The translations under genes were made by a program, and so were the position numbers. A stretch of 64,000 nucleotides of DNA from Corallium rubrum (taxonomy: Eukaryota > Cnidaria > Anthozoa > Scleralcyonacea > Coralliidae): the NCBI GenBank assembly GCA_964035015.1, contig OZ035998.1, positions 25,196,810 through 25,260,809 on the forward strand. Reading direction: 5' to 3'. Below, piece after piece: positions 1 through 64,000 of this stretch (positions are counted from its first letter, which is position 1; each line of letters starts with the position of its first letter). Under the pieces are notes generated by a model, which was not told where the DNA came from, made no database searches, and saw nothing but the letters and a program-made list of their open reading frames with translations.

Positions 1-231
1 GTTTAGGGTGAAGGAAAATTCGAGTGTAGAATATATACATTTTAAGACCAAACCGGGAGCAGTTGCGAAAAATGCAACTACACAGGCCCTCCGGCAGGAA
101 TTGAACCCACGACCTTGCGATTCTAGTGCAATGCTCTGACCACTGAGCCACGGAGGCCGTTGCCGAGAGCTCGATCGCGAGTTCCGTATAAATGTATATA
201 TTCTACACTCGAATTTTCCTTCACCCTAAAC
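1..231. mobile_element. Small inverted-repeat element (MITE-like) enclosing a tRNA-like sequence
   Basis: Positions 1-41 and 191-231 are exact reverse complements (outer end GTTTAGGGTGAAGG). The roughly 150-bp core holds a tRNA-like sequence on the minus strand and a short hairpin at 61-80. No protein is encoded. The window begins at the terminus, so the left target duplication cannot be seen. A non-autonomous DNA transposon with a trapped tRNA/SINE core is the simplest reading. Confidence 0.65.
85..158 (-). tRNA. tRNA-like sequence, probably a SINE or MITE-borne tRNA pseudogene
   Basis: On the minus strand an acceptor stem (6 of 7 pairs), a D arm GCTC/GAGC, an anticodon stem (4 of 5 pairs) with loop CTAGAAT and a wobble-containing T arm can be drawn. 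Pol III A-box-like TGGCTCAGTGG and B-box GGGTTCAATTCC are present. The anticodon would be AGA (Ser), but the long variable arm of tRNA-Ser is missing. Its place inside inverted repeats argues for a repeat-borne tRNA-like gene rather than a functional tRNA. Confidence 0.4.
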
Positions 232-242
232 CCTCAGAACAT

Positions 243-243
243 G

Positions 244-320
<77 letters not shown>
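243..320. repeat. (TA)n microsatellite
   Basis: Uninterrupted TA dinucleotide tract of about 78 bp. The apparent ORF through it (Tyr-Ile repeats) is not a gene. Confidence 0.97.
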
Positions 321-323
<3 letters not shown>

Positions 324-325
<2 letters not shown>

Positions 326-490
326 CAAATCGATTCCATTTTGCCGTTGTCTGTTCAGTTATAGATGCACAGATGACGTCACAACGTGGTAAGAACAAAA
401 AAGTGGTCCACGAGACGCAGTCTTACCACGTTGTGACGTCTTCTGTGCATCTATAACTGAACAGGCAACAAAAAATGGAATCTATTTGTT
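324..490. repeat. Foldback (hairpin) element
   Basis: Arms at about 324-394 and 421-490 are near-perfect reverse complements of about 70 bp separated by about 26 bp. Both contain TGACGTCACAACGTGGTAAG or its complement, and the ends read AACAAAT/ATTTGTT. No coding capacity. Typical of a short foldback MITE. Confidence 0.8.
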
Positions 491-557
491 TCATACAATA
501 TAAAAATTACACAATACTTCTTGCTGGATTTTGGGGCACGAAGAAAGAAAAAAGCAA

Positions 558-592
558 GTCAGCTGACGTGATCTGACGTGATCTGACGTGAT
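558..592. repeat. Three 11-bp tandem units (CTGACGTGATC-like)
   Basis: The unit TGACGTGATC recurs three times in tandem. It resembles a CRE/ATF half-site, but no promoter context can be shown. Confidence 0.7.
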
Positions 593-666
593 CCATGTGT
601 CTGTCCTCTAATAGATCATGGGCAACAACCAATGAAAACACACATAGCAACCAGGGTATTGTATAA

Positions 667-800
<134 letters not shown>

Positions 801-819
801 AGTATCTAAAAAAATGAGC

Positions 820-862
820 GTTGCTACTCCAAGTTTCTCGCGTTAAACGATCATCAGGCAAC
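820..862 (-). ncRNA. Hammerhead ribozyme motif of the PLE 3' region
   Basis: On the minus strand the order is GTTGC, CTGATGA core, a three-pair stem II (TCG/CGA), GAAAC, a minimal stem III (AC/GT) around a 5-nt loop, cleavage triplet GTA, then GCAAC. The outer GTTGC/GCAAC form a perfect 5-bp stem I. All invariant core bases are present. Type I hammerheads with a very short stem III are the form reported for Penelope-like elements. The RT/endonuclease remnant next to it supports the call. Confidence 0.8.
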
Positions 863-929
863 TGAAAACGTTGCACTTTAGTTTGTGTTTATGTTGCGTG
901 GCACGCGTGAGGTCGCGGCACACGTGACA

Positions 930-1244
930 TCACCGCACGCGCAAAGTTCGAGGGATTGTTCCCGGGTGTGTATCTCTGTTCCTAGAGCGGCGGACGTTCC
1001 TAGCATAAAATTCATTTTCGTGCCGGCATTTTGAAATTAGCTCCGATCGTTTGTTGAGCAAGTTCGCCTTGTTAGCTTTCAGAATAAGCAGTTTTTCTTC
1101 TAGGCATGCACAGATTACAGCGGCTTGCTCCACTTGTGTAAGGGGCGGCGCGTTTTATAATAGACCAATTTACATTGAACGGTTTCCCTTTTGATTTTAA
1201 GTCCCAAACGTACTTCGATAGTTCAGTTACGTTCTTGTATTTCT
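930..1244 (-). pseudogene. PLE GIY-YIG endonuclease, C-terminal fragment (inverted arm)
   Basis: Read on the minus strand, 1244 down to about 1170 encodes an ELSKYVWDLKSKGK segment. A shifted frame then gives CLEEKLLILK and NLLNKRSELISKCRHENEFYARN. Both match the conserved tail after the catalytic core of PLE endonucleases, including the terminal Cys/His cluster. The catalytic GIY-YIG core itself is not in this arm. The last residues of the open frame run into 3' UTR and are not conserved. Confidence 0.72.
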
Positions 1245-1247
1245 CGT

Positions 1248-1610
1248 AGGTGGTTGGTCACCCACCATCCATTATCAAACAACTTCCAAATTCCATCAAC
1301 AAAAGAATTTCATCACTTTCATCCGACGAACCATCTTTCAATACAGCAGCTCCTCTCTATGAAGACGCACTCAAACGTAGTCATTTCAACACAAATCTTC
1401 ACTTCACGCCAAATAGTACCACAACACAGTCATCGATATCTCAAAGCACGCGAAAACGAAATATATGGTTCAACCCTCCATTCAAATCCACTTCAAATCT
1501 ACAAAACTCAAAAAAATCTTCAACCGGAACACAGTCAAAGTAAGCTACAGCTGCATGGAAAACATCAAAAGCGCTATTTCCAAACCCAACCACCGCAATC
1601 TATCGAAAGA

Positions 1611-1663
<53 letters not shown>

Positions 1664-1696
1664 GTAACAACAACAACGACGACAACAACGGCGACG

Positions 1697-1748
<52 letters not shown>

Positions 1749-1770
1749 CGACAACAACGACAACGACAGC

Positions 1771-1828
<58 letters not shown>

Positions 1829-1855
1829 GCAACAACAGCAACAACAGCAACAACC

Positions 1856-1913
<58 letters not shown>

Positions 1914-2380
1914 TCAACAACCAACAAACAAAATTGCAGCTGCGAAAATAAAACCGATTGCCCCTTGAAAGGAAACTGCATGGTTGCCGGAGTCATCTAC
2001 AAAGCTGATGTGACAACAACCATCGAAACAGACACAACAAAACAATATATAGGAATGTTAGCCAACAACTTCAAGCAACACTTCAACAACCACCAGAAAT
2101 CTTTCCATGACGAGAAATACAAGAACGAAGCTGAACTATCGAAGTACGTTTGGGACTTAAAATCAAAAGGGAAACCGTTTAGTGTAAATTAGTCTGTTTT
2201 TCCCCTTACACAAGTGGAGCAAGCCGCTGTAATCTGTGCCTTGAAGAAAAACTGCTTATTCTGAAAGCTAACAAGGCGAACTTGCTTAACAAACGATCGG
2301 AGCTAATTTCAAAATGCTGGCATGAAAATAAATTTTATGCTAGGAACGTCCGCTGTAGGAACATGCAGAGATACACACCC
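1248..2380 (+). pseudogene. PLE reverse transcriptase C-terminus plus GIY-YIG endonuclease, broken
   Basis: 1250-1500 reads as the end of a PLE reverse transcriptase (HPPSIIKQLPNSINKR and RKRNIWFNPPF). After a frameshift, NTVKVSYSCM follows at about 1530. Normally a Cys-rich linker leads to the endonuclease. Here it is expanded by a CAA tract, after which CSCENKTDCPLKGNC and the GIY-YIG core (GVIYKADV, then KQYIGM and an FKQHFNNHQKSF helix) appear up to an early stop at 2190-2192. Further tail motifs (NKRSELISKC) persist to about 2340 in other frames. At least two frameshifts and the missing palm domain make it a pseudogene. Confidence 0.8.
1607..1920. repeat. (CAA)n trinucleotide expansion inside the PLE linker
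   Basis: About 310 bp of CAA triplets with scattered CAG, CGA and GACGA variants. It gives long Asn, Gln or Thr runs in the plus frames and Leu, Val or Cys runs in the minus frames, none of which are genes. It separates the RT end from the endonuclease zinc-like cluster. Confidence 0.95.
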
Positions 2381-2549
2381 GGGAACAATCTCTCGAACTT
2401 TGCGCGTGCGGTGATGTCACGTGTGCCGCGATCTCACGCGTGCCACGCAATATAAACAGAAAGTAAAGCGAAACTTTTTCAGTTGCCAGCAACGTTCATT
2501 TTTAGTGCAAAGTTTTCTTTGCAACTATTGTGATTGGGGTAAAATTTGC

Positions 2550-2829
2550 GTCAGTCAGTCAGTCAGTCAGTCAGTCAGTCAGTCAGTCAGTCAGTCAGTC
2601 AGTCAGTCAGTCAGTCAGTCAGTCAGTCAGTCAGTCAGTCAGTCAGTCAGTCAGTCAGTCAGTCAGTCAGTCAGTCAGTCAGTCAGTCAGTCAGTCAGTC
2701 AGTCAGTCAGTCAGTCAGTCAGTCAGTCAGTCAGTCAGTCAGTCAGTCAGTCAGTCAGTCAGTCAGTCAGTCAGTCAGTCAGTCAGTCAGTCAGTCAGTC
2801 AGTCAGTAGTCAGTAGTCAGTAGTCAGTA
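2550..2829. repeat. (GTCA)n tetranucleotide microsatellite
   Basis: About 65 uninterrupted GTCA units, then a few degenerate TAGTCAG units. It starts about 42 bp after the PLE right arm. The three Val-Ser-Gln ORFs are artefacts. Confidence 0.97.
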
Positions 2830-3794
2830 GGCAGTGACCGACTTTCGTGTTAACATTTGGCAATTTCCGGGGGTCTCTGTCAATGTAACGATTTCGTAGT
2901 TCTTCAATACTTAAGAGGCTAGTATCATTGGAAAGGTTCATTGGCACACGGTTTAGTGGATTCGTGATGCGTATTTTATTGCGTGTCGAATCCTAGTGCA
3001 TTTTAATCTCTATATCGTGAAAGTTTTATTTATCTCAAATAAAAGGAATTCCCCCCGGATTTATATGATCCCCCACTACTGAGCATGCGCGGAAGACGCG
3101 GGAAGAGAAATATATTGGCAACAATATGGCGTTCAATAATACAAGTACGATGAGCCTTAAAACTATGGGTAAATCGTCTGAAACGATGACTTCATGGACA
3201 CGGTGTTGGCGACATGATTCGTCGGGTGTTATTATACGATGTGGAAAATAAAGCGCTGAATTTCAGGACGTTTTCTGGCAGGATATATTATTTGCATCAA
3301 GCCGTGAAGGTAAGCGTACAATAACAATACCCGTACGTTGATTTATTATTAAAATTAATGAATACAATATAATGGGTCTTTTACAGCTGTCTAAAACGTG
3401 AAGGCTTATTAAACTCAAATATAAATTATAGCGTACGGTGATTTATTATATTTATTATATTAAATGAGTCTTTGCTATTATTATTAAACACTAACAGCAG
3501 TCTAAACGTGAAGGTTTTATATTAAACTTAAATATTAATTATATATAAATTATATATAGCTGGCGAGGTTTACGGCCTTCAGAGTCTACAATTGTACATC
3601 CTGTGTATTCTTACACGCGAAGGTTTTGGAATTTCCTTGGATAGTGCGTTTATTACTTTATTATTAAAATATGAAGAAATCGTGCCCACCCACGATGCTT
3701 TTAACTTTTCATTACCATATATGGTGTGCATCGTAGCATCATTTTAGTTTCGCTTTTGCTTTGAGAAGAGAGGGTTGTTTACCAGTGATCAAGA
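2830..3794. other. Non-coding stretch with an imperfect tandem duplication; possible Helentron 5' region
   Basis: No convincing gene. A GC-richer patch at about 3080-3130 (GAGCATGCGCGGAAGACGCG) resembles a CpG-type promoter. An open 41-codon frame begins at 3127 and a possible splice donor (GAAGGTAAGC) lies near 3310. Two related blocks of about 105 bp (roughly 3331-3432 and 3433-3545) share CGTACG-TGATTTATTAT and CTAAAACGTGAAGG. At 3578-3602 there are 25 nt identical to the Helentron OTU coding region at 5004-5028. Confidence 0.4.
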
Positions 3795-4691
3795 ATGGTT
3801 CGTTTCTCTAGTACTTTTACCAGCGACACTACCTTGATTCGCCAGGTCGCTTCAAGTCGAAGCGAAAGGCGAGGAGACAGCCAACGTGTTGTCGCCAATC
3901 TCTTAACTCGTCGGAGAGCTTTACGCAATCGAAGCAAAAGACGAATAGACAGCCAACGTGTTGTCGATACAACCTTGACTCGCCAGGTTAGCATTTCAGA
4001 TGCAAAAGGCGAGGAGATGTCAGCGAACATTGCCACAGACCTGATTCACGGGTCGGCCACAATGGTGGATAATTGTGAATTCAATGAAATTATCAATGAA
4101 ACTATCAATGAAACTATTAATGAAACTATTGATGAAACTACTTATGAAACTATCAATGAAACCCAAATCAAACTAGATCTTACTAGAAGCACAAATATTA
4201 ACAATACTTCTACTGATATCATCAGCAAACAAATTAGTAATGTTAGCTACAGACGAGACCAATTAAAAGCAAACCTATCACATATCAGAAGACGTGAAAG
4301 AGAACCATCAAGAATACCAATGAAAAAAATAGTTAATATGATGAAGAATAAACAACACAGACATAAAATAAATTCATTAATAAAACATTTTATCCCCAAA
4401 TCTTCAACCTTACATAACTTGCTCATTACAACATACAGAAAAGATATTTATCACCGTTTAAATAATGCATTTCCATTGTGGAAGATAGCCAAGCACCATT
4501 TAAAAAAATATATGGTACATGTAACTGCAAAACAAGGACGATTACATGTGGAAAAGTATATAAGAACAAGAAAACACAAATTACTCAACCGAGACAGAAC
4601 CATAATAAGTTTTTCTAGTAAATGTGATTGTCAAAGAATCAAAACATTCAGCAGGTTTTTTCTTATAATGTGCGGTATAAGAATACATTAA
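3795..4691 (+). CDS. Helentron N-terminal ORF, 298 aa, function unknown
   Basis: Open frame of 298 codons upstream of the OTU domain. It starts with an Arg/Ser-rich region containing two related blocks (SQRVVANLLTRR and SQRVVDTTLTRQ). A run of six NETI/DETT/YETI-like tetrapeptides follows at about residues 97-122, then a long basic segment (about 150-290; RRDQLKANLSHIRRREREP, HRHKIN, RKHKLLNRDR). I recognise no catalytic domain. In Helentrons this position usually holds a poorly conserved N-terminal protein region, so it may be the 5' part of one long Rep ORF that has since broken. The frame ends just before sequence that continues in another frame into the OTU domain. Confidence 0.5.
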   Translation: MVRFSSTFTSDTTLIRQVASSRSERRGDSQRVVANLLTRRRALRNRSKRRIDSQRVVDTTLTRQVSISDAKGEEMSANIATDLIHGSATMVDNCEFNEIINETINETINETIDETTYETINETQIKLDLTRSTNINNTSTDIISKQISNVSYRRDQLKANLSHIRRREREPSRIPMKKIVNMMKNKQHRHKINSLIKHFIPKSSTLHNLLITTYRKDIYHRLNNAFPLWKIAKHHLKKYMVHVTAKQGRLHVEKYIRTRKHKLLNRDRTIISFSSKCDCQRIKTFSRFFLIMCGIRIH

Positions 4692-5109
4692 GTTCCAACT
4701 CTTTGTTAAGAACTAGACTATCCCAAATAGGTTTAAGACCAGTTGATGTGATAACTGCTTTTTCCGTAGTGTAAGCCACCAACTTTATGGTACGGAAGCT
4801 AGGCATTCGCAAATACGAGCCCATGCCATCCAGCATTTAATAATGCATCCAGAACATTTTATTGAAAGCAATACTGAACAGTCATGGTTACATTATTTAC
4901 AAAGTATGTATCGGGAAGGAACATGGGCTGATCATATGATTATACAAGCACTTGCAAATTGTCAAAATTTAGCAATTCATATAACCGAGACTGCCCTAAA
5001 TTTTTCAGAGTCTACAATTGTACATCCTATATGTTCTTCATTGAATACAAGACATATTAATGTTGGGCATTTAGATGAAATGCATGATGTGTTTCTACAA
5101 TCCCTATAA
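4690..5109 (+). pseudogene. OTU-like cysteine protease domain of the Helentron, catalytic loop damaged
   Basis: From 4756 the frame reads CFFRSVSHQLYGTE, which includes the nucleophile Cys and the helix after it in OTU proteases. HPEHFIES, a WADHMIIQALANC block and a C-terminal HINVGHLDEMH (putative catalytic His region) follow, ending at 5109. Just upstream, 4690-4755 encodes a conserved lead-in (LSSNSLLRTRLSQIGLRP) in another frame, but the Asp-Gly-Asp part of the active-site loop is missing. This is a small out-of-frame deletion. OTU domains are a known Helentron accessory; the substrate is unknown. Confidence 0.72.
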
Positions 5110-5294
5110 ACCAGTGTTTACCTGTACAACCACAACAACAAAATGTTACTGAAATTGAGAAACAAACACAGGTAAATAACAACAATAAATGGTCAAGGAT
5201 CTGTTGTTTCTAGTTGTAATGTTCACCATCATGGTAAACCTATATCTAATAAAACCAGAAATGATTACATGAGAGAATATATGAGGAAAAGGGA

Positions 5295-6566
5295 TTGGGC
5301 AATCAATGTAAAAATAAGGAAAATATAAGAAAGAAGACATATAATAATAAAAAATCTCAACTTTTATATTCTGATAAGGTAAACCTTGATAAAATTAAAG
5401 AAACCTCTAGAAAATCTAGTGAAACATATAGAAAATTGCATCCTGGTAGAACCAAGAAATCTAATATGAAAGCAAGTGAAACATATAGACAATTAAATCC
5501 TGATAAAATCAGGGAATCTAGTGAAACATATAGACTAATAAATCCTGATACAATCAAGAAATCTAATATGAAAGCAAGTGAAACATATAGACAATTAAAT
5601 CCTGATAAAATCAAGAAATCTTGCATGAAATCCAGTGAAACATATAGACGATTAAATCCTGATAAAATCAAGAAATCTTGCATGAAATCCAGTGAAACAT
5701 ATAGACGATTAAATCCTGATAAAATCAAGAAATCTTACATGAAATCCAGTGAAACATATAGACAATTAAATCCTGATAAAATCAAGAAATCTTGCATGGA
5801 ATCCAGTGAAACATATAGACGATTAAATCCTGATAAAATCAAGAAATCTAGAAAAAATAAGTACACAAAAAGAAAGTTAGCAGAGAATGTGAATGGAAAT
5901 GTGGTTGAGTTTAAGAGGTTTAAAGAAAACACAATACTGACGAAAAAACAATCACAATTGACTATGCCTGAAGCCATACAGTTGTTTCAAAACAACATCT
6001 GTACTGGACCAGAATATGTTTGTACATGTTGTGATCAACTATGGTACAAGTCATCTGTAACAAAATTCAATCCTACTTTGTATAAATTATGTTCCAAAGA
6101 AATACTTAATCTATGTGTCACTGGTGTTAAAAGTATTGATAATACAGAATGGATATGTTCCACATGCAACTCTAACTTAAAAAATGGCAAGCTACCAAGT
6201 TGTGCAAAAGCAAATAAAATGTCTTTCCCAAACAAGCCGAGCGCTTTACAAAATTTAACACCACTTGAAGAAAGACTTATTTCACCAAGAATTCCCTTTA
6301 TGCAACTGCGAGAATTACCAAGTGGCGGTCAGTTAAGTATTCATGGCAATGTAGTTAATGTACCAGCTGATGTTAATTCAACAGTTAGCATTCTACCAAG
6401 GCCAATAAATGAATCACAAACTATCCCGATCAAACTTAAAAGGCGACTTAGTTACAAACATCATTATCAATTTCAGAATATTAGGCCAGCTAAAGTTTTA
6501 GAAGAAATTCGATATTTAGTGAGCACAAGCGAGTTGTTTAAAAAAAGAAGGAGTATAAGTAGCTGA
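5295..6566 (+). CDS. Helentron ORF with eight ETYR repeats, Cys motifs and a Helitron-associated domain
   Basis: Open frame of 423 codons. Residues about 35-185 are eight copies of a unit of up to 19 residues (ETYRxLNPDKIKKSxMKSS), mostly encoded by near-identical 57-bp DNA repeats, so the array is young or homogenised. A basic linker follows. Residues about 230-315 hold CxCC, C and CxxC pairs (CTCCDQLW, WICSTC) that could bind zinc. The C-terminal part (LTPLEERLISPRIPFMQL, GGQLSIHGNVVNVP, KRRLSYKHHY) matches the conserved region found upstream of Rep in animal Helitrons (the DUF6570 type, from memory). A stop at 6564-6566 cuts it from the Rep part. Confidence 0.7.
   Translation: MGNQCKNKENIRKKTYNNKKSQLLYSDKVNLDKIKETSRKSSETYRKLHPGRTKKSNMKASETYRQLNPDKIRESSETYRLINPDTIKKSNMKASETYRQLNPDKIKKSCMKSSETYRRLNPDKIKKSCMKSSETYRRLNPDKIKKSYMKSSETYRQLNPDKIKKSCMESSETYRRLNPDKIKKSRKNKYTKRKLAENVNGNVVEFKRFKENTILTKKQSQLTMPEAIQLFQNNICTGPEYVCTCCDQLWYKSSVTKFNPTLYKLCSKEILNLCVTGVKSIDNTEWICSTCNSNLKNGKLPSCAKANKMSFPNKPSALQNLTPLEERLISPRIPFMQLRELPSGGQLSIHGNVVNVPADVNSTVSILPRPINESQTIPIKLKRRLSYKHHYQFQNIRPAKVLEEIRYLVSTSELFKKRRSISS
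5413..5852 (+). repeat. 57-bp coding minisatellite (ETYR repeats)
   Basis: Eight tandem units, mostly 57 bp with one or two shortened, starting GAAACATATAGACAATTAAA. The reading frame is kept across all units. Copies 4-8 differ by only a few bases. Confidence 0.9.
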
Positions 6567-6582
6567 TAGTTGGCTAACAAAC

Positions 6583-8330
6583 TTGAATAACAATGACGAA
6601 GAGTGGTCAGAGTTTATAAACAAAACAAATAGTGAAAATGTAGACAATGTACATGAAACACAAGAAAAAGAAACTATAGGAGAAAAACATTCCCAAATAA
6701 CTGATGATTCAATTGATAATGATACTGATGATGAATGGTGTGAAGAAACTGAACGTTCATCAGGTGCTATGGATACTTTATTACAAGAACCAGACATGAC
6801 ACAACACGGTGATAAGATAATAAGTTTTGCACCAGGTGAGGGAAATAGACCACTGGGTATATTTATTGACAAAGGTTCAGAATTTCTTTCATTTCCTTCC
6901 ATATACTGTGGTAAACGTCGATCTGAAAATAGTGAAAGACACGTTCCAGTTCACTATAGTACAGTTTGTAAATGGGAGTTGCGTAGTAAAGATTGAACAG
7001 TTGCAGAAAGTGTGCCAAACATTTTTTATAAATTAAAGAAACTACAGATAAAGCAAATTCAAGGAAGTGCGTCATTATCATTGCGTAAATGTAAAACAAA
7101 AGGTAAAACATTCACAGCAGGAGATTTAAAATCTGAAAGCTCAGTTAATAAGCTTGTTAATTTAGATGAAGGATTCAGAATTCTTAGAAATTTACGAGGA
7201 TCTCCTCCTTACTTTGAAAGATGTAAAAAAGACTTGTTCGCAATGATACGTCAACTTGGTAAACCAACTTGGTTCTGTTCTTTCTCAGCTGCTGAAACTA
7301 GATGGATTCATTTGCTTAAAATAGTTGGTCGCCTTGTTGATAAGAAAGAATATACTGATAATGAGATCAAAGAAATGACTTGGCAAAAAAGTCAGATTTG
7401 ATACAGAAAGACCCAGTGACATGTACAAGAAATTTTGAACACATGGTACAATTGTTTCTTAATAACTTTATTAAAAGCTCTCTTAATCCAATTAGAGAAA
7501 TTGTTGATTTTTTCTATCGAGTTGAATTCCAACAACGTGGATCACCACATATACATGGCTTATTCTGGATTAAAGATGCTCCTGAATATGGCATAGACAC
7601 TTTTGATGATATTACTAAATTTGTAGACATATATACCACATGTAAAGCAGAGTCAGATGATTTAGGTGATCTAGTAAACTTACAAAAACACAGACATTCT
7701 AAAACTTGCCAAAAAAAGGGTAATAAAATATGCAGATTTAATTTTCCTTTACCTCCGATGCCAAGGACAATGATTCTTCAACCTTTGTCTATGAGTGAAT
7801 TAGAAGAAGGTATTTCAGTTGCATTAAAGAAAGATTTAGAAAAAGTCCACACTTTGTTAGACTCCTTGAAACCAGATGACAACATGACTTTTACTGAATT
7901 TCTTGAAAAGTTGGGTTTATCTGAAAAGTGTTATCTGGAAGCCATTCGTCTCTCTCTTAAACATGATACTCTTTTACTTAAACTATCTCCAACTGAAATT
8001 AGAATAAATTGTTACAATCCAAATCTGTTAAAAGCTTGGAAGGCGAATATGGACGTTCAGTACATTTTGGACCCTTATGCATGCTTGCGCTGTCTATATT
8101 CTTTCATATATTACAAAAGGTCAAAGAGAAATGAGCAAGTTACTACGTAAAGCTTGTGATGAGGTGAAAGAGGGCAATAAAAAAATTGGGAACAGAGTCA
8201 GACGTATTGGCAATAAATTTCTAAATGCTGTTGAGATACGTGCACAGGAAGCTGTATATTTAGTTATGCAAATGCCATTAAGAAGATCATCTCGGGATTA
8301 TCTTTTAGAAAATGATTTTAATGATAATGT
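6583..8330 (+). pseudogene. Helentron Rep, HUH nuclease region, interrupted
   Basis: The region reads through FAPGEGNRPLGIFIDKGSE, FPSIYCGKRR and HVPVHYSTVCKWELRSKD to a TGA at about 6994-6996. It resumes in the same frame with VPNIFYKLKKLQIKQIQGSA and GSPPYFERCKKDLFAMIRQL. A frameshift in an A run near 7385 moves it to FYRVEFQQRGSPHIHGLFW, the HUH motif (HIH at 7548-7556). After a 4-nt insertion near 8090, AVYILSYITKG supplies the two-tyrosine motif. This is the rolling-circle nicking and joining domain; all key motifs survive but in three frames. Confidence 0.85.
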
Positions 8331-10392
8331 TGATGATTATCTGTCAGAAGATGATGAAACACTTGATGAAAATGACCATTATGAATTGAAAGGAGGGATG
8401 ATACTTGTTAAGAGAGGAAGACCAAAAATTATACGTTCAGTGAGATTTAATAAGAACAAAGATCCAGAGAATTATTGTAGAGAGCAAATAATGCTTTATA
8501 CTCCATGGAGAAATGAAAACAAAGACATCTTGCAAAATGAAAAAACTTACCAGGAAAGATTTGAACTATTAAAAAATATCATAGAAGAGAACAGAAAACA
8601 ATATGAGAATCATACAGAAATAATTGATCATGCTATTGAGGTTATTGAAAATGAAGAACATGCTAATGAAGCTCCTAATACACAACATAGAGAAGAACAA
8701 GATGAACAGATTGGTTCAAAAGCTAGTGAATTATTTGGATGTTTTGATCCTGGTAAAGATAAACAACATAAGGAATATGACTTAATGGGTGATATCGGTA
8801 TATATCCAAGAACCAATGATAATGAAGAACTTGTTGTCAAACGATTAAATGATGACGATTTTCGAAAACTTGTCCAGTCACTTAATATTAAGCAAAAAGA
8901 GTTCTTTTACCACGTTCTACATTTTATTAAAACTAATAATGACCATGCATTAAGATTGTTTTTAAGTGGAGGTGCTGGTGTTGGCAAAAGCACAGTGACA
9001 AATGCTCTATACGAGGCCCTTATTAGATATTTAAATACTCGGCCTGGAAATGATCCAGATGATATCAGTGTCATGAAAGTCGCACCTACAGGAAAAGCTG
9101 CATTTAATATAAGAGGAAATACACTTCATTCTGCTTTTAAAATTCCTGCTAACAGAGGATTTAGTTATTGTACTCTTGATAGAGACAGGTTAAATACTGT
9201 AAGATCTCAACTATGAAAGCTAAAAGTGATATTTATTGATGAGGTTTCAATGGTCGGCAGTGGAATGTTTAATTTTCTTGATTTGGGATTACAACAGATA
9301 ATGGGTACAAAAGAACAATTTGGTGGGCTCAGTATTATAACTGTTGGTGACTTGTTCCAGTTAAAACCAGTCTTTGATCACTGGATATTTGAGAATTCAA
9401 AAGATAGTTATAATTCATTGGCAACAACATTTTCAGATGTTTGAGTTATCACAGATTATGAGACAAAAAGATAAAGAATTTGCAGAAATTTTGAATCGCA
9501 TTAGGGAAGGACAACATACTCAAAATGACATTGATATTTTAAAGCAGAGAATTTTGAAATTAGACCCAATTCATGCTGATTATCCTATTACAGCCACTCA
9601 TTTGTTTAGCACAAATATGGCTGTAAACCAACATAATCTAGAAATTATCAATAAATCATTAAACAAAAAAGTTAATGTAAAAGCGATAGATATTGTACTT
9701 GGAGACTTATCAGATGAATTGAAAGAAAGAATGAAAAAACTAATTCCAAATGATCCCACAAAAAATATGGGTTTATTCACAATGTGTGCTATACTCCAGC
9801 GGGCAAAGTATGATCTTACAACAAATGTGTCTGTTGCTGATGGAACGACTAATGGTGCTGAGTGTATAATTGAAAAAATTGATTATAGAGTACCTGGCTC
9901 ATTAAGACCAAGTATTATTTGGGTATCATTTCAAGAGAATAATATTGGAAATGAGTACCGTAAAGAATACAGCCACCTTTACAATCACACCATTGATAAA
10001 ACTTGGGTTCCAATCTTAGAAATCACAAGACAGTTCAGAAAAAGTCAAATACAAGTTCTTCGTAGACAGTTTCCCTTAAGACCAGCTGCAGCCAAAACCA
10101 TTCATCGTTGCCAAGGTGACACTCTAAATGAAGCAGTTGTTGATCTGCCATCTAATAAACGAGAACACATGCATTATGTTGCTCTTAGTAGATTAAGAAG
10201 CATATCTGGATTACATATTCTTAATTTGAATGAAACTAAAATAGCTGTTAGTAAGAAAGTACAAGAGGAAATGTTAAGATTAAGAACTAGGGCTTCACTT
10301 AATACCCATATTTCTTTCCTCTACAAATTAGACACAAATGAGACAAGTAGTTTTAAAATATTATTTCAAAATGTGAGATCATTACTAACTTC
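8331..10392 (+). pseudogene. Helentron PIF1-like helicase region, interrupted
   Basis: Walker A (LSGGAGVGKSTV, about 8963-8998), the VAPTGKAAFNIRG and TLHSAF motifs and Walker B (VIFIDEVSM, about 9225-9250) follow one another. Then come a GDLFQLKPV motif, the QIMRQ region and the C-terminal KTIHRCQGDTL and YVALSRLRS motifs, in the order seen in PIF1/RecD-type 5'-3' helicases. A TGA at about 9214 precedes Walker B, and a deletion/frameshift near 9430 follows. An acidic linker (8330-8720) joins it to the Rep domain, as in the fused Rep-Hel protein of Helitrons. It would unwind DNA during rolling-circle transposition if intact. Confidence 0.88.
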
Positions 10393-10910
10393 TTATTAAC
10401 CGAACGTGAGGTCTTTACAGAGAAATATCGGACCGAGGTCTTTTTGGTACAGACCGAGCCCGTAGGGCGAGGTTTGTACACAAAGACCGAGGTCTGATAT
10501 TTCTCTGTAAAGACCGAGCAAGCGAGGTTAATAAAAAGTTTATTATATGGCATTTTGAAACAACAAACCTTACATTTATACCTTGTCATGACACGTACTT
10601 TTGTCAGTTTAGTGTGACCTCGAGCGTGTGACATAAACTCATCGTTTTCAATGTTGTTGCTTTTGTTGTCATCGCTTTCGGACTCCTAAACTCGCTTCCA
10701 GATTGCTCTCGTCCCAATCATACATAATTTAGTCCTCAGGTTGTTGAATTCACAAAATTCTTGCTGTTTTCTTTCGTTGTTTAGTTGCAAACAACATGGC
10801 TGACAATATCCGTAATCGACCGGTCGATTACGGAAAATAATCGATCGGCACGTGACACGTCTCGGCCAATGAGAACACACGATTTCAGCGGAAGTAACTT
10901 GTGCCATATA
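10385..10910. mobile_element. Foldback element inserted between the helicase and endonuclease regions
   Basis: At 10395-10535 there is a hairpin: the left arm GGTCTTTACAGAGAAATATC recurs inverted as GATATTTCTCTGTAAAGACC. An A/T-rich stretch and a second small palindrome (AATCGACCGGTCGATT near 10812) follow. Helentron coding resumes only after about 10910, so this whole block appears inserted. Short TAACTT flanks may be a target duplication but are not certain. Confidence 0.6.
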
Positions 10911-11568
10911 ATAAACCTGCATATTGCTGATGTTGCAAATGATTACAGTGTTAAAGCAGCTGATGTGAATATTTTTGTAGAGACTGCTTTGTGTAACAAT
11001 GACAGTAATGAGGTGTATAATATTCCTAGTTTTCAGCTTTTCAGAAATGACTTTCTGCCACAAAGTACAAGAACACCATGTAGTACTGCTGTTTACATAA
11101 ACAAAAATCTACAATGCATGTCTGAACCCTTGAGATGTAATCATAATGGTGTGGAAATAACAGTAATTAAAGTTGATCAGCCAGTTCAAAACTTACACAT
11201 TGTCGGAATTTATAGATCAAAATCCAAAGTCAAGATTATCGGTGCCAAAGTCAAGATTATCAAGATTATCTAAGTTTATCGATGCATTGAAATATGTTCA
11301 TGATAATGTTTTAAACTATGGTAATTTTTCTGTCATTATGCTTGGGGATTTCAATGTGAACCTAATGGAAAATTCATCTGAGAAAAAGACTCTTTCTAAA
11401 TATTATGTGACCAAGAACATTATGTACAACTTATAAATCAGGAGACAACAGACTATAAAACACAAATTGATCATATTTACACAAATATTCCTGAACGGAT
11501 TCACAGACGCGGTGTTCTAGAATCATACTTTAGTGACCATAAACCTATTTTTGTATCTTTAACATAAT
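10911..11568 (+). pseudogene. Helentron AP-like endonuclease domain, frameshifted
   Basis: Reads HIADVANDYSVKAADVNIFVETAL, then TPCSTAVYINKN and the metal-site motif MLGDFNVNL (about 11337-11364). In another frame come QIDHIYTNIPERI and a terminal SDHKPIFVSL, the usual GDFN and SDH signature of the exonuclease/endonuclease/phosphatase fold. A 20-25 bp local duplication of CCAAAGTCAAGATTATC near 11224-11260 and a shift near 11435 break it. Such an endonuclease C-terminal to the helicase is typical of Helentrons in aquatic animals. Confidence 0.8.
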
Positions 11569-13271
11569 TATGAACTCATTCACAGAAATAAATGCAATAC
11601 TGTTATACATACAATAAGAAACAGTTAATAATATTCTGTATAATATATAAGTATTTAATTAACATTTACATACCTTCTATTTTGGAGGGTAGCGACCCCT
11701 TATTAAATAGGGGGCACAAGCAGGACTTCATAGTCCCAGCTACTTCACTTCTGGCTAGGTTAAGAACATGCTGTATATTTAACTTTTCATATTCCAGTTT
11801 TCACTCCCTCTCACAGGCGAGCAAGGATCACCACATCTTCCCCTAACCTTACATCAGAAACAATTCTCATTAAATATATTAATTAATACGTTTTGTTCCC
11901 TTTTCATTGCAGATAAAGGTGAATAAAATGGGACACAGTTGGCAATGAATCTACTATGGAACTTCAAAAGAGAGAAGAATGAGTCAGTGAACAATTGGAG
12001 TTGTGTTTCAGACTTACAGTGCATTTGTACTTCTTTTGAGAAGTTACCAAGAATTATAACAATTTATGAATATTACATGAAGTGAACTACAGTGCACAGC
12101 TATTATAAAGTAAACAATGACTTATACATGTTTAGGCTGCAGTAATTTGTGGATATTTTGTCATGTGAATCATTTCCATCTACTACAATGCCTCAAAAGA
12201 GCCAATGACCATCAAGATCGGTCAAATATGTGAACTCAGTAAAGCATTGGACAAATTAGAGCATTGGACATTTTACCCATCATCCAAGAGCTGCAGATGT
12301 CAAACACTCACAAAGACAATAATGTTACCGTACTAAAACTAAATTCACTATAAACATTAGTATAGAATTTTGAAACATGATATATTGTGAAATTATCAGT
12401 GAAATTGTATTCATCGTTGCCATTATCTAACTCGCTGAATAATCATATTTTAATACTGAAACATTTTACTTTCATTCTAACTTTTAACTCTAATAACTTT
12501 TATTATTCAGCGAGTTCTTATATAAATAGTAAATACACGAAGCCGATCGATTGCAACAAAAATGCACTGCCATATCAATATATGCAAATGAAATACTGCA
12601 GTAAAGATTATATACTAAACCAGAACGCAGATATTTTAACAAATGTAAATTAGCATTTACCTTTCTATTAAATCATAGTTGATGATTAAATGCACGAAGT
12701 CTCGCTTCCAAAACCCTTTTCTCGCCAATTTTTCATTTATTGGGAGTAAACATCAATTGCAGATAGTTCAGAGTAAGTAATATAAGTTTGCAAAACAATT
12801 AATTGGTCTGGTCATATACAACATTAACTCAAATAAAACAAATGTGAGCATCAGATTTGGAGCGATTATAGAATACCCTGATACTTTTACACGTCTATTT
12901 TCATGTAAAAATAAGCACGACAAACACTTTAAAATAGTTTAAGGCAAATATATAAAGATTAAACCAAACAAATTCGCCATCCTAGAGTAGTTTTAGAGAA
13001 CGACGGTGAATTTTAGGCAATATGTCAATGTTTTATAGTGAGGATTATATAGCGGCACCTTCAAAAGTGCCAGGGTATTCTATAATTTAGCCACTCAAGG
13101 AGCTCGATCAATCCCGTCCTGTAACAACGTATGATCATTAAATTATCCCTATGTTCATTAAATTATCCTAGTTTAGACAAACCAATCTCACACTATATTG
13201 ATTATAGTTGTAAAAAACAATGTTTGCGTCCTCGCACACGTTCTTAATAATATACTTTTACGTCTAATAGT
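11569..13271. other. A/T-rich non-coding stretch
   Basis: No gene recognised. A hairpin-like CCCCTTATT/AAATAGGGG lies at about 11697-11716 and a 15-bp inverted pair AACTCGCTGAATAAT/ATTATTCAGCGAGTT at about 12430-12444 and 12503-12517. A direct repeat of ATCATTAAATTATCC / TTCATTAAATTATCC lies near 13133-13170. The true 3' end of the Helentron may be in here. Confidence 0.5.
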
Positions 13272-14462
13272 TCAGGCAATGTTTGTATCGTTTTGCGGCT
13301 TGATTTCGACAACTACCTTCTGTTCGTTAAATCTGATTTGTAGATGTTCCAAACTCAACAACTTTTCACACACTTCATCTACAGAACAATTTTCAATTGA
13401 TCCAATCAATGCAATTACACTTTGGTTGAAGGCCGTCAACCGAACTAACCTTTTGTCGGAAGGATTACAAACGATGAAATTAACCATAACATTTTTGTTG
13501 GAAATTTCACTACTGCGATACCTATGCTGACAGTGGTCACACTTTATCATAAACGCTGACGTGTCCTGTATTATTTTTTTGTTGCACTTTGTATTGGCAC
13601 ACTGCTTATAAAATGAGCATTCTTCAACAGAATGGATTGCAACCACCGACACGGAGGTGTTGCCACTATCATGATTAAGCTCTTCTTGAGATATCTGGAT
13701 CTTTTGGAGATCTTTGTGTTCCGTCTCTGAAATGGCGGTGTCCTTGCTGGTATTTAATATTTGGCCTTCATCTTTTTCTCGTACACGGATGTGCTTGAAC
13801 GTGTACACGCCGCCAACACTAACCAAATCGATGTGCTCTTGCCAGAGGACCAATTTCATCAAGGTAGACGAACGATCTGCTACCATGCAGTGGGCTAGTT
13901 TCAGCTTTTTGTCGCTAACAATTTCTGTATCTCCTATACAAACAACTTTTGCGCAAAAGTTAACCAGGTCCATCGACTTAGCTTTCTTCCTTATTTCATC
14001 AAACGTTCGCAAAGGACGCTCATCAACGATCTCTTTGTATTGGAAGTGATAGTCACCTTGTCGTGCGTTTGAAACTTGCGTCATGTCGTTGATGAAGATT
14101 TTACCATCCGGAGATACTGCCTGGTTGTAGATTTCAACTGCAGTTTTCTTTTCAAACCGTTCTGACAGCATATTTCTTTTCGCCTTACTGAAACAAAGTG
14201 CTTCTTTATTACCGTCTGCTGTTTGAAGTGTGAGTGAAGAGTAATTCAGCGTGTCTTTTTTGTTTCTTTTCTCAGGAGACAGGCTTTGGATATACGCGAT
14301 AGTTCTACGTTTTGCGCCCGCAAAAGAAGTAGCTCTCGATTGTTGAGGTGGCGACAAACCAGCCGTAGAATTTGTAGAATTTGGATTTGTCATCGTTCTG
14401 ACAGGCGCACTACTAGTCTTTCCCTTCTTTGTTGATTTTCCACTACCTCGGTTGCTCGACAT
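13272..14462 (-). CDS. RPA-like single-stranded DNA binding protein (OB folds plus zinc ribbon), 396 aa
   Basis: One uninterrupted 396-codon frame without introns. Residues 1-55 are a Ser/Thr/Lys-rich disordered tail. Residues about 160-230 (DLVNFCAKVVCIGDTE, CMVADRSSTLMKLVLWQEH, VSVGGVYTFKHIRV) have the strand pattern of an OB fold of the RPA70 type. Residues about 270-390 resemble the RPA70 C-terminal OB fold with a zinc ribbon, C288-x4-C293-x14-C308-x2-C311. Expected role: binding ssDNA, probably in the nucleus. RPA-like proteins are known Helitron passengers (well documented in plants), and this one lies 1.7 kb beyond the Helentron endonuclease in opposite orientation, but membership is not proven. 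It could instead be a retrogene. Confidence 0.72.
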   Translation of the reverse strand: MSSNRGSGKSTKKGKTSSAPVRTMTNPNSTNSTAGLSPPQQSRATSFAGAKRRTIAYIQSLSPEKRNKKDTLNYSSLTLQTADGNKEALCFSKAKRNMLSERFEKKTAVEIYNQAVSPDGKIFINDMTQVSNARQGDYHFQYKEIVDERPLRTFDEIRKKAKSMDLVNFCAKVVCIGDTEIVSDKKLKLAHCMVADRSSTLMKLVLWQEHIDLVSVGGVYTFKHIRVREKDEGQILNTSKDTAISETEHKDLQKIQISQEELNHDSGNTSVSVVAIHSVEECSFYKQCANTKCNKKIIQDTSAFMIKCDHCQHRYRSSEISNKNVMVNFIVCNPSDKRLVRLTAFNQSVIALIGSIENCSVDEVCEKLLSLEHLQIRFNEQKVVVEIKPQNDTNIA

Positions 14463-15409
14463 TTAGAAACAAACTCAGGTAACATACAAAAGCTAAAACA
14501 TGAGTGCATGACTGAAACTATTACATTGTGTTTTACAGCGTTGATCCGATCACGTGGTATTAAGAATGAATAAAATATGATCTATAAAATATGGCAAAAC
14601 CTTTCTCAGCTAAAACCTGTACGTAGCAGGTATATACTAGTATTATATGTACCAGGGGCGGATCTAGGAATTTTGATACCTTAGTCAGCTTCGATTTCTA
14701 GGGGGGTCCGGGGGCATGCCCCCCCGGAAATTTTTGAAATTTGGATCTCTGAAATGGCATTTCCTGCATTCTGACAGCACTTTTGAGCAAAATTTTAAAT
14801 GTTTTAAAACATGTTTTTAATGGGACATTTTATCATTTTCAAATTTGTCCAAATTGGATTTTGATATTTTCTTGTTGTCTTAGAACCCTTGTGACAGTTT
14901 GCAAGTGTGTATGACTAAGTTTCTCCAGGAATGGGGGTGGGGATCGAAGTCCAATAAACAGTAGAGAGATGTGTGGTCACACTCTTATATGAAAAAGTTG
15001 TCTGTTTCACTCAGATAAGTTCATCAGCATGCCAAGGAAACACCAGCCACATTGTTGCAGTCACTGAATCCGACATGGACAACCCAACCAACACACAAGT
15101 GAAGGTCTAACTGAATTTACTGTTCTGTAACCCAGAGCAAGGGGTTTGAAATCAGAGTTTTCCTTCTCTTGGGTGGGCTGCCTTCCATAGCTGTTGAGCC
15201 CCACCTACCTGGAGCTGTCTGGTTTTCAGACACCTGATACTTGCCTTTTACACCTCAATCCAAGCAGACAATGTCTGGTTAGGAGTCAGGAGAAGCTGTT
15301 GTTATGACCATAATGGGCCATTTCATCGACATAGAGGAGCTCAACTCTCTACATCATCCTGGTCATTCTACCCATTCCCCTACTAACCTATGTTACTATG
15401 AGCTGTCTG

Positions 15410-15570
15410 GTTTTCAGGCACCAGCACCCAAACCCAAGTTCAATTCCTGTCCAGTGCAATTATCCGATTAAAATTTCATCTTAGCCACATGTGAGAAGAA
15501 TGTTTACTTGATGGATAACGATAATACATGGAAATTTGTAGGAACGTCAAGTAGATATTTATTGCTAGCT
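15410..15570 (+). repeat. tRNA-derived SINE-like segment inside the hAT element
   Basis: A B-box-like GTTCAATTCCTG is followed by ATTAAAATTTCATCTTAGCC and ACATGTGAGAAGAATG. The same block occurs inverted at about 19800-19975 inside the RTE element, so it is a dispersed repeat. Direct copies of GAGCTGTCTGGTTTTCAG lie upstream at about 15210 and 15398. Confidence 0.55.
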
Positions 15571-16309
15571 TTCAATCTGTTTCCCCAGAACTTATTACTT
15601 ATATGTTTAAAAGTTATATGTTGTTATATACTTATAATATGGTTATATACTGTTACTGTATAGACAATTAACTGATTCGTAATATGAACTGAGGAAGAAT
15701 GTATTATGAAAACTGTACTGTGAAAAGGCAATCTGACTCTGCATCGTGATTATGACATATTAGTGGGTATCTAGAATTGAAACACTACTAAGTAGTGTTT
15801 ATAGTACTACATGAAGCATGATAATAGCGTTGGTTATAACCAGTGTGCTCAACGCAGATTATGCTAATGTGGAACGAATATCAACAAAGGTTAGGGAAGT
15901 AACATGACAACAGATTAACATCAATATATTATTGAACGCATATTGATAAACTACTGTGCCTATGAGCTTACCTTAGAGCGACATATGGCTTGCTCTTGTC
16001 CGCCTTCATGTGCTGTGGTAAATAGGCCGTCTTAGCACCGATATCTCGGTATATAAATGCCTTCCCAATCTTGGGGAAATGCTCTCCCGCCGTCAGTACT
16101 CGACAAGCACTGATTCTCGCAGACAAATCAACATACATTTTCCGCAAAGGGACATCATCGTTGCTTTTTAAAGCACACAACGCACGATCTAACAAGTGTA
16201 GAAGCCATGAATCGATCGAACAGAATTAGCAAGACCGCATTTTGCAGGCTTCCGGTACAGCATACTTTCGGCAAAGCAATCAACCAATCAGATTCAACGA
16301 TTCGCCTCG

Positions 16310-16605
16310 TTTTGGCCAATCACAATGGCTAAATCGGCCTAAATCCTGCAAAAATCTAAACCAGTCAGCGCTCGAGTTTTGGCTGTTTTGGACCAATGAG
16401 AATGGCTAAATCGGCCTAAATCCTGCAAAAATCTAAACCAGTCAGCGCTCGCGATTTGGCTGTTTTGGACCAATGAGAATGGCTAAATCGGCCTAAATCC
16501 TGCAAGAATCGGCTTAAATCCTGCAAAATCTAAACCACTCAGCGCTCGCGTTTTGATTGTGTTGGCCCAATGAGAATGGCTAAATCGGCCTAAATCCTGC
16601 AACAC
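16310..16605. repeat. Subterminal tandem array, about 75-bp unit, four copies
   Basis: Units contain CCAATGAGAATGGCTAAATC, GGCCTAAATCCTGCAAAA and AACCAGTCAGCGCTCG. They lie near the right end of the hAT element, where subterminal repeats often bind transposase. Confidence 0.8.
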
Positions 16606-16732
16606 GTAACGTTACGTAATGTTACTTCACTTCTAAGCATAAATATAATATAAAATACAATTTTCGCTTAACAATTTTCACGTTAGTCATCTGACTTATT
16701 TGACTAACGCTAAATCCGCCCCTGATATGTAC

Positions 16733-18539
<1,807 letters not shown>

Positions 18540-18889
18540 AGCAAGTGCAAATATTTTTTAGATGTTCTAGCAATGTTCTTTGTAAAAAAACATTGGAAAT
18601 TAGAAATGGAAAGAAAGAACTGCAAAATATAAACTTAGTATTTTGTTAAAGTTTTAACACTTGCTTCAATAGCTTGGTGGTCCAGGCCCACACTGGACCG
18701 CGCGGTGTGTGTGTGGGTGGTGGTGGTGGGGGGGGGGGGGGTGTCGTGGGGGGGGGGGTTTGCATTAACGTTTTTTTAAAGAAGGGGTATATTTACAAAA
18801 ATTCATGTAAAAGCGGGCGAGGGGTTATTGCATTTAGGTATTTCTAGTTTACATTAAATCTGATAACTTGTTAATATTTTCTAATTAAG

Positions 18890-18942
18890 GAATCTCCATG
18901 GCTGTGGTTGGAGCGTTCTTATTAGTAACTTTTTCATCCAAG
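18890..18942 (+). CDS. NIPA-like gene, exon (53 nt)
   Basis: Acceptor TAATTAAG, donor GTATTG. Starts after one nucleotide of a split codon and ends in phase 0. Encodes ISMAVVGAFLLVTFSSK, the conserved helix before the family's cytoplasmic segment. Confidence 0.78.
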
Positions 18943-21900
18943 GTATTGCCGCTATTTTCAAATTTTTAATGTCTGACGGTGCTCGATTAGTATTGCTGCC
19001 GAGCGTCAGCGAGTCAGCACATAATCGTTATGTAGAGGTTTGAGACTCAGACATGGATTTCTGGATATCGTCAGTTACTCCACATTTTTGTAGCCGCATT
19101 TAGCTGTGGATTTATTGCCATATTGTTGTGGACGGATTGGATTTCTGTCAATTTCTTGACATTTCCATCGACTTTTGTCGAAATTTCTAACAACGGATTA
19201 GATAAATTCGAATTTCTATTCTTACCGACTTAATTCTGTTGTGACTTTTGAGTGAATGAGGTTTGACGACTTAACGGGAGTAGGGCATATTGAGAATTTC
19301 CTTGGCATCCAAGTCAGCCTTTAACTTGAGATAGTAATTGGACGGTATTGAGGATTATTAAATGAACTCCGTCAGTGCCGGTCCCAAGCCCGGATAAAAA
19401 GGAGGTGGGTTACGTCAGGCGTGGCGAGCCGGTCTAAAAAAACCAGCTAAATTTTATGTATGGAGAGCAAAGTAAAGAAGTCGTCATCTGGCCATGGCGT
19501 CCCCGTGTAAGCGACGCGCCGCAACCGATACCCGCGGTTGACGTGAGAAGTGAGCAAGGGGTACCGGCAGCTTCAACCACGACTGCAGTTGAAGAAGCGA
19601 GTGGAAAAGCAGAAGATCAGCAAGATCAGATTTGGAACTTGGAACGTTGACTCAATTACAGGGAGAGGAAGGGAGATTGCTGACCTCTTGGAAAGAAGAA
19701 GTGTACAAGTGGCACAATGTGTCCAAGAGACGAAGTGGAAAGGAAAGAGTACAAAGGAACTCGTGTTCCGGTGTTCTCCCTAGAGGTCCAGTAAGGGGCA
19801 TCCCTCATTGGTCCAGTGTTTCTACAGGAGGAAACTGCAGTACCCGGAAGAAACCTGCGATGTTTGGTAGAGTCAAACTGGAAGCACTCTTCTCACATGC
19901 GGCCAAGGTGAAATTTTAATCAGATAATTGCTGAGAGCAGGAATTGAACCCAGGTCGCAGAGGTGAAAGGCACGTGCGCTAGAACCCTCATGCGGAGAAC
20001 CCTCATGAGGAGCTGGAGGAGATGCCACCTGTGGAGGGACCAGTAACAGACATCATGAAAGTGGAGGTGAAGACAGCGCTGAAGGGAATGAAGAAAGGCA
20101 AGGCAAGAGGGCCTTCAGAAGTAACCGTAGAGATGTTAAAAGCCCCCAGGGGAGAGGGAGGGGGAGTATACTTACCGTCTCCTCAACCTAGTCTGGGAGC
20201 AAGAAGAGATTCCGGAAGACTGGAGAAGGAGCCTGATCATACCGATCTTCAAAAAGAAAGGAGAGGTTTTACAAGGAAGCAACTACAGGGGAATCAAGTT
20301 ACTGGAACACATGTTGAAGATTTTGAGAAGATATTAGACAAGAGACTGAGACAGGTAGTGGAAATTGATGATATGCAATTTGGTTTCCGACCAAACAGGG
20401 GAACAATAGATGTCATCTTCGTTTTGCGGCCGTTACAAGAGAAGACCTTGGAAGGGCAAAAGAGACTGTGCCATGCCTTTGTGGACCTCGATAAGGCATA
20501 CGATCGTGTGCCCCTAGAGCTAATTTGGTGGTGCCTGAGGAAGAAAGGTGTGCCAGAGAAGCTGGTACGCCTAGTGCAATGCACGTATGAAGCGGCGAGC
20601 ACCGTGGTAAGAACGCCACATTGAGGCTCTGATAGCTTTCAGATAGGAGTATTCGGCATTGATTCCCCTACTCTTCATAGTCGTCCTGGATGTCATAACT
20701 GAGGCATGTAGAGACGGAATCCCTTCAGAGACGCTCTATGCAGACGATTTAGCGTTGTCAAAAAAGGCAGAGAAGAAACTGGAAGAAAAGTTGATGAGTT
20801 GGCAAAAAAGAAAAGACCGAAGTAATGATTAGTTCGACAGTGGCAAAACCCAAGCTCAATATTAGAGAGATGCATGGTATCCGGTTAAACCAATTCAAGG
20901 ATTTCAAGTATCTTGGGGACGTGGTCCAAGAAGACGGCGGCTGTGAGAAAGCTGTGCGGGTACGAGTGCAAGCTGCTTGGCAGAAATGGAGGGACTTGTA
21001 AAGTGTGATTTGTGACAGGAAGCTACCAGATAGGCTGAAGTGATAAGCCCGGTGCTAATGTACTTTGCAGAGACCTGGCCGTTAAAAAGAAAGGAGGAAC
21101 TTATACTTATAAGAACAGAGATGAGAATGCTACGTTGGGCGCAGGGCATCTCCCTGAGAGAACAAAAGAGCAATGGAACAGTGAGAGAGATGGCAGAAGT
21201 AGACGGTATTGAAGAGAAGCTACAGGACGCCCGTCTGCGATTGTATGGACACGTATACAGAAGAAAGGAAGATCATCCGTTGAGAAGAGTGGTTGACATG
21301 CCAATCCCGGGAAAAAGGAAAAGAAGAAGACCACACAAGAGATGGGAAGACACAGTAAAAGAAGATATGAAACGAAGGAATATGACAAATGAAGATGTCA
21401 ACGACAGAGCCCAATGGCGACAAAAACTCCTCTCCAGGCCGACCCCATGTGGGATAAGGTCCAGAAGAAGGAAAAGAAGAGGATTATTAAGTGATTAAAT
21501 TTTTCCAAAAGCCGAGGGAGATTTTGTGCCAATCTCGGAGGTAGTTCGATGACATAACATATTTGATGACAGTGAATAATGGCTTATGTTTGATAAAACT
21601 GTTACATGACAGTGGATAATGGTTTATGGCAGTGGATGATGGCTGATAACACTGACTGATAGCTGATGGCAATGGCTAAGATTGATGATAGTTCATCATG
21701 GTTGATGACAATGGATGATGGTCGATCACAGTGAATGATGGTTGATGACAGTGAATGATGGTTGATGACAGTTCATGATGGTTGTTGACAGTGAATGATG
21801 CTGATGACAGTAGATGATGGTTGAAGACAGTGAATGATGGTTGATGACAGTGAATGATGGTTGATGACAGTGAATGATGGTTGATGACAGTGAATGATGG

Positions 21901-24900
21901 GTGATGACAGTGGGTGATGGCTGTTGTGACAGTGGATGGTGACATTTCATGATGGTTGATGACAGTAAATGAAGGTTGATGACAGTGAATGATGGGGCTG
22001 ATGACAGTTGACGATGACAATTTATGATGGTTGATGACAGTGAATGATGACGCTGGTGACAGTTGATGATGAGAGTTGATGATGGTTTATGACAGCAAGT
22101 GAATGATAATTGATGACAATGGATGATGGCGCTGGTGACAGTTAGCGACAGTTGATGAATGATGACAATAAATGATGGTTGATGACAGTGGATGATGGCG
22201 CTGGTGACAGTTGATGACAGTAGTTGATGATAGTGGATGATGGACGATGATAAATATATGGTGGTTAACGACAGTCATGAGTGAAGGCTGTTGGTAGGAC
22301 ACGATTGATGGTTGCTGTTTAGAAAGGATTGTTTTCTACAACAGTAGATCGTAGTTAATGATGAATTCTAGATTGCAGATAATGTTGTCTGTTCATTGTC
22401 GGTTGTTGACTGTTGATTATTTATTCATGATTGTAGGCTGTGGCTAGTGATTGTGCGACCAACGCTCACAAAAACAGAATGTATATTTGTCCGCAGTTTT
22501 GCTTTTTAATTATTATTTACGATAAGGAACGTAATTTTTAGTTTAACGTTAATTTCACTTTTTTCATTTCCATTATAGGAAGGGTATGAGCCTACCGCTC
22601 ATCAGTTGATGTCTTATTTGCAGCAGTGGTCCTTTATTATATATTTGGTGAGTGTACAGTATATATATTCATACATAGGATTTATATAGTATTTATACAT
22701 AGTATTTTTAAATACTAGGATGCAAGCAGAATCTCTTTGCTGTCATCGCTCCTTGGTATTCTCCCGGGCGGAGCGAAGGGAGAAATCTTGTATTGTCTTT
22801 TAACTCCCCGTGACGCCGTCAGTCAAGAGTTAGGGTGAGACAAACCAGTCTTGATCTTGCTCGACAGGTTTTTACTTATGTGTAACCTCGGTTGAGCCAG
22901 TTAAAACGTTGCATTGTTGCAACGTCTTATCCAGATCTTTTGTGAATATTTCTAGTTTCGAGACATTTTTCTCCTTCAAGTTAAATAATTCAGAAAGATG
23001 TACACGTTCGTTTCACTTCGTACAATACAACAGAAGTCATTAATTTACCAACTACTTCTCGAATATCAATGCTGATATGCAAGAGTGATCAATTTTTACA
23101 GTTGCGTCTAGGTAACCGTCGCTTATGCTTAAGTGTAGTAATCACAATTTCGGCAGAGCCTCTCGATCCTTTCCTGGGAACATGCAGGAGACTGTGTTCG
23201 AAGAGTAATATCAGGGATTCTCAATTCATTTTCTCCGAGGGCGAGAAGCAAAATGTTGGCTGGAAAAAAGGTGCAGAATGCAAAATCACAAAATCTCTTC
23301 ATGCGTATTTTCAGCAATGTGTAGAGTATACTAGTTGGCTATGAGCTCATATGCGTGTAATTGTTAATTATTAGGCACTCCGGCTGTTATCAAACCAATA
23401 TTGTACCCAGGGCCTGCGATCCTCTTGCCCCGGATGCGAGGCTGTGTGGCTCTCTCGTACCCAGAGCGTTGGCAGGTCACTTGTTTAAATTACATTAGTA
23501 CATGTTCGATTTTTGACAGAAGGCCTTGGCGTTGTGTCTTCGCAACTGATTCTGGTTTGGTATTAAAAATTGTATAATATTCTTACTTATTTTTTTCCGG
23601 TCCGTATCCTACCAAATCCTGCTTTCTGATTGGTTAACGAGCGGTCCGTATGAGCCCGTACGGACCGCTCGAGATAAAATTTTTTAATGTGTTTTATAGG
23701 CCGTAAAATTGATCGATTTTCATAACTATTTCGCTTGCCATATTCAACAGAGAGCTAGGGGATGCAAATGAGTTTTTTTTATCCAAATGGCTTTCACAAC
23801 TTCATGTAAAAACAGCGAATTTTAAAAGAACGCGAGAAAACTGTGAAAAAGCAAAATTTCAGCGAGCGACATTTATAAAGCTTTAACGTATTATTCAAGG
23901 ACGTATGAAAACAGTTTAAAACAGTAGGCAAAACATACATAAACTTGTGAACACAGTATTTTGAATCACTAAATGAAACTATATAGAAGTACATATAAAA
24001 AAACATACCACGAGAGGACAGAAAGGCAGAAACCTTTGATACTAAACTGTCATAATTCTTCTGTTCATCTGTTGTCCAACTATACTCAACAAAACCGCTA
24101 CAAGTCTTTACCCTTTAGTCAAATATTTTCCACATGCCAACCTCATCGTGTCATGTCTTTGAAAAAAGTTTCAAATGGCTTACTACAAGCATTTTCGTCT
24201 TCAAACTCGAACGACCCGCTTTCAATTTCCATGCAGTCAGCCGAGTATTGAAAGCGATTTTCCAAGCGAACAGCCAAAAACGAGCAAGCGACGAAGAAGA
24301 ACGACGAAGAATCTTTATCAACTAAACTTTAAAAACACTATAGATCTTCAAGTTTTGACTGTTTTTTTTATCACAAAAGAGGTTCCAAGCTTCCCTGTCA
24401 GACTGTATGTCGGCAGTTGTTTACTGCCGAACGATATAAACTTTGGACTTTTGAATATCACGTGAATGTCATCTCGGTTACGCAATTCAATTATGTTAAT
24501 TTATGTAAATTATAAATCGTACGATTAATAAAAAAAAAAAATGTTATTTACCGTTTTGGTCGGTCGGTACAGAGAAATATTTCCCTCGGTCTCAAAAACC
24601 ACCCTCGGCCTGCGGCCTCGTGCAGTTTTTGAGACCTCGGGAAATATTTCTCTATCTGGACCTCCCAGCCGGTAAATAACATTTATATATTTTTCGTCAA
24701 AAATCCCAAGAACATAATACCGATGTAGTTTACTCAATTATTCACCTTTAATATTCACTAGAAATTACAATAACACATGATAAGATGTAAACACTCCTAT
24801 TTTGATAATTAGATTTATAATTTACCCCCTCTATTTTTAGCTTCTTGAAATTTTGTTATTTTGTGGATTGCTGTATTTCCAGAATCGCTATCGATTGGAG

Positions 24901-26408
24901 AATGTTTTTATCTACCTTCTGTTGGTGGCTCTGCTAGGTGAGAGATGCCAAATCGTTCATTGTCTGTGTCCATAGAAGGGAAACTTTGCTTGAATTCCTT
25001 ACATTCGTGGCCGTTAATCGCAAAGTATAGGATACGAGTCCTCTAACCCAAACAAATACAATATCCTACCCGTACTCAGTAATCGGGTTTGCCGCCTATT
25101 TTATACGTTAATTCGACCATTGGGTCGAATTAACGTATAAAATGGGCGGAAAACAAAATTTGTGGTTCTACGTGATTTAATACATATGTAAAGCGAGAAT
25201 TGTAATTTGCCTTGAGTTGACTACCATATTTCAGCATTGTTGAGCTACGGATAATGCACGAATCTTTTCAATTTTTGCATGTGTGTAACCCAGCAAACTT
25301 GAACCATTCTTTGTACAAGACTTGTCGTGCATTTGTTTTCATGTTTTAGGCTCTATAACTGTTATATGTGCCAAGGGTGTTTCCTCTATGATAAATCTAA
25401 CCATTGCTGGGATGGACCAAATGAATCATGGTTTACCATACATCATGTTTATTTTAATGGTTGTTACGGCCGTAGCACAAGTCAGGTTTGTGTTTGTTCA
25501 ATGTTCTCCCTGCGAGCAGATCGTTCTCGTTCAGAAATTCGACATTTTAAATGGAGTTTAACTTTATACGCGGCAGAAGCTGTCAAGGTATTTTGGCTCT
25601 AACAAGGTCAAGATCGATTACAACGTTTATAAACCGTAGTGCTAACTGCTAAATCCAGTCCGTTGTTTATCGTATAAGCATTGGAACCCTATCTACACGA
25701 GTCCGGAGCGAGCTAGTTGAAAACGGCGTTAGGAAGTTACAAAGCGCAGAGAAAGTTAAATATGTCTTCTAAATCACATATAATCACTTGAAAATTCTAT
25801 ATTGTTGGTGTTGCGAGAGAAACACACCCAATATGCGTGCTTCCTTCGAATTAATTTGGTAATACCATGATCGACTCGGTTTCGTTTGTTCTCACCGGGT
25901 AGTTTAATCTCTAATTTCCCCCCAAACAAGGGAAATTTTTAAATTTCCCCGCTAACAGGGCAAATTTCTACTTTTCCCCAATTACAATGCATGACAAAAC
26001 ATCAAACAGTACTCTTTTACAAAACAAAGAAATGCATTATTATAAGATAATCATGGTATTACAAACTAATACCATGACATGTCGCGAAATTAGTGATTAA
26101 ATGTCCCTCAGCCACGGGAAGTTTGTGAAAGTCCCTCGGGCTTCGCCTTCGGGACTTCACAAACCTCCCTCGACTTTCGGGGACATTTAATCACTAATCT
26201 CCCTCATGTCATGGTATTACCAACAATAAAATAATTTCGAATAGCGCCTCGTCGTGATGACGTCACTATTTAGCTTTGTCCGCTTTTACCCATAATTCTT
26301 GCAGTCCGAACAATAGATACTGGCTCATTTGTAATCACTTGAAAGTCAATTTTGCTTTGTCCGCATTTTGTGCTATAAATAGCAGCTCAACGGTACGCTA
26401 TTAATATA

Positions 26409-26485
<77 letters not shown>

Positions 26486-26854
26486 CTTTCTCCAATAAGG
26501 GGCCTGCCATTTACTTTTTACTTGACAAAGTTTAATGAAAGAAAAAGAAAAAAAATCATGCACATGTGACGTTCACATGTTTAATTTGCATATTATACAA
26601 TCTGAAATATCTCAAAAACGATGCAAGGAAACGAAAAACTGCAAAAGAAGTTACGCTGTCATTTTGAGTATTATTTCAAATAAGACATACTTAATTTTCG
26701 CTCCATATCTAGGCATTTTCAATAATTTACTTTTTTTGCTTTTTCTTTTCTTCATTTTTCTTAAGATTCCTTAACATAGCAATGAAACATTACGATGCTA
26801 CTGTTGTAGTTCCCACGAACTTTGTGTTTTTCACAATAAGCGCCATTCTTTCTG
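18890..26854 (+). CDS. NIPA-like magnesium transporter gene (NIPAL2/3-like), five internal exons
   Basis: Exons at 18890-18942, 22579-22647, 24841-24937, 25350-25485 and 26766-26854 are each bounded by AG/GT, and every phase joins cleanly (0, 0, 1, 2). Together they encode consecutive membrane helices of the NIPA family: AVVGAFLLVTF, then YLQQWSFIIYL, LLEILLFCGLLYF, VFIYLLLVALL, the signature SITVICAKGVSSM, YIMFILMVVTAVAQV and FLNIAMKHYDATVVVPTNF. Family members are multi-pass magnesium transporters of plasma or endosomal membranes. The N-terminal exons and the last helices were not found, so the gene is partial here or continues past the repeat-filled introns. No disabling change is seen in these exons. 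Confidence 0.85.
19600..21487 (+). pseudogene. RTE-type non-LTR retrotransposon, degenerate
   Basis: The endonuclease start KIRFGTWNVDSITGRG appears at about 19620, then CVQETKWKGKS. After a SINE-containing block the RT motifs follow: ALKGMKKGKARGPSEVTVEM, MQFGFRPNRGTIDVIFVLR, AFVDLDKAYDRVP, ETLYADDLALS (about 20733-20760) and FKYLGDVVQEDGG. The thumb/C-terminal tail RLYGHVYRRKEDHPLRR and KRWEDTVKEDMKRR closes it. The order and tail are those of RTE/BovB-like LINEs, which are often annotated as craniofacial-development-protein-2-like. Frameshifts and stops are numerous. It lies in an intron of the NIPA-like gene in the same orientation. Confidence 0.82.
19800..19990 (-). repeat. tRNA-derived SINE-like insertion within the RTE element
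   Basis: On the minus strand it reads TAGCGCACGTGCC, a B box GGGTTCAATTCC, then ATCTGATTAAAATTTCACC and CATGTGAGAAGAGTG. It matches the block at 15410-15570. It replaces RTE coding between endonuclease and reverse transcriptase. Confidence 0.55.
21590..22310. repeat. Minisatellite, about 20-bp unit
   Basis: Degenerate tandem copies of TGATGACAGTGAATGATGGT over roughly 700 bp, with GCTGGTGACAGT variants in the second half. The minus-strand Ser/His-rich frames across it are repeat artefacts. Confidence 0.92.
22579..22647 (+). CDS. NIPA-like gene, exon (69 nt)
   Basis: Acceptor CATTATAG, donor GTGAGT, phase 0 to 0. Encodes EGYEPTAHQLMSYLQQ and WSFIIYL: the linker and the start of the next membrane helix. 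Its 5.9-kb distance from the tRNA-like/SINE and RTE copies upstream shows how repeats fill the preceding intron. Confidence 0.75.
22648..24520. other. Intron sequence with a small hairpin
   Basis: No gene supported. A perfect hairpin CGAGCGGTCCGTA/TACGGACCGCTCG lies at about 23638-23671. The frames at 23069-23344 and 23973-24465 are open but lack recognisable features. Confidence 0.45.
24535..24690. mobile_element. Foldback MITE in an intron
   Basis: Arms ATGTTATTTACCGTTTTGG ... and its inverted counterpart GGTAAATAACAT enclose GAGAAATATTTCCC/GGGAAATATTTCTC and a palindromic GGCCTGCGGCC core. The AGAGAAATATT block recalls the foldback inserted in the Helentron at 10395-10535. Confidence 0.7.
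24841..24937 (+). CDS. NIPA-like gene, exon (97 nt)
   Basis: Strong polypyrimidine acceptor CTATTTTTAG and donor GTGAGA; ends after one base of a Gly codon. Encodes LLEILLFCGLLYFQNRYR followed by VFIYLLLVALL, two membrane helices of the family. Confidence 0.82.
25091..25150. repeat. Short palindrome, 28-bp arms
   Basis: CCTATTTTATACGTTAATTCG and its complement (two mismatches across the arms) are separated by 3 nt. Intronic. Possibly the tip of a foldback element. Confidence 0.75.
25350..25485 (+). CDS. NIPA-like gene, exon (136 nt)
   Basis: Acceptor ATGTTTTAG, donor GTTTGT. Starts with the last two bases of Gly and ends with two bases of a split codon. Encodes GSITVICAKGVSSM, then LPYIMFILMVVTAVAQV. 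The TV-x3-KGV-like stretch is the best family signature in the window. Confidence 0.86.
25859..26219. mobile_element. Two adjacent foldback elements sharing an end motif
   Basis: GTAATACCATGAT at 25869 returns inverted at about 26050-26062. A second hairpin runs from TAATACCATGACAT (26068) to ATGTCATGGTATTA (26219), with inner arms ATTAGTGATTAAATGTCC/GGACATTTAATCACTAAT and a GGGCTTCGCCTTCGGG core. Confidence 0.65.
26403..26481. repeat. (TA)n microsatellite
   Basis: TA tract of about 78 bp with one TATTATA interruption. Confidence 0.95.
26766..26854 (+). CDS. NIPA-like gene, exon (89 nt)
   Basis: Acceptor TTTTTCTTAAG, donor GTATGT. Completes the split Arg codon from the previous exon and ends in phase 1. 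Encodes FLNIAMKHYDATVVVPTNF and VFFTISAILSG, matching the conserved C-terminal half of the family. No following exon was recognised. Confidence 0.83.
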
Positions 26855-28105
26855 GTATGTACATTTCTGTTTCGAGTATTTAGAGTAATTTATTGAGAAC
26901 TCCTCAAAGAATTTTTGTTGGATTTGGAATTTATATAGGTAATAACATGGTTTTGAGTGCAAGTTGGAAAGAACATGAACGAGTGAGTTTTTCAAAGACT
27001 ATCAAAATGGCCGAGTCCGAAGGACGAGTGCTATTTGAGGTCTTTGAAAAACTCACGAGTGTATAGTTTTTCCAAATTTCACAAAAAACCATGCTATTAC
27101 TTAATATTAATAATAGACATAAAAACTGCACTCTTTTCTTTTGGTAATGTCCACTCCTCGAATATTTGGTTGTTTAAAAACGCTTTGCTTCTTCTGCCTC
27201 TACTCGAAAACGTTTAATTAAAGTACTAAGAATCTTCTAGTTTTCTTGCAGGCACTTTACTTGATAATATTAAGGAATAATTAGCTTCAAATTTGTTCCA
27301 AATGTTGGCCGCCATGTTTGTTCATTTCGTTCAGGAAGACCCTGGGTACGAGACTGGAAAATGCCTTCCGTCAAAATCTGCTGTAGAACGTGATTGTCTC
27401 TTTTCAATTTTTATTGGTTTTGATTGGTTCATTGGCTTCAAAAATTTACACATGTAGTTTACTGTATTTCCTTAAAACTGCACTCCTTGTAGCCAATCAA
27501 AATTGAGAAATTTTTCATGTATATTATTAACAGTGAAAAAGCATGTGGCTCGATTAATAAGCCATTTTTACCATGGCGTTGACTGTACAACTACCAGAAT
27601 GCTTTGCCAGTAGCCTAGTGCTAATGGATAGCGGATACTGGCAAAGCATTCTAGTTGTAGTTACCGAGCGTCATCGTGACAATGACCTCTTAAAAAATGT
27701 ACAGGAAGTGAATTAAAAGTGCGTTTCGGTGATAAATACTAGGTGCCATCTACTACTAAGTGCAATTTACGCTAATTTTAAACAATTTTTTCAAGTATGT
27801 GCAATAGCAACGTTTCAAAGCAAACTAAATTATACGTAATAGATCAAGCACTCTTTCGAGTGTTTCATCCAATATCCAATTACTTCCAAGTTGGTTAAAA
27901 AACTCGGTCAAACGAATCAGTGTTTAAAGAGGAAATCAAGGTGAAAGTTGGCTTAATTTATGTAATTTCTTCCTCGGATATCCAAACCTCCGTCTCGGAA
28001 CTGATTTCCTTTGTTTTTATCTTATGAATTATTAATGAGTCTGAGAAGATTTTTATAGCAATTTTTGGAAGGAAATAGACGTTTCGAGTGGAGCTCTTCA
28101 TTGAA
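26855..28105. other. Intronic or flanking sequence with two foldbacks
   Basis: A foldback spans about 26939-27100 (GTAATAACATGGTTTT / AAAACCATGCTATTAC, inner TTTTTCAAAGAC / GTCTTTGAAAAA). A second hairpin at about 27587-27660 has arms CCAGAATGCTTTGCCAGTA and TACTGGCAAAGCATTCT. No exon was supported; the TTTTCTTGCAG near 27250 leads only to a short frame ending in TAA. Confidence 0.5.
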
Positions 28106-28109
28106 GTAA

Positions 28110-28420
28110 AATGTGATGAAATAAAATAAAATAAAATAAAATAAATTAGAATAGAATAGAATAGAATAGAATAGAATAGAATAGAATAGAATAGAATAGA
28201 ATAGAATAGAATAGACTGGACTGGACTGGACTGGACTGGACTGGACTGGACTGGACTGGACTGGACTGGACTGGACTGGACTGGACTGGACTGGACTGGA
28301 CTGGACTGGACTGGACTGGACTGGACTGGACTGGACTGGACTGGACTGGACTGGACTGGACTGGACTGGACTGGACTGGACTGGACTGGACTGGACTAGA
28401 CTAGACTAGAATAGACTACA
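28110..28420. repeat. Pentanucleotide array changing from AAATA to GAATA to CTGGA
   Basis: Tandem AAATA units pass into (GAATA)n and then, after GACTG, into about 38 near-perfect CTGGA units. The array ends in CTAGA variants. The 5-bp period is kept throughout. Confidence 0.95.
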
Positions 28421-28684
28421 ATCAGTGACAAAAGTGTTGGGACACTTCAACTTAAAAAGCAACATTTTCCGTTTTATGTTCCCCCGCCCCCCTGTTTAAT
28501 GTTACTGACTATTTAAGCGTTCATTTTCACGTTCACAGCGTCCCTTATTTCCAAGTCAACATTGTAAAGGGAGGGGGAGGGAGGGATAAACTATCACGAG
28601 AGAAAATGTAAAATGTATTAAGTTAACCTACAAACACGAAGTGTCCCAAGGTATTTTGTCAATGATTGTCTAAAAAGCAAAGTA

Positions 28685-28790
28685 GGGTGGGGTGGGGTAG
28701 GGTAGGGTAGGGTAGGGTAGGGTGGGGTAGGGTGGGGTAGGGTGTGTAGGGTGGGTAGGGTAGCGCAGGGTAGCGTAGAGTAAAACAGTG
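28685..28790. repeat. (GGGTA)n array
   Basis: About 20 units of GGGTA/GGGTG, decaying to GCGTAG at the right end. Confidence 0.9.
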
Positions 28791-30113
28791 CTTATACAGT
28801 ATACGCCAAAAAAAGTGAGGTAGGTTAGAAGTATCCATTAAAATATTTTTGAGCTGAGGGGTTGAACGGAATCAAACTGATAAACATTCAGTCTTTTTCC
28901 ATTATTCGGTGCTTATCACTTACGTTTTGTAGTTGTGGGATTAAGCAGCAAGCCATTACCAGGTAAACAACGCGTATACGTTCATGCATTTGGCATTTTT
29001 ACCGTTGAGTGGTAAATCGACTGGGGAGGGGGGGGGGCACCAGTCAGGCTAAATCAGGCTAAATACCTAATACTCTTTTTGAAGGACGTTTGTCACGTGT
29101 GTGTTGCCATAACAACAGACTTAATGTTACTGAAGATTACGTTATTCCAAACTAGAAATATTATTTCTATATAAGCCATGCAGTAGCTGTCAAATGAAGT
29201 TTTAAACATGCAAAATCCGAGAGCTTCAAAAAATGTTATACAACTTAAAGGCATCTTAAACTTTGCGACTTTGCCTTTAGGCTTGGTGATTTTGTTTACC
29301 TTACAGAATCCATCAGCGCACTCCTACCACTGATCTCTATAAAAAGGACTGGACAGCGCATCTATTGTTTCGCGCGCCACGGTTTTGATGCCGGAAGTGA
29401 GCAGCGGCGGCCATCTTGCTAGGACCACTTGGGTCCTAAACAATACGGCTTACATAGGAGTGGAAAGCAGTTTAACGACGTTTTTTCGTCAAATTCGGGA
29501 AGTTTGCGAAACTCTACCACAGAATTAAGGTTCGTAATCTTATTTTATGTAATAGTTAAGTGTTTTAACTCTTTTTTCCCGTTGCAAAAGCTATGTATTT
29601 GTTTCACGAACCACGGTATAAACAAAATAGTCGGTAAACAAATGTCTTCCAAGTCGGCATATGTACTTGTTTCTCTCTTTAATCTTTATTTTGTAGTATA
29701 AACGCCGTATTGTTAAGTGGTTTACTGTGTTGGGTTTCCTTTAAGGTTTGATTGATTTATTGCCGATTAATCCAAATGAGAATTCAAATTTGGAAAAGTT
29801 CTATCATAAAACCTTATTGTCCATTTGCCACCTCATATGTTCAGAAGTGTATTTTTTATGGTTTTGTACTCACATTGGGTCTATAGAAATAAATTAGCTT
29901 GCAGTGCAATTTATACAGTAAAGGTCTTCGTGGACGCATAAATAACGGTGAGATATTAAGTATGACTTGTCTTTTTGAGTTATACTACTAAAGCTGAATC
30001 ATAATTTTTACTTTAAATGGTCGGCTTTTCAATGAAAACCAGCTAAACTTTACATTTTTTGCAAGAAAATGCAACTGTTGATATTACAATTTCTGTGTCC
30101 CAAAAAGCAATTT
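28791..30113. other. Non-coding stretch
   Basis: No gene or element recognised. Possible CpG-like start region near 29340-29440 (TTCGCGCGCCACGG, GCCGGAAGTGAGCAGCGGCGGCC with an ETS-like CCGGAAGT), which could be a promoter, but no following gene could be supported. Confidence 0.35.
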
Positions 30114-31267
30114 AGTAGATGCCCCCTCCCCCCTATACAGTGTCCAAAGGGATACCGCCTCATTAATATTCAGTGTGACTCACGCATGACTCACGCATGA
30201 CTCACGCAAGGAATTAAATTTTTCAAGGAATTAAAGAGAAATTAGTAGACACACATATTTTTTATCTGAAACCTTGTTTCGAGGAATTTAGAGAGTTTTG
30301 AACAGCCTAAAGCCGGTTTTTCACTAGGTGACTTTTTTCGCGCGAAGCGACGTTTTCTTTTGTCTCATGAGCTCTGAGCTGGAACAAATGAGAAATTGAA
30401 TTCGAACAAAAGAAAGTCACTTCGTGCGAAAAAGATCGCCTAGTGGAAAACCGGCTTAAGTGTCTGAATTGGCAGAGATAATGTATACACTTGGATTAAT
30501 AGCATATCATGAATATTATATTTTTGATACCTAAATATTCAAATAGAGTAAATCATCCCAGAATTATCGCTAACTAAACCCTAGTTTGTGAGCGAGGAAA
30601 TCGTAGGAGGATAGAATGAGGAATCACTTCGAGAAGTCATGAAAAGAACGATTTTAAGTGTCGAAATATAAAGGCAAAGCGATTTGTTGCTTTGAAAGCG
30701 TTGCTACAAGGGTGTTCCAGGTTCGATAGGTTCTTATTTATCCTGAGTGCACGTGCAGGAAACAAAAGAGCAACTCACTAGGGGTCATTAACAGGATTAA
30801 GCGCTTGGGCAAGTCTAGTCGAGAAGGTCATTAACAGTGTTACCATAGAGAAGCCGCGTCGCATCCTTCATTCGTCTCAGGCTCCTTTGGGACCCGCTAC
30901 TGTTACTCAACCCCCCGTGTAATACGTCATAAGGGATATAGCTTTCCGATTAATTCCCAAAGTTACAAATGTTTGACAAACGGTGACTTTCACGTTTGGC
31001 GTTTCTGGAGTATACACCTCCTATTTTAAGTCTTTAGGCGTTATGATAATATTTCGTTTGTATTCTTTCAATGATTTGGTGGCTCTTAAAAGATTGTAAT
31101 TTTTAAAATGTGATTTGTTTAAAGAAACGTTCTTATAATAAGACTAAATAGCGAAATAAAGTTTCAAAAATATAGAATTTCATATTTACCATCACACAAA
31201 GCTCCTAATATTTACAAACACGCAAAAGTTAAAATCCATAAGTATCGAAATTATTTACAATCACTCG
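30114..31267 (+). mobile_element. Older Polinton-like element (copy A), left-terminal part
   Basis: It starts with AGTAGATGCCCCC and aligns to the start of the intact element at 38353 (AGTAGTGATACCCCCCC). Shared blocks continue to ATTATTTACAATCACTCG at 31267: AAGGGATRCCGCCTCATTAA, TTTTTTATCTGAAACCTTGT, GCACGTGCAGGA and TACACCTCCTATTTTAAGTC. Part of the subterminal region corresponding to about 38400-38880 is missing. Many point differences show that it is older than the intact copy. Confidence 0.82.
30311..30456. mobile_element. MITE with 3-bp TAA duplication (Harbinger-like) inside copy A
   Basis: Termini AGCCGGTTTTTCACTAGG and CCTAGTGGAAAACCGGCT are inverted repeats. TAA flanks both sides (30308-30310 and 30457-30459). 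The intact copy keeps the empty site (AACAGCGTAAGTGTCTG near 38963), so this is an insertion of 146 bp. Confidence 0.8.
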
Positions 31268-31667
31268 TTGTTAATCGCAAAATGAATGGAGAAAGTCTTT
31301 AGCGTTGGGCGTCTACGTGTAAACGATTATTTGCAACGTCCGCAGATAAACTTCTTAGTCGAGTTAGTCCCCATGCATGGGCAGTAGTTTACTCAATCAC
31401 AACTTTTCAAAAGTTTGTATAAGCACATAATGTTTCTGTTTGGATTAAATTATTAAATGTGGTTAAATATATTATTTAAGCAAAGTTAACTGCGGATGTA
31501 GTTGGCCTGCGGTTCCCCTCATTAGGGGAGTCCCTTACGTCTCTACTTTAAGGGGTTTCCCGCGCATTCGGAATTCATTGAGCGTCTGTTGCTTGCTGCA
31601 GTAGCGTCGTTGCTCAGCTTGTGCTCCTTAATAAGTCGTTTCTAATAGTTAATCGAGTTCTTGGTTC

Positions 31668-32827
31668 ATGCCTCGCCATACAAAGAACAGTTCACAGAGT
31701 GTGGCGGGTTACGAGTTTAACCCTGACAGCTTGTCGAGCTCGACAAGTCGCCTGTTTCCACTGCGACCAGTTCAGCTGCTGGTAGTTCGTCGGATTCTCT
31801 ACCCTCTACAAATCCACCCTCCCCGTCAAGTGATCTTGTTAACCACGTCGTCCGGGCTTTACAAGGTACCATTTCTCAACTCGTCGAGACCGCTATTGAT
31901 TCCCGTTTTCCACCTTCGTCTACAGCGTTGCCTTTAACCTCCCCTCCAGTTTCGTCCAGCAATGATCTGCCTTATTCAGCGCTCCCCGTTGATGCACCAA
32001 CTCTCTCGTCAACATCACTGGCCAACATTGCTGAGAATACCGTTAATTTTGCCAACCTGGGTGGTACACTTCCTCATGCAACAGCTTCGAACATCGTTTC
32101 AACAACAGACCCGACGTCCTCTGTTACTTGTATGGTTAGTTCTTCAACCAGAGGTAGGCTCGTTCCTTCGTTTATCAATACTTTTGCTGCGCCTTGTACT
32201 AGTATGGTTTGGTCCTCTACCAGTTCTCCCCTTCCAACCTTGGCTGCCTCGTCTTCGTCCTCTCCAATAAGCCCTAGTTTAGGTGCGTGGATGAATCAGC
32301 CTATTTGTTCGTTGCCTTTTGTCGTTGGACCTGGTTATGCCCCGGTTCCTACTAAGACAGTTACCGCTATTGTGACAGGCAAATTTATCAACCTCTCTGA
32401 CCTCCTCCCCGAGAATGCTAGTGTCATCGACGAAGTAAACGAACCGCAGTTGCTTCTGGACGGTCGTTTAGTCTTAACCGGTCCTTCAAAAAAGCCGCAT
32501 AAAGAGATTGTTGATATAGTGTCTTGGGTCGAAGCCTTTACGATCTTTAGTAGCGTTTTGTGCGCGCATGTCCCAGATCGTTGGAGAGATTTATCCTCCT
32601 ATAAATTGCTTATACTCCGCACATATCGTCATTTCCTCGGGAATGCTTGGTTGCGTTATGACAAAGCATTCAGGCAGCATGCTGCGGCTACCAAACTATC
32701 CGATTGGTCACAATTGAACGCTCAGTTGTTTAACTTCCACACTGCTGGTTCGTCCTCCAGATCTTTAGCAGTCCGCCTGGCCTCGTTGCGTTCTGAGCCT
32801 GAGGCCCACGGCGTTGTGTCGGTTTAA
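31668..32827 (+). pseudogene. DIRS gag-like region
   Basis: An open frame at 31668-31937 overlaps a longer one at 31928-32827 (299 codons), so one shift separates them. The Ser/Thr/Pro-rich N-terminal part is typical of DIRS gag. The C-terminal half (GKFINLSDLLPENASV, IVDIVSWVEAFTIFSSVL, YKLLILRTYRHFLGNAWLRYD) matches the conserved gag block of animal DIRS elements. No zinc knuckle is visible before the stop at 32825-32827, and a Cys-rich remnant seems to follow out of frame at 32835-32880. Confidence 0.7.
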
Positions 32828-33065
32828 GCATTCATGCTCTAGATGTTTAGGACCGCACCGATCAGTTGAATGCACCGTTACATCGCAGCCGAGTTTTCAT
32901 GCCTTTGTCCCGAGTAAGAAGCGGCGTTTTTGAGAATATTTGACTATTGTTGTGAGTCGCTTTTGACCTTCCCATTGTTGGGTTGTAGGCTTGCGTTGGT
33001 TGGGGTTCAGCCTTAGTTTCGCTTAGTCTAGCTAATCTTTATTTTTTTTAGGCGCCCTGCCTCCG

Positions 33066-34634
33066 GTGTCACGGGTTTCCCCACTTAATTTGCAACAGTT
33101 GACTACTGAGCTACAACTACATCCGGACCGCTTGAAGGTGGATTATGTTCTCAACGGCATTGCTCGTGCTTTTGATATTGGGCTCAACCCCTCGTTTCCT
33201 CTGACTTCAGCACGTAAGAACAAAGCTTCAGCCTATGAGCACCATGAGATTGTGGATGCCTACTTAAATAATGAAGTCGCCTTGGGTCGGGTCGCAGGTC
33301 CGTTTCATAATCCTCCAGTTGCGGATTTACACGTTAGCGGTGTCGGTGTTATCCCGAAAGTTGGTCAGCCAGGAAAGTGGCGGTTGATTTTGGATCTTTC
33401 CTCCCCACATGGGTTTAGTGTTAATGATGGTATTGATCCAGAACTGTTTTCCCTTCAGTACATTAAGTTCGATGATGTAGTCAGGATGGTTACCGCACTT
33501 GGTCGGGGGGCTTTGATGGCCAAGTTCGACGTTCAAAGTGCTTATCGGAATGTAGCGGTCCTACCGTCCCACCGGCATTTGCTTGGCATGAAATGGCGAG
33601 GCAAATTTTACGTTGATCTCACCTTACCGTTTGGCTTATGGATTTTCGCACTGCAACTACGCTATTCCGGATCTTTTGCATTATCTCAATGATTTCGTAA
33701 CCGCTGGTCCTCCGCAGTCGTCCCTCTGTGCTCGTAATTTAGCAGTTGCTTCGTCGGTCTGTGAGAAATTAGGTTTACCTTTACACCCCAGTAAATCTGT
33801 AGGTCCCACCACGTGTCTAATTGTTCTCGGCATCGAGCTTGATTCAGTCCACCAGATCGCCCGCCTACCTGGGGCCAAACTTGCTGCTCTCAATCAACTC
33901 CTCGTTGAATGGAGGCAGCGCAAATGGTGCACGAGGACGCAGCTAGAATCCCTAATCTCCACCACGCGTGCCTTTGGCCGCGTCGTTTGGCCGCGTCGTT
34001 TGGCCGGGACGTACCTTTCTACGCCGGATGATCAATTTGCTTTGCGCATTCCGCAGTCGTAATCATCCGATTCGTCTTAACGTAGAATTTCGGCGTGATC
34101 TTCAGTGGTGGTGTGATTTTGTTGAGGAATGGAATGGTATCAATTTCCTCCTCCTCCCAGGGCTCTTTCCATTGGCTGATCTACATGTTACCTCGGACGC
34201 GGCCGGATCTATCGGTTACGATGCTGTTTATCAGCAGCAGTGGTTTAATCACAAGTGGTTACCATCTCAGGTCCCACTGTCCATCGCCTATAAAGAGTTT
34301 TTTTCCTGTTGTGATAGCCGCTCATTTGTGGGGTTCTCAGTGGGCTCTTCTACGCGTTTGCTTTCATCTGGATAATTTGTCTGTTGTTCATATCCTGAAT
34401 TCCCGCACCTCGAGGGATTATCATATCATGCACCTCTTGCGTTCCCTCCTTGGGGTAGCCGCTCGCTTCAACTTTACTTTTGAGGCTCAACATATCCCGG
34501 GCCTAGACAATCCCGTTGCTGACGCACTTTCCCGTTTTAATTGGCAGGCGTTCCACCAACTCGTACCCGACTGTGCTCCATTGCCAATCCCAATTCCGGA
34601 CTGGCTCTTGGACCGACTGGATCCCGCGAATTAG
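33066..34634 (+). pseudogene. DIRS reverse transcriptase and RNase H, frameshifted, active-site change
   Basis: RT blocks read VGVIPKVGQPGKWRLILDLS, GRGALMAKFDVQSAYRNV, RHLLGMKWRGKFYVDLTLPFGL and, after a deletion near 33640, HYLNDFVTAG at about 33675-33704. The usual YxDD there is YLND, so the first catalytic Asp is Asn. GIELDSVHQIARLP and WCTRTQLESLI follow. A tandem duplication of GCCGCGTCGTTTG near 33978-34002 shifts the frame. RNase H blocks (HVTSDAAGSIGYDAV, FHLDNLSVVHIL, HIPGLDNPVADALSR) end at 34634. Several lesions make it non-functional. Confidence 0.83.
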
Positions 34635-35577
34635 AACTACATTGTCAAAATTACATGAAACACGGCTTGGCGTCGTCGACCCACAGGACGTACTCGTCTG
34701 CCCAACGGTCGTTTTTACATTTCTGCCGTGCTACCAATCGAGTAAACACTAACGGCTCCCCGCTCCCAGTTACCGAATGGACGCTGTGTCTTTATGCTAC
34801 GTGGTTGGCCGCGGATGTTAAACCTGCTACAATCAAAGTCTATCTCTCTGCAGTCCGAGCTCTGCATATTGAACACGCTTTTGGTGATCCTTTGAAATAT
34901 TGCCTTCGTCTACAACGCGTTATCAAAGGTATTAAGCGGTGCAAGGGTACTTCGCCTGATAAACGTTTGCCTATCACACCGGATATCCTACGTGCTATTT
35001 ACTCTCGCCTTGATTCTGCGGTTACGACGACATTTTATTCTGGGCTGCTTGTTGTTTGGCGTATTTCGGCTTTCTACGATCTTCAGAGTTTACCCTGCCT
35101 AGTGGCGCCAGCTTCTCTTCAGCTCTTCATCTCTCCGTGAATGACATTACCGTTGACCGTGTTTTTAACCCGGCGTGTATCCAAGTCCGAATCAAAGTGT
35201 CAAAAACCGACCCGTTTCGCCAAGGTTGTGTCATTACACTTGGGATAGGTCACCCACCGTTATGCCCCGTCGAAGCCTTGTTAAATTACCTGGATCGTCG
35301 TGGTGGTGCCTCTGGTTCTCTATTTATTCGATCTAATGGTCTCCCACTTACACGTACTTTCTTCACCGAGCGTCTACGCAAGTTGTTAGAGGCAGCTGGT
35401 GTTACTGGCCATTTTAGGAGCCACAGTTTTCGAATTGGTGCGGCTACGTCGGCGGCTTTAGCGGGGGTCCCGGAGCACCTGATCCAAACTTTGGGACGGT
35501 GGACTAGCACCGCCTACTTATCCTACATACGGACTCCTCGCACTTTGTTATCTAACATAGCAAAAATAATTTGCTAA
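34541..35577 (+). pseudogene. DIRS tyrosine recombinase, one frameshift
   Basis: The N-terminal core-binding part (SSTHRTYSSAQRSFLHFC, VKPATIKVYLSAVRALH) is in the frame from 34541. A one-base shift near 35055 moves to AYFGFLRSSEF (first catalytic Arg), then HSFRIGAATSAALAG (His-x-x-Arg) and LGRWTSTAYLSYIRTP with the nucleophile Tyr, ending at 35577. All catalytic residues are visible. It overlaps the RNase H frame, as is common in DIRS. Its role is to insert the circular DNA intermediate by site-specific recombination, hence no target duplication. Confidence 0.85.
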
Positions 35578-35583
35578 TTGCGA

Positions 35584-35672
35584 CTTATTAAATGTGATTG
35601 GTTACTACCAATCACATTTAATAAGTATAACGAAGGAACAACCTCGAACTACTGTTCGAGGTTGTTCCTTCG
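35584..35672. repeat. Two perfect tandem hairpins just after the recombinase stop
   Basis: Hairpin 1: 35584-35601 with 35608-35625 (18-bp arms, CTTATTAAATGTGATTGG). Hairpin 2: 35631-35649 with 35654-35672 (19-bp arms, CGAAGGAACAACCTCGAAC; loop TACT). They start 7 bp after the coding end. Confidence 0.92.
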
Positions 35673-35756
35673 TCTGTCTTCTTCGCGTGTCTGCTCAGTT
35701 GTGGTAGGTGCCGGTATACTGTGGCCCATTGGTCAGCGGTCAGTTGTTGGAGATAG

Positions 35757-35873
35757 TGCCATGGCAATCTGCCAAGGCACTTCCTCTTCAGGCGCACAAC
35801 TTGTTGTCGTGCGCTTGAAGGGACTGACCGTCTTGGTGGTCTGCCTTGGCAGAGTTGTCATGGCAAACGCCTA
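35757..35873. repeat. Third inverted repeat downstream of the DIRS ORFs
   Basis: GCCATGGCAATCTGCCAAGGCA returns inverted, with mismatches, as TGCCTTGGCAGAGTTGTCATGGC. A nested GGCGCACAAC/GTCGTGCGCTT pair lies between. A degenerate direct repeat GGCTAGATTGCTGACTAGCCTGG follows at 35963-36009. Confidence 0.7.
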
Positions 35874-36516
35874 TTGCTTCTCTGTTTACCCTAATTGCTA
35901 TTGCTTAGTTTGCTGGCTATTTGCTCATGGCCCAATTGCTTACAGTTACTTGCTTGCTAACAAGGCTAGATTGCTGACTAGCCTGGGCTAGATTGCTGAC
36001 TAGCCTGGTCACCAATGGCACCTACCTCCAAACAACGCATATTCTGCAGTTAACATATCTAAAATTGCTTAGTCTCTCGTATAACATATCCCTTGACTGT
36101 TCGAATATCTTTTCGATATAAGCCTTGGGAAACCGTACTAGCGTAGATTCTCTTCTTTTCCTTCTTTTCTCCAGTTGCATATTGGCATAAATTGTTAACC
36201 AATATGATATGTTATCGTTACGATAAGAGCACCGTTTTTCAAATGTCTGCTTTCCATTCAGTCACCAAGGCCCTATCACTTTCTCTTGACATAGTATGAT
36301 CATTCTCTATAGTGTCTTTCTTTTCTTTAGTTTTAAGATTGTATGTGCTCGAAGTAATTGTGTGTTTAAATAGGTAATTAAATAGGTAAAGTCGAAGGTT
36401 TATCGCTCGTCTCCATTCTTTATTTTCTTCTTGGTACTGTTCGTACTCATCATGAAGAAAAACACCGCAACAACTAAACCTTTGTTGACAAGAAGGAGTA
36501 ACCAAAACGTTTTGGC

Positions 36517-36975
36517 GTTTATTACGGTTGTATATCCGATATATGCTAAATATCTCACAGTGTACATAAAAATCCGCTGCATGTCAGTAGGGCAAAGTGA
36601 ATAAATCAAAGTTGATTACGAATACTAGATTGAGGAGATGTATTTGAGAGTCCAAAACCGTTGTGTAAACACGGAAGGGTTTGCTGTACTCGTAAAGTCA
36701 ATCGAGAAGTCGCGAGTATGAGGAGTCGAATGGAGAAACTGTAAGAACGTAAGGTACAGACGAAATATTATTTGTCTATGGAATGGCTGAGTGCAATGTT
36801 ACCAATATTTGTATAAGTCCATGTACACTATTGATATTAAGGACTCATTAGCAATTTAAACAAAAGAACGAGTCTGGACGAGCCTGGGCGACGTCAGAGC
36901 TTAGACAAAGAAATCCTAATTAATATGCTTATTCACCGCGTCGGTTTTCTCGGCGTATCATTTGCTTACTAATTT
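36517..36975 (+). mobile_element. Older Polinton-like element (copy A), second part
   Basis: Resumes homology to 40127-40583 of the intact element (TATTACGGTTGTATATCC, ACATAAAAATCCGCTGC, GAACGAGTCTGGACGAGCC, GGCGTATCATTTGCTTAC). It ends with CTAATTT at 36969-36975, which is repeated at 55384-55390, where copy A continues. Confidence 0.82.
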
Positions 36976-37016
36976 GTAATGTGGCTAAAAACAGACTTGC
37001 ACCAGGCTAAAAATAG

Positions 37017-37489
37017 CAGCACCGCTGAAGCGCAACGGGGCTCATGTTACACTTACACATATAATTATAAGTATTTCGCGTGTTCGGCATGCGACATGCG
37101 ATGTGAATATATAAATTTCTAAAGGTACAGTTTTACCTCTACTTTTTAAATAACTCGTTCTTTCCAATGTCGAAGAAGAAACAGAATGAAATGTACGAAA
37201 CAACAAGTCAACGAAAATCATGTCTTACTTAAAAACATCTTTAAGTAAGACAACGAGTCGATATAGTTTCCACTCGCGTTCTGTTTCAACTCAACTCGGA
37301 TATTTTCGCGTTCTCAATCATGATAGATGTTTTTTAAACGGTTTAGCTTTTATCGGCTGGTTATGTTTTCTCTACTGACGTTTGGGATGTTTCCAAGCTG
37401 AAGATAGATAGTTTATTTAAATAAATACTGGCAGCCAATGGCTGAATTATGTGTTTACACGATAATATTTAAATGACAATAATACTACT
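37017..37489. other. Non-coding stretch inside the TIR element
   Basis: No gene recognised. A near-palindrome TCTTACTTAAAAACATCTTTAAGTAAGA lies at about 37222-37249. Confidence 0.45.
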
Positions 37490-37507
37490 AACAAATTCTA
37501 ATAATTC

Positions 37508-37613
<106 letters not shown>

Positions 37614-37704
37614 GATCTATTATAGTCGTTTTTTGAAAAATCGATGATTACAATTAACGTCAATAAATAAAAGTCCTATCCATATCTTTATAGTCTAAAG
37701 CCTC

Positions 37705-37706
<2 letters not shown>

Positions 37707-37782
<76 letters not shown>
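37707..37782. repeat. (TAA)n array at the 3' end of the R4/Dong-like LINE
   Basis: About 25 TAA units abutting the 3' UTR of the minus-strand LINE. It could be tail, target or both. Confidence 0.93.
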
Positions 37783-37914
37783 GAAACTTTATTGAAATAC
37801 TTTATATATATACAATTATAAATCTCACTAATTAAGATAATTTATAATTGACTACTTGAACCTATTTATTGTTTACAACTATATCTGAGAAAAATTTGAA
37901 TTTAAAATGTATCT

Positions 37915-38346
37915 TCAAATGTTCATTAAGTCTGGATTTGTCCAATCCTTGTTTCTACAACAAAATATATAGTATGTTGTTCTAATGGCGATAGACATTA
38001 TTTTCTTAATACAAAAATTTTGGTGTTTTTTATCACGACCTAGATCGTTTAACATCTCCAAAAAGGTATGACATTCTTTTGAGAAAACACCTAAGGAACT
38101 GATTGATAAATTTACAAATTTGACAGTTTTAAAATGTTCCTTTTGCTGTGTAATTACATCCCTGTATCTTGCTCTTTTGCGATCAACGTTAGTTTTGAGA
38201 TTAGATTCATATCCAACGGAGAGTTCAAGGATATAGAGACAATCAGTGGAAATTGGAAAGAAGCAGATCTGGGCGATACGTTTCACCAGTTATAATCGAT
38301 GGGCTCTTATATCCAGGAAGATCAACGAAGAGATTAGAGTTGATGA
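37915..38346 (-). pseudogene. R4/Dong-like LINE, C-terminal restriction-like endonuclease part
   Basis: Minus-strand frames give LFVDLPGYKSPSIITGE and YRPDLLLS (near 38346-38270), then YILELSVGYESNL, KRARYRDVITQQKEHFKTVK and a tail ending at 37915. The PD ... E/D pattern after an upstream RHD is the restriction-like endonuclease of R2/R4-type LINEs. One shift separates the PD block from the rest. This is the distal half; the proximal half lies beyond the palindromic element. Confidence 0.75.
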
Positions 38347-38399
38347 CAGGTTAGTAGTGATACCCCCCCATATAGGGACCAAAGGGATGCCGCCTCATT

Positions 38400-38820
38400 A
38401 AATATTCAGCTTATTATTTATTCATTCTCATGCTCCTTTGCGACCCTCTAACCCTAATCTCGTTACGTCATTATGTCTCGTGCTCCTATATGACCCCCTA
38501 ACCCTAATCTCACTCAACCCCCCGTTATTCACTACGTCATATTCACCTTATTATTTATTCATTCTCAGACTCCTTTAGGATAGTCTAACCCTAACCCCCT
38601 TTCCCTGGCTTGTTGCTGAACCCCCGGTTTTTATTACGTCATAACTGACTCGCGCTCTTCCGAAACCCCCTAGCCCTAGATGTTACTTAACCCCCCGTCA
38701 TTCCCGATTGGTCTCCGACTGATTTCCGAAGTTAGGTCATTATCAAAAGACGCTAGACTTATTTCTTTATAACTAATAGAAACCAACTTTCATTTAAACC
38801 CTTAACCCTACTTATAGCCA
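38400..38820. repeat. Subterminal repeats with telomere-like CTAACCCTAA motifs (left arm)
   Basis: Degenerate repeats of about 100 bp contain TTATTTATTCATTCTCA, GACTCCTTT or TGCTCCTTT, CTAACCCTAATCTC and ACTCAACCCCCCGT, with TACGTCAT between. They are mirrored at about 48358-48778. Confidence 0.8.
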
Positions 38821-40568
38821 ACACTTGTGGGACACGTAAACGCACGGAGCATGCGTACAGTAAACTTTAACAAAATAGACGTTCTTCACAAGGAACTAAA
38901 GAGAAATTGATAGAGGCACTTTATATTTTTTATCTGAAACCTTGTCTGGAGGATTATAGAGAGTTCTGAACAGCGTAAGTGTCTGAATTGGCAGAGAGAA
39001 CTGCTCTGGTCAAACCTGAATATTATTTGAATAATATGGAGACTTTGAATATTATATTAGTCAGAACCTAAATGACCAAACAGTCTTATACACGTTTGGT
39101 GGCAATAAGTGTTAACAATTTTAGAGAGTTATCGTTTACTTTGGCCTAGTTTGTAGAGGAACGAAACAGAAATGGATAGAGGCACTTTATATTTTTTTGT
39201 CTTAAACTTGGTTTGGAGGAATATAGCGGGTTTTTGGTTAAGTAATCCGAGTGTTATTTTCGAAGAGATGAATGTTGACAGTTTTGGTCGAATTATTGCC
39301 TATCTAACCTTAGTCTATAACCTACTAGTGATTCCTTGGATGAAGAAACAGTTCGAGAAGTCGTAAGAAGACACAAATCAATTCGAAAAGCGAAGAGCAA
39401 AGACTTGTCCATATATAACTGAGATACATCATGGTTACTAGGCTTTCTCTTTATAAGTGAGGAAATTGTAGGAAGATAGAATGAAGAATCACTTCGAGAA
39501 ATCGTGAAAAGAACGATTTTAAGTGTCGATATATAAAGGCAAAGCAGTTTATTACTTTGAAAGCGTTGCTACGCTTTCTGTTACTAAGTGTGATATTTGC
39601 ATATTTATCCTCAGTGCACGTGCAGGAGACAAAAGAAAAAACTCATTAGGGGTCATTAAGAGGATTAAGCGCTTAGGCAAGTCTAGGCGATGTCATTAGC
39701 AGTGTTACCATAGCGTCCTTCATTCGTCTCAGGCTCCTTTGGGACCCTCTACTATTACTCAGACCCCCGTGTAATACGTCATAACCGATAGCTCTCCGAT
39801 TAATTCCCGAAGTTCCAAATGTTTGACAAACGGTGTCTTTCATGTGTGGGGTCTCTGGAGTATACACCTCCTATTTTAAGTCTTTAGGCATTATGAGAAT
39901 ATTTCGTTTGTATTCTTTCAATGACTTGGTGGCTCTTAAAAGCTTGTAATTTTTAAAATGTGATTTGTTTAAAGAAACATGTTTTTATAATAAGACTAAA
40001 TAACGAAATAAAGTTTCAAAAATATATAATTTCATATTTACCATCACACAAAGCTCCTAATATTTACAAACAACGCAAAAGTTAAATCCATAAGTATCGG
40101 AATTATTTACAATCACTCGCTATCTATTACGGTTGTATATCCAATATATGTTAAATATCTCACAGTGTACATAAAAATCCATTACCTGTCAGTAGGACAA
40201 AGTGAATAAATCAAAATTGATTACTAATACTTAGATTGAGGAGATGTCTTTGGGAGTCCAAAACCGTTGTGTGAACACGGAACGGTTTGCCGTACTCGTA
40301 AGTCAAACGAGAAGTCGCGCGAGTATGAGGAATCGAATCGAGAAACTGTAAGAACGTAAGATACAGACGAAATATTATTTGTCTATGGAATGGTTGAGTG
40401 CAATGTTGCCAATATTTGTCTAAGTCCATGTACACTAATGATGTTAATGGCTCATTAGCAATTTAAACAAAAGAACGAGTCTGGGCGAGTCTGAGCGACG
40501 TCAGAGCTTAGACAAAGAAATCCTAATTAATATGCTTATTCACGGCGTCGGTTTTCTCGGCGTATCAT

Positions 40569-41087
40569 TTGCTTACTATTTGCTGTTGGAGTAAGACCGC
40601 AGAGATGGAGGGTTTATATGAAAAATTGTTTTCAATGTTCGAAGATATTTACAATGAAACTTTGTGGGAAGAATATTCGAAGCTTTGTCGTGAAAAGTGC
40701 AATGGTTGTAGGACTAACCATCCTAGTCAGAAGCAACATAGTTGCCTAACAGATGATGAGCAACGGAGGTGGTGCTATGAAGAGACCAGGACAAACGTCG
40801 ACGAACGAATCTGGATAGAGTTCAACGAAGCGGGAGAGGCGTTGAAATTACGAAATCAAAGAGACTCTCAAAAAACTTCAGAGACAATGGTCGAGTCGAA
40901 GGAAATTGACGACTCGCCAAATATTCTTTCTATATCTGTTCTGTTTAGCTGTCCATTAAAGTATCTGTACGAAGTAAAAGACACAGGTGTAAAATTTACG
41001 AGTACGATAAATAATCCTCGGGAGGCTTACGAGGAGTATCTTCTTGAAAAGTCTAGAAACTTAACGACGAAAAGCAATCTGAACTAA
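40569..41087 (+). CDS. Polinton-like 172-aa Cys-rich protein (left arm copy)
   Basis: A 172-codon frame; translation may start at the second Met (MEGLYEKLFSMFEDIY, 40605), because that is where similarity to copy A at 55414 begins. The N-terminal part is helical and acidic, then comes a Cys/His cluster (CREKCNGCRTNHPSQKQHSC) that could bind zinc. The C-terminal part (CPLKYLYEVKDTGVKF, NPREAYEEYLLEKSRN) is conserved with copy A. I do not recognise a named family. The mirrored gene at 46091-46609 encodes the same protein. It is transcribed from the terminus towards the centre, converging on the minus-strand C2H2 and ATPase genes. Confidence 0.6.
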   Translation: MLTICCWSKTAEMEGLYEKLFSMFEDIYNETLWEEYSKLCREKCNGCRTNHPSQKQHSCLTDDEQRRWCYEETRTNVDERIWIEFNEAGEALKLRNQRDSQKTSETMVESKEIDDSPNILSISVLFSCPLKYLYEVKDTGVKFTSTINNPREAYEEYLLEKSRNLTTKSNLN

Positions 41088-41327
41088 TGCTATATGTGTT
41101 GTGAGAACATTATCGAGTTAATCCAAAGCTAAATTATGTTTTAAGTTAAAAAAATTACTTGAACTATATAGTGTGTAAGAAAGATGTGTAGACCTGAAGA
41201 AAAATTCATAAAGACATACGAGCAACATTATAGTTCTTTGTAGTTTATTTTCATATTTATAACAAATTACAGTGTGCAAATTGACAGCTAATTATTTACA
41301 TAAACTGTCCTGCGTTTACGATTTCTT

Positions 41328-41774
41328 CTAGCGCACCCACTTCTTAGAGATATCGTTTGTTTCTCTGTTGTCAAAGCACTGCTCGCTCTTTATGGGGAAT
41401 TTTGATATTTTCCGGGGTTTTTTGCGTTGTTTATTATTTACGGACTCCCCATGCTGCTCTCTTAGATAATTATTGAAGTTTGTTGCCATTTCCTCTTGTC
41501 TCTTTATAATGCTTTTCAAAGTTTTTCCATATGTAGTTCTGTGCTGTCTGCGATAGGTTCTTTACTCTGTACAGGAACACATATTCCACTTTTACTCCAT
41601 TTTAGCCAATTTAGCGCGTTCTTTGATATCCATGTGATGTACTTGGTCAAGATGATTTGCTAGCCTTGCAAGATTAGTGCTTCCGCACCCGAAGACAGGA
41701 CAGTTTCTACGTGTGCGACCCATGTTTAGTTGTTTACTCGAGCAGTAACAGAAAGCATTTGACATTTTTGGCAT
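41328..41774 (-). pseudogene. C2H2 zinc-finger/coiled protein (left arm copy, frameshifted)
   Basis: Starts at 41774 with a single C2H2-type finger (CPVFGCGSTNLARLANHLDQVH, with C-x4-C and H-x4-H), followed by DIKERAKLAKME and a stop. The rest (KSIIKRQEEMATNFNNYLRE, then a basic KQRKKPRKISKF and a DISKKWVR end at 41328) continues in another frame. This copy has one base less in GGAAAAAC than the right arm. Probably a DNA-binding or virion-associated basic protein; function not known. Confidence 0.5.
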
Positions 41775-42257
41775 GTTAGATGCTTTTATTAGGCCCTTTT
41801 AGGCCTTATTTGGCCTATTTTGGCCCGTTTAGGCCTTTTGGCCCGTTCAAAGATACCCCCATCATCCCTGGGGCACCGCCCCCAAAGATACTACCAATAC
41901 CCCTAGGGTGCCCCCAAACATATCCCCATCACCCCTGGTAACTTATACATTTAACCTGTACCAAAGGAATATCAGAAAGACATATACATTATTTGTAAAT
42001 ACTTTATTGAACTTCAGCATAGTACAGAAGATAATGTGTCAACGATTCACCAGTAACTTTAATTCTTATAATTGGTGTCATTCCAATACTATGGCGTTTA
42101 GATTGATTGTAGGAGTACACTAGTTTTTTGTAATACTGGTTTCTTTCGTTTGATGAAATCTAAACATATATTCAAAATGCACCGTCCTGTATAGCCTTTA
42201 ATAAACCATTATCAGTATGTTTCAATGTCGCTTTTCTCAGGTATTCAGCACTTATTT

Positions 42258-43075
42258 TCATACCCGGGGTTGATATACATAATGTGTATCAGTCGGAAAT
42301 ATCCCTGATCTTACTCGGATTTCATCGGGACATGTCGGCGTGAGATCGACAAACAGGTAAGAATACGGGTCTTTGGTTGCCATCTGGTAGGCTTGCTGGA
42401 AAAACTTTGTGTTGTCGGGATACAACTGTTTGGCTAGATGAGTTACTTGACTTGCATCACGAACATTTTTTGTTAGGACAAAGTAACTAGCGTTGAGAGA
42501 GATGGTACGATGGTCTTTGCTTTGATGAAATAAGTTTTGCACAATATAAATCACGCTGAGATTACCATGGTGCGATTTCTTCGTGAACAGCTTGGCAATA
42601 ATCGTATCTTTTTCTCCCATCATGTCATCAATGATAAATAGATTTCTTATTTGGGGATTAATACTATCCAATATAGATTCGGATAAACCTTGCACAAACT
42701 GAATCCCAGGAATAAGAAGTTCCATTTTAGCAAACGTGTCTTGGTACTCAGAATAAAAATAAATTATATTTTCTGGGACAGGGTCGATCATGATTTGGGC
42801 GTTGGCTAACAATTCCTTGACAAAGGTTGTCTTCCCAGTCTTGGTCCCCCAGAGACCAAGAGCCCAAAGGGATGTGTTAATTGTATGGAGTATGTATTTT
42901 TGTTGTCTTGGTAATTCGATGCGGTTCCATCAAATGGCGAATGCTTAAATGTAGAATCAGTAGACATCGTTTGAATTGGCCGATCTCCCCCATGCAGGAC
43001 CTTTATGTGGCGTTGTAAATTAAATTGTCTTGAAAAGCTCTTTCCGCAAATATTACAAGCGCTAGGCATGTTCAC
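42258..43075 (-). pseudogene. C2H2-finger/packaging ATPase fusion (left arm copy, one-base frameshift)
   Basis: Same gene as 44100-44918. The G run encoding the start of Walker A has five G instead of six (about 42846-42850, complement), so the frame breaks into 42806-43075 (finger and leader) and 42258-42812 (ATPase body). The loss lies in a homopolymer, so a sequencing or assembly error is as likely as a real mutation. Everything else appears identical to the right-arm gene. Confidence 0.75.
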
Positions 43076-43219
43076 ACAACAACTCTCAAATTACTTGTGA
43101 AAATGTCCGGGAGAAAAGTACGATTATATCCTTGAGTTTCTTCTCTAATGCATGTGGGATATCAAAACGAACCAACTCGCAGCTGAACGTCACTTGGACG
43201 TTACTTAGACGCCGCCTCT

Positions 43220-43955
43220 AAATGAATAACTCATGAGTTACTCATGAATAAATGAGTAACTCATGAGTAAATGAGTAACTCATTTACTCGTGAGTTACTC
43301 ATTTACTCATGAGTAACTCACGAGTTGCTCATTTACTCATGAGTAACTCACGAGTTACTCATTTACTCATGAGTAACTCGTGAGTTACTCATTTACTCAT
43401 GAGTAACTCATTTACTCATGAGTAACTCGTGAGTTACTCATTTACTCATGAGTAACTCGTGAGTTACTCATTTACTCATGAGTTGTTACTCATTTACTCA
43501 TGAGTAAATGAGCAACTCACGAGTTACTCATTTACTCATGAGTAACTCGTGAGTTACTCATTTACTCATGAGTTACTCATTTACTCATGAGTAAATGAGT
43601 AACTCATGAGTAAATGAGTAACTCACGAGTTACTCATGAGTAAATGAGTAACTCGTGAGTTGCTCATTTACTCATGAGTAAATGAGTAACAACTCATGAG
43701 TAAATGAGTAACTCACGAGTTACTCATGAGTAAATGAGTAACTCACGAGTTACTCATGAGTAAATGAGTTACTCATGAGTAAATGAGTAACTCACGAGTT
43801 ACTCATGAGTAAATGAGTAACTCGTGAGTTACTCATGAGTAAATGAGCAACTCGTGAGTTACTCATGAGTAAATGAGTAACTCACGAGTAAATGAGTAAC
43901 TCATTTATTCATGAGTTACTCATTTATTCATGAGTAACTCATGAGTTATTCATTT
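43220..43955. repeat. Central palindromic satellite of the Polinton-like element
   Basis: About 735 bp built almost wholly from ATGAGTAAATGAGTAACTC and its complement. Nearly every unit is itself palindromic (ACTCATGAGT). The dyad of the whole element falls at about 43587/43588 on a CATG with no spacer. Confidence 0.95.
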
Positions 43956-44099
43956 AGAGGCGGCGTCTAAGTAACGTCCAAGTGACGTTCAGCTGCGAGT
44001 TGGTTCGTTTTGATATCCCACATGCATTAGAGAAGAAACTCAAGGATATAATCGTACTTTTCTCCCGGACATTTTCACAAGTAATTTGAGAGTTGTTGT

Positions 44100-44918
44100 G
44101 TGAACATGCCTAGCGCTTGTAATATTTGCGGAAAGAGCTTTTCAAGACAATTTAATTTACAACGCCACATAAAGGTCCTGCATGGGGGAGATCGGCCAAT
44201 TCAAACGATGTCTACTGATTCTACATTTAAGCATTCGCCATTTGATGGAACCGCATCGAATTACCAAGACAACAAAAATACATACTCCATACAATTAACA
44301 CATCCCTTTGGGCTCTTGGTCTCTGGGGGGACCAAGACTGGGAAGACAACCTTTGTCAAGGAATTGTTAGCCAACGCCCAAATCATGATCGACCCTGTCC
44401 CAGAAAATATAATTTATTTTTATTCTGAGTACCAAGACACGTTTGCTAAAATGGAACTTCTTATTCCTGGGATTCAGTTTGTGCAAGGTTTATCCGAATC
44501 TATATTGGATAGTATTAATCCCCAAATAAGAAATCTATTTATCATTGATGACATGATGGGAGAAAAAGATACGATTATTGCCAAGCTGTTCACGAAGAAA
44601 TCGCACCATGGTAATCTCAGCGTGATTTATATTGTGCAAAACTTATTTCATCAAAGCAAAGACCATCGTACCATCTCTCTCAACGCTAGTTACTTTGTCC
44701 TAACAAAAAATGTTCGTGATGCAAGTCAAGTAACTCATCTAGCCAAACAGTTGTATCCCGACAACACAAAGTTTTTCCAGCAAGCCTACCAGATGGCAAC
44801 CAAAGACCCGTATTCTTACCTGTTTGTCGATCTCACGCCGACATGTCCCGATGAAATCCGAGTAAGATCAGGGATATTTCCGACTGATACACATTATGTA
44901 TATCAACCCCGGGTATGA
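44100..44918 (+). CDS. Polinton-like packaging ATPase with an N-terminal C2H2 finger, 272 aa
   Basis: Residues 7-28 form a C2H2 finger (C7-x2-C10-x12-H23-x4-H28). Walker A is GGTKTGKTT (about 76-84) and Walker B NLFIIDD (about 145-151). A downstream VIYIVQNLFHQSKDHRT block with a polar sensor Gln/Asn follows. This is the layout of the FtsK/HerA (A32-like) genome-packaging ATPase found in Polintons and related dsDNA viruses, which pumps DNA into capsids. ATPases of this group are usually about 200-250 aa without the finger, so the fusion is notable. The gene starts about 145 bp from the central satellite and reads outward; the mirror gene reads the other way, so the two are divergent about the centre. 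Confidence 0.82.
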   Translation: MNMPSACNICGKSFSRQFNLQRHIKVLHGGDRPIQTMSTDSTFKHSPFDGTASNYQDNKNTYSIQLTHPFGLLVSGGTKTGKTTFVKELLANAQIMIDPVPENIIYFYSEYQDTFAKMELLIPGIQFVQGLSESILDSINPQIRNLFIIDDMMGEKDTIIAKLFTKKSHHGNLSVIYIVQNLFHQSKDHRTISLNASYFVLTKNVRDASQVTHLAKQLYPDNTKFFQQAYQMATKDPYSYLFVDLTPTCPDEIRVRSGIFPTDTHYVYQPRV

Positions 44919-45402
44919 AAATAAGTGCTGAATACCTGAGAAAAGCGACATTGAAACATACTGATAATGGTTTATTAAAGGCTATACAGGACGGTGCATT
45001 TTGAATATATGTTTAGATTTCATCAAACGAAAGAAACCAGTATTACAAAAAACTAGTGTACTCCTACAATCAATCTAAACGCCATAGTATTGGAATGACA
45101 CCAATTATAAGAATTAAAGTTACTGGTGAATCGTTGACACATTATCTTCTGTACTATGCTGAAGTTCAATAAAGTATTTACAAATAATGTATATGTCTTT
45201 CTGATATTCCTTTGGTACAGGTTAAATGTATAAGTTACCAGGGGTGATGGGGATATGTTTGGGGGCACCCTAGGGGTATTGGTAGTATCTTTGGGGGCGG
45301 TGCCCCAGGGATGATGGGGGTATCTTTGAACGGGCCAAAAAGGCCTAAACGGGCCAAAATAGGCCAAATAAGGCCTAAAAGGGCCTAATAAAAGCATCTA
45401 AC

Positions 45403-45850
45403 ATGCCAAAAATGTCAAATGCTTTCTGTTACTGCTCGAGTAAACAACTAAACATGGGTCGCACACGTAGAAACTGTCCTGTCTTCGGGTGCGGAAGCAC
45501 TAATCTTGCAAGGCTAGCAAATCATCTTGACCAAGTACATCACATGGATATCAAAGAACGCGCTAAATTGGCTAAAATGGAGTAAAAGTGGAATATGTGT
45601 TCCTGTACAGAGTAAAGAACCTATCGCAGACAGCACAGAACTACATATGGAGAAAACTTTGAAAAGCATTATAAAGAGACAAGAGGAAATGGCAACAAAC
45701 TTCAATAATTATCTAAGAGAGCAGCATGGGGAGTCCGTAAATAATAAACAACGCAAAAAACCCCGGAAAATATCAAAATTCCCCATAAAGAGCGAGCAGT
45801 GCTTTGACAACAGAGAAACAAACGATATCTCTAAGAAGTGGGTGCGCTAG
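45403..45850 (+). pseudogene. C2H2 zinc-finger/coiled protein (right arm copy)
   Basis: Mirror of 41328-41774. The finger frame (45403-45585) stops after AKLAKME. An overlapping frame (45527-45850, 107 codons) carries KSIIKRQEEMATNFNNYLRE and the basic tail. A single frameshift, a ribosomal shift or a small intron would join them. In copy A the corresponding frame runs through this junction (DIKERAKWLRWSKIGIYVP), which favours a shift here. Confidence 0.5.
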
Positions 45851-46090
45851 AAGAAATCGTAAACGCAGGACAGTTTATGTAAATAATTAGCTGTCAATTT
45901 GCACACTGTAATTTGTTATAAATATGAAAATAAACTACAAAGAACTATAATGTTGCTCGTATGTCTTTATGAATTTTTCTTCAGGTCTACACATCTTTCT
46001 TACACACTATATAGTTCAAGTAATTTTTTTAACTTAAAACATAATTTAGCTTTGGATTAACTCGATAATGTTCTCACAACACATATAGCA

Positions 46091-46609
46091 TTAGTTCAGA
46101 TTGCTTTTCGTCGTTAAGTTTCTAGACTTTTCAAGAAGATACTCCTCGTAAGCCTCCCGAGGATTATTTATCGTACTCGTAAATTTTACACCTGTGTCTT
46201 TTACTTCGTACAGATACTTTAATGGACAGCTAAACAGAACAGATATAGAAAGAATATTTGGCGAGTCGTCAATTTCCTTCGACTCGACCATTGTCTCTGA
46301 AGTTTTTTGAGAGTCTCTTTGATTTCGTAATTTCAACGCCTCTCCCGCTTCGTTGAACTCTATCCAGATTCGTTCGTCGACGTTTGTCCTGGTCTCTTCA
46401 TAGCACCACCTCCGTTGCTCATCATCTGTTAGGCAACTATGTTGCTTCTGACTAGGATGGTTAGTCCTACAACCATTGCACTTTTCACGACAAAGCTTCG
46501 AATATTCTTCCCACAAAGTTTCATTGTAAATATCTTCGAACATTGAAAACAATTTTTCATATAAACCCTCCATCTCTGCGGTCTTACTCCAACAGCAAAT
46601 AGTAAGCAA
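46091..46609 (-). CDS. Polinton-like 172-aa Cys-rich protein (right arm copy)
   Basis: Mirror of 40569-41087, and the predicted protein is the same throughout. Identity of the two copies and survival of the frame imply recent origin or ongoing arm-to-arm correction. No family was recognised; the same Cys/His cluster suggests metal binding. Confidence 0.6.
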   Translation of the reverse strand: MLTICCWSKTAEMEGLYEKLFSMFEDIYNETLWEEYSKLCREKCNGCRTNHPSQKQHSCLTDDEQRRWCYEETRTNVDERIWIEFNEAGEALKLRNQRDSQKTSETMVESKEIDDSPNILSISVLFSCPLKYLYEVKDTGVKFTSTINNPREAYEEYLLEKSRNLTTKSNLN

Positions 46610-48831
46610 ATGATACGCCGAGAAAACCGACGCCGTGAATAAGCATATTAATTAGGATTTCTTTGTCTAAGCTCTGACGTCGCTCAGACTCGCCCAGACT
46701 CGTTCTTTTGTTTAAATTGCTAATGAGCCATTAACATCATTAGTGTACATGGACTTAGACAAATATTGGCAACATTGCACTCAACCATTCCATAGACAAA
46801 TAATATTTCGTCTGTATCTTACGTTCTTACAGTTTCTCGATTCGATTCCTCATACTCGCGCGACTTCTCGTTTGACTTACGAGTACGGCAAACCGTTCCG
46901 TGTTCACACAACGGTTTTGGACTCCCAAAGACATCTCCTCAATCTAAGTATTAGTAATCAATTTTGATTTATTCACTTTGTCCTACTGACAGGTAATGGA
47001 TTTTTATGTACACTGTGAGATATTTAACATATATTGGATATACAACCGTAATAGATAGCGAGTGATTGTAAATAATTCCGATACTTATGGATTTAACTTT
47101 TGCGTTGTTTGTAAATATTAGGAGCTTTGTGTGATGGTAAATATGAAATTATATATTTTTGAAACTTTATTTCGTTATTTAGTCTTATTATAAAAACATG
47201 TTTCTTTAAACAAATCACATTTTAAAAATTACAAGCTTTTAAGAGCCACCAAGTCATTGAAAGAATACAAACGAAATATTCTCATAATGCCTAAAGACTT
47301 AAAATAGGAGGTGTATACTCCAGAGACCCCACACATGAAAGACACCGTTTGTCAAACATTTGGAACTTCGGGAATTAATCGGAGAGCTATCGGTTATGAC
47401 GTATTACACGGGGGTCTGAGTAATAGTAGAGGGTCCCAAAGGAGCCTGAGACGAATGAAGGACGCTATGGTAACACTGCTAATGACATCGCCTAGACTTG
47501 CCTAAGCGCTTAATCCTCTTAATGACCCCTAATGAGTTTTTTCTTTTGTCTCCTGCACGTGCACTGAGGATAAATATGCAAATATCACACTTAGTAACAG
47601 AAAGCGTAGCAACGCTTTCAAAGTAATAAACTGCTTTGCCTTTATATATCGACACTTAAAATCGTTCTTTTCACGATTTCTCGAAGTGATTCTTCATTCT
47701 ATCTTCCTACAATTTCCTCACTTATAAAGAGAAAGCCTAGTAACCATGATGTATCTCAGTTATATATGGACAAGTCTTTGCTCTTCGCTTTTCGAATTGA
47801 TTTGTGTCTTCTTACGACTTCTCGAACTGTTTCTTCATCCAAGGAATCACTAGTAGGTTATAGACTAAGGTTAGATAGGCAATAATTCGACCAAAACTGT
47901 CAACATTCATCTCTTCGAAAATAACACTCGGATTACTTAACCAAAAACCCGCTATATTCCTCCAAACCAAGTTTAAGACAAAAAAATATAAAGTGCCTCT
48001 ATCCATTTCTGTTTCGTTCCTCTACAAACTAGGCCAAAGTAAACGATAACTCTCTAAAATTGTTAACACTTATTGCCACCAAACGTGTATAAGACTGTTT
48101 GGTCATTTAGGTTCTGACTAATATAATATTCAAAGTCTCCATATTATTCAAATAATATTCAGGTTTGACCAGAGCAGTTCTCTCTGCCAATTCAGACACT
48201 TACGCTGTTCAGAACTCTCTATAATCCTCCAGACAAGGTTTCAGATAAAAAATATAAAGTGCCTCTATCAATTTCTCTTTAGTTCCTTGTGAAGAACGTC
48301 TATTTTGTTAAAGTTTACTGTACGCATGCTCCGTGCGTTTACGTGTCCCACAAGTGTTGGCTATAAGTAGGGTTAAGGGTTTAAATGAAAGTTGGTTTCT
48401 ATTAGTTGTAAAGAAATAAGTCTAGCGTCTTTTGATAATGACCTAACTTCGGAAATCAGTCGGAGACCAATCGGGAATGACGGGGGGTTAAGTAACATCT
48501 AGGGCTAGGGGGTTTCGGAAGAGCGCGAGTCAGTTATGACGTAATAAAAACCGGGGGTTCAGCAACAAGCCAGGGAAAGGGGGTTAGGGTTAGACTATCC
48601 TAAAGGAGTCTGAGAATGAATAAATAATAAGGTGAATATGACGTAGTGAATAACGGGGGGTTGAGTGAGATTAGGGTTAGGGGGTCATATAGGAGCACGA
48701 GACATAATGACGTAACGAGATTAGGGTTAGAGGGTCGCAAAGGAGCATGAGAATGAATAAATAATAAGCTGAATATTTAATGAGGCGGCATCCCTTTGGT
48801 CCCTATATGGGGGGGTATCACTACTCAGGTT

Positions 48832-51000
<2,169 letters not shown>

Positions 51001-51096
51001 TCGCTCAAGCGGACGTGTTTGAGTTCGCTCCCCGTTTTAAAAATTTAATTAAATTTTTCTACTTCTGTCCGCCGCCTTCTGTCTGAAGATATTTAC

Positions 51097-52134
51097 TTGT
51101 TGAGTCACAATGGAGAAATCATCAAGACTAGTGGCTTAAATTACGAAACTACGAGGAAATATTATAACGGGTTCTGGCAACTACACAAGATACAAATTTA
51201 CACGATGTCAAAGAAACCCAAAAAGATGAAATGGACGGAACAAATGAACATCGATGTGTTAGAATGTAAACGAAAAGCACAGGAGCTGACTACACTCAAT
51301 AATGCCCCTTGTAATAACAACGGCAGGAAGAAAGGTTACATTGAGGTTATGAGCGAGCTATGGAACGAGAAAGGTTACGGTCACCTTGGTCTTAAACGAC
51401 AAAATCTGCGAGATCAAGCTTCAAGGCTGGAAAAGACTCAACGGAACTCAACGGATATGAATGTAAATGTTATGAGAACGATAGATACAAACGAATCTAT
51501 CTCGGACAGGATTCAGTCGATGTCAAATATTGTAAATAATATGACTTCTACCGAAGATATCGACGAGAATCGGAATCGAAATCAAAATAATATTGACCAG
51601 CAAGGCCAGAATGATAATTACCCGATACAAGGCCTAGATTTGCATACGTCTGCAGTACAACTCCCAGGGGAGTCAGTAGTTCTGGAGCGTGATCACTCAA
51701 CCTTTGAATTTTCGAAACTCTTCGTTACAGGCGGAGAAGAACTGAGATCAGTAGAGGGCACCACACAGGGCGACCCTATCGCTATGAGCCTATACACCAT
51801 CAGTCTTCAGCCACTGATAACGCTTTTACACATCTCAAGCAAAGCTAAACAATGCTGGTTTGCTGATGACGCAACTGGAAGCGGCTCGCTAAGGGATGTG
51901 AAGAAATGGTGGGATGAACTGTCAGAGAATGGTCCAGCGCTAGGATATTTTCCTAATGCGAAAAAGTGCTGGTTGGTCGTCAAACCCGAGAAAGAGGACG
52001 CTGCCAGGGTGGTCTTCTGCGAGACAGCAATTAACATCACCACGGAGGGTCACAAGCATCTAGGTGCAGCTCTCGGATCAAGATCGTATCTCGAAGAATA
52101 TGTCGGCGAGAAAGTGGAGGACTGGGTAAGTTAG
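51097..52134 (+). pseudogene. LINE N-terminal domain joined to RT palm (deleted), 345 codons
   Basis: After a leader, [36 protein letters not shown] and [19 protein letters not shown] form a helical DNA-binding-like N-terminal region seen in cnidarian LINE proteins. At about residue 190 it passes directly into RT palm motifs [20 protein letters not shown] and [12 protein letters not shown] (catalytic FADD). A TAG at 52132-52134 then interrupts the thumb (GEKVEDWVS). Fingers and the first palm Asp are missing, so it cannot polymerise. Confidence 0.75.
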
Positions 52135-53397
52135 GTCACCAAACTTGCAGAGTTCGCCACATCCCAACCTCAAGCGAGTTATGCAGCCTTTATCTTTGGT
52201 TTACGGCATCGTTGGACATATTTCGTAAGGACATTACCCGATATTACCGACCTACTAGAGCCTTTGGAGCATGCGATAACTGATGCTTTAATACCAGCTA
52301 TCACGGGGGATCATGTAGTCACGGAAGTTGAGCGCGACCTTCTCGCGCTCCCTGTGCGCATGGGGGGGGGGGGGGGGGGGGGGCTTGGGCTTACAGATCC
52401 AACGAGAACTGCACCCTTTGAATACGAGGCTTCTGTAAATGTCACAGCCCCCCTGGTAGAGAAAATTGTGGAGCAAGTACACCAGCCTGCGGATGCGTCT
52501 GAAATAATGACATTACAACTAAACGCACGGAAAGAGAAGGATAAATGTTTGAATGGGAGGCTACAACAAGTGAAGAGTTCCCTACCATCAAGAACCAAAC
52601 GAGCTGTCGAGCTGGCCACGGAAGAAGGAGCATCTAATTGGTTAACAGTAATCCCCATCGAAGACCAGAATTTCAATCTGAATAAGAGAGAATTCAAGGA
52701 CGCGATAAAGTTAAGATATGATTGGGAAATCACTGATACTCGAACAGTATGCGTATGTGGGGACCTGTTCAACGTGGACCATGCTATGGTCTGCCAGCGA
52801 GGCGGCTTCATAATTCAACGCCATAATGAGCTTCGTGATTTGGAAGCCGAGCTGTTGAGCATGGTGTGTAATGATGTTGAAATAGAACCGGTCCTACAGG
52901 ATATCACTGGAGAAGGCTTAAACAGAGGCGCCAACAGAGCCCCTGATGCTCGTTTAGATGTTCACGCTCGAGGCTTCTGGGAGAGGCAAAGATCTGCGTT
53001 CTTTGATGTTCGGGTTTGTCACCCAAACGCAGAGTCTTATAAAGATCTCAGTCCCAAGCAAATCTATCGGCAACATGAAAATGAGAAGAAGCGCCAATAC
53101 GCGAGCAGAGTGATGGAGATAGAACAAGGTACTTTCACCCCGCTAGTATTTACCACGACAGGTGGAATGGCTGATGAATGCAAGAAATACCATAGTAGAC
53201 TTGCTGAATTACTTGCCATTAAGAAGAAGGGAGAAGACTACGCCAGCACAATGTCTTGGTTGAGAGCGAAAATCTCTTTCGCCTTAGTACGTTCAGCTCT
53301 CCTATGCCTTAGAGGAACCAGAGCAAGAAGAAGAACTGTAAATATTACCTTAGACAATGACATTACCTTAGAGAATGTGGCGGCCAGAATAGTTTGA
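52135..53397 (+). pseudogene. LINE thumb and restriction-like endonuclease region
   Basis: Continues in the same frame after the TAG ([36 protein letters not shown]). A run of about 21 G at 52363-52383 gives poly-Gly before [18 protein letters not shown] zinc motif C-x-C-x8-H-x4-C ([20 protein letters not shown]) with RHN follows, then the PD/D site [14 protein letters not shown] and FFDVRVCHP. The frame ends at 53396 (LENVAARIV). The endonuclease half looks intact, unlike the RT. Confidence 0.75.
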
Positions 53398-53450
53398 AGA
53401 AACAAAGAATAAAGTTACTTGATATGTAACATTTTTATTATTTACTTATT

Positions 53451-54640
53451 TTCATTATTATCTTCCTTTCCTTTTAATTGTAATATAATCTTTCTACTGT
53501 CATATTGCATAAATTTAAATAGACATTGACAAACATTTTATAAGCTAGTGAGGTTTACCATTGTAAAATTTTAAAAATAATCTTTAGTATATTAGTATTA
53601 TTAGCTTGTTTCAATTTATACTACGTCAATAAATTGTTGTTAATGAGATATGTTAAGAAAACTAATCCACTTATAATCGAACGACTCATGGGGGTTGTCA
53701 CAGTGGTCGCTATACAATTGTTGCGGGTCGAGCAAACGCGCGCAAAAAAAACCAAAACAACAACCAAAAATCCATTTGGAATCAATGATAAATAATTATA
53801 ATATATATATATATATATGAGTAATACTCTGGAGGAAAGTCGCATATCAGGTAAACAAATTTATGTTTGTTGCGTTTGCTTTGCTTGCGAGGTGACTGAC
53901 ACTACCATGAACCGTTCTATTACACAAGAGCTCAAGGTGCAGGTCGAACAATGAACAACATAACCTTTATTAAATAATATAAGCAACCAAAGGTCGAAAT
54001 TGACCAACAGTTAAGCATGTGAAAAACTCGTGCTAAAGGCTTCTAACCCAATGAAAACTAACAAATCTAGATATCTTTCACGTGCATGAATACAATGACC
54101 TACTCTTTCTGTACCAAATAACCAGTACCGGAGCATAGATCTCTCATTCTCACTTGTGCCGTCAATCTGTAAAGATCGACGACAATCTGTAAGCGAGTTC
54201 AACCAAGTCAGTTGACTTGGTATACTGAAATGAAAAAACCCCACCCACCTCACATGTACATCACGAAAATGTCATAGAACGATATCTGTAATTATAATTG
54301 TATTAATGAATATAATAACTCAATAAAACTGGGCAGGGAAGTGCTGTCTGTCGGACAACCCTTCACCACGTGAAGCCTCCGATTGGGTCATTCAGGACTA
54401 GCACCTTACTAATAGCGGGTCGCCTGGCCGGCTAGTACTTTTCCTGACTGACCTGCCCAGAGAGTTCTCGCTATCTGGGACCTAGGCAGGGATCTAGTCC
54501 CTAGAGTCTAGGATTTAAAATGCTTCCCTGCCCCAATTGTTGCCACAAAATCTTTTTCTTTTCTTTTCCGATTTTATTCCGCCAATCTTGGTCAGCAATA
54601 GACAAAGATCATTAAACAAGGAATAAAATTATTATTATTA
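53451..54640. other. Non-coding stretch
   Basis: No gene recognised. A short (TA)n lies at 53799-53818, and a CCTAGGCAGGGATCTAGTCCCTAGAGTCTAGG block with small inverted repeats at about 54479-54511. Confidence 0.45.
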
Positions 54641-54644
54641 CAAT

Positions 54645-54646
<2 letters not shown>

Positions 54647-54726
<80 letters not shown>

Positions 54727-54730
54727 TAAT
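54647..54730. repeat. Poly(A) plus (TAA)n tract
   Basis: About 27 A residues, then about 16 TAA units. On the minus strand it forms the 3' tail of the neighbouring L2/CR1 fragment. Confidence 0.9.
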
Positions 54731-55185
54731 AATGATTATAATATATTGCAATACTGAATCCTAAAGTTAGGTTATGATGTTTACAAACTGTTGGAAGCAT
54801 ACAAATTGGAGCAATGTTAAAAGTTCTAAACTGAAATGTTTTGACATGAAGCAATAAAAAACAAATTTGCAAAACGGTTCGTCTTGTGCTGTGGAACTGC
54901 GAACTTCCTAATCTTTCTAATATTGTAGCTTGAACTTCTAATGTCTGGTATTAGGTGGTGAATATTGTGATCTACATCAGTCGCAATTTCGTTGAACATT
55001 TTTATACAAATATTCTTACGATGATTAGATGATCTCTCTATGTGTAAGATTTCTAAAGATTTGCTATACTCTGAATTTGGAAAGATAATACTGAGGGCGC
55101 GTTTCTGTATTCTTTCTAGCTCTTTGCTAAGGTAGCAACTCGATGAGTATAAACCACGAAGAGCTTGATGAAGAGAATAAACCAC
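54731..55185 (-). pseudogene. L2/CR1-type LINE, C-terminal RT fragment
   Basis: The minus-strand frame (55185-54826) reads LSKELERIQKRALSIIFPN, SLEILHIERSSNHRKNICIK, DHNIHHLIPDI and HKTNRFANLFFIASC. This is the conserved C-terminal tail of L2/CR1/Jockey-type RTs (YLxxxLERIQKRALRII...). The rest of the RT is missing. The 3' UTR runs to the TAA/A tract at 54647-54730. Confidence 0.72.
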
Positions 55186-55405
55186 GTTTATCGGAATCTC
55201 GCAACAATGAAAACATGCTTCACATGATTGATCGGCGAGTCCCCAAAGATATTTTAACTAGTGCGTGTATTCCGTAGGGAATACAACCTTGACAGATAGC
55301 GTATATCATATTACCATAATCATAATGACGTAAACGCAGTGTCGCTATTTTTAGCCTGGTGCAGTCTGCTTTGAGCCGCATGTCTAATTTGCTGTTGGAG
55401 TAAGA

Positions 55406-56080
55406 CCGCAGAGATGGAGGGTTTATATGAAAAATTGATTTCAATGTTCGAAGCTATTTACAAGGGAAGGCTTCTAGGACAGCGTCGGCCACGGTTGAAA
55501 ATCCAAATATTACCAGGGTTAAGTCACGTTGGCCTGAAAAACAGAGAAAAATCTTCTCGACGTTTCGAGCGAAGGCCCTTCGTCAGGAGAAATTAGAAAA
55601 CCAGTTTACCATTAGTAAACCAATGGAACTTTGTGGGAAGAATACAATGGAACTTTGTGGGAAGAATATTCGAAGCTTGTCGTGAAAAGTGCAATGGTTG
55701 TAGGACCAACCATCCTAGTCAGAAACAACACAGTTGCCTAACAGATGATGAGCAATGGAGATTGTGCTACGAAGAGACCAGGACAAACGTCGACGAGCGA
55801 ATCTGGATAGAGTTCAACGAAGCGGGAGAGGCGTTGAAAGTACGAAATTAAAGAGATCTCAAAAAACTTCAGAGACAATGGTCGAGCCGAAGGAAATTGA
55901 CGACTCGCCAAATATTCTTTCTATATCTGTTCTGTGTTTAGCTGTCCATTGAAGTATCTGTACGAAGTAAAAGACACTGGTGTAAAATTTACGAGTACGA
56001 TAAAGAATCCTCGGGAGGCTTACGAGGAGTATCTTCTTGAAAAGTCTAGAAACTTATCGAATAAAAGCAATCTGAACTAA
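55406..56080 (+). pseudogene. Copy A version of the Cys-rich 172-aa protein gene
   Basis: The start MEGLYEKLISMFEAIYK at 55414 is cut by an insertion at about 55458-55620, which is followed by a duplicated CAATGGAACTTTGTGGGAAG. The Cys cluster (CREKCNGCRTNHPSQKQHSC) and the C-terminal blocks (NPREAYEEYLLEKSRN) persist in shifted frames. Comparison with the intact copy shows what is conserved in the family. Confidence 0.75.
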
Positions 56081-56349
56081 TACTATATGTGTTACGAGAA
56101 CATTATCGAGTTAATCCAAAGTTAAATTATGTTTTAAGTTAAATAAATTACTTGGACTATATAGTGTGTAAGAAAGATGTGTAATTTTATACGTGTGTAA
56201 TTTTATCTGAAGAAATATTAATAAAGACATACGAGCAACATTATAATAGTTCTTTGTAGTTTGTTTTTATTTTTATAACAAATTACAGTGTGCATATTGA
56301 CAGCTAATTATTTACATAAACAATTGTTTTTAAACAAACTGTCCTGCGT

Positions 56350-56700
56350 TTACGGTTTCTTCTAGCGCACCCACTTCTTAGAGATATCGTTTGTTTCTCT
56401 GTTGTTAAAGCACTGCTCGCTATTTATAAGGAATTTTGATATTTTCCGTTTTTTGCCTTGTTTATTATTTACGGACTCCCCATGCTACTCTGTTAGCTAT
56501 TGCCATTTCCTCTTGTCTCCTTATAATGCTTTTCAAAGTTTTCTCCATATTTAGTTCTGTGTTTGCGATATTTTCTTTACTCCGTAAAGGTACATATATT
56601 CCAATTTTACTCCATCTTAGCCATTTAGCGCGTTCTTTGATATCCATGTGATGTACTTGATCAAGATGATTTGCTAGCCTTGAAAGATTAGTGCTTCCAT
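56350..56700 (-). pseudogene. Copy A version of the C2H2/coiled protein gene
   Basis: Minus-strand frame 56647-56465 keeps DIKERAKWLRWSKIGIYVP and EKTLKSIIRRQEEMA. The finger is partly lost by a deletion near 56700, and the C-terminal ISKKWVR region lies near 56370. It shows that the DIKERAK to KRQEEM junction can be read in one frame. Confidence 0.6.
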
Positions 56701-57571
56701 GTTTAGTTGTTTACTCGAGCAATGACAGAAAGCATTTGACAATTTTTGGGGCGTGATAGATGCTTTTATTAGGCCCGTTTAGGCCTTTTGACCCATTCAA
56801 AGGTACTCCCATCGCCCCGGGGGCACCCCCTCAAGATACTACCAATACCCCTGTGGTGCCCCCAAAGATACCCCACCCCCGGGGGCACCCCAAAGATACT
56901 ACCAATACCCCTAGGGTGCCCTCAAAGATTGCTCTTAAAAGAGCCTAGGGGTAACCCCCAAACATCCCTGGGGTACCCCAAATACCCCAGGGGTAACCCC
57001 CAAGCACCCCTGGGGCAATGTGATACGAATGGGAACGTAAAGAGTACTGTCTTACATTCCCTTTAGCCTATGGTTTTGAAAGCTTGACCAATGGTAAGAA
57101 ACAAAGAAAAAAAATTGAGATGTTCCGAGATGTTGTATAGGCAGTTTCAGTGAATGAGTCAAGTTTGCCGCTCTTTTAAATTAACAATTCGGTAATTGAT
57201 CAATCCTTAAGAACACGCCGCACCATCTTCACGCTATATTTTACTATAACATAACTCAACAAGACCTTTTACACGAGAGTTGATAAGCGGTAACTTATAC
57301 ATTTAACCTGTACCAAAGGAATATCAGAAAGCCATATACATTATTTGTAAATACTTTATTGAACTTCAGCATAGTACAGAAGCTAATGTTTCAACGATTC
57401 AACAGTAACTTTAATTTTTAAAATTGGTGTCATTCCAATACTATGGCTTTTGGATTGATTGTAGGAGTACACTAGTTTTTGTAATACTGGTTTCTTTCGT
57501 TTGATGAAATCTAAACATCTATTCAAAATGCACCATATGTCTCAATGTCGCTTTTCTCAGGTATTCAGCAC

Positions 57572-58400
57572 TTATTTTAATACCCGGGGTTGGTATACAT
57601 AATGTGTATCAGTCGGAAATATCCCGGATCTTACTCGGATTTCATCGGGACATGTCGGCGTGGGATCGAAAAACAGGTAAGAATACGGCTCTTTGGTTGC
57701 CATCTGGTAGGCTTGCTGGCAAAACTTTGCGTTGTCGGGATACAACTGTTTGGTAAGATGAGTCACTTGACTAACATCACAAACATTTTTCGTTAGGACA
57801 AAGTAACTAGCTTTGAGAGAGATGGTACGATGGTCTTTGCTTTGATGAAACAAATTTTGCACAATATAAATCACGCTGAGATTACCATGATGGGATTTCT
57901 TTGTGAACAGTTTGGCAATAATCGTGTCTTTTCCACCCATCATGTCATCAATGATAAATAGATTTCTTATTTGGGGTTTGATACTATCCAATACAGATTC
58001 GGATAAACCTGGCACAAGCTGAATCCCAGGAATAAGAAGTTCCATTTTAGCAAACGTGTCTTGGTACTCAGAATAAAAAATAAATTATATTTTATGGTAC
58101 AGGGTCGATCATGATTTGGGCGTTGACTAACAATTCCTTGACAAAGATTGTCTTCGCAGTCTTGGTCCCCCCAGAGACCAAAGGGATGTGTTAATTGTAT
58201 GGAGGATGTCTTTTTGTTGTCTTGGTAATTCGATGCGGTTCCATCAATGGAGAATGCTTAAATGTAGAATCAGTAGACATCGTTTGTATTTGCCGATCTC
58301 CCCCATGCAGGACTTTACGTGGCGTTGTAAATTAAACTGTCTTGAAAAGCTGTTTCCACAAATATTACAAGCGCTAGGCAGTGTGACCAGGTTTTTACAG
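57572..58400 (-). pseudogene. Copy A version of the C2H2/packaging ATPase gene
   Basis: 157 codons (58045-57572) keep Walker B (NLFIIDDMMGGKD) and the VIYIVQNLFHQSKDHRT block. Upstream, Walker A reads GGTKTAKT: the invariant Gly before Lys is Ala. A deletion in the preceding HPFGLL block and a frameshift near 58075 separate it from the finger. The finger coding is itself cut off from its start by the 478-bp insertion at 58379. Confidence 0.8.
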
Positions 58401-58856
58401 AGGCAATTACTACATCACGTGGCAGAAATTACCAAATTTGGCAAAAAATTACTACATCATAACACCCCCATCCCCCACTAAATGGCGAAAATAAGGTCAT
58501 TACAAATTTCAGTAAATGAACATTTTTTATAAAATTAAAAATTCCAACATTTACAGCATAAGTTATTAACATTAACAGAAATAGGAAATTGAGAAAACGA
58601 AATAACAAATGCACGCATGTAACAAAACATCGCAGAGTCTTTTAAATAATACAATATAAAGTTGATAGAAATGGATAAAATAAAACATTTCAAAAGAAAT
58701 TAATAATCATACGTAAATTTCAAAAAATTACCAATATTTTACCAAAATTACCAAAAATTACCAATGTAATTACCACAAATTTTTAATTACCAAAATTTTC
58801 TAAAAATGCTGAAAAATTACCAAAAGTAATTTGAATTACTACGTCTGGTCACACTG
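58379..58856. mobile_element. hAT-type MITE in copy A
   Basis: Termini CAGTGTGACC and GGTCACACTG, with flanks GCGCTAGG (58371-58378) and GCGCTAAG (58857-58864), an 8-bp duplication with one mismatch. The intact element has the empty site GCGCTAGGCATG. The interior is A/T-rich with many AAAATTACC repeats and no gene. Confidence 0.82.
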
Positions 58857-59060
58857 GCGCTAAGCATGCTCACACAACAACTCTCAAATTACGTGTGAAA
58901 ATTTCTGTGAGAAAAGTAAGATTATAATCTGGGGTTTCTTCTCTAATTTATATGGTATGCCAAAACGAACCAATGCGCATGCGTAGCTGGACGTCACTTG
59001 GACGTTATGAGTAACTCGGGAGTTACTCATGAGTAAATGAGTAACTCATGAGTAACTCAT

Positions 59061-59062
<2 letters not shown>

Positions 59063-59153
<91 letters not shown>
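59063..59153. repeat. (CT)n microsatellite at the former centre of copy A
   Basis: About 45 CT units. It separates the last central-satellite sequence on the left from mirrored arm sequence on the right. Confidence 0.95.
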
Positions 59154-59154
<1 letters not shown>

Positions 59155-59374
59155 AGGATTATCTTTATGAGGATTGACCAATTACCGAATTCAGTTAATT
59201 TAAAAGAGCGGCAAATTTGAGTCATTTACTGAAATTGCCTATACAATGAGAGAATGCCCTAAGATGTGTCGGAACATTATAAATTGTTTTCTTTGTTTCT
59301 TACCATTGGTCAACGTTTCAAAACCCTGGGCTAAGGCTATGTAAGAGAGTACTCCTTACGTCACACTCGTATCA

Positions 59375-59535
59375 CATTGCCCAAGGGGTGTTTGGGGGTT
59401 ACCCTGGGTATTTGGGGTACTACAGGGGTGTTTGGGGGTTACCCCTGGGGTGATTGGGTGTACCCCAGGGGTGTTTGGGGGTTACCCCAGGAGTGATTGG
59501 TGTATCCCAGGGGTGTTTGGGGGTTACCCATAGGA
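59375..59535. repeat. Tandem repeat, about 38-bp unit (GGGGTGTTTGGGGGTTACCC)
   Basis: Four to five units of CAGGGGTGTTTGGGGGTTAC with variable spacers. Inverted relatives lie at 56945-57020. Confidence 0.85.
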
Positions 59536-59540
59536 TCTTT

Positions 59541-60199
59541 TAAGGTGGCTCCATACAGTTTCTTGAACAATGGAAAATACAAGTTTGAGATTTCAAAACA
59601 CGTGTACAAATAATTCGGAAAAAGAATAAAACTAAATATTATGCATAGTTAAACAGTCTGATAATCAAAAACTGTTACCAAATAAATAGCAGCAGTTGTT
59701 GCTATGGCAACAATGACGTTTCAAAATGGCTGCCAATTACCATTCAAACTAATTTAGTTCGAGAAAATCATTGGTGACCCACAATTTTTTTTCATTAAAA
59801 CTTTTCTTGAAGCATGAGTACTCAATAGGTCGATTTTAAAAAAATTCTGTAGAACGAATAATTTTTTTCCCGGAAAAATCATGTTTGTTAATTTTTAAAT
59901 CTACAGAATTTTTTAAAAATTGGCCTATTGATTATTCATACTTCCGGAAAAATTTTAATGAAAAAAAAATTGGGGGTCACCAAAGTCTTTCTCGAATTAA
60001 ATTAATCTGAAGGGTAATTTTGAAACGTCATGTTGCCATAGCAACAACTGTTGGTATTTATTTGGTAACAGTTTTTGATTGTCAGACTGTTTAACTATGC
60101 GTAACATTTAGTTTTATTCTTTTTCCGAATTGTTTATGCATGTGTTTTGGACTCTTAATCTTGTATTTTCCATATTTCAAGAAACTGTTGCCACCTTAA
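59541..60199. mobile_element. Foldback element with TTAA target duplication
   Basis: Two arms of about 320 bp are inverted repeats (AAGGTGGCTCCATACAGTTTC / GAAACTGTTGCCACCTT at the ends; TGGTAACAGTTTTTGATTGTC and its complement inside). TTAA flanks both ends. The mirror locus at about 56935 keeps the uninterrupted CTCTTTTAAGAGC-like site (in reverse). TTAA points to a piggyBac-type transposase as mobiliser. Confidence 0.8.
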
Positions 60200-60205
60200 G
60201 AGAGT

Positions 60206-61240
60206 AGTATAGGATATGGGGGTACCAGGCCAGTTTATTTTGGGTGCTACGACAGGGATGCCTCTCCTCCCCGAGGCACAGACGCCATTTGTTCTCTCTA
60301 ACAGGGCTGTTTTTATTCGGACTATTGCACAAATTTTCGCGCGTCTAGGTACCGTCACCTTTTTCCGGTAGATGGTACCGTCACATTTTAAAGTGGCCGG
60401 CAAAGTTACTTTTCACCATGCCATGGTACAATGGCTTTTATTATTAGTGTAATCGTCGCCCGAGCTGAGTCTGAAGACAGTGGCAAGCTGAGTCCGAAGA
60501 ATGCAGCAAGGTTGTTGGTACTGTCACTTTTCCGCTAAGTCGCCATTATTTGGTTCCGTCTGCTGGCCCTGCCGTTGGTCAGGTCGTGGCTAGTCCCTCG
60601 GGGCGTAACTAGGGCAAGTCACAGGCGAAGCCTGTGGCAAGTCCTAGTGTCGCCCCCTATAGGACTAGCCCGAGACTTGGAACGCGGCTTAGAACTTTAT
60701 TTGTCACCATCTGCTGGCCCTGCCGTTGGGTAGGCGACTTGGCACTTTTAGTCGAGTGATATACGAAATAATCTAGGGAGAATTATGAGCTGGCGACAGG
60801 CGACAGCCTGGAGAATACCAGCTCATTTCTCCCGGTTGTGTATCGCCGATACCATAACTTTTCCCATACCTTGGTACCATCACTTTTCCGTAAGTTGTCC
60901 TATCGGAGATTACACCACTGGGACCGAGGTTTGGTCAAACATATGGGCCATCCGGTCTCGCCCCCAACTCGCAAGCCGAGCCCTTAGCAACTGCAAGTTC
61001 CACCGATCTTCCAAAATACAAGTCTTCACGGAATCCAAGTCAGATTTTATGAAGTAGTCCGCAGACTTAAAGAAACCTCCTTTCCACCGTACGGAGAGAA
61101 ATATGTCGAATGCCGGCGTTTTTAAAGCCCTAAATTTCCAGCCTATACTAGCATCAAGAGAAATTGCCTATTTCAGTCGGTTTAGTCACTAGCATCACCT
61201 TTTTTTTTCTTTTTTTTTTTTTACTCCAAAAACGCAAAGC
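60206..61240. other. Repeat-containing non-coding stretch beside the virus-like genes
   Basis: No gene supported. GGTACCGTCAC-like motifs recur near 60350, 60376, 60520 and 60884 (followed by TTTTCCG). CTGCTGGCCCTGCCGTTGG occurs twice (60560 and 60710). A palindromic block GGCAAGTCACAGGCGAAGCCTGTGGCAAGTC lies at 60613-60643. A T-rich run (61200-61222) precedes the end of the 480-aa gene. It may be the terminal or control region of the virus-like element. Confidence 0.4.
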
Positions 61241-61251
61241 CCATGTTTACA

Positions 61252-62694
61252 CTACATAACGTTTTTACTAAACAGATACCCGGCCACAGCTGTTACAACC
61301 AAGATAATCCCAAGCTCATTGTTTTTCTGTGTGACAGGTGCTTGTGGCTCCGTAGATGTATGGAAACCTATGTTAGGTGCTTGTGGTTCCGTAGATTTAT
61401 GGAAACCTATGTGTGGAGAGTTTTCCTTCCTGTCTGGTTCCTCATCTAATGTTTCCAGATGTGGTACATATTCCTGGCGTATCTTCTTTGGTCGCTTGTG
61501 AACACCCTGGTAGTTTACTTTAGAGTTAATACCAAATTTCATAGCATCAGACGCGTGTTTGAGTAAGTTGTTATATCCGATAATTTTTGTCTTCAGTATT
61601 GTGAGTGACCCTGGCACTAACCATGTGTCAGGACTTATGGCCAAGTTCTGGGTTACGTTAGTATCTGATATTGATCTGTTCATATTCAGAATCCAAGTGC
61701 TAACAGAGTAGTTAACGACGGCGTCATTTACGAGGACTCTGAATTCCTGTTGTGACTCCAGACTTCCGGCACCCTTCTTAACAATACTTACCCTTGTTTT
61801 AGCTTGAGAGCCTAGCACTGCATAGACATAAGCCTCGATAGACTCGTTTAGATATTGGAGCCCTATCCTGGTAAAACCATCTGTCTTAAGTGGTATGAAC
61901 CTTCTGTAGTGTGTTTTATAATCAGGGTTAAGTCTCCACACCCACTCCTTAAATGCGCGGTCATGATGCTGACCAGAATGTGGGTTAATAAGGAACTTTT
62001 TCTCTCTAGGTATATTTGACATGTTGTCGATTACATCCTTACCAGCACCAAATTCCCTCATTAGGTCACTTTTCTTCTCCTTTATAAGGCGCCTTAGTAT
62101 ACGTCGGGTAGTGAAGTACACGTGGAAGCGCATAATAGACGTAACCACTGGATAAACATCATCGGAGAACTTTAGATGCTCAACCCCAACACCGCAGCAG
62201 TACGTACTTAGGTAGACGGCAAAGATTAGCTGGTAGTAAGGTTCATTGTTATTCCACCACACTGCTATATCAGTCCTGTTTCCTGGGTTCAGAACTGGTA
62301 ACTTAGACATGAAGAAGTTATGGTCGTTAACATAGACCCTGAAATTGTTAAGGTCGTAGTCTATAACGTTCTCAGACAGGTATGTAAACTTTGAGAAGTC
62401 GTGTTTTCCCTCAATGTCCTTCTCCCAATGTCTTTTTCCCTGAACCTTCTGCACGGTACCACCACCTAACCATATTTTTGGGAACTTTGGCGGTGGCTTA
62501 TCTATTGTGAGGTACTTGGTGTAGTTCTCATTGCTCTTGAATTCCCGGTCCTCGGTGTAGATGTATGTAGCATCGGCGCCGGCGGGTCCGAAGAACACGC
62601 CAGGTTCTGTCTTACCAAAAACTGATTCAGTTATAAACTTGCTTTTGTCAGCATATGGGTACTTAGCGAAGAATCTACTTATGGTCCTGTTCAT
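61252..62694 (-). CDS. Virus-like 480-aa protein with C-terminal membrane anchor
   Basis: An uninterrupted 480-codon frame, the largest in the cluster. The N-terminal 390 residues look like one or two compact beta-rich domains (for example YQLIFAVYLSTYCCGVGVE, FKEWVWRLNPDYKTHYRRF, SIEAYVYAVLGSQAKTRVS). At about residues 429-457 there are two copies of a 14-residue repeat (IGFHKSTEPQAPN). The last 20 residues (LGIILVVTAVAGYLF) form a single membrane helix with a short tail. I do not recognise the family. Gene order after a packaging ATPase and the size suggest a structural (capsid, penton or membrane) protein, which is inference. It overlaps the upstream gene by 20 nt. Confidence 0.65.
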   Translation of the reverse strand: MNRTISRFFAKYPYADKSKFITESVFGKTEPGVFFGPAGADATYIYTEDREFKSNENYTKYLTIDKPPPKFPKIWLGGGTVQKVQGKRHWEKDIEGKHDFSKFTYLSENVIDYDLNNFRVYVNDHNFFMSKLPVLNPGNRTDIAVWWNNNEPYYQLIFAVYLSTYCCGVGVEHLKFSDDVYPVVTSIMRFHVYFTTRRILRRLIKEKKSDLMREFGAGKDVIDNMSNIPREKKFLINPHSGQHHDRAFKEWVWRLNPDYKTHYRRFIPLKTDGFTRIGLQYLNESIEAYVYAVLGSQAKTRVSIVKKGAGSLESQQEFRVLVNDAVVNYSVSTWILNMNRSISDTNVTQNLAISPDTWLVPGSLTILKTKIIGYNNLLKHASDAMKFGINSKVNYQGVHKRPKKIRQEYVPHLETLDEEPDRKENSPHIGFHKSTEPQAPNIGFHTSTEPQAPVTQKNNELGIILVVTAVAGYLFSKNVM

Positions 62695-63211
62695 ATATTA
62701 TAGGTTGTGTACTATTCTTATGCTGGTATATATGCTTACCAGTTATAACAACACCTCCAAGTAATCCTATTAGGGGTATGTATGGGCTAACTACTGATAT
62801 TATACTCTCAACATCTTTTCTAAGTATACCATTATTCTTAAGTTCATCTGTCAGCGCAACAGGATCCTCAATTGCGTCAAGACCACCAAGCATTGTTGAG
62901 AACTGACTTATTAGTAAATCTGTTAGGAACCCGTCTGCGTCCTTCTTCCTTTTAGCTTCATAGGCCTTGTAAATTTTGTCTAATGTCTTCTCACTACATT
63001 TTCTTATATGTCCGGACTTCTGGGTAATGTACCCATCATCAGATGCAGTTATAAGTTCCTCGCGCCTGGTGTCTATGCTAGGTTCCTCAGTGCTCACAGT
63101 TTTAGCAATACTCTCTTCCGCAACCTGCAGCTCGTCAACTAGTTTTTCAATAGCCTCATATTCAATAACAACTGGCTCATTTTTACTGCGCTTACCTTCC
63201 CTCTTAGGCAT
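62675..63211 (-). CDS. Virus-like 178-aa protein with one membrane segment
   Basis: Starts MPKREGKRSKNE (basic), followed by an acidic, probably coiled region (about residues 18-60) and a Lys/Arg-rich stretch (SGHIRKCSEKTLDKIYKAYE). A hydrophobic segment (YIPLIGLLGGVVITG, about 143-157) lies before a short polar tail. A small basic protein with a membrane helix fits a minor capsid or inner membrane-associated protein, but no family is recognised. It lies 15 nt after the ATPase stop and overlaps the 480-aa start. Confidence 0.6.
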   Translation of the reverse strand: MPKREGKRSKNEPVVIEYEAIEKLVDELQVAEESIAKTVSTEEPSIDTRREELITASDDGYITQKSGHIRKCSEKTLDKIYKAYEAKRKKDADGFLTDLLISQFSTMLGGLDAIEDPVALTDELKNNGILRKDVESIISVVSPYIPLIGLLGGVVITGKHIYQHKNSTQPIIYEQDHK

Positions 63212-63226
63212 ACATTAGGTTATGTT

Positions 63227-63823
63227 TCATTTAACCTCATAGGTCGGAGGCTGCGCACTGAGTTTAATGTCAAGGTACTTACCAGTGGCAAGCTGTGTAA
63301 TGATAGACTTTTCCATTTCATCGTCTGCTATATATCCAAAAAACTCATCCCTTAACACCTTCATACTTCTCCTGTTATGCGTACTGAAAAATAACAGTCT
63401 GGTGGTGTTGTCCCTTATACCAGTCGCGACACTATTCAGCTTTTGCGTTAGAATGAACAATGTGATATTATGATGCCTGCCACTGTATGATAAAAAAGCC
63501 AGCATGCCGTCGTTAAGATGTTGATCACCTGTGTTACTCATGTCATCAACTATTACAGCAGTCTTAGATCCAGAGTAAATTTTTACTACAGCCTCAATAA
63601 CAGGGTCTAGTCTATCTGGGCTTATGCTAAGTCCGATGACATCAGGGTCGCTATTAAGATATCCCCAGTCTAGGTATGTCATATTTATTCATAGTGTAGG
63701 ACAGAGTATTATGATGAAGTCAAAATACTTCCCGTACTCTACAGAAAGTATTTCGTTAAGCAATGTGTAAGTTTTACCACATCCAGATGGTCCAACTATC
63801 AGAATAGTCTCTGGCTTATCCAT
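63227..63823 (-). pseudogene. Virus-like genome-packaging ATPase (FtsK/HerA, A32-like) with one internal TGA
   Basis: From ATG at 63823 the frame reads through ETILIVGPSGCGKTYTLL (Walker A GPSGCGKT) to IIILCPTL, then a TGA at 63689-63691. It continues in the same frame through MTYLDWGYLNSDPD, Walker B (TAVIVDDMSN, about 63550) and ITLFILTQKLNSVATGIRD with the sensor Gln, to the end at 63227. Length 198 codons, the usual size for viral packaging ATPases. A Met four codons after the TGA could restart, but would lack Walker A. The single stop may be a real nonsense mutation or a sequence error. It is distinct from the Polinton-like ATPase at 44100. Confidence 0.78.
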
Positions 63824-63826
63824 ACA

Positions 63827-64000
63827 CTAATACTGAATAGACTGAAGCTGACCATTAGCCAGGTTTATTAGCCCATCCGACAGCACGTAAAGGTAGCAGG
63901 TACAGGCAGTGGTCCCGGCACTTTTCTCAACCTCAATAAGTATTCCATTCTGTGTATCAGTTAGCTTCACACCCTGACCCTGTACTCTCTTTAACGCTGT
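63827..64000 (-). CDS. C-terminal part of an unidentified virus-like ORF (runs off the window)
   Basis: Open on the minus strand from the window edge to TAG at 63827-63829. The visible residues (RVQGQGVKLTDTQNGILIEV, CYLYVLSDGLINLANGQL) look beta-rich, with alternating hydrophobic positions. The stop is three nt before the ATPase start, consistent with one polycistronic or tightly packed viral unit. It is too short to identify. Confidence 0.5.
   Translation of the reverse strand, partial: TALKRVQGQGVKLTDTQNGILIEVEKSAGTTACTCYLYVLSDGLINLANGQLQSIQY

What the first reader, a model, noticed from the sequence alone, without database searches (positions are those of the whole stretch)
38353..48825. 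A complete 10.5-kb palindromic Polinton-like element with two-sided gene content and target duplication
Seen: both halves are mirror copies with only a few single-base indels, meeting without a unique spacer. The termini are AGTAGTGATACC/GGTATCACTACT with CAGGTT on both sides. Removing the element plus one CAGGTT rejoins a LINE frame that is otherwise split, which confirms the boundaries independently. Known: 6-bp duplications and AG termini are Polinton/Maverick hallmarks, and such elements normally have short to moderate TIRs around 15-20 kb of unique genes. Inference: a left-end-dimer (panhandle or copy-back product of protein-primed replication) that was integrated in trans, a large non-autonomous form I do not know from descriptions.
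Basis: partly seen in the sequence, partly recalled or inferred. Interest (0 to 1): 0.88.

Follow-up and report, generated by a model that had tools for sequence, protein, structure and literature searches.

The report
Palindromic satellite of Polinton viruses
A 10.5-kb piece of mobile, virus-like DNA is a near-perfect mirror image of itself and belongs to a family of such mirror elements in this genome that appear to borrow the machinery of a full-size relative, which makes it possible to read from genomes how these virus-like elements copy themselves.

Summary
Confirmed and extended. Window 38353-48825 is a 10,473-bp palindrome (3 substitutions and 3 one-base indels between arms) with AGTAGT/ACTACT ends and a CAGGTT duplication; removing it extends a LINE frame. 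It is not a one-off: 43 mirror-oriented pairs of centre borders were found. All 16 sibling end-pairs compared are mirrored at their ends, 15 over most of their length, and 14 have an exact 6-bp duplication. Arms evolve in concert: 31 element-private substitutions sit in both arms; arms are sisters in 8 of 9 elements. A candidate autonomous partner exists: four 13.86-kb elements share the terminal 23 bp and contain an integrase match; one, read in three pieces, has a 0.81-kb TIR, INT, ATPase and POLB. The arm is collinear with its integrase-side end up to the ATPase; nothing of POLB was detected. Best reading: a helper-dependent, Polinton-derived family whose genomes are inverted dimers made by fold-back copying, so both arms come from one template. 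A second ATPase lineage is palindromic with a different, looped centre. New variant of a known kind; the mechanism is inferred.

The parts
38347..38352 (.). left target-site duplication CAGGTT
38353..43587 (+). left arm (5,235 bp), terminus AGTAGTGATACC
43588..48825 (-). right arm (5,238 bp), mirror copy ending GGTATCACTACT
48826..48831 (.). right target-site duplication CAGGTT
43219..43956 (.). central array of self-complementary ATGAGTAACTCATGAGTTACTCAT-type units containing the axis (43587|43588); 366 of 368 positions pair
   Evidence: 300 nt of the left half fold as ssDNA with z -22
44100..44918 (+). right-arm ORF, 272 aa: C2H2 zinc finger plus a Pox_A32/FtsK-like region (packaging-type ATPase)
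   Evidence: homologues
42258..43075 (-). left-arm copy of the ATPase gene, split into two ORFs by a one-base difference
40569..41087 (+). ORF172 (left arm); 42-aa match at 40% to an ORF of an autonomous Polinton
46091..46609 (-). ORF172 (right arm); no Pfam match
45379..45850 (+). Cys/His-bearing frame (read by eye as zinc-finger-like) and overlapping 107-aa ORF, right arm
   Evidence: no Pfam match to the 107-aa ORF
48821..51008 (-). interrupted, decayed LINE (zf-RVT and RVT_1 ORFs) used as target; its frame runs on left of 38347

Best explanation
The element is a member of a non-autonomous Polinton/Maverick-derived family whose genomes are inverted dimers of the integrase-side end of a Polinton (terminus, ORF172, ATPase), with the polymerase side and the capsid/integrase block not detected. 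Shown: palindrome, Polinton ends, 6-bp duplications at many sites, no detectable POLB/INT/MCP/protease, full-size elements with the same ends, and concerted evolution of the two arms. Inferred: the palindrome arises when a displaced single strand, during protein-primed strand-displacement copying by the helper's POLB, snaps back on itself at self-complementary sequence (here the ATGAGTAACTCAT array upstream of the ATPase; in a second lineage a short inverted repeat with a 38-bp loop) and is copied to the terminus, giving a molecule with the same end twice; in later rounds the displaced strand of such a molecule is itself a long hairpin, so mismatches between arms are removed and each new copy starts with equal arms. 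The helper integrase inserts it with a 6-bp duplication.
For: Arms 99.885% identical. All 16 sibling end-pairs compared have mirrored ends (outermost matching piece 0.46-5.2 kb at 97.7-99.8%), 15 over most of the length; 14 of 16 have exact 6-bp duplications. Border pattern: 135 matches, control 0; of the 100 places listed 86 form 43 divergent pairs and 14 are single. Arms sisters in 8 of 9 elements; 31 both-arm private substitutions; 37 shared variants concordant in all elements against 4 discordant. A 243-bp deletion sits in both arms of two elements with different duplications. Of 41 convergent end pairs among 100 listed of 486 end matches, 4 (13,862-13,868 bp) contain an INT match; C56 has a 0.81-kb TIR, TSD GACATC, an ORF172-like frame, INT, ATPase (90% aa from residue 62) and POLB in the order and directions that make our arm collinear. 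A second ATPase lineage (77%) is palindromic over about 4.03 kb with a different, looped centre, and one locus holds palindromes within a palindrome. 300 nt of half-array fold as ssDNA, z -22.
Against: No intermediate (hairpin, extrachromosomal dimer, virion) was seen. In six of the seven elements whose central array was tested it pairs less completely than in ours (69-96%, ungapped); this fits a fold-back loop but also rearrangement of the array. 2 of 16 siblings lack an exact duplication, and 3 of the 14 exact ones (C25, C20, C13_11) lie in short tandem repeats where a 6-bp match says less. One sibling is mirrored only over its outer 1.5 kb (C23_12.03M), and one copy, L050, is not mirrored beyond its array. 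Only the first 155 bp of our terminus match C56 closely (91-92%) and our ATPase carries a zinc finger outside the C56 match, so C56 need not be the actual helper or parent. Arms of C22a are not resolved as sisters. 51 substitutions are private to a single arm.
Confidence: 0.72

Rival explanations
1. The palindromes replicate as ordinary duplexes and the two arms are kept alike by gene conversion after insertion, as in Y-chromosome palindromes (recalled).
For: Near-perfect inverted arms with little or no spacer are good conversion substrates; concerted arms are what conversion would give.
Against: One older palindrome (C12:12.43M) has arms only 95.9% alike; in 911 ATPase-region sites 28 changes are shared by both arms but 10 and 19 are private to one. 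C13_13.85M arms are 97.7% alike. 51 one-arm substitutions persist in nine elements. Only two older cases were looked at.
Confidence: 0.13
2. Each palindrome is made anew from an asymmetric (ordinary or deleted) Polinton; the palindromic form does not itself propagate.
For: Also predicts equal arms; two lineages have different centres, so palindromes formed at least twice. 14 of the listed border places are unpaired.
Against: Of 116 ATPase matches at >=90% identity none lies within 14 kb of any of the 113 scored integrase matches; 86 of 100 listed border places are already in mirror pairs; related elements share both-arm features such as the 243-bp deletion, and ours and C25a share the 130 bp printed from the right array edge (by eye).
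Confidence: 0.13
3. Stepwise TIR growth by end-to-end recombination in an ordinary Polinton until the arms met.
For: TIR length varies widely in vertebrate Mavericks (46-1,447 bp; PMC8097293 passages), and one sibling, C23_12.03M, has 1.5-kb mirrored ends around an asymmetric centre.
Against: Centres lie in self-complementary sequence or at a short inverted repeat with a loop, as fold-back predicts; stepwise growth does not predict this.
Confidence: 0.1
4. Assembly or library artefact (missed hairpin adapter, inverted chimera).
For: Inverted chimeras are known from long-read libraries (recalled); reads were not available.
Against: An artefact would mirror the flanks too; here palindromes end at Polinton termini with different flanks and exact 6-bp duplications in 15 of 17 elements, ours included, and arms carry element-specific changes.
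Confidence: 0.02

Closest known systems
Polinton/Maverick (autonomous)
   Same: (AGT)2//(ACT)2 ends, 6-bp duplication, packaging-type ATPase, end collinear with an ORF172-like frame
   Different: no POLB, INT, MCP or protease match; the whole element is one inverted repeat, whereas intact vertebrate Mavericks are 12.7-24.6 kb with TIRs of 46-1,447 bp (PMC8097293 passages)
Adenovirus left-end defective genomes in incomplete particles
   Same: works like: protein-primed linear DNA whose incomplete particles hold DNA from the left (packaging) end (PMC5033970, passages). That some such molecules are palindromic with two left ends is recalled, not in those passages
   Different: here the form is integrated, multi-copy and inherited, in Polinton-like DNA
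Foldback / Galileo elements with long TIRs
   Same: works like: elements with long, internally repetitive inverted repeats (PMC3573991, listing and start of abstract only)
   Different: Polinton ends and 6-bp duplication; a P-type transposase was not searched for; arms carry an ATPase gene
Teratorn (long inverted repeats with internal TIRs)
   Different: 41-182 kb, piggyBac-type transposon with a unique region (same passage; herpesvirus relation from the section title)

Membership tests
Polinton/Maverick | (AGT)2//(ACT)2 end motif | tested here: met
   motif from PMC8097293 passages
Polinton/Maverick | 6-bp target-site duplication | tested here: met
   ours and 14 of 16 siblings
Polinton/Maverick | encodes POLB, INT, MCP, protease | tested here: not met
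   only ATPase and ORF172 matched; so it is a derivative, not an autonomous Polinton
Polinton/Maverick | short to moderate TIRs around a unique interior | tested here: not met
   palindrome over the whole length
Non-autonomous derivative of Polinton | full-size element with matching ends in the same genome | tested here: met
   first 23 bp identical in four elements; 155 bp at 91-92% to C56
Non-autonomous derivative of Polinton | mobilised by the autonomous element | not testable with these tools
   inferred from ends and duplications
Adenovirus-type palindromic defective genome | two copies of one end joined head to head | tested here: met
   arm collinear with the integrase-side end; no polymerase-side match
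Adenovirus-type palindromic defective genome | made during protein-primed replication | not testable with these tools
   no replication intermediate available
Foldback/Galileo | own transposase superfamily and its duplication length | not tested
   6-bp duplication and Polinton ends make it unlikely

The most novel reading that the evidence does not exclude
An inherited lineage of defective, satellite-like genomes: palindromic Polinton derivatives that pass through a long hairpin in every replication cycle, keep a packaging ATPase under selection, and may be packaged in helper capsids, i.e. endogenous defective-interfering genomes of a Polinton that may also hold the helper in check.
Probability: 0.4. 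Interest if true: 0.87.

Novelty: new variant of a known kind. Interest (0 to 1): 0.76.

Why it matters
To my knowledge, how Polintons replicate is inferred mainly from gene content. A family of integrated inverted dimers with concerted arms is a fossil record of the copying process: it predicts where strands fold back, that one template makes both arms, and that a helper acts in trans. It also shows giant near-perfect palindromes, usually thought unstable (recalled), as a common and transmitted state of mobile DNA in this unnamed eukaryotic genome, and suggests defective, satellite-like genomes as a recurrent by-product of Polintons.

Tried and rejected
Idea that the zinc finger before the ATPase was the POLB N-terminus fused by a deletion (from a 20-aa match, E 0.024, to the L001 POLB zinc finger): rejected, because in the 76-80% identity group, where most rows align from residue 2 of ours, 12 of 20 unpaired ATPases lie 2.6-10.1 kb from a scored integrase, most at about 5.3 kb.

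ORF172 search in the protein collection: none. IMG/VR scans for ATPase relatives: none confirmed. The bacterial/archaeal genome scan gave 5 loci; L001 and L004 read as Polinton contigs and served as protein yardsticks. Of their labels, POLB and INT rest on Pfam for L001; MCP, protease, PW, PX, PY and pV are recalled from gene order and have no Pfam support here (MCP of L001 was scanned: no match). The older arm in this window (30128-59060) shows no mirrored partner to its right.

POLB own-genome search: not answered and not repeated, so POLB copies were not counted. Of six single-end loci fetched (L046-L051), only L050 was examined for mirror structure; the others were searched for Polinton proteins only. 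Literature: (PMC open-licence library) listed no title or abstract start that describes a palindromic Polinton; rows beyond the listed ones and papers outside this library were not seen.
Full report
Observation. The window contains a 10,473-bp inverted repeat at exactly 38353-48825, 99.885% identical to its reverse complement. Aligning the arms gives 3 substitutions and 3 one-base indels, besides three overhanging bases at the artificial cut. The axis lies in TTTACTCA|TGAGTAAA between 43587 and 43588 (read), inside an array (43219-43956) of units that are themselves self-complementary; 366 of 368 array positions pair. A 300-nt stretch of half the array folds as single-stranded DNA at -113.9 kcal/mol, z -22 against 200 shuffles. 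CAGGTT flanks both ends. Joining the flanks across one copy lets the interrupted minus-strand LINE frame run on for about 34 codons; the LINE is otherwise decayed, its two ORFs matching RVT_1 and zf-RVT.

Gene content. The right arm has an open 272-aa ORF with a C2H2 finger (above Pfam's cut-off) and a region matching Pox_A32 and FtsK below their cut-offs; 652 related proteins were found, the best-scoring at 84-86% identity over 78% of the query, and none of the 120 listed bears an informative name. The left-arm copy is split by a one-base difference. ORF172 has no Pfam or protein-collection relative but matches an ORF beside the integrase of an autonomous Polinton (42 aa, 40%, E 2e-10). POLB, INT, PW, MCP and protease queries from L001, L004 and the C12 Polinton (not every gene from each) found no match in our arm beyond weak chance-level ones. 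The names MCP, protease, PW, PX and PY are recalled labels; POLB and INT of L001 have Pfam support.

It is a family. With the terminal 401 bp, 49 matches were returned in the unnamed 474-Mb genome (40 of 1,611 candidates scored), many of them convergent pairs 5-11 kb apart. I fetched both halves of the 16 other pairs in that list. All 16 are mirrored at their ends; the outermost matching piece is 0.46-5.2 kb long at 97.7-99.8%, inner pieces of some are lower (down to 91%), some have one-arm insertions, and C23_12.03M is mirrored only over 1.5 kb. 14 of 16 have exact 6-bp duplications; C18_11.20M and C1_83.44M do not, and in three of the 14 (C25, C20, C13_11) the site is a short tandem repeat. 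Eight share our arm over most of its length; of the other eight, C18 shares outer and inner parts and seven mainly the outer part. A 31-bp pattern at the array border gave 67 forward and 68 reverse matches, control (pattern read backwards) 0 and 0. Of the 100 places listed, 86 form 43 divergent pairs spanning 178-1,206 bp and 14 are single; 43 of 44 close neighbours are in mirror orientation. Two of the 43 belong to one nested locus on C15. Among 116 ATPase matches at 90% or more (142 scored of 1,709 candidates) there are 41 divergent pairs, 0 convergent pairs within 5 kb and 34 singles. Thirteen of these 34 are palindromic, or have a mirrored border, by other calls: ours, five siblings, C32 and six. 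L050 is a counter-case: past its array it carries terminal sequence in direct orientation.

Arms evolve in concert. In nine full-length elements the arms of one element differ by 0.2-3.5 substitutions per kb, different elements by 0.4-12.9. The arms are sisters in 8 of 9 elements (local support 0.75-1.0); C22a is unresolved beside its near-twin C1_68. Among columns with letters in at least 16 of 18 rows, 31 changes are private to one element and present in both arms at the mirrored site, 51 are private to a single arm, 37 are shared by several elements and concordant in all, and 4 are discordant; in strictly ungapped columns 59 are concordant in every element and 45 discordant in at least one. 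A 243-bp deletion is in both arms of C13_11 and C1_87, which have different duplications. Arms that replicate as independent parts of a duplex would not be expected to give this. One older palindrome shows what happens after insertion: its arms are 95.9% alike, with 28 changes shared and 10 plus 19 private in 911 ATPase-region sites. I infer that equality is set at or before insertion and then decays.

The helper. The terminal 23-mer has 228 forward and 258 reverse matches with up to 3 mismatches, control 0 and 0. The 100 listed (best first) give 41 convergent pairs of 4.7-13.9 kb and 18 singles; four pairs, all 13,862-13,868 bp with 0 mismatches, contain an integrase match, the other 37 do not (one search scored 113 of 1,965 candidates). 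The C56 copy, read in three separate pieces (8.1 of 13.9 kb), has TSD GACATC, mirrored ends in an 812-column alignment at 98.5%, INT, PX- and PY-like matches, ATPase and POLB; its capsid region was not read. Our arm matches both its ends over 155 bp (91-92%). Its integrase-side end carries an ORF172-like frame before INT; its ATPase runs in the opposite direction with POLB beyond it. Our arm has the same order and directions (terminus, ORF172, ATPase, centre), with no match to the block from INT to PX and none to POLB. The arm thus looks like the integrase-side end of such a Polinton, doubled head to head on the ATPase-upstream side. The C56 ATPase match begins at our residue 62, whereas most rows of a 76-80% group align from residue 2, so the arm may be a recombinant; C56 is a helper candidate, not a proven parent.

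Recurrence. A lineage whose ATPase is 77% like ours is palindromic over about 4.03 of the 4.05 kb read, at 96.9%. Its centre lies outside its array; read by eye it has a 38-bp unique loop between ACAATTATT and AATAATTGT. A locus on C15 is a palindrome whose halves are palindromes, and C12_352k has two outward-facing ATPases per arm. Palindrome formation is therefore recurrent and, in the cases seen, centred on self-complementary sequence. In six of seven elements tested the central array pairs only 69-96% (ungapped), ours being the most complete.

Mechanism. Protein-primed polymerases displace a single strand (established for adenovirus and phi29; recalled). A strand that snaps back at self-complementary sequence and is copied to its end becomes an inverted dimer with one end twice. 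Once palindromic, each displaced strand is a hairpin, so arms can be templated on each other. This accounts for the ends, the centre, the loop in the second lineage, nested palindromes and concerted arms; the steps themselves are inferred. Selection on the ATPase is suggested by 11 synonymous against 5 non-synonymous differences between ours and the C18 palindrome, and by dN/dS 0.054 against C56; but ours against C22, C1_68 and C1_62 gives 0 synonymous and 1, 2 and 2 non-synonymous, so recent selection is not shown, and part of the older history may belong to autonomous ancestors.

Known and new. Ends and duplications are those of vertebrate Mavericks (PMC8097293, passages), where TIRs are 46-1,447 bp and sizes 12.7-24.6 kb. 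Adenovirus incomplete particles hold left-end DNA (PMC5033970, passages). Nine literature searches listed no title or abstract start describing a palindromic Polinton family; that is not proof of absence from print. I file it as a new variant of a known kind: a helper-dependent inverted-dimer form of Polinton.

Noticed in passing
30128-31267, 36520-36976, 55387-58384, 58857-59060: An older, interrupted copy of one arm of the same family (pieces at 81-97%) reaching the same type of array, then a (TC)n run; no mirrored second arm was found. The LINE carrying the new palindrome lies inside it.
   Followed up: partly
60206-64000: Possible start of another Polinton-like element (AGTAGTATAGG, by eye) with minus-strand ORFs 61255-62694 and 62678-63211 (no Pfam) and 63230-63682 (Pox_A32); runs off the window.
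   Followed up: partly
59536-60203: A 668-bp imperfect palindrome (81.6%), MITE-like, beside the above.
   Followed up: no
31928-35577: ORFs including a phage-integrase-type tyrosine recombinase (35056-35574); read as DIRS-like by eye.
   Followed up: partly
7380-10399 and 13275-14462: Helitron_like_N, PIF1 helicase and Rep_fac-A_C matches (the last just below cut-off): a Helitron/Helentron-like element.
   Followed up: partly
L055 839-912: ARAGORN calls a tRNA-like gene (odd 4-base anticodon) beyond the array upstream of the ATPase of a 78%-identity relative on C82.
   Followed up: no
G000: 113 scored Polinton integrase matches, 100 of them without internal stops: the genome holds many apparently intact integrases.
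   Followed up: no
L050 (C8:400211-406500) and L028/L029 (C20): Copies in which terminal sequence recurs in direct orientation next to or inside an arm; not explained.
   Followed up: no
G000:C258:54318 (+) and 62836 (-): Two array borders facing each other 8.5 kb apart, the reverse of the usual layout; not explained.
   Followed up: no
L001, L004: Polinton contigs binned into bacterial symbiont MAGs (Escarpia and Bathymodiolus symbionts), probably host DNA.
   Followed up: no
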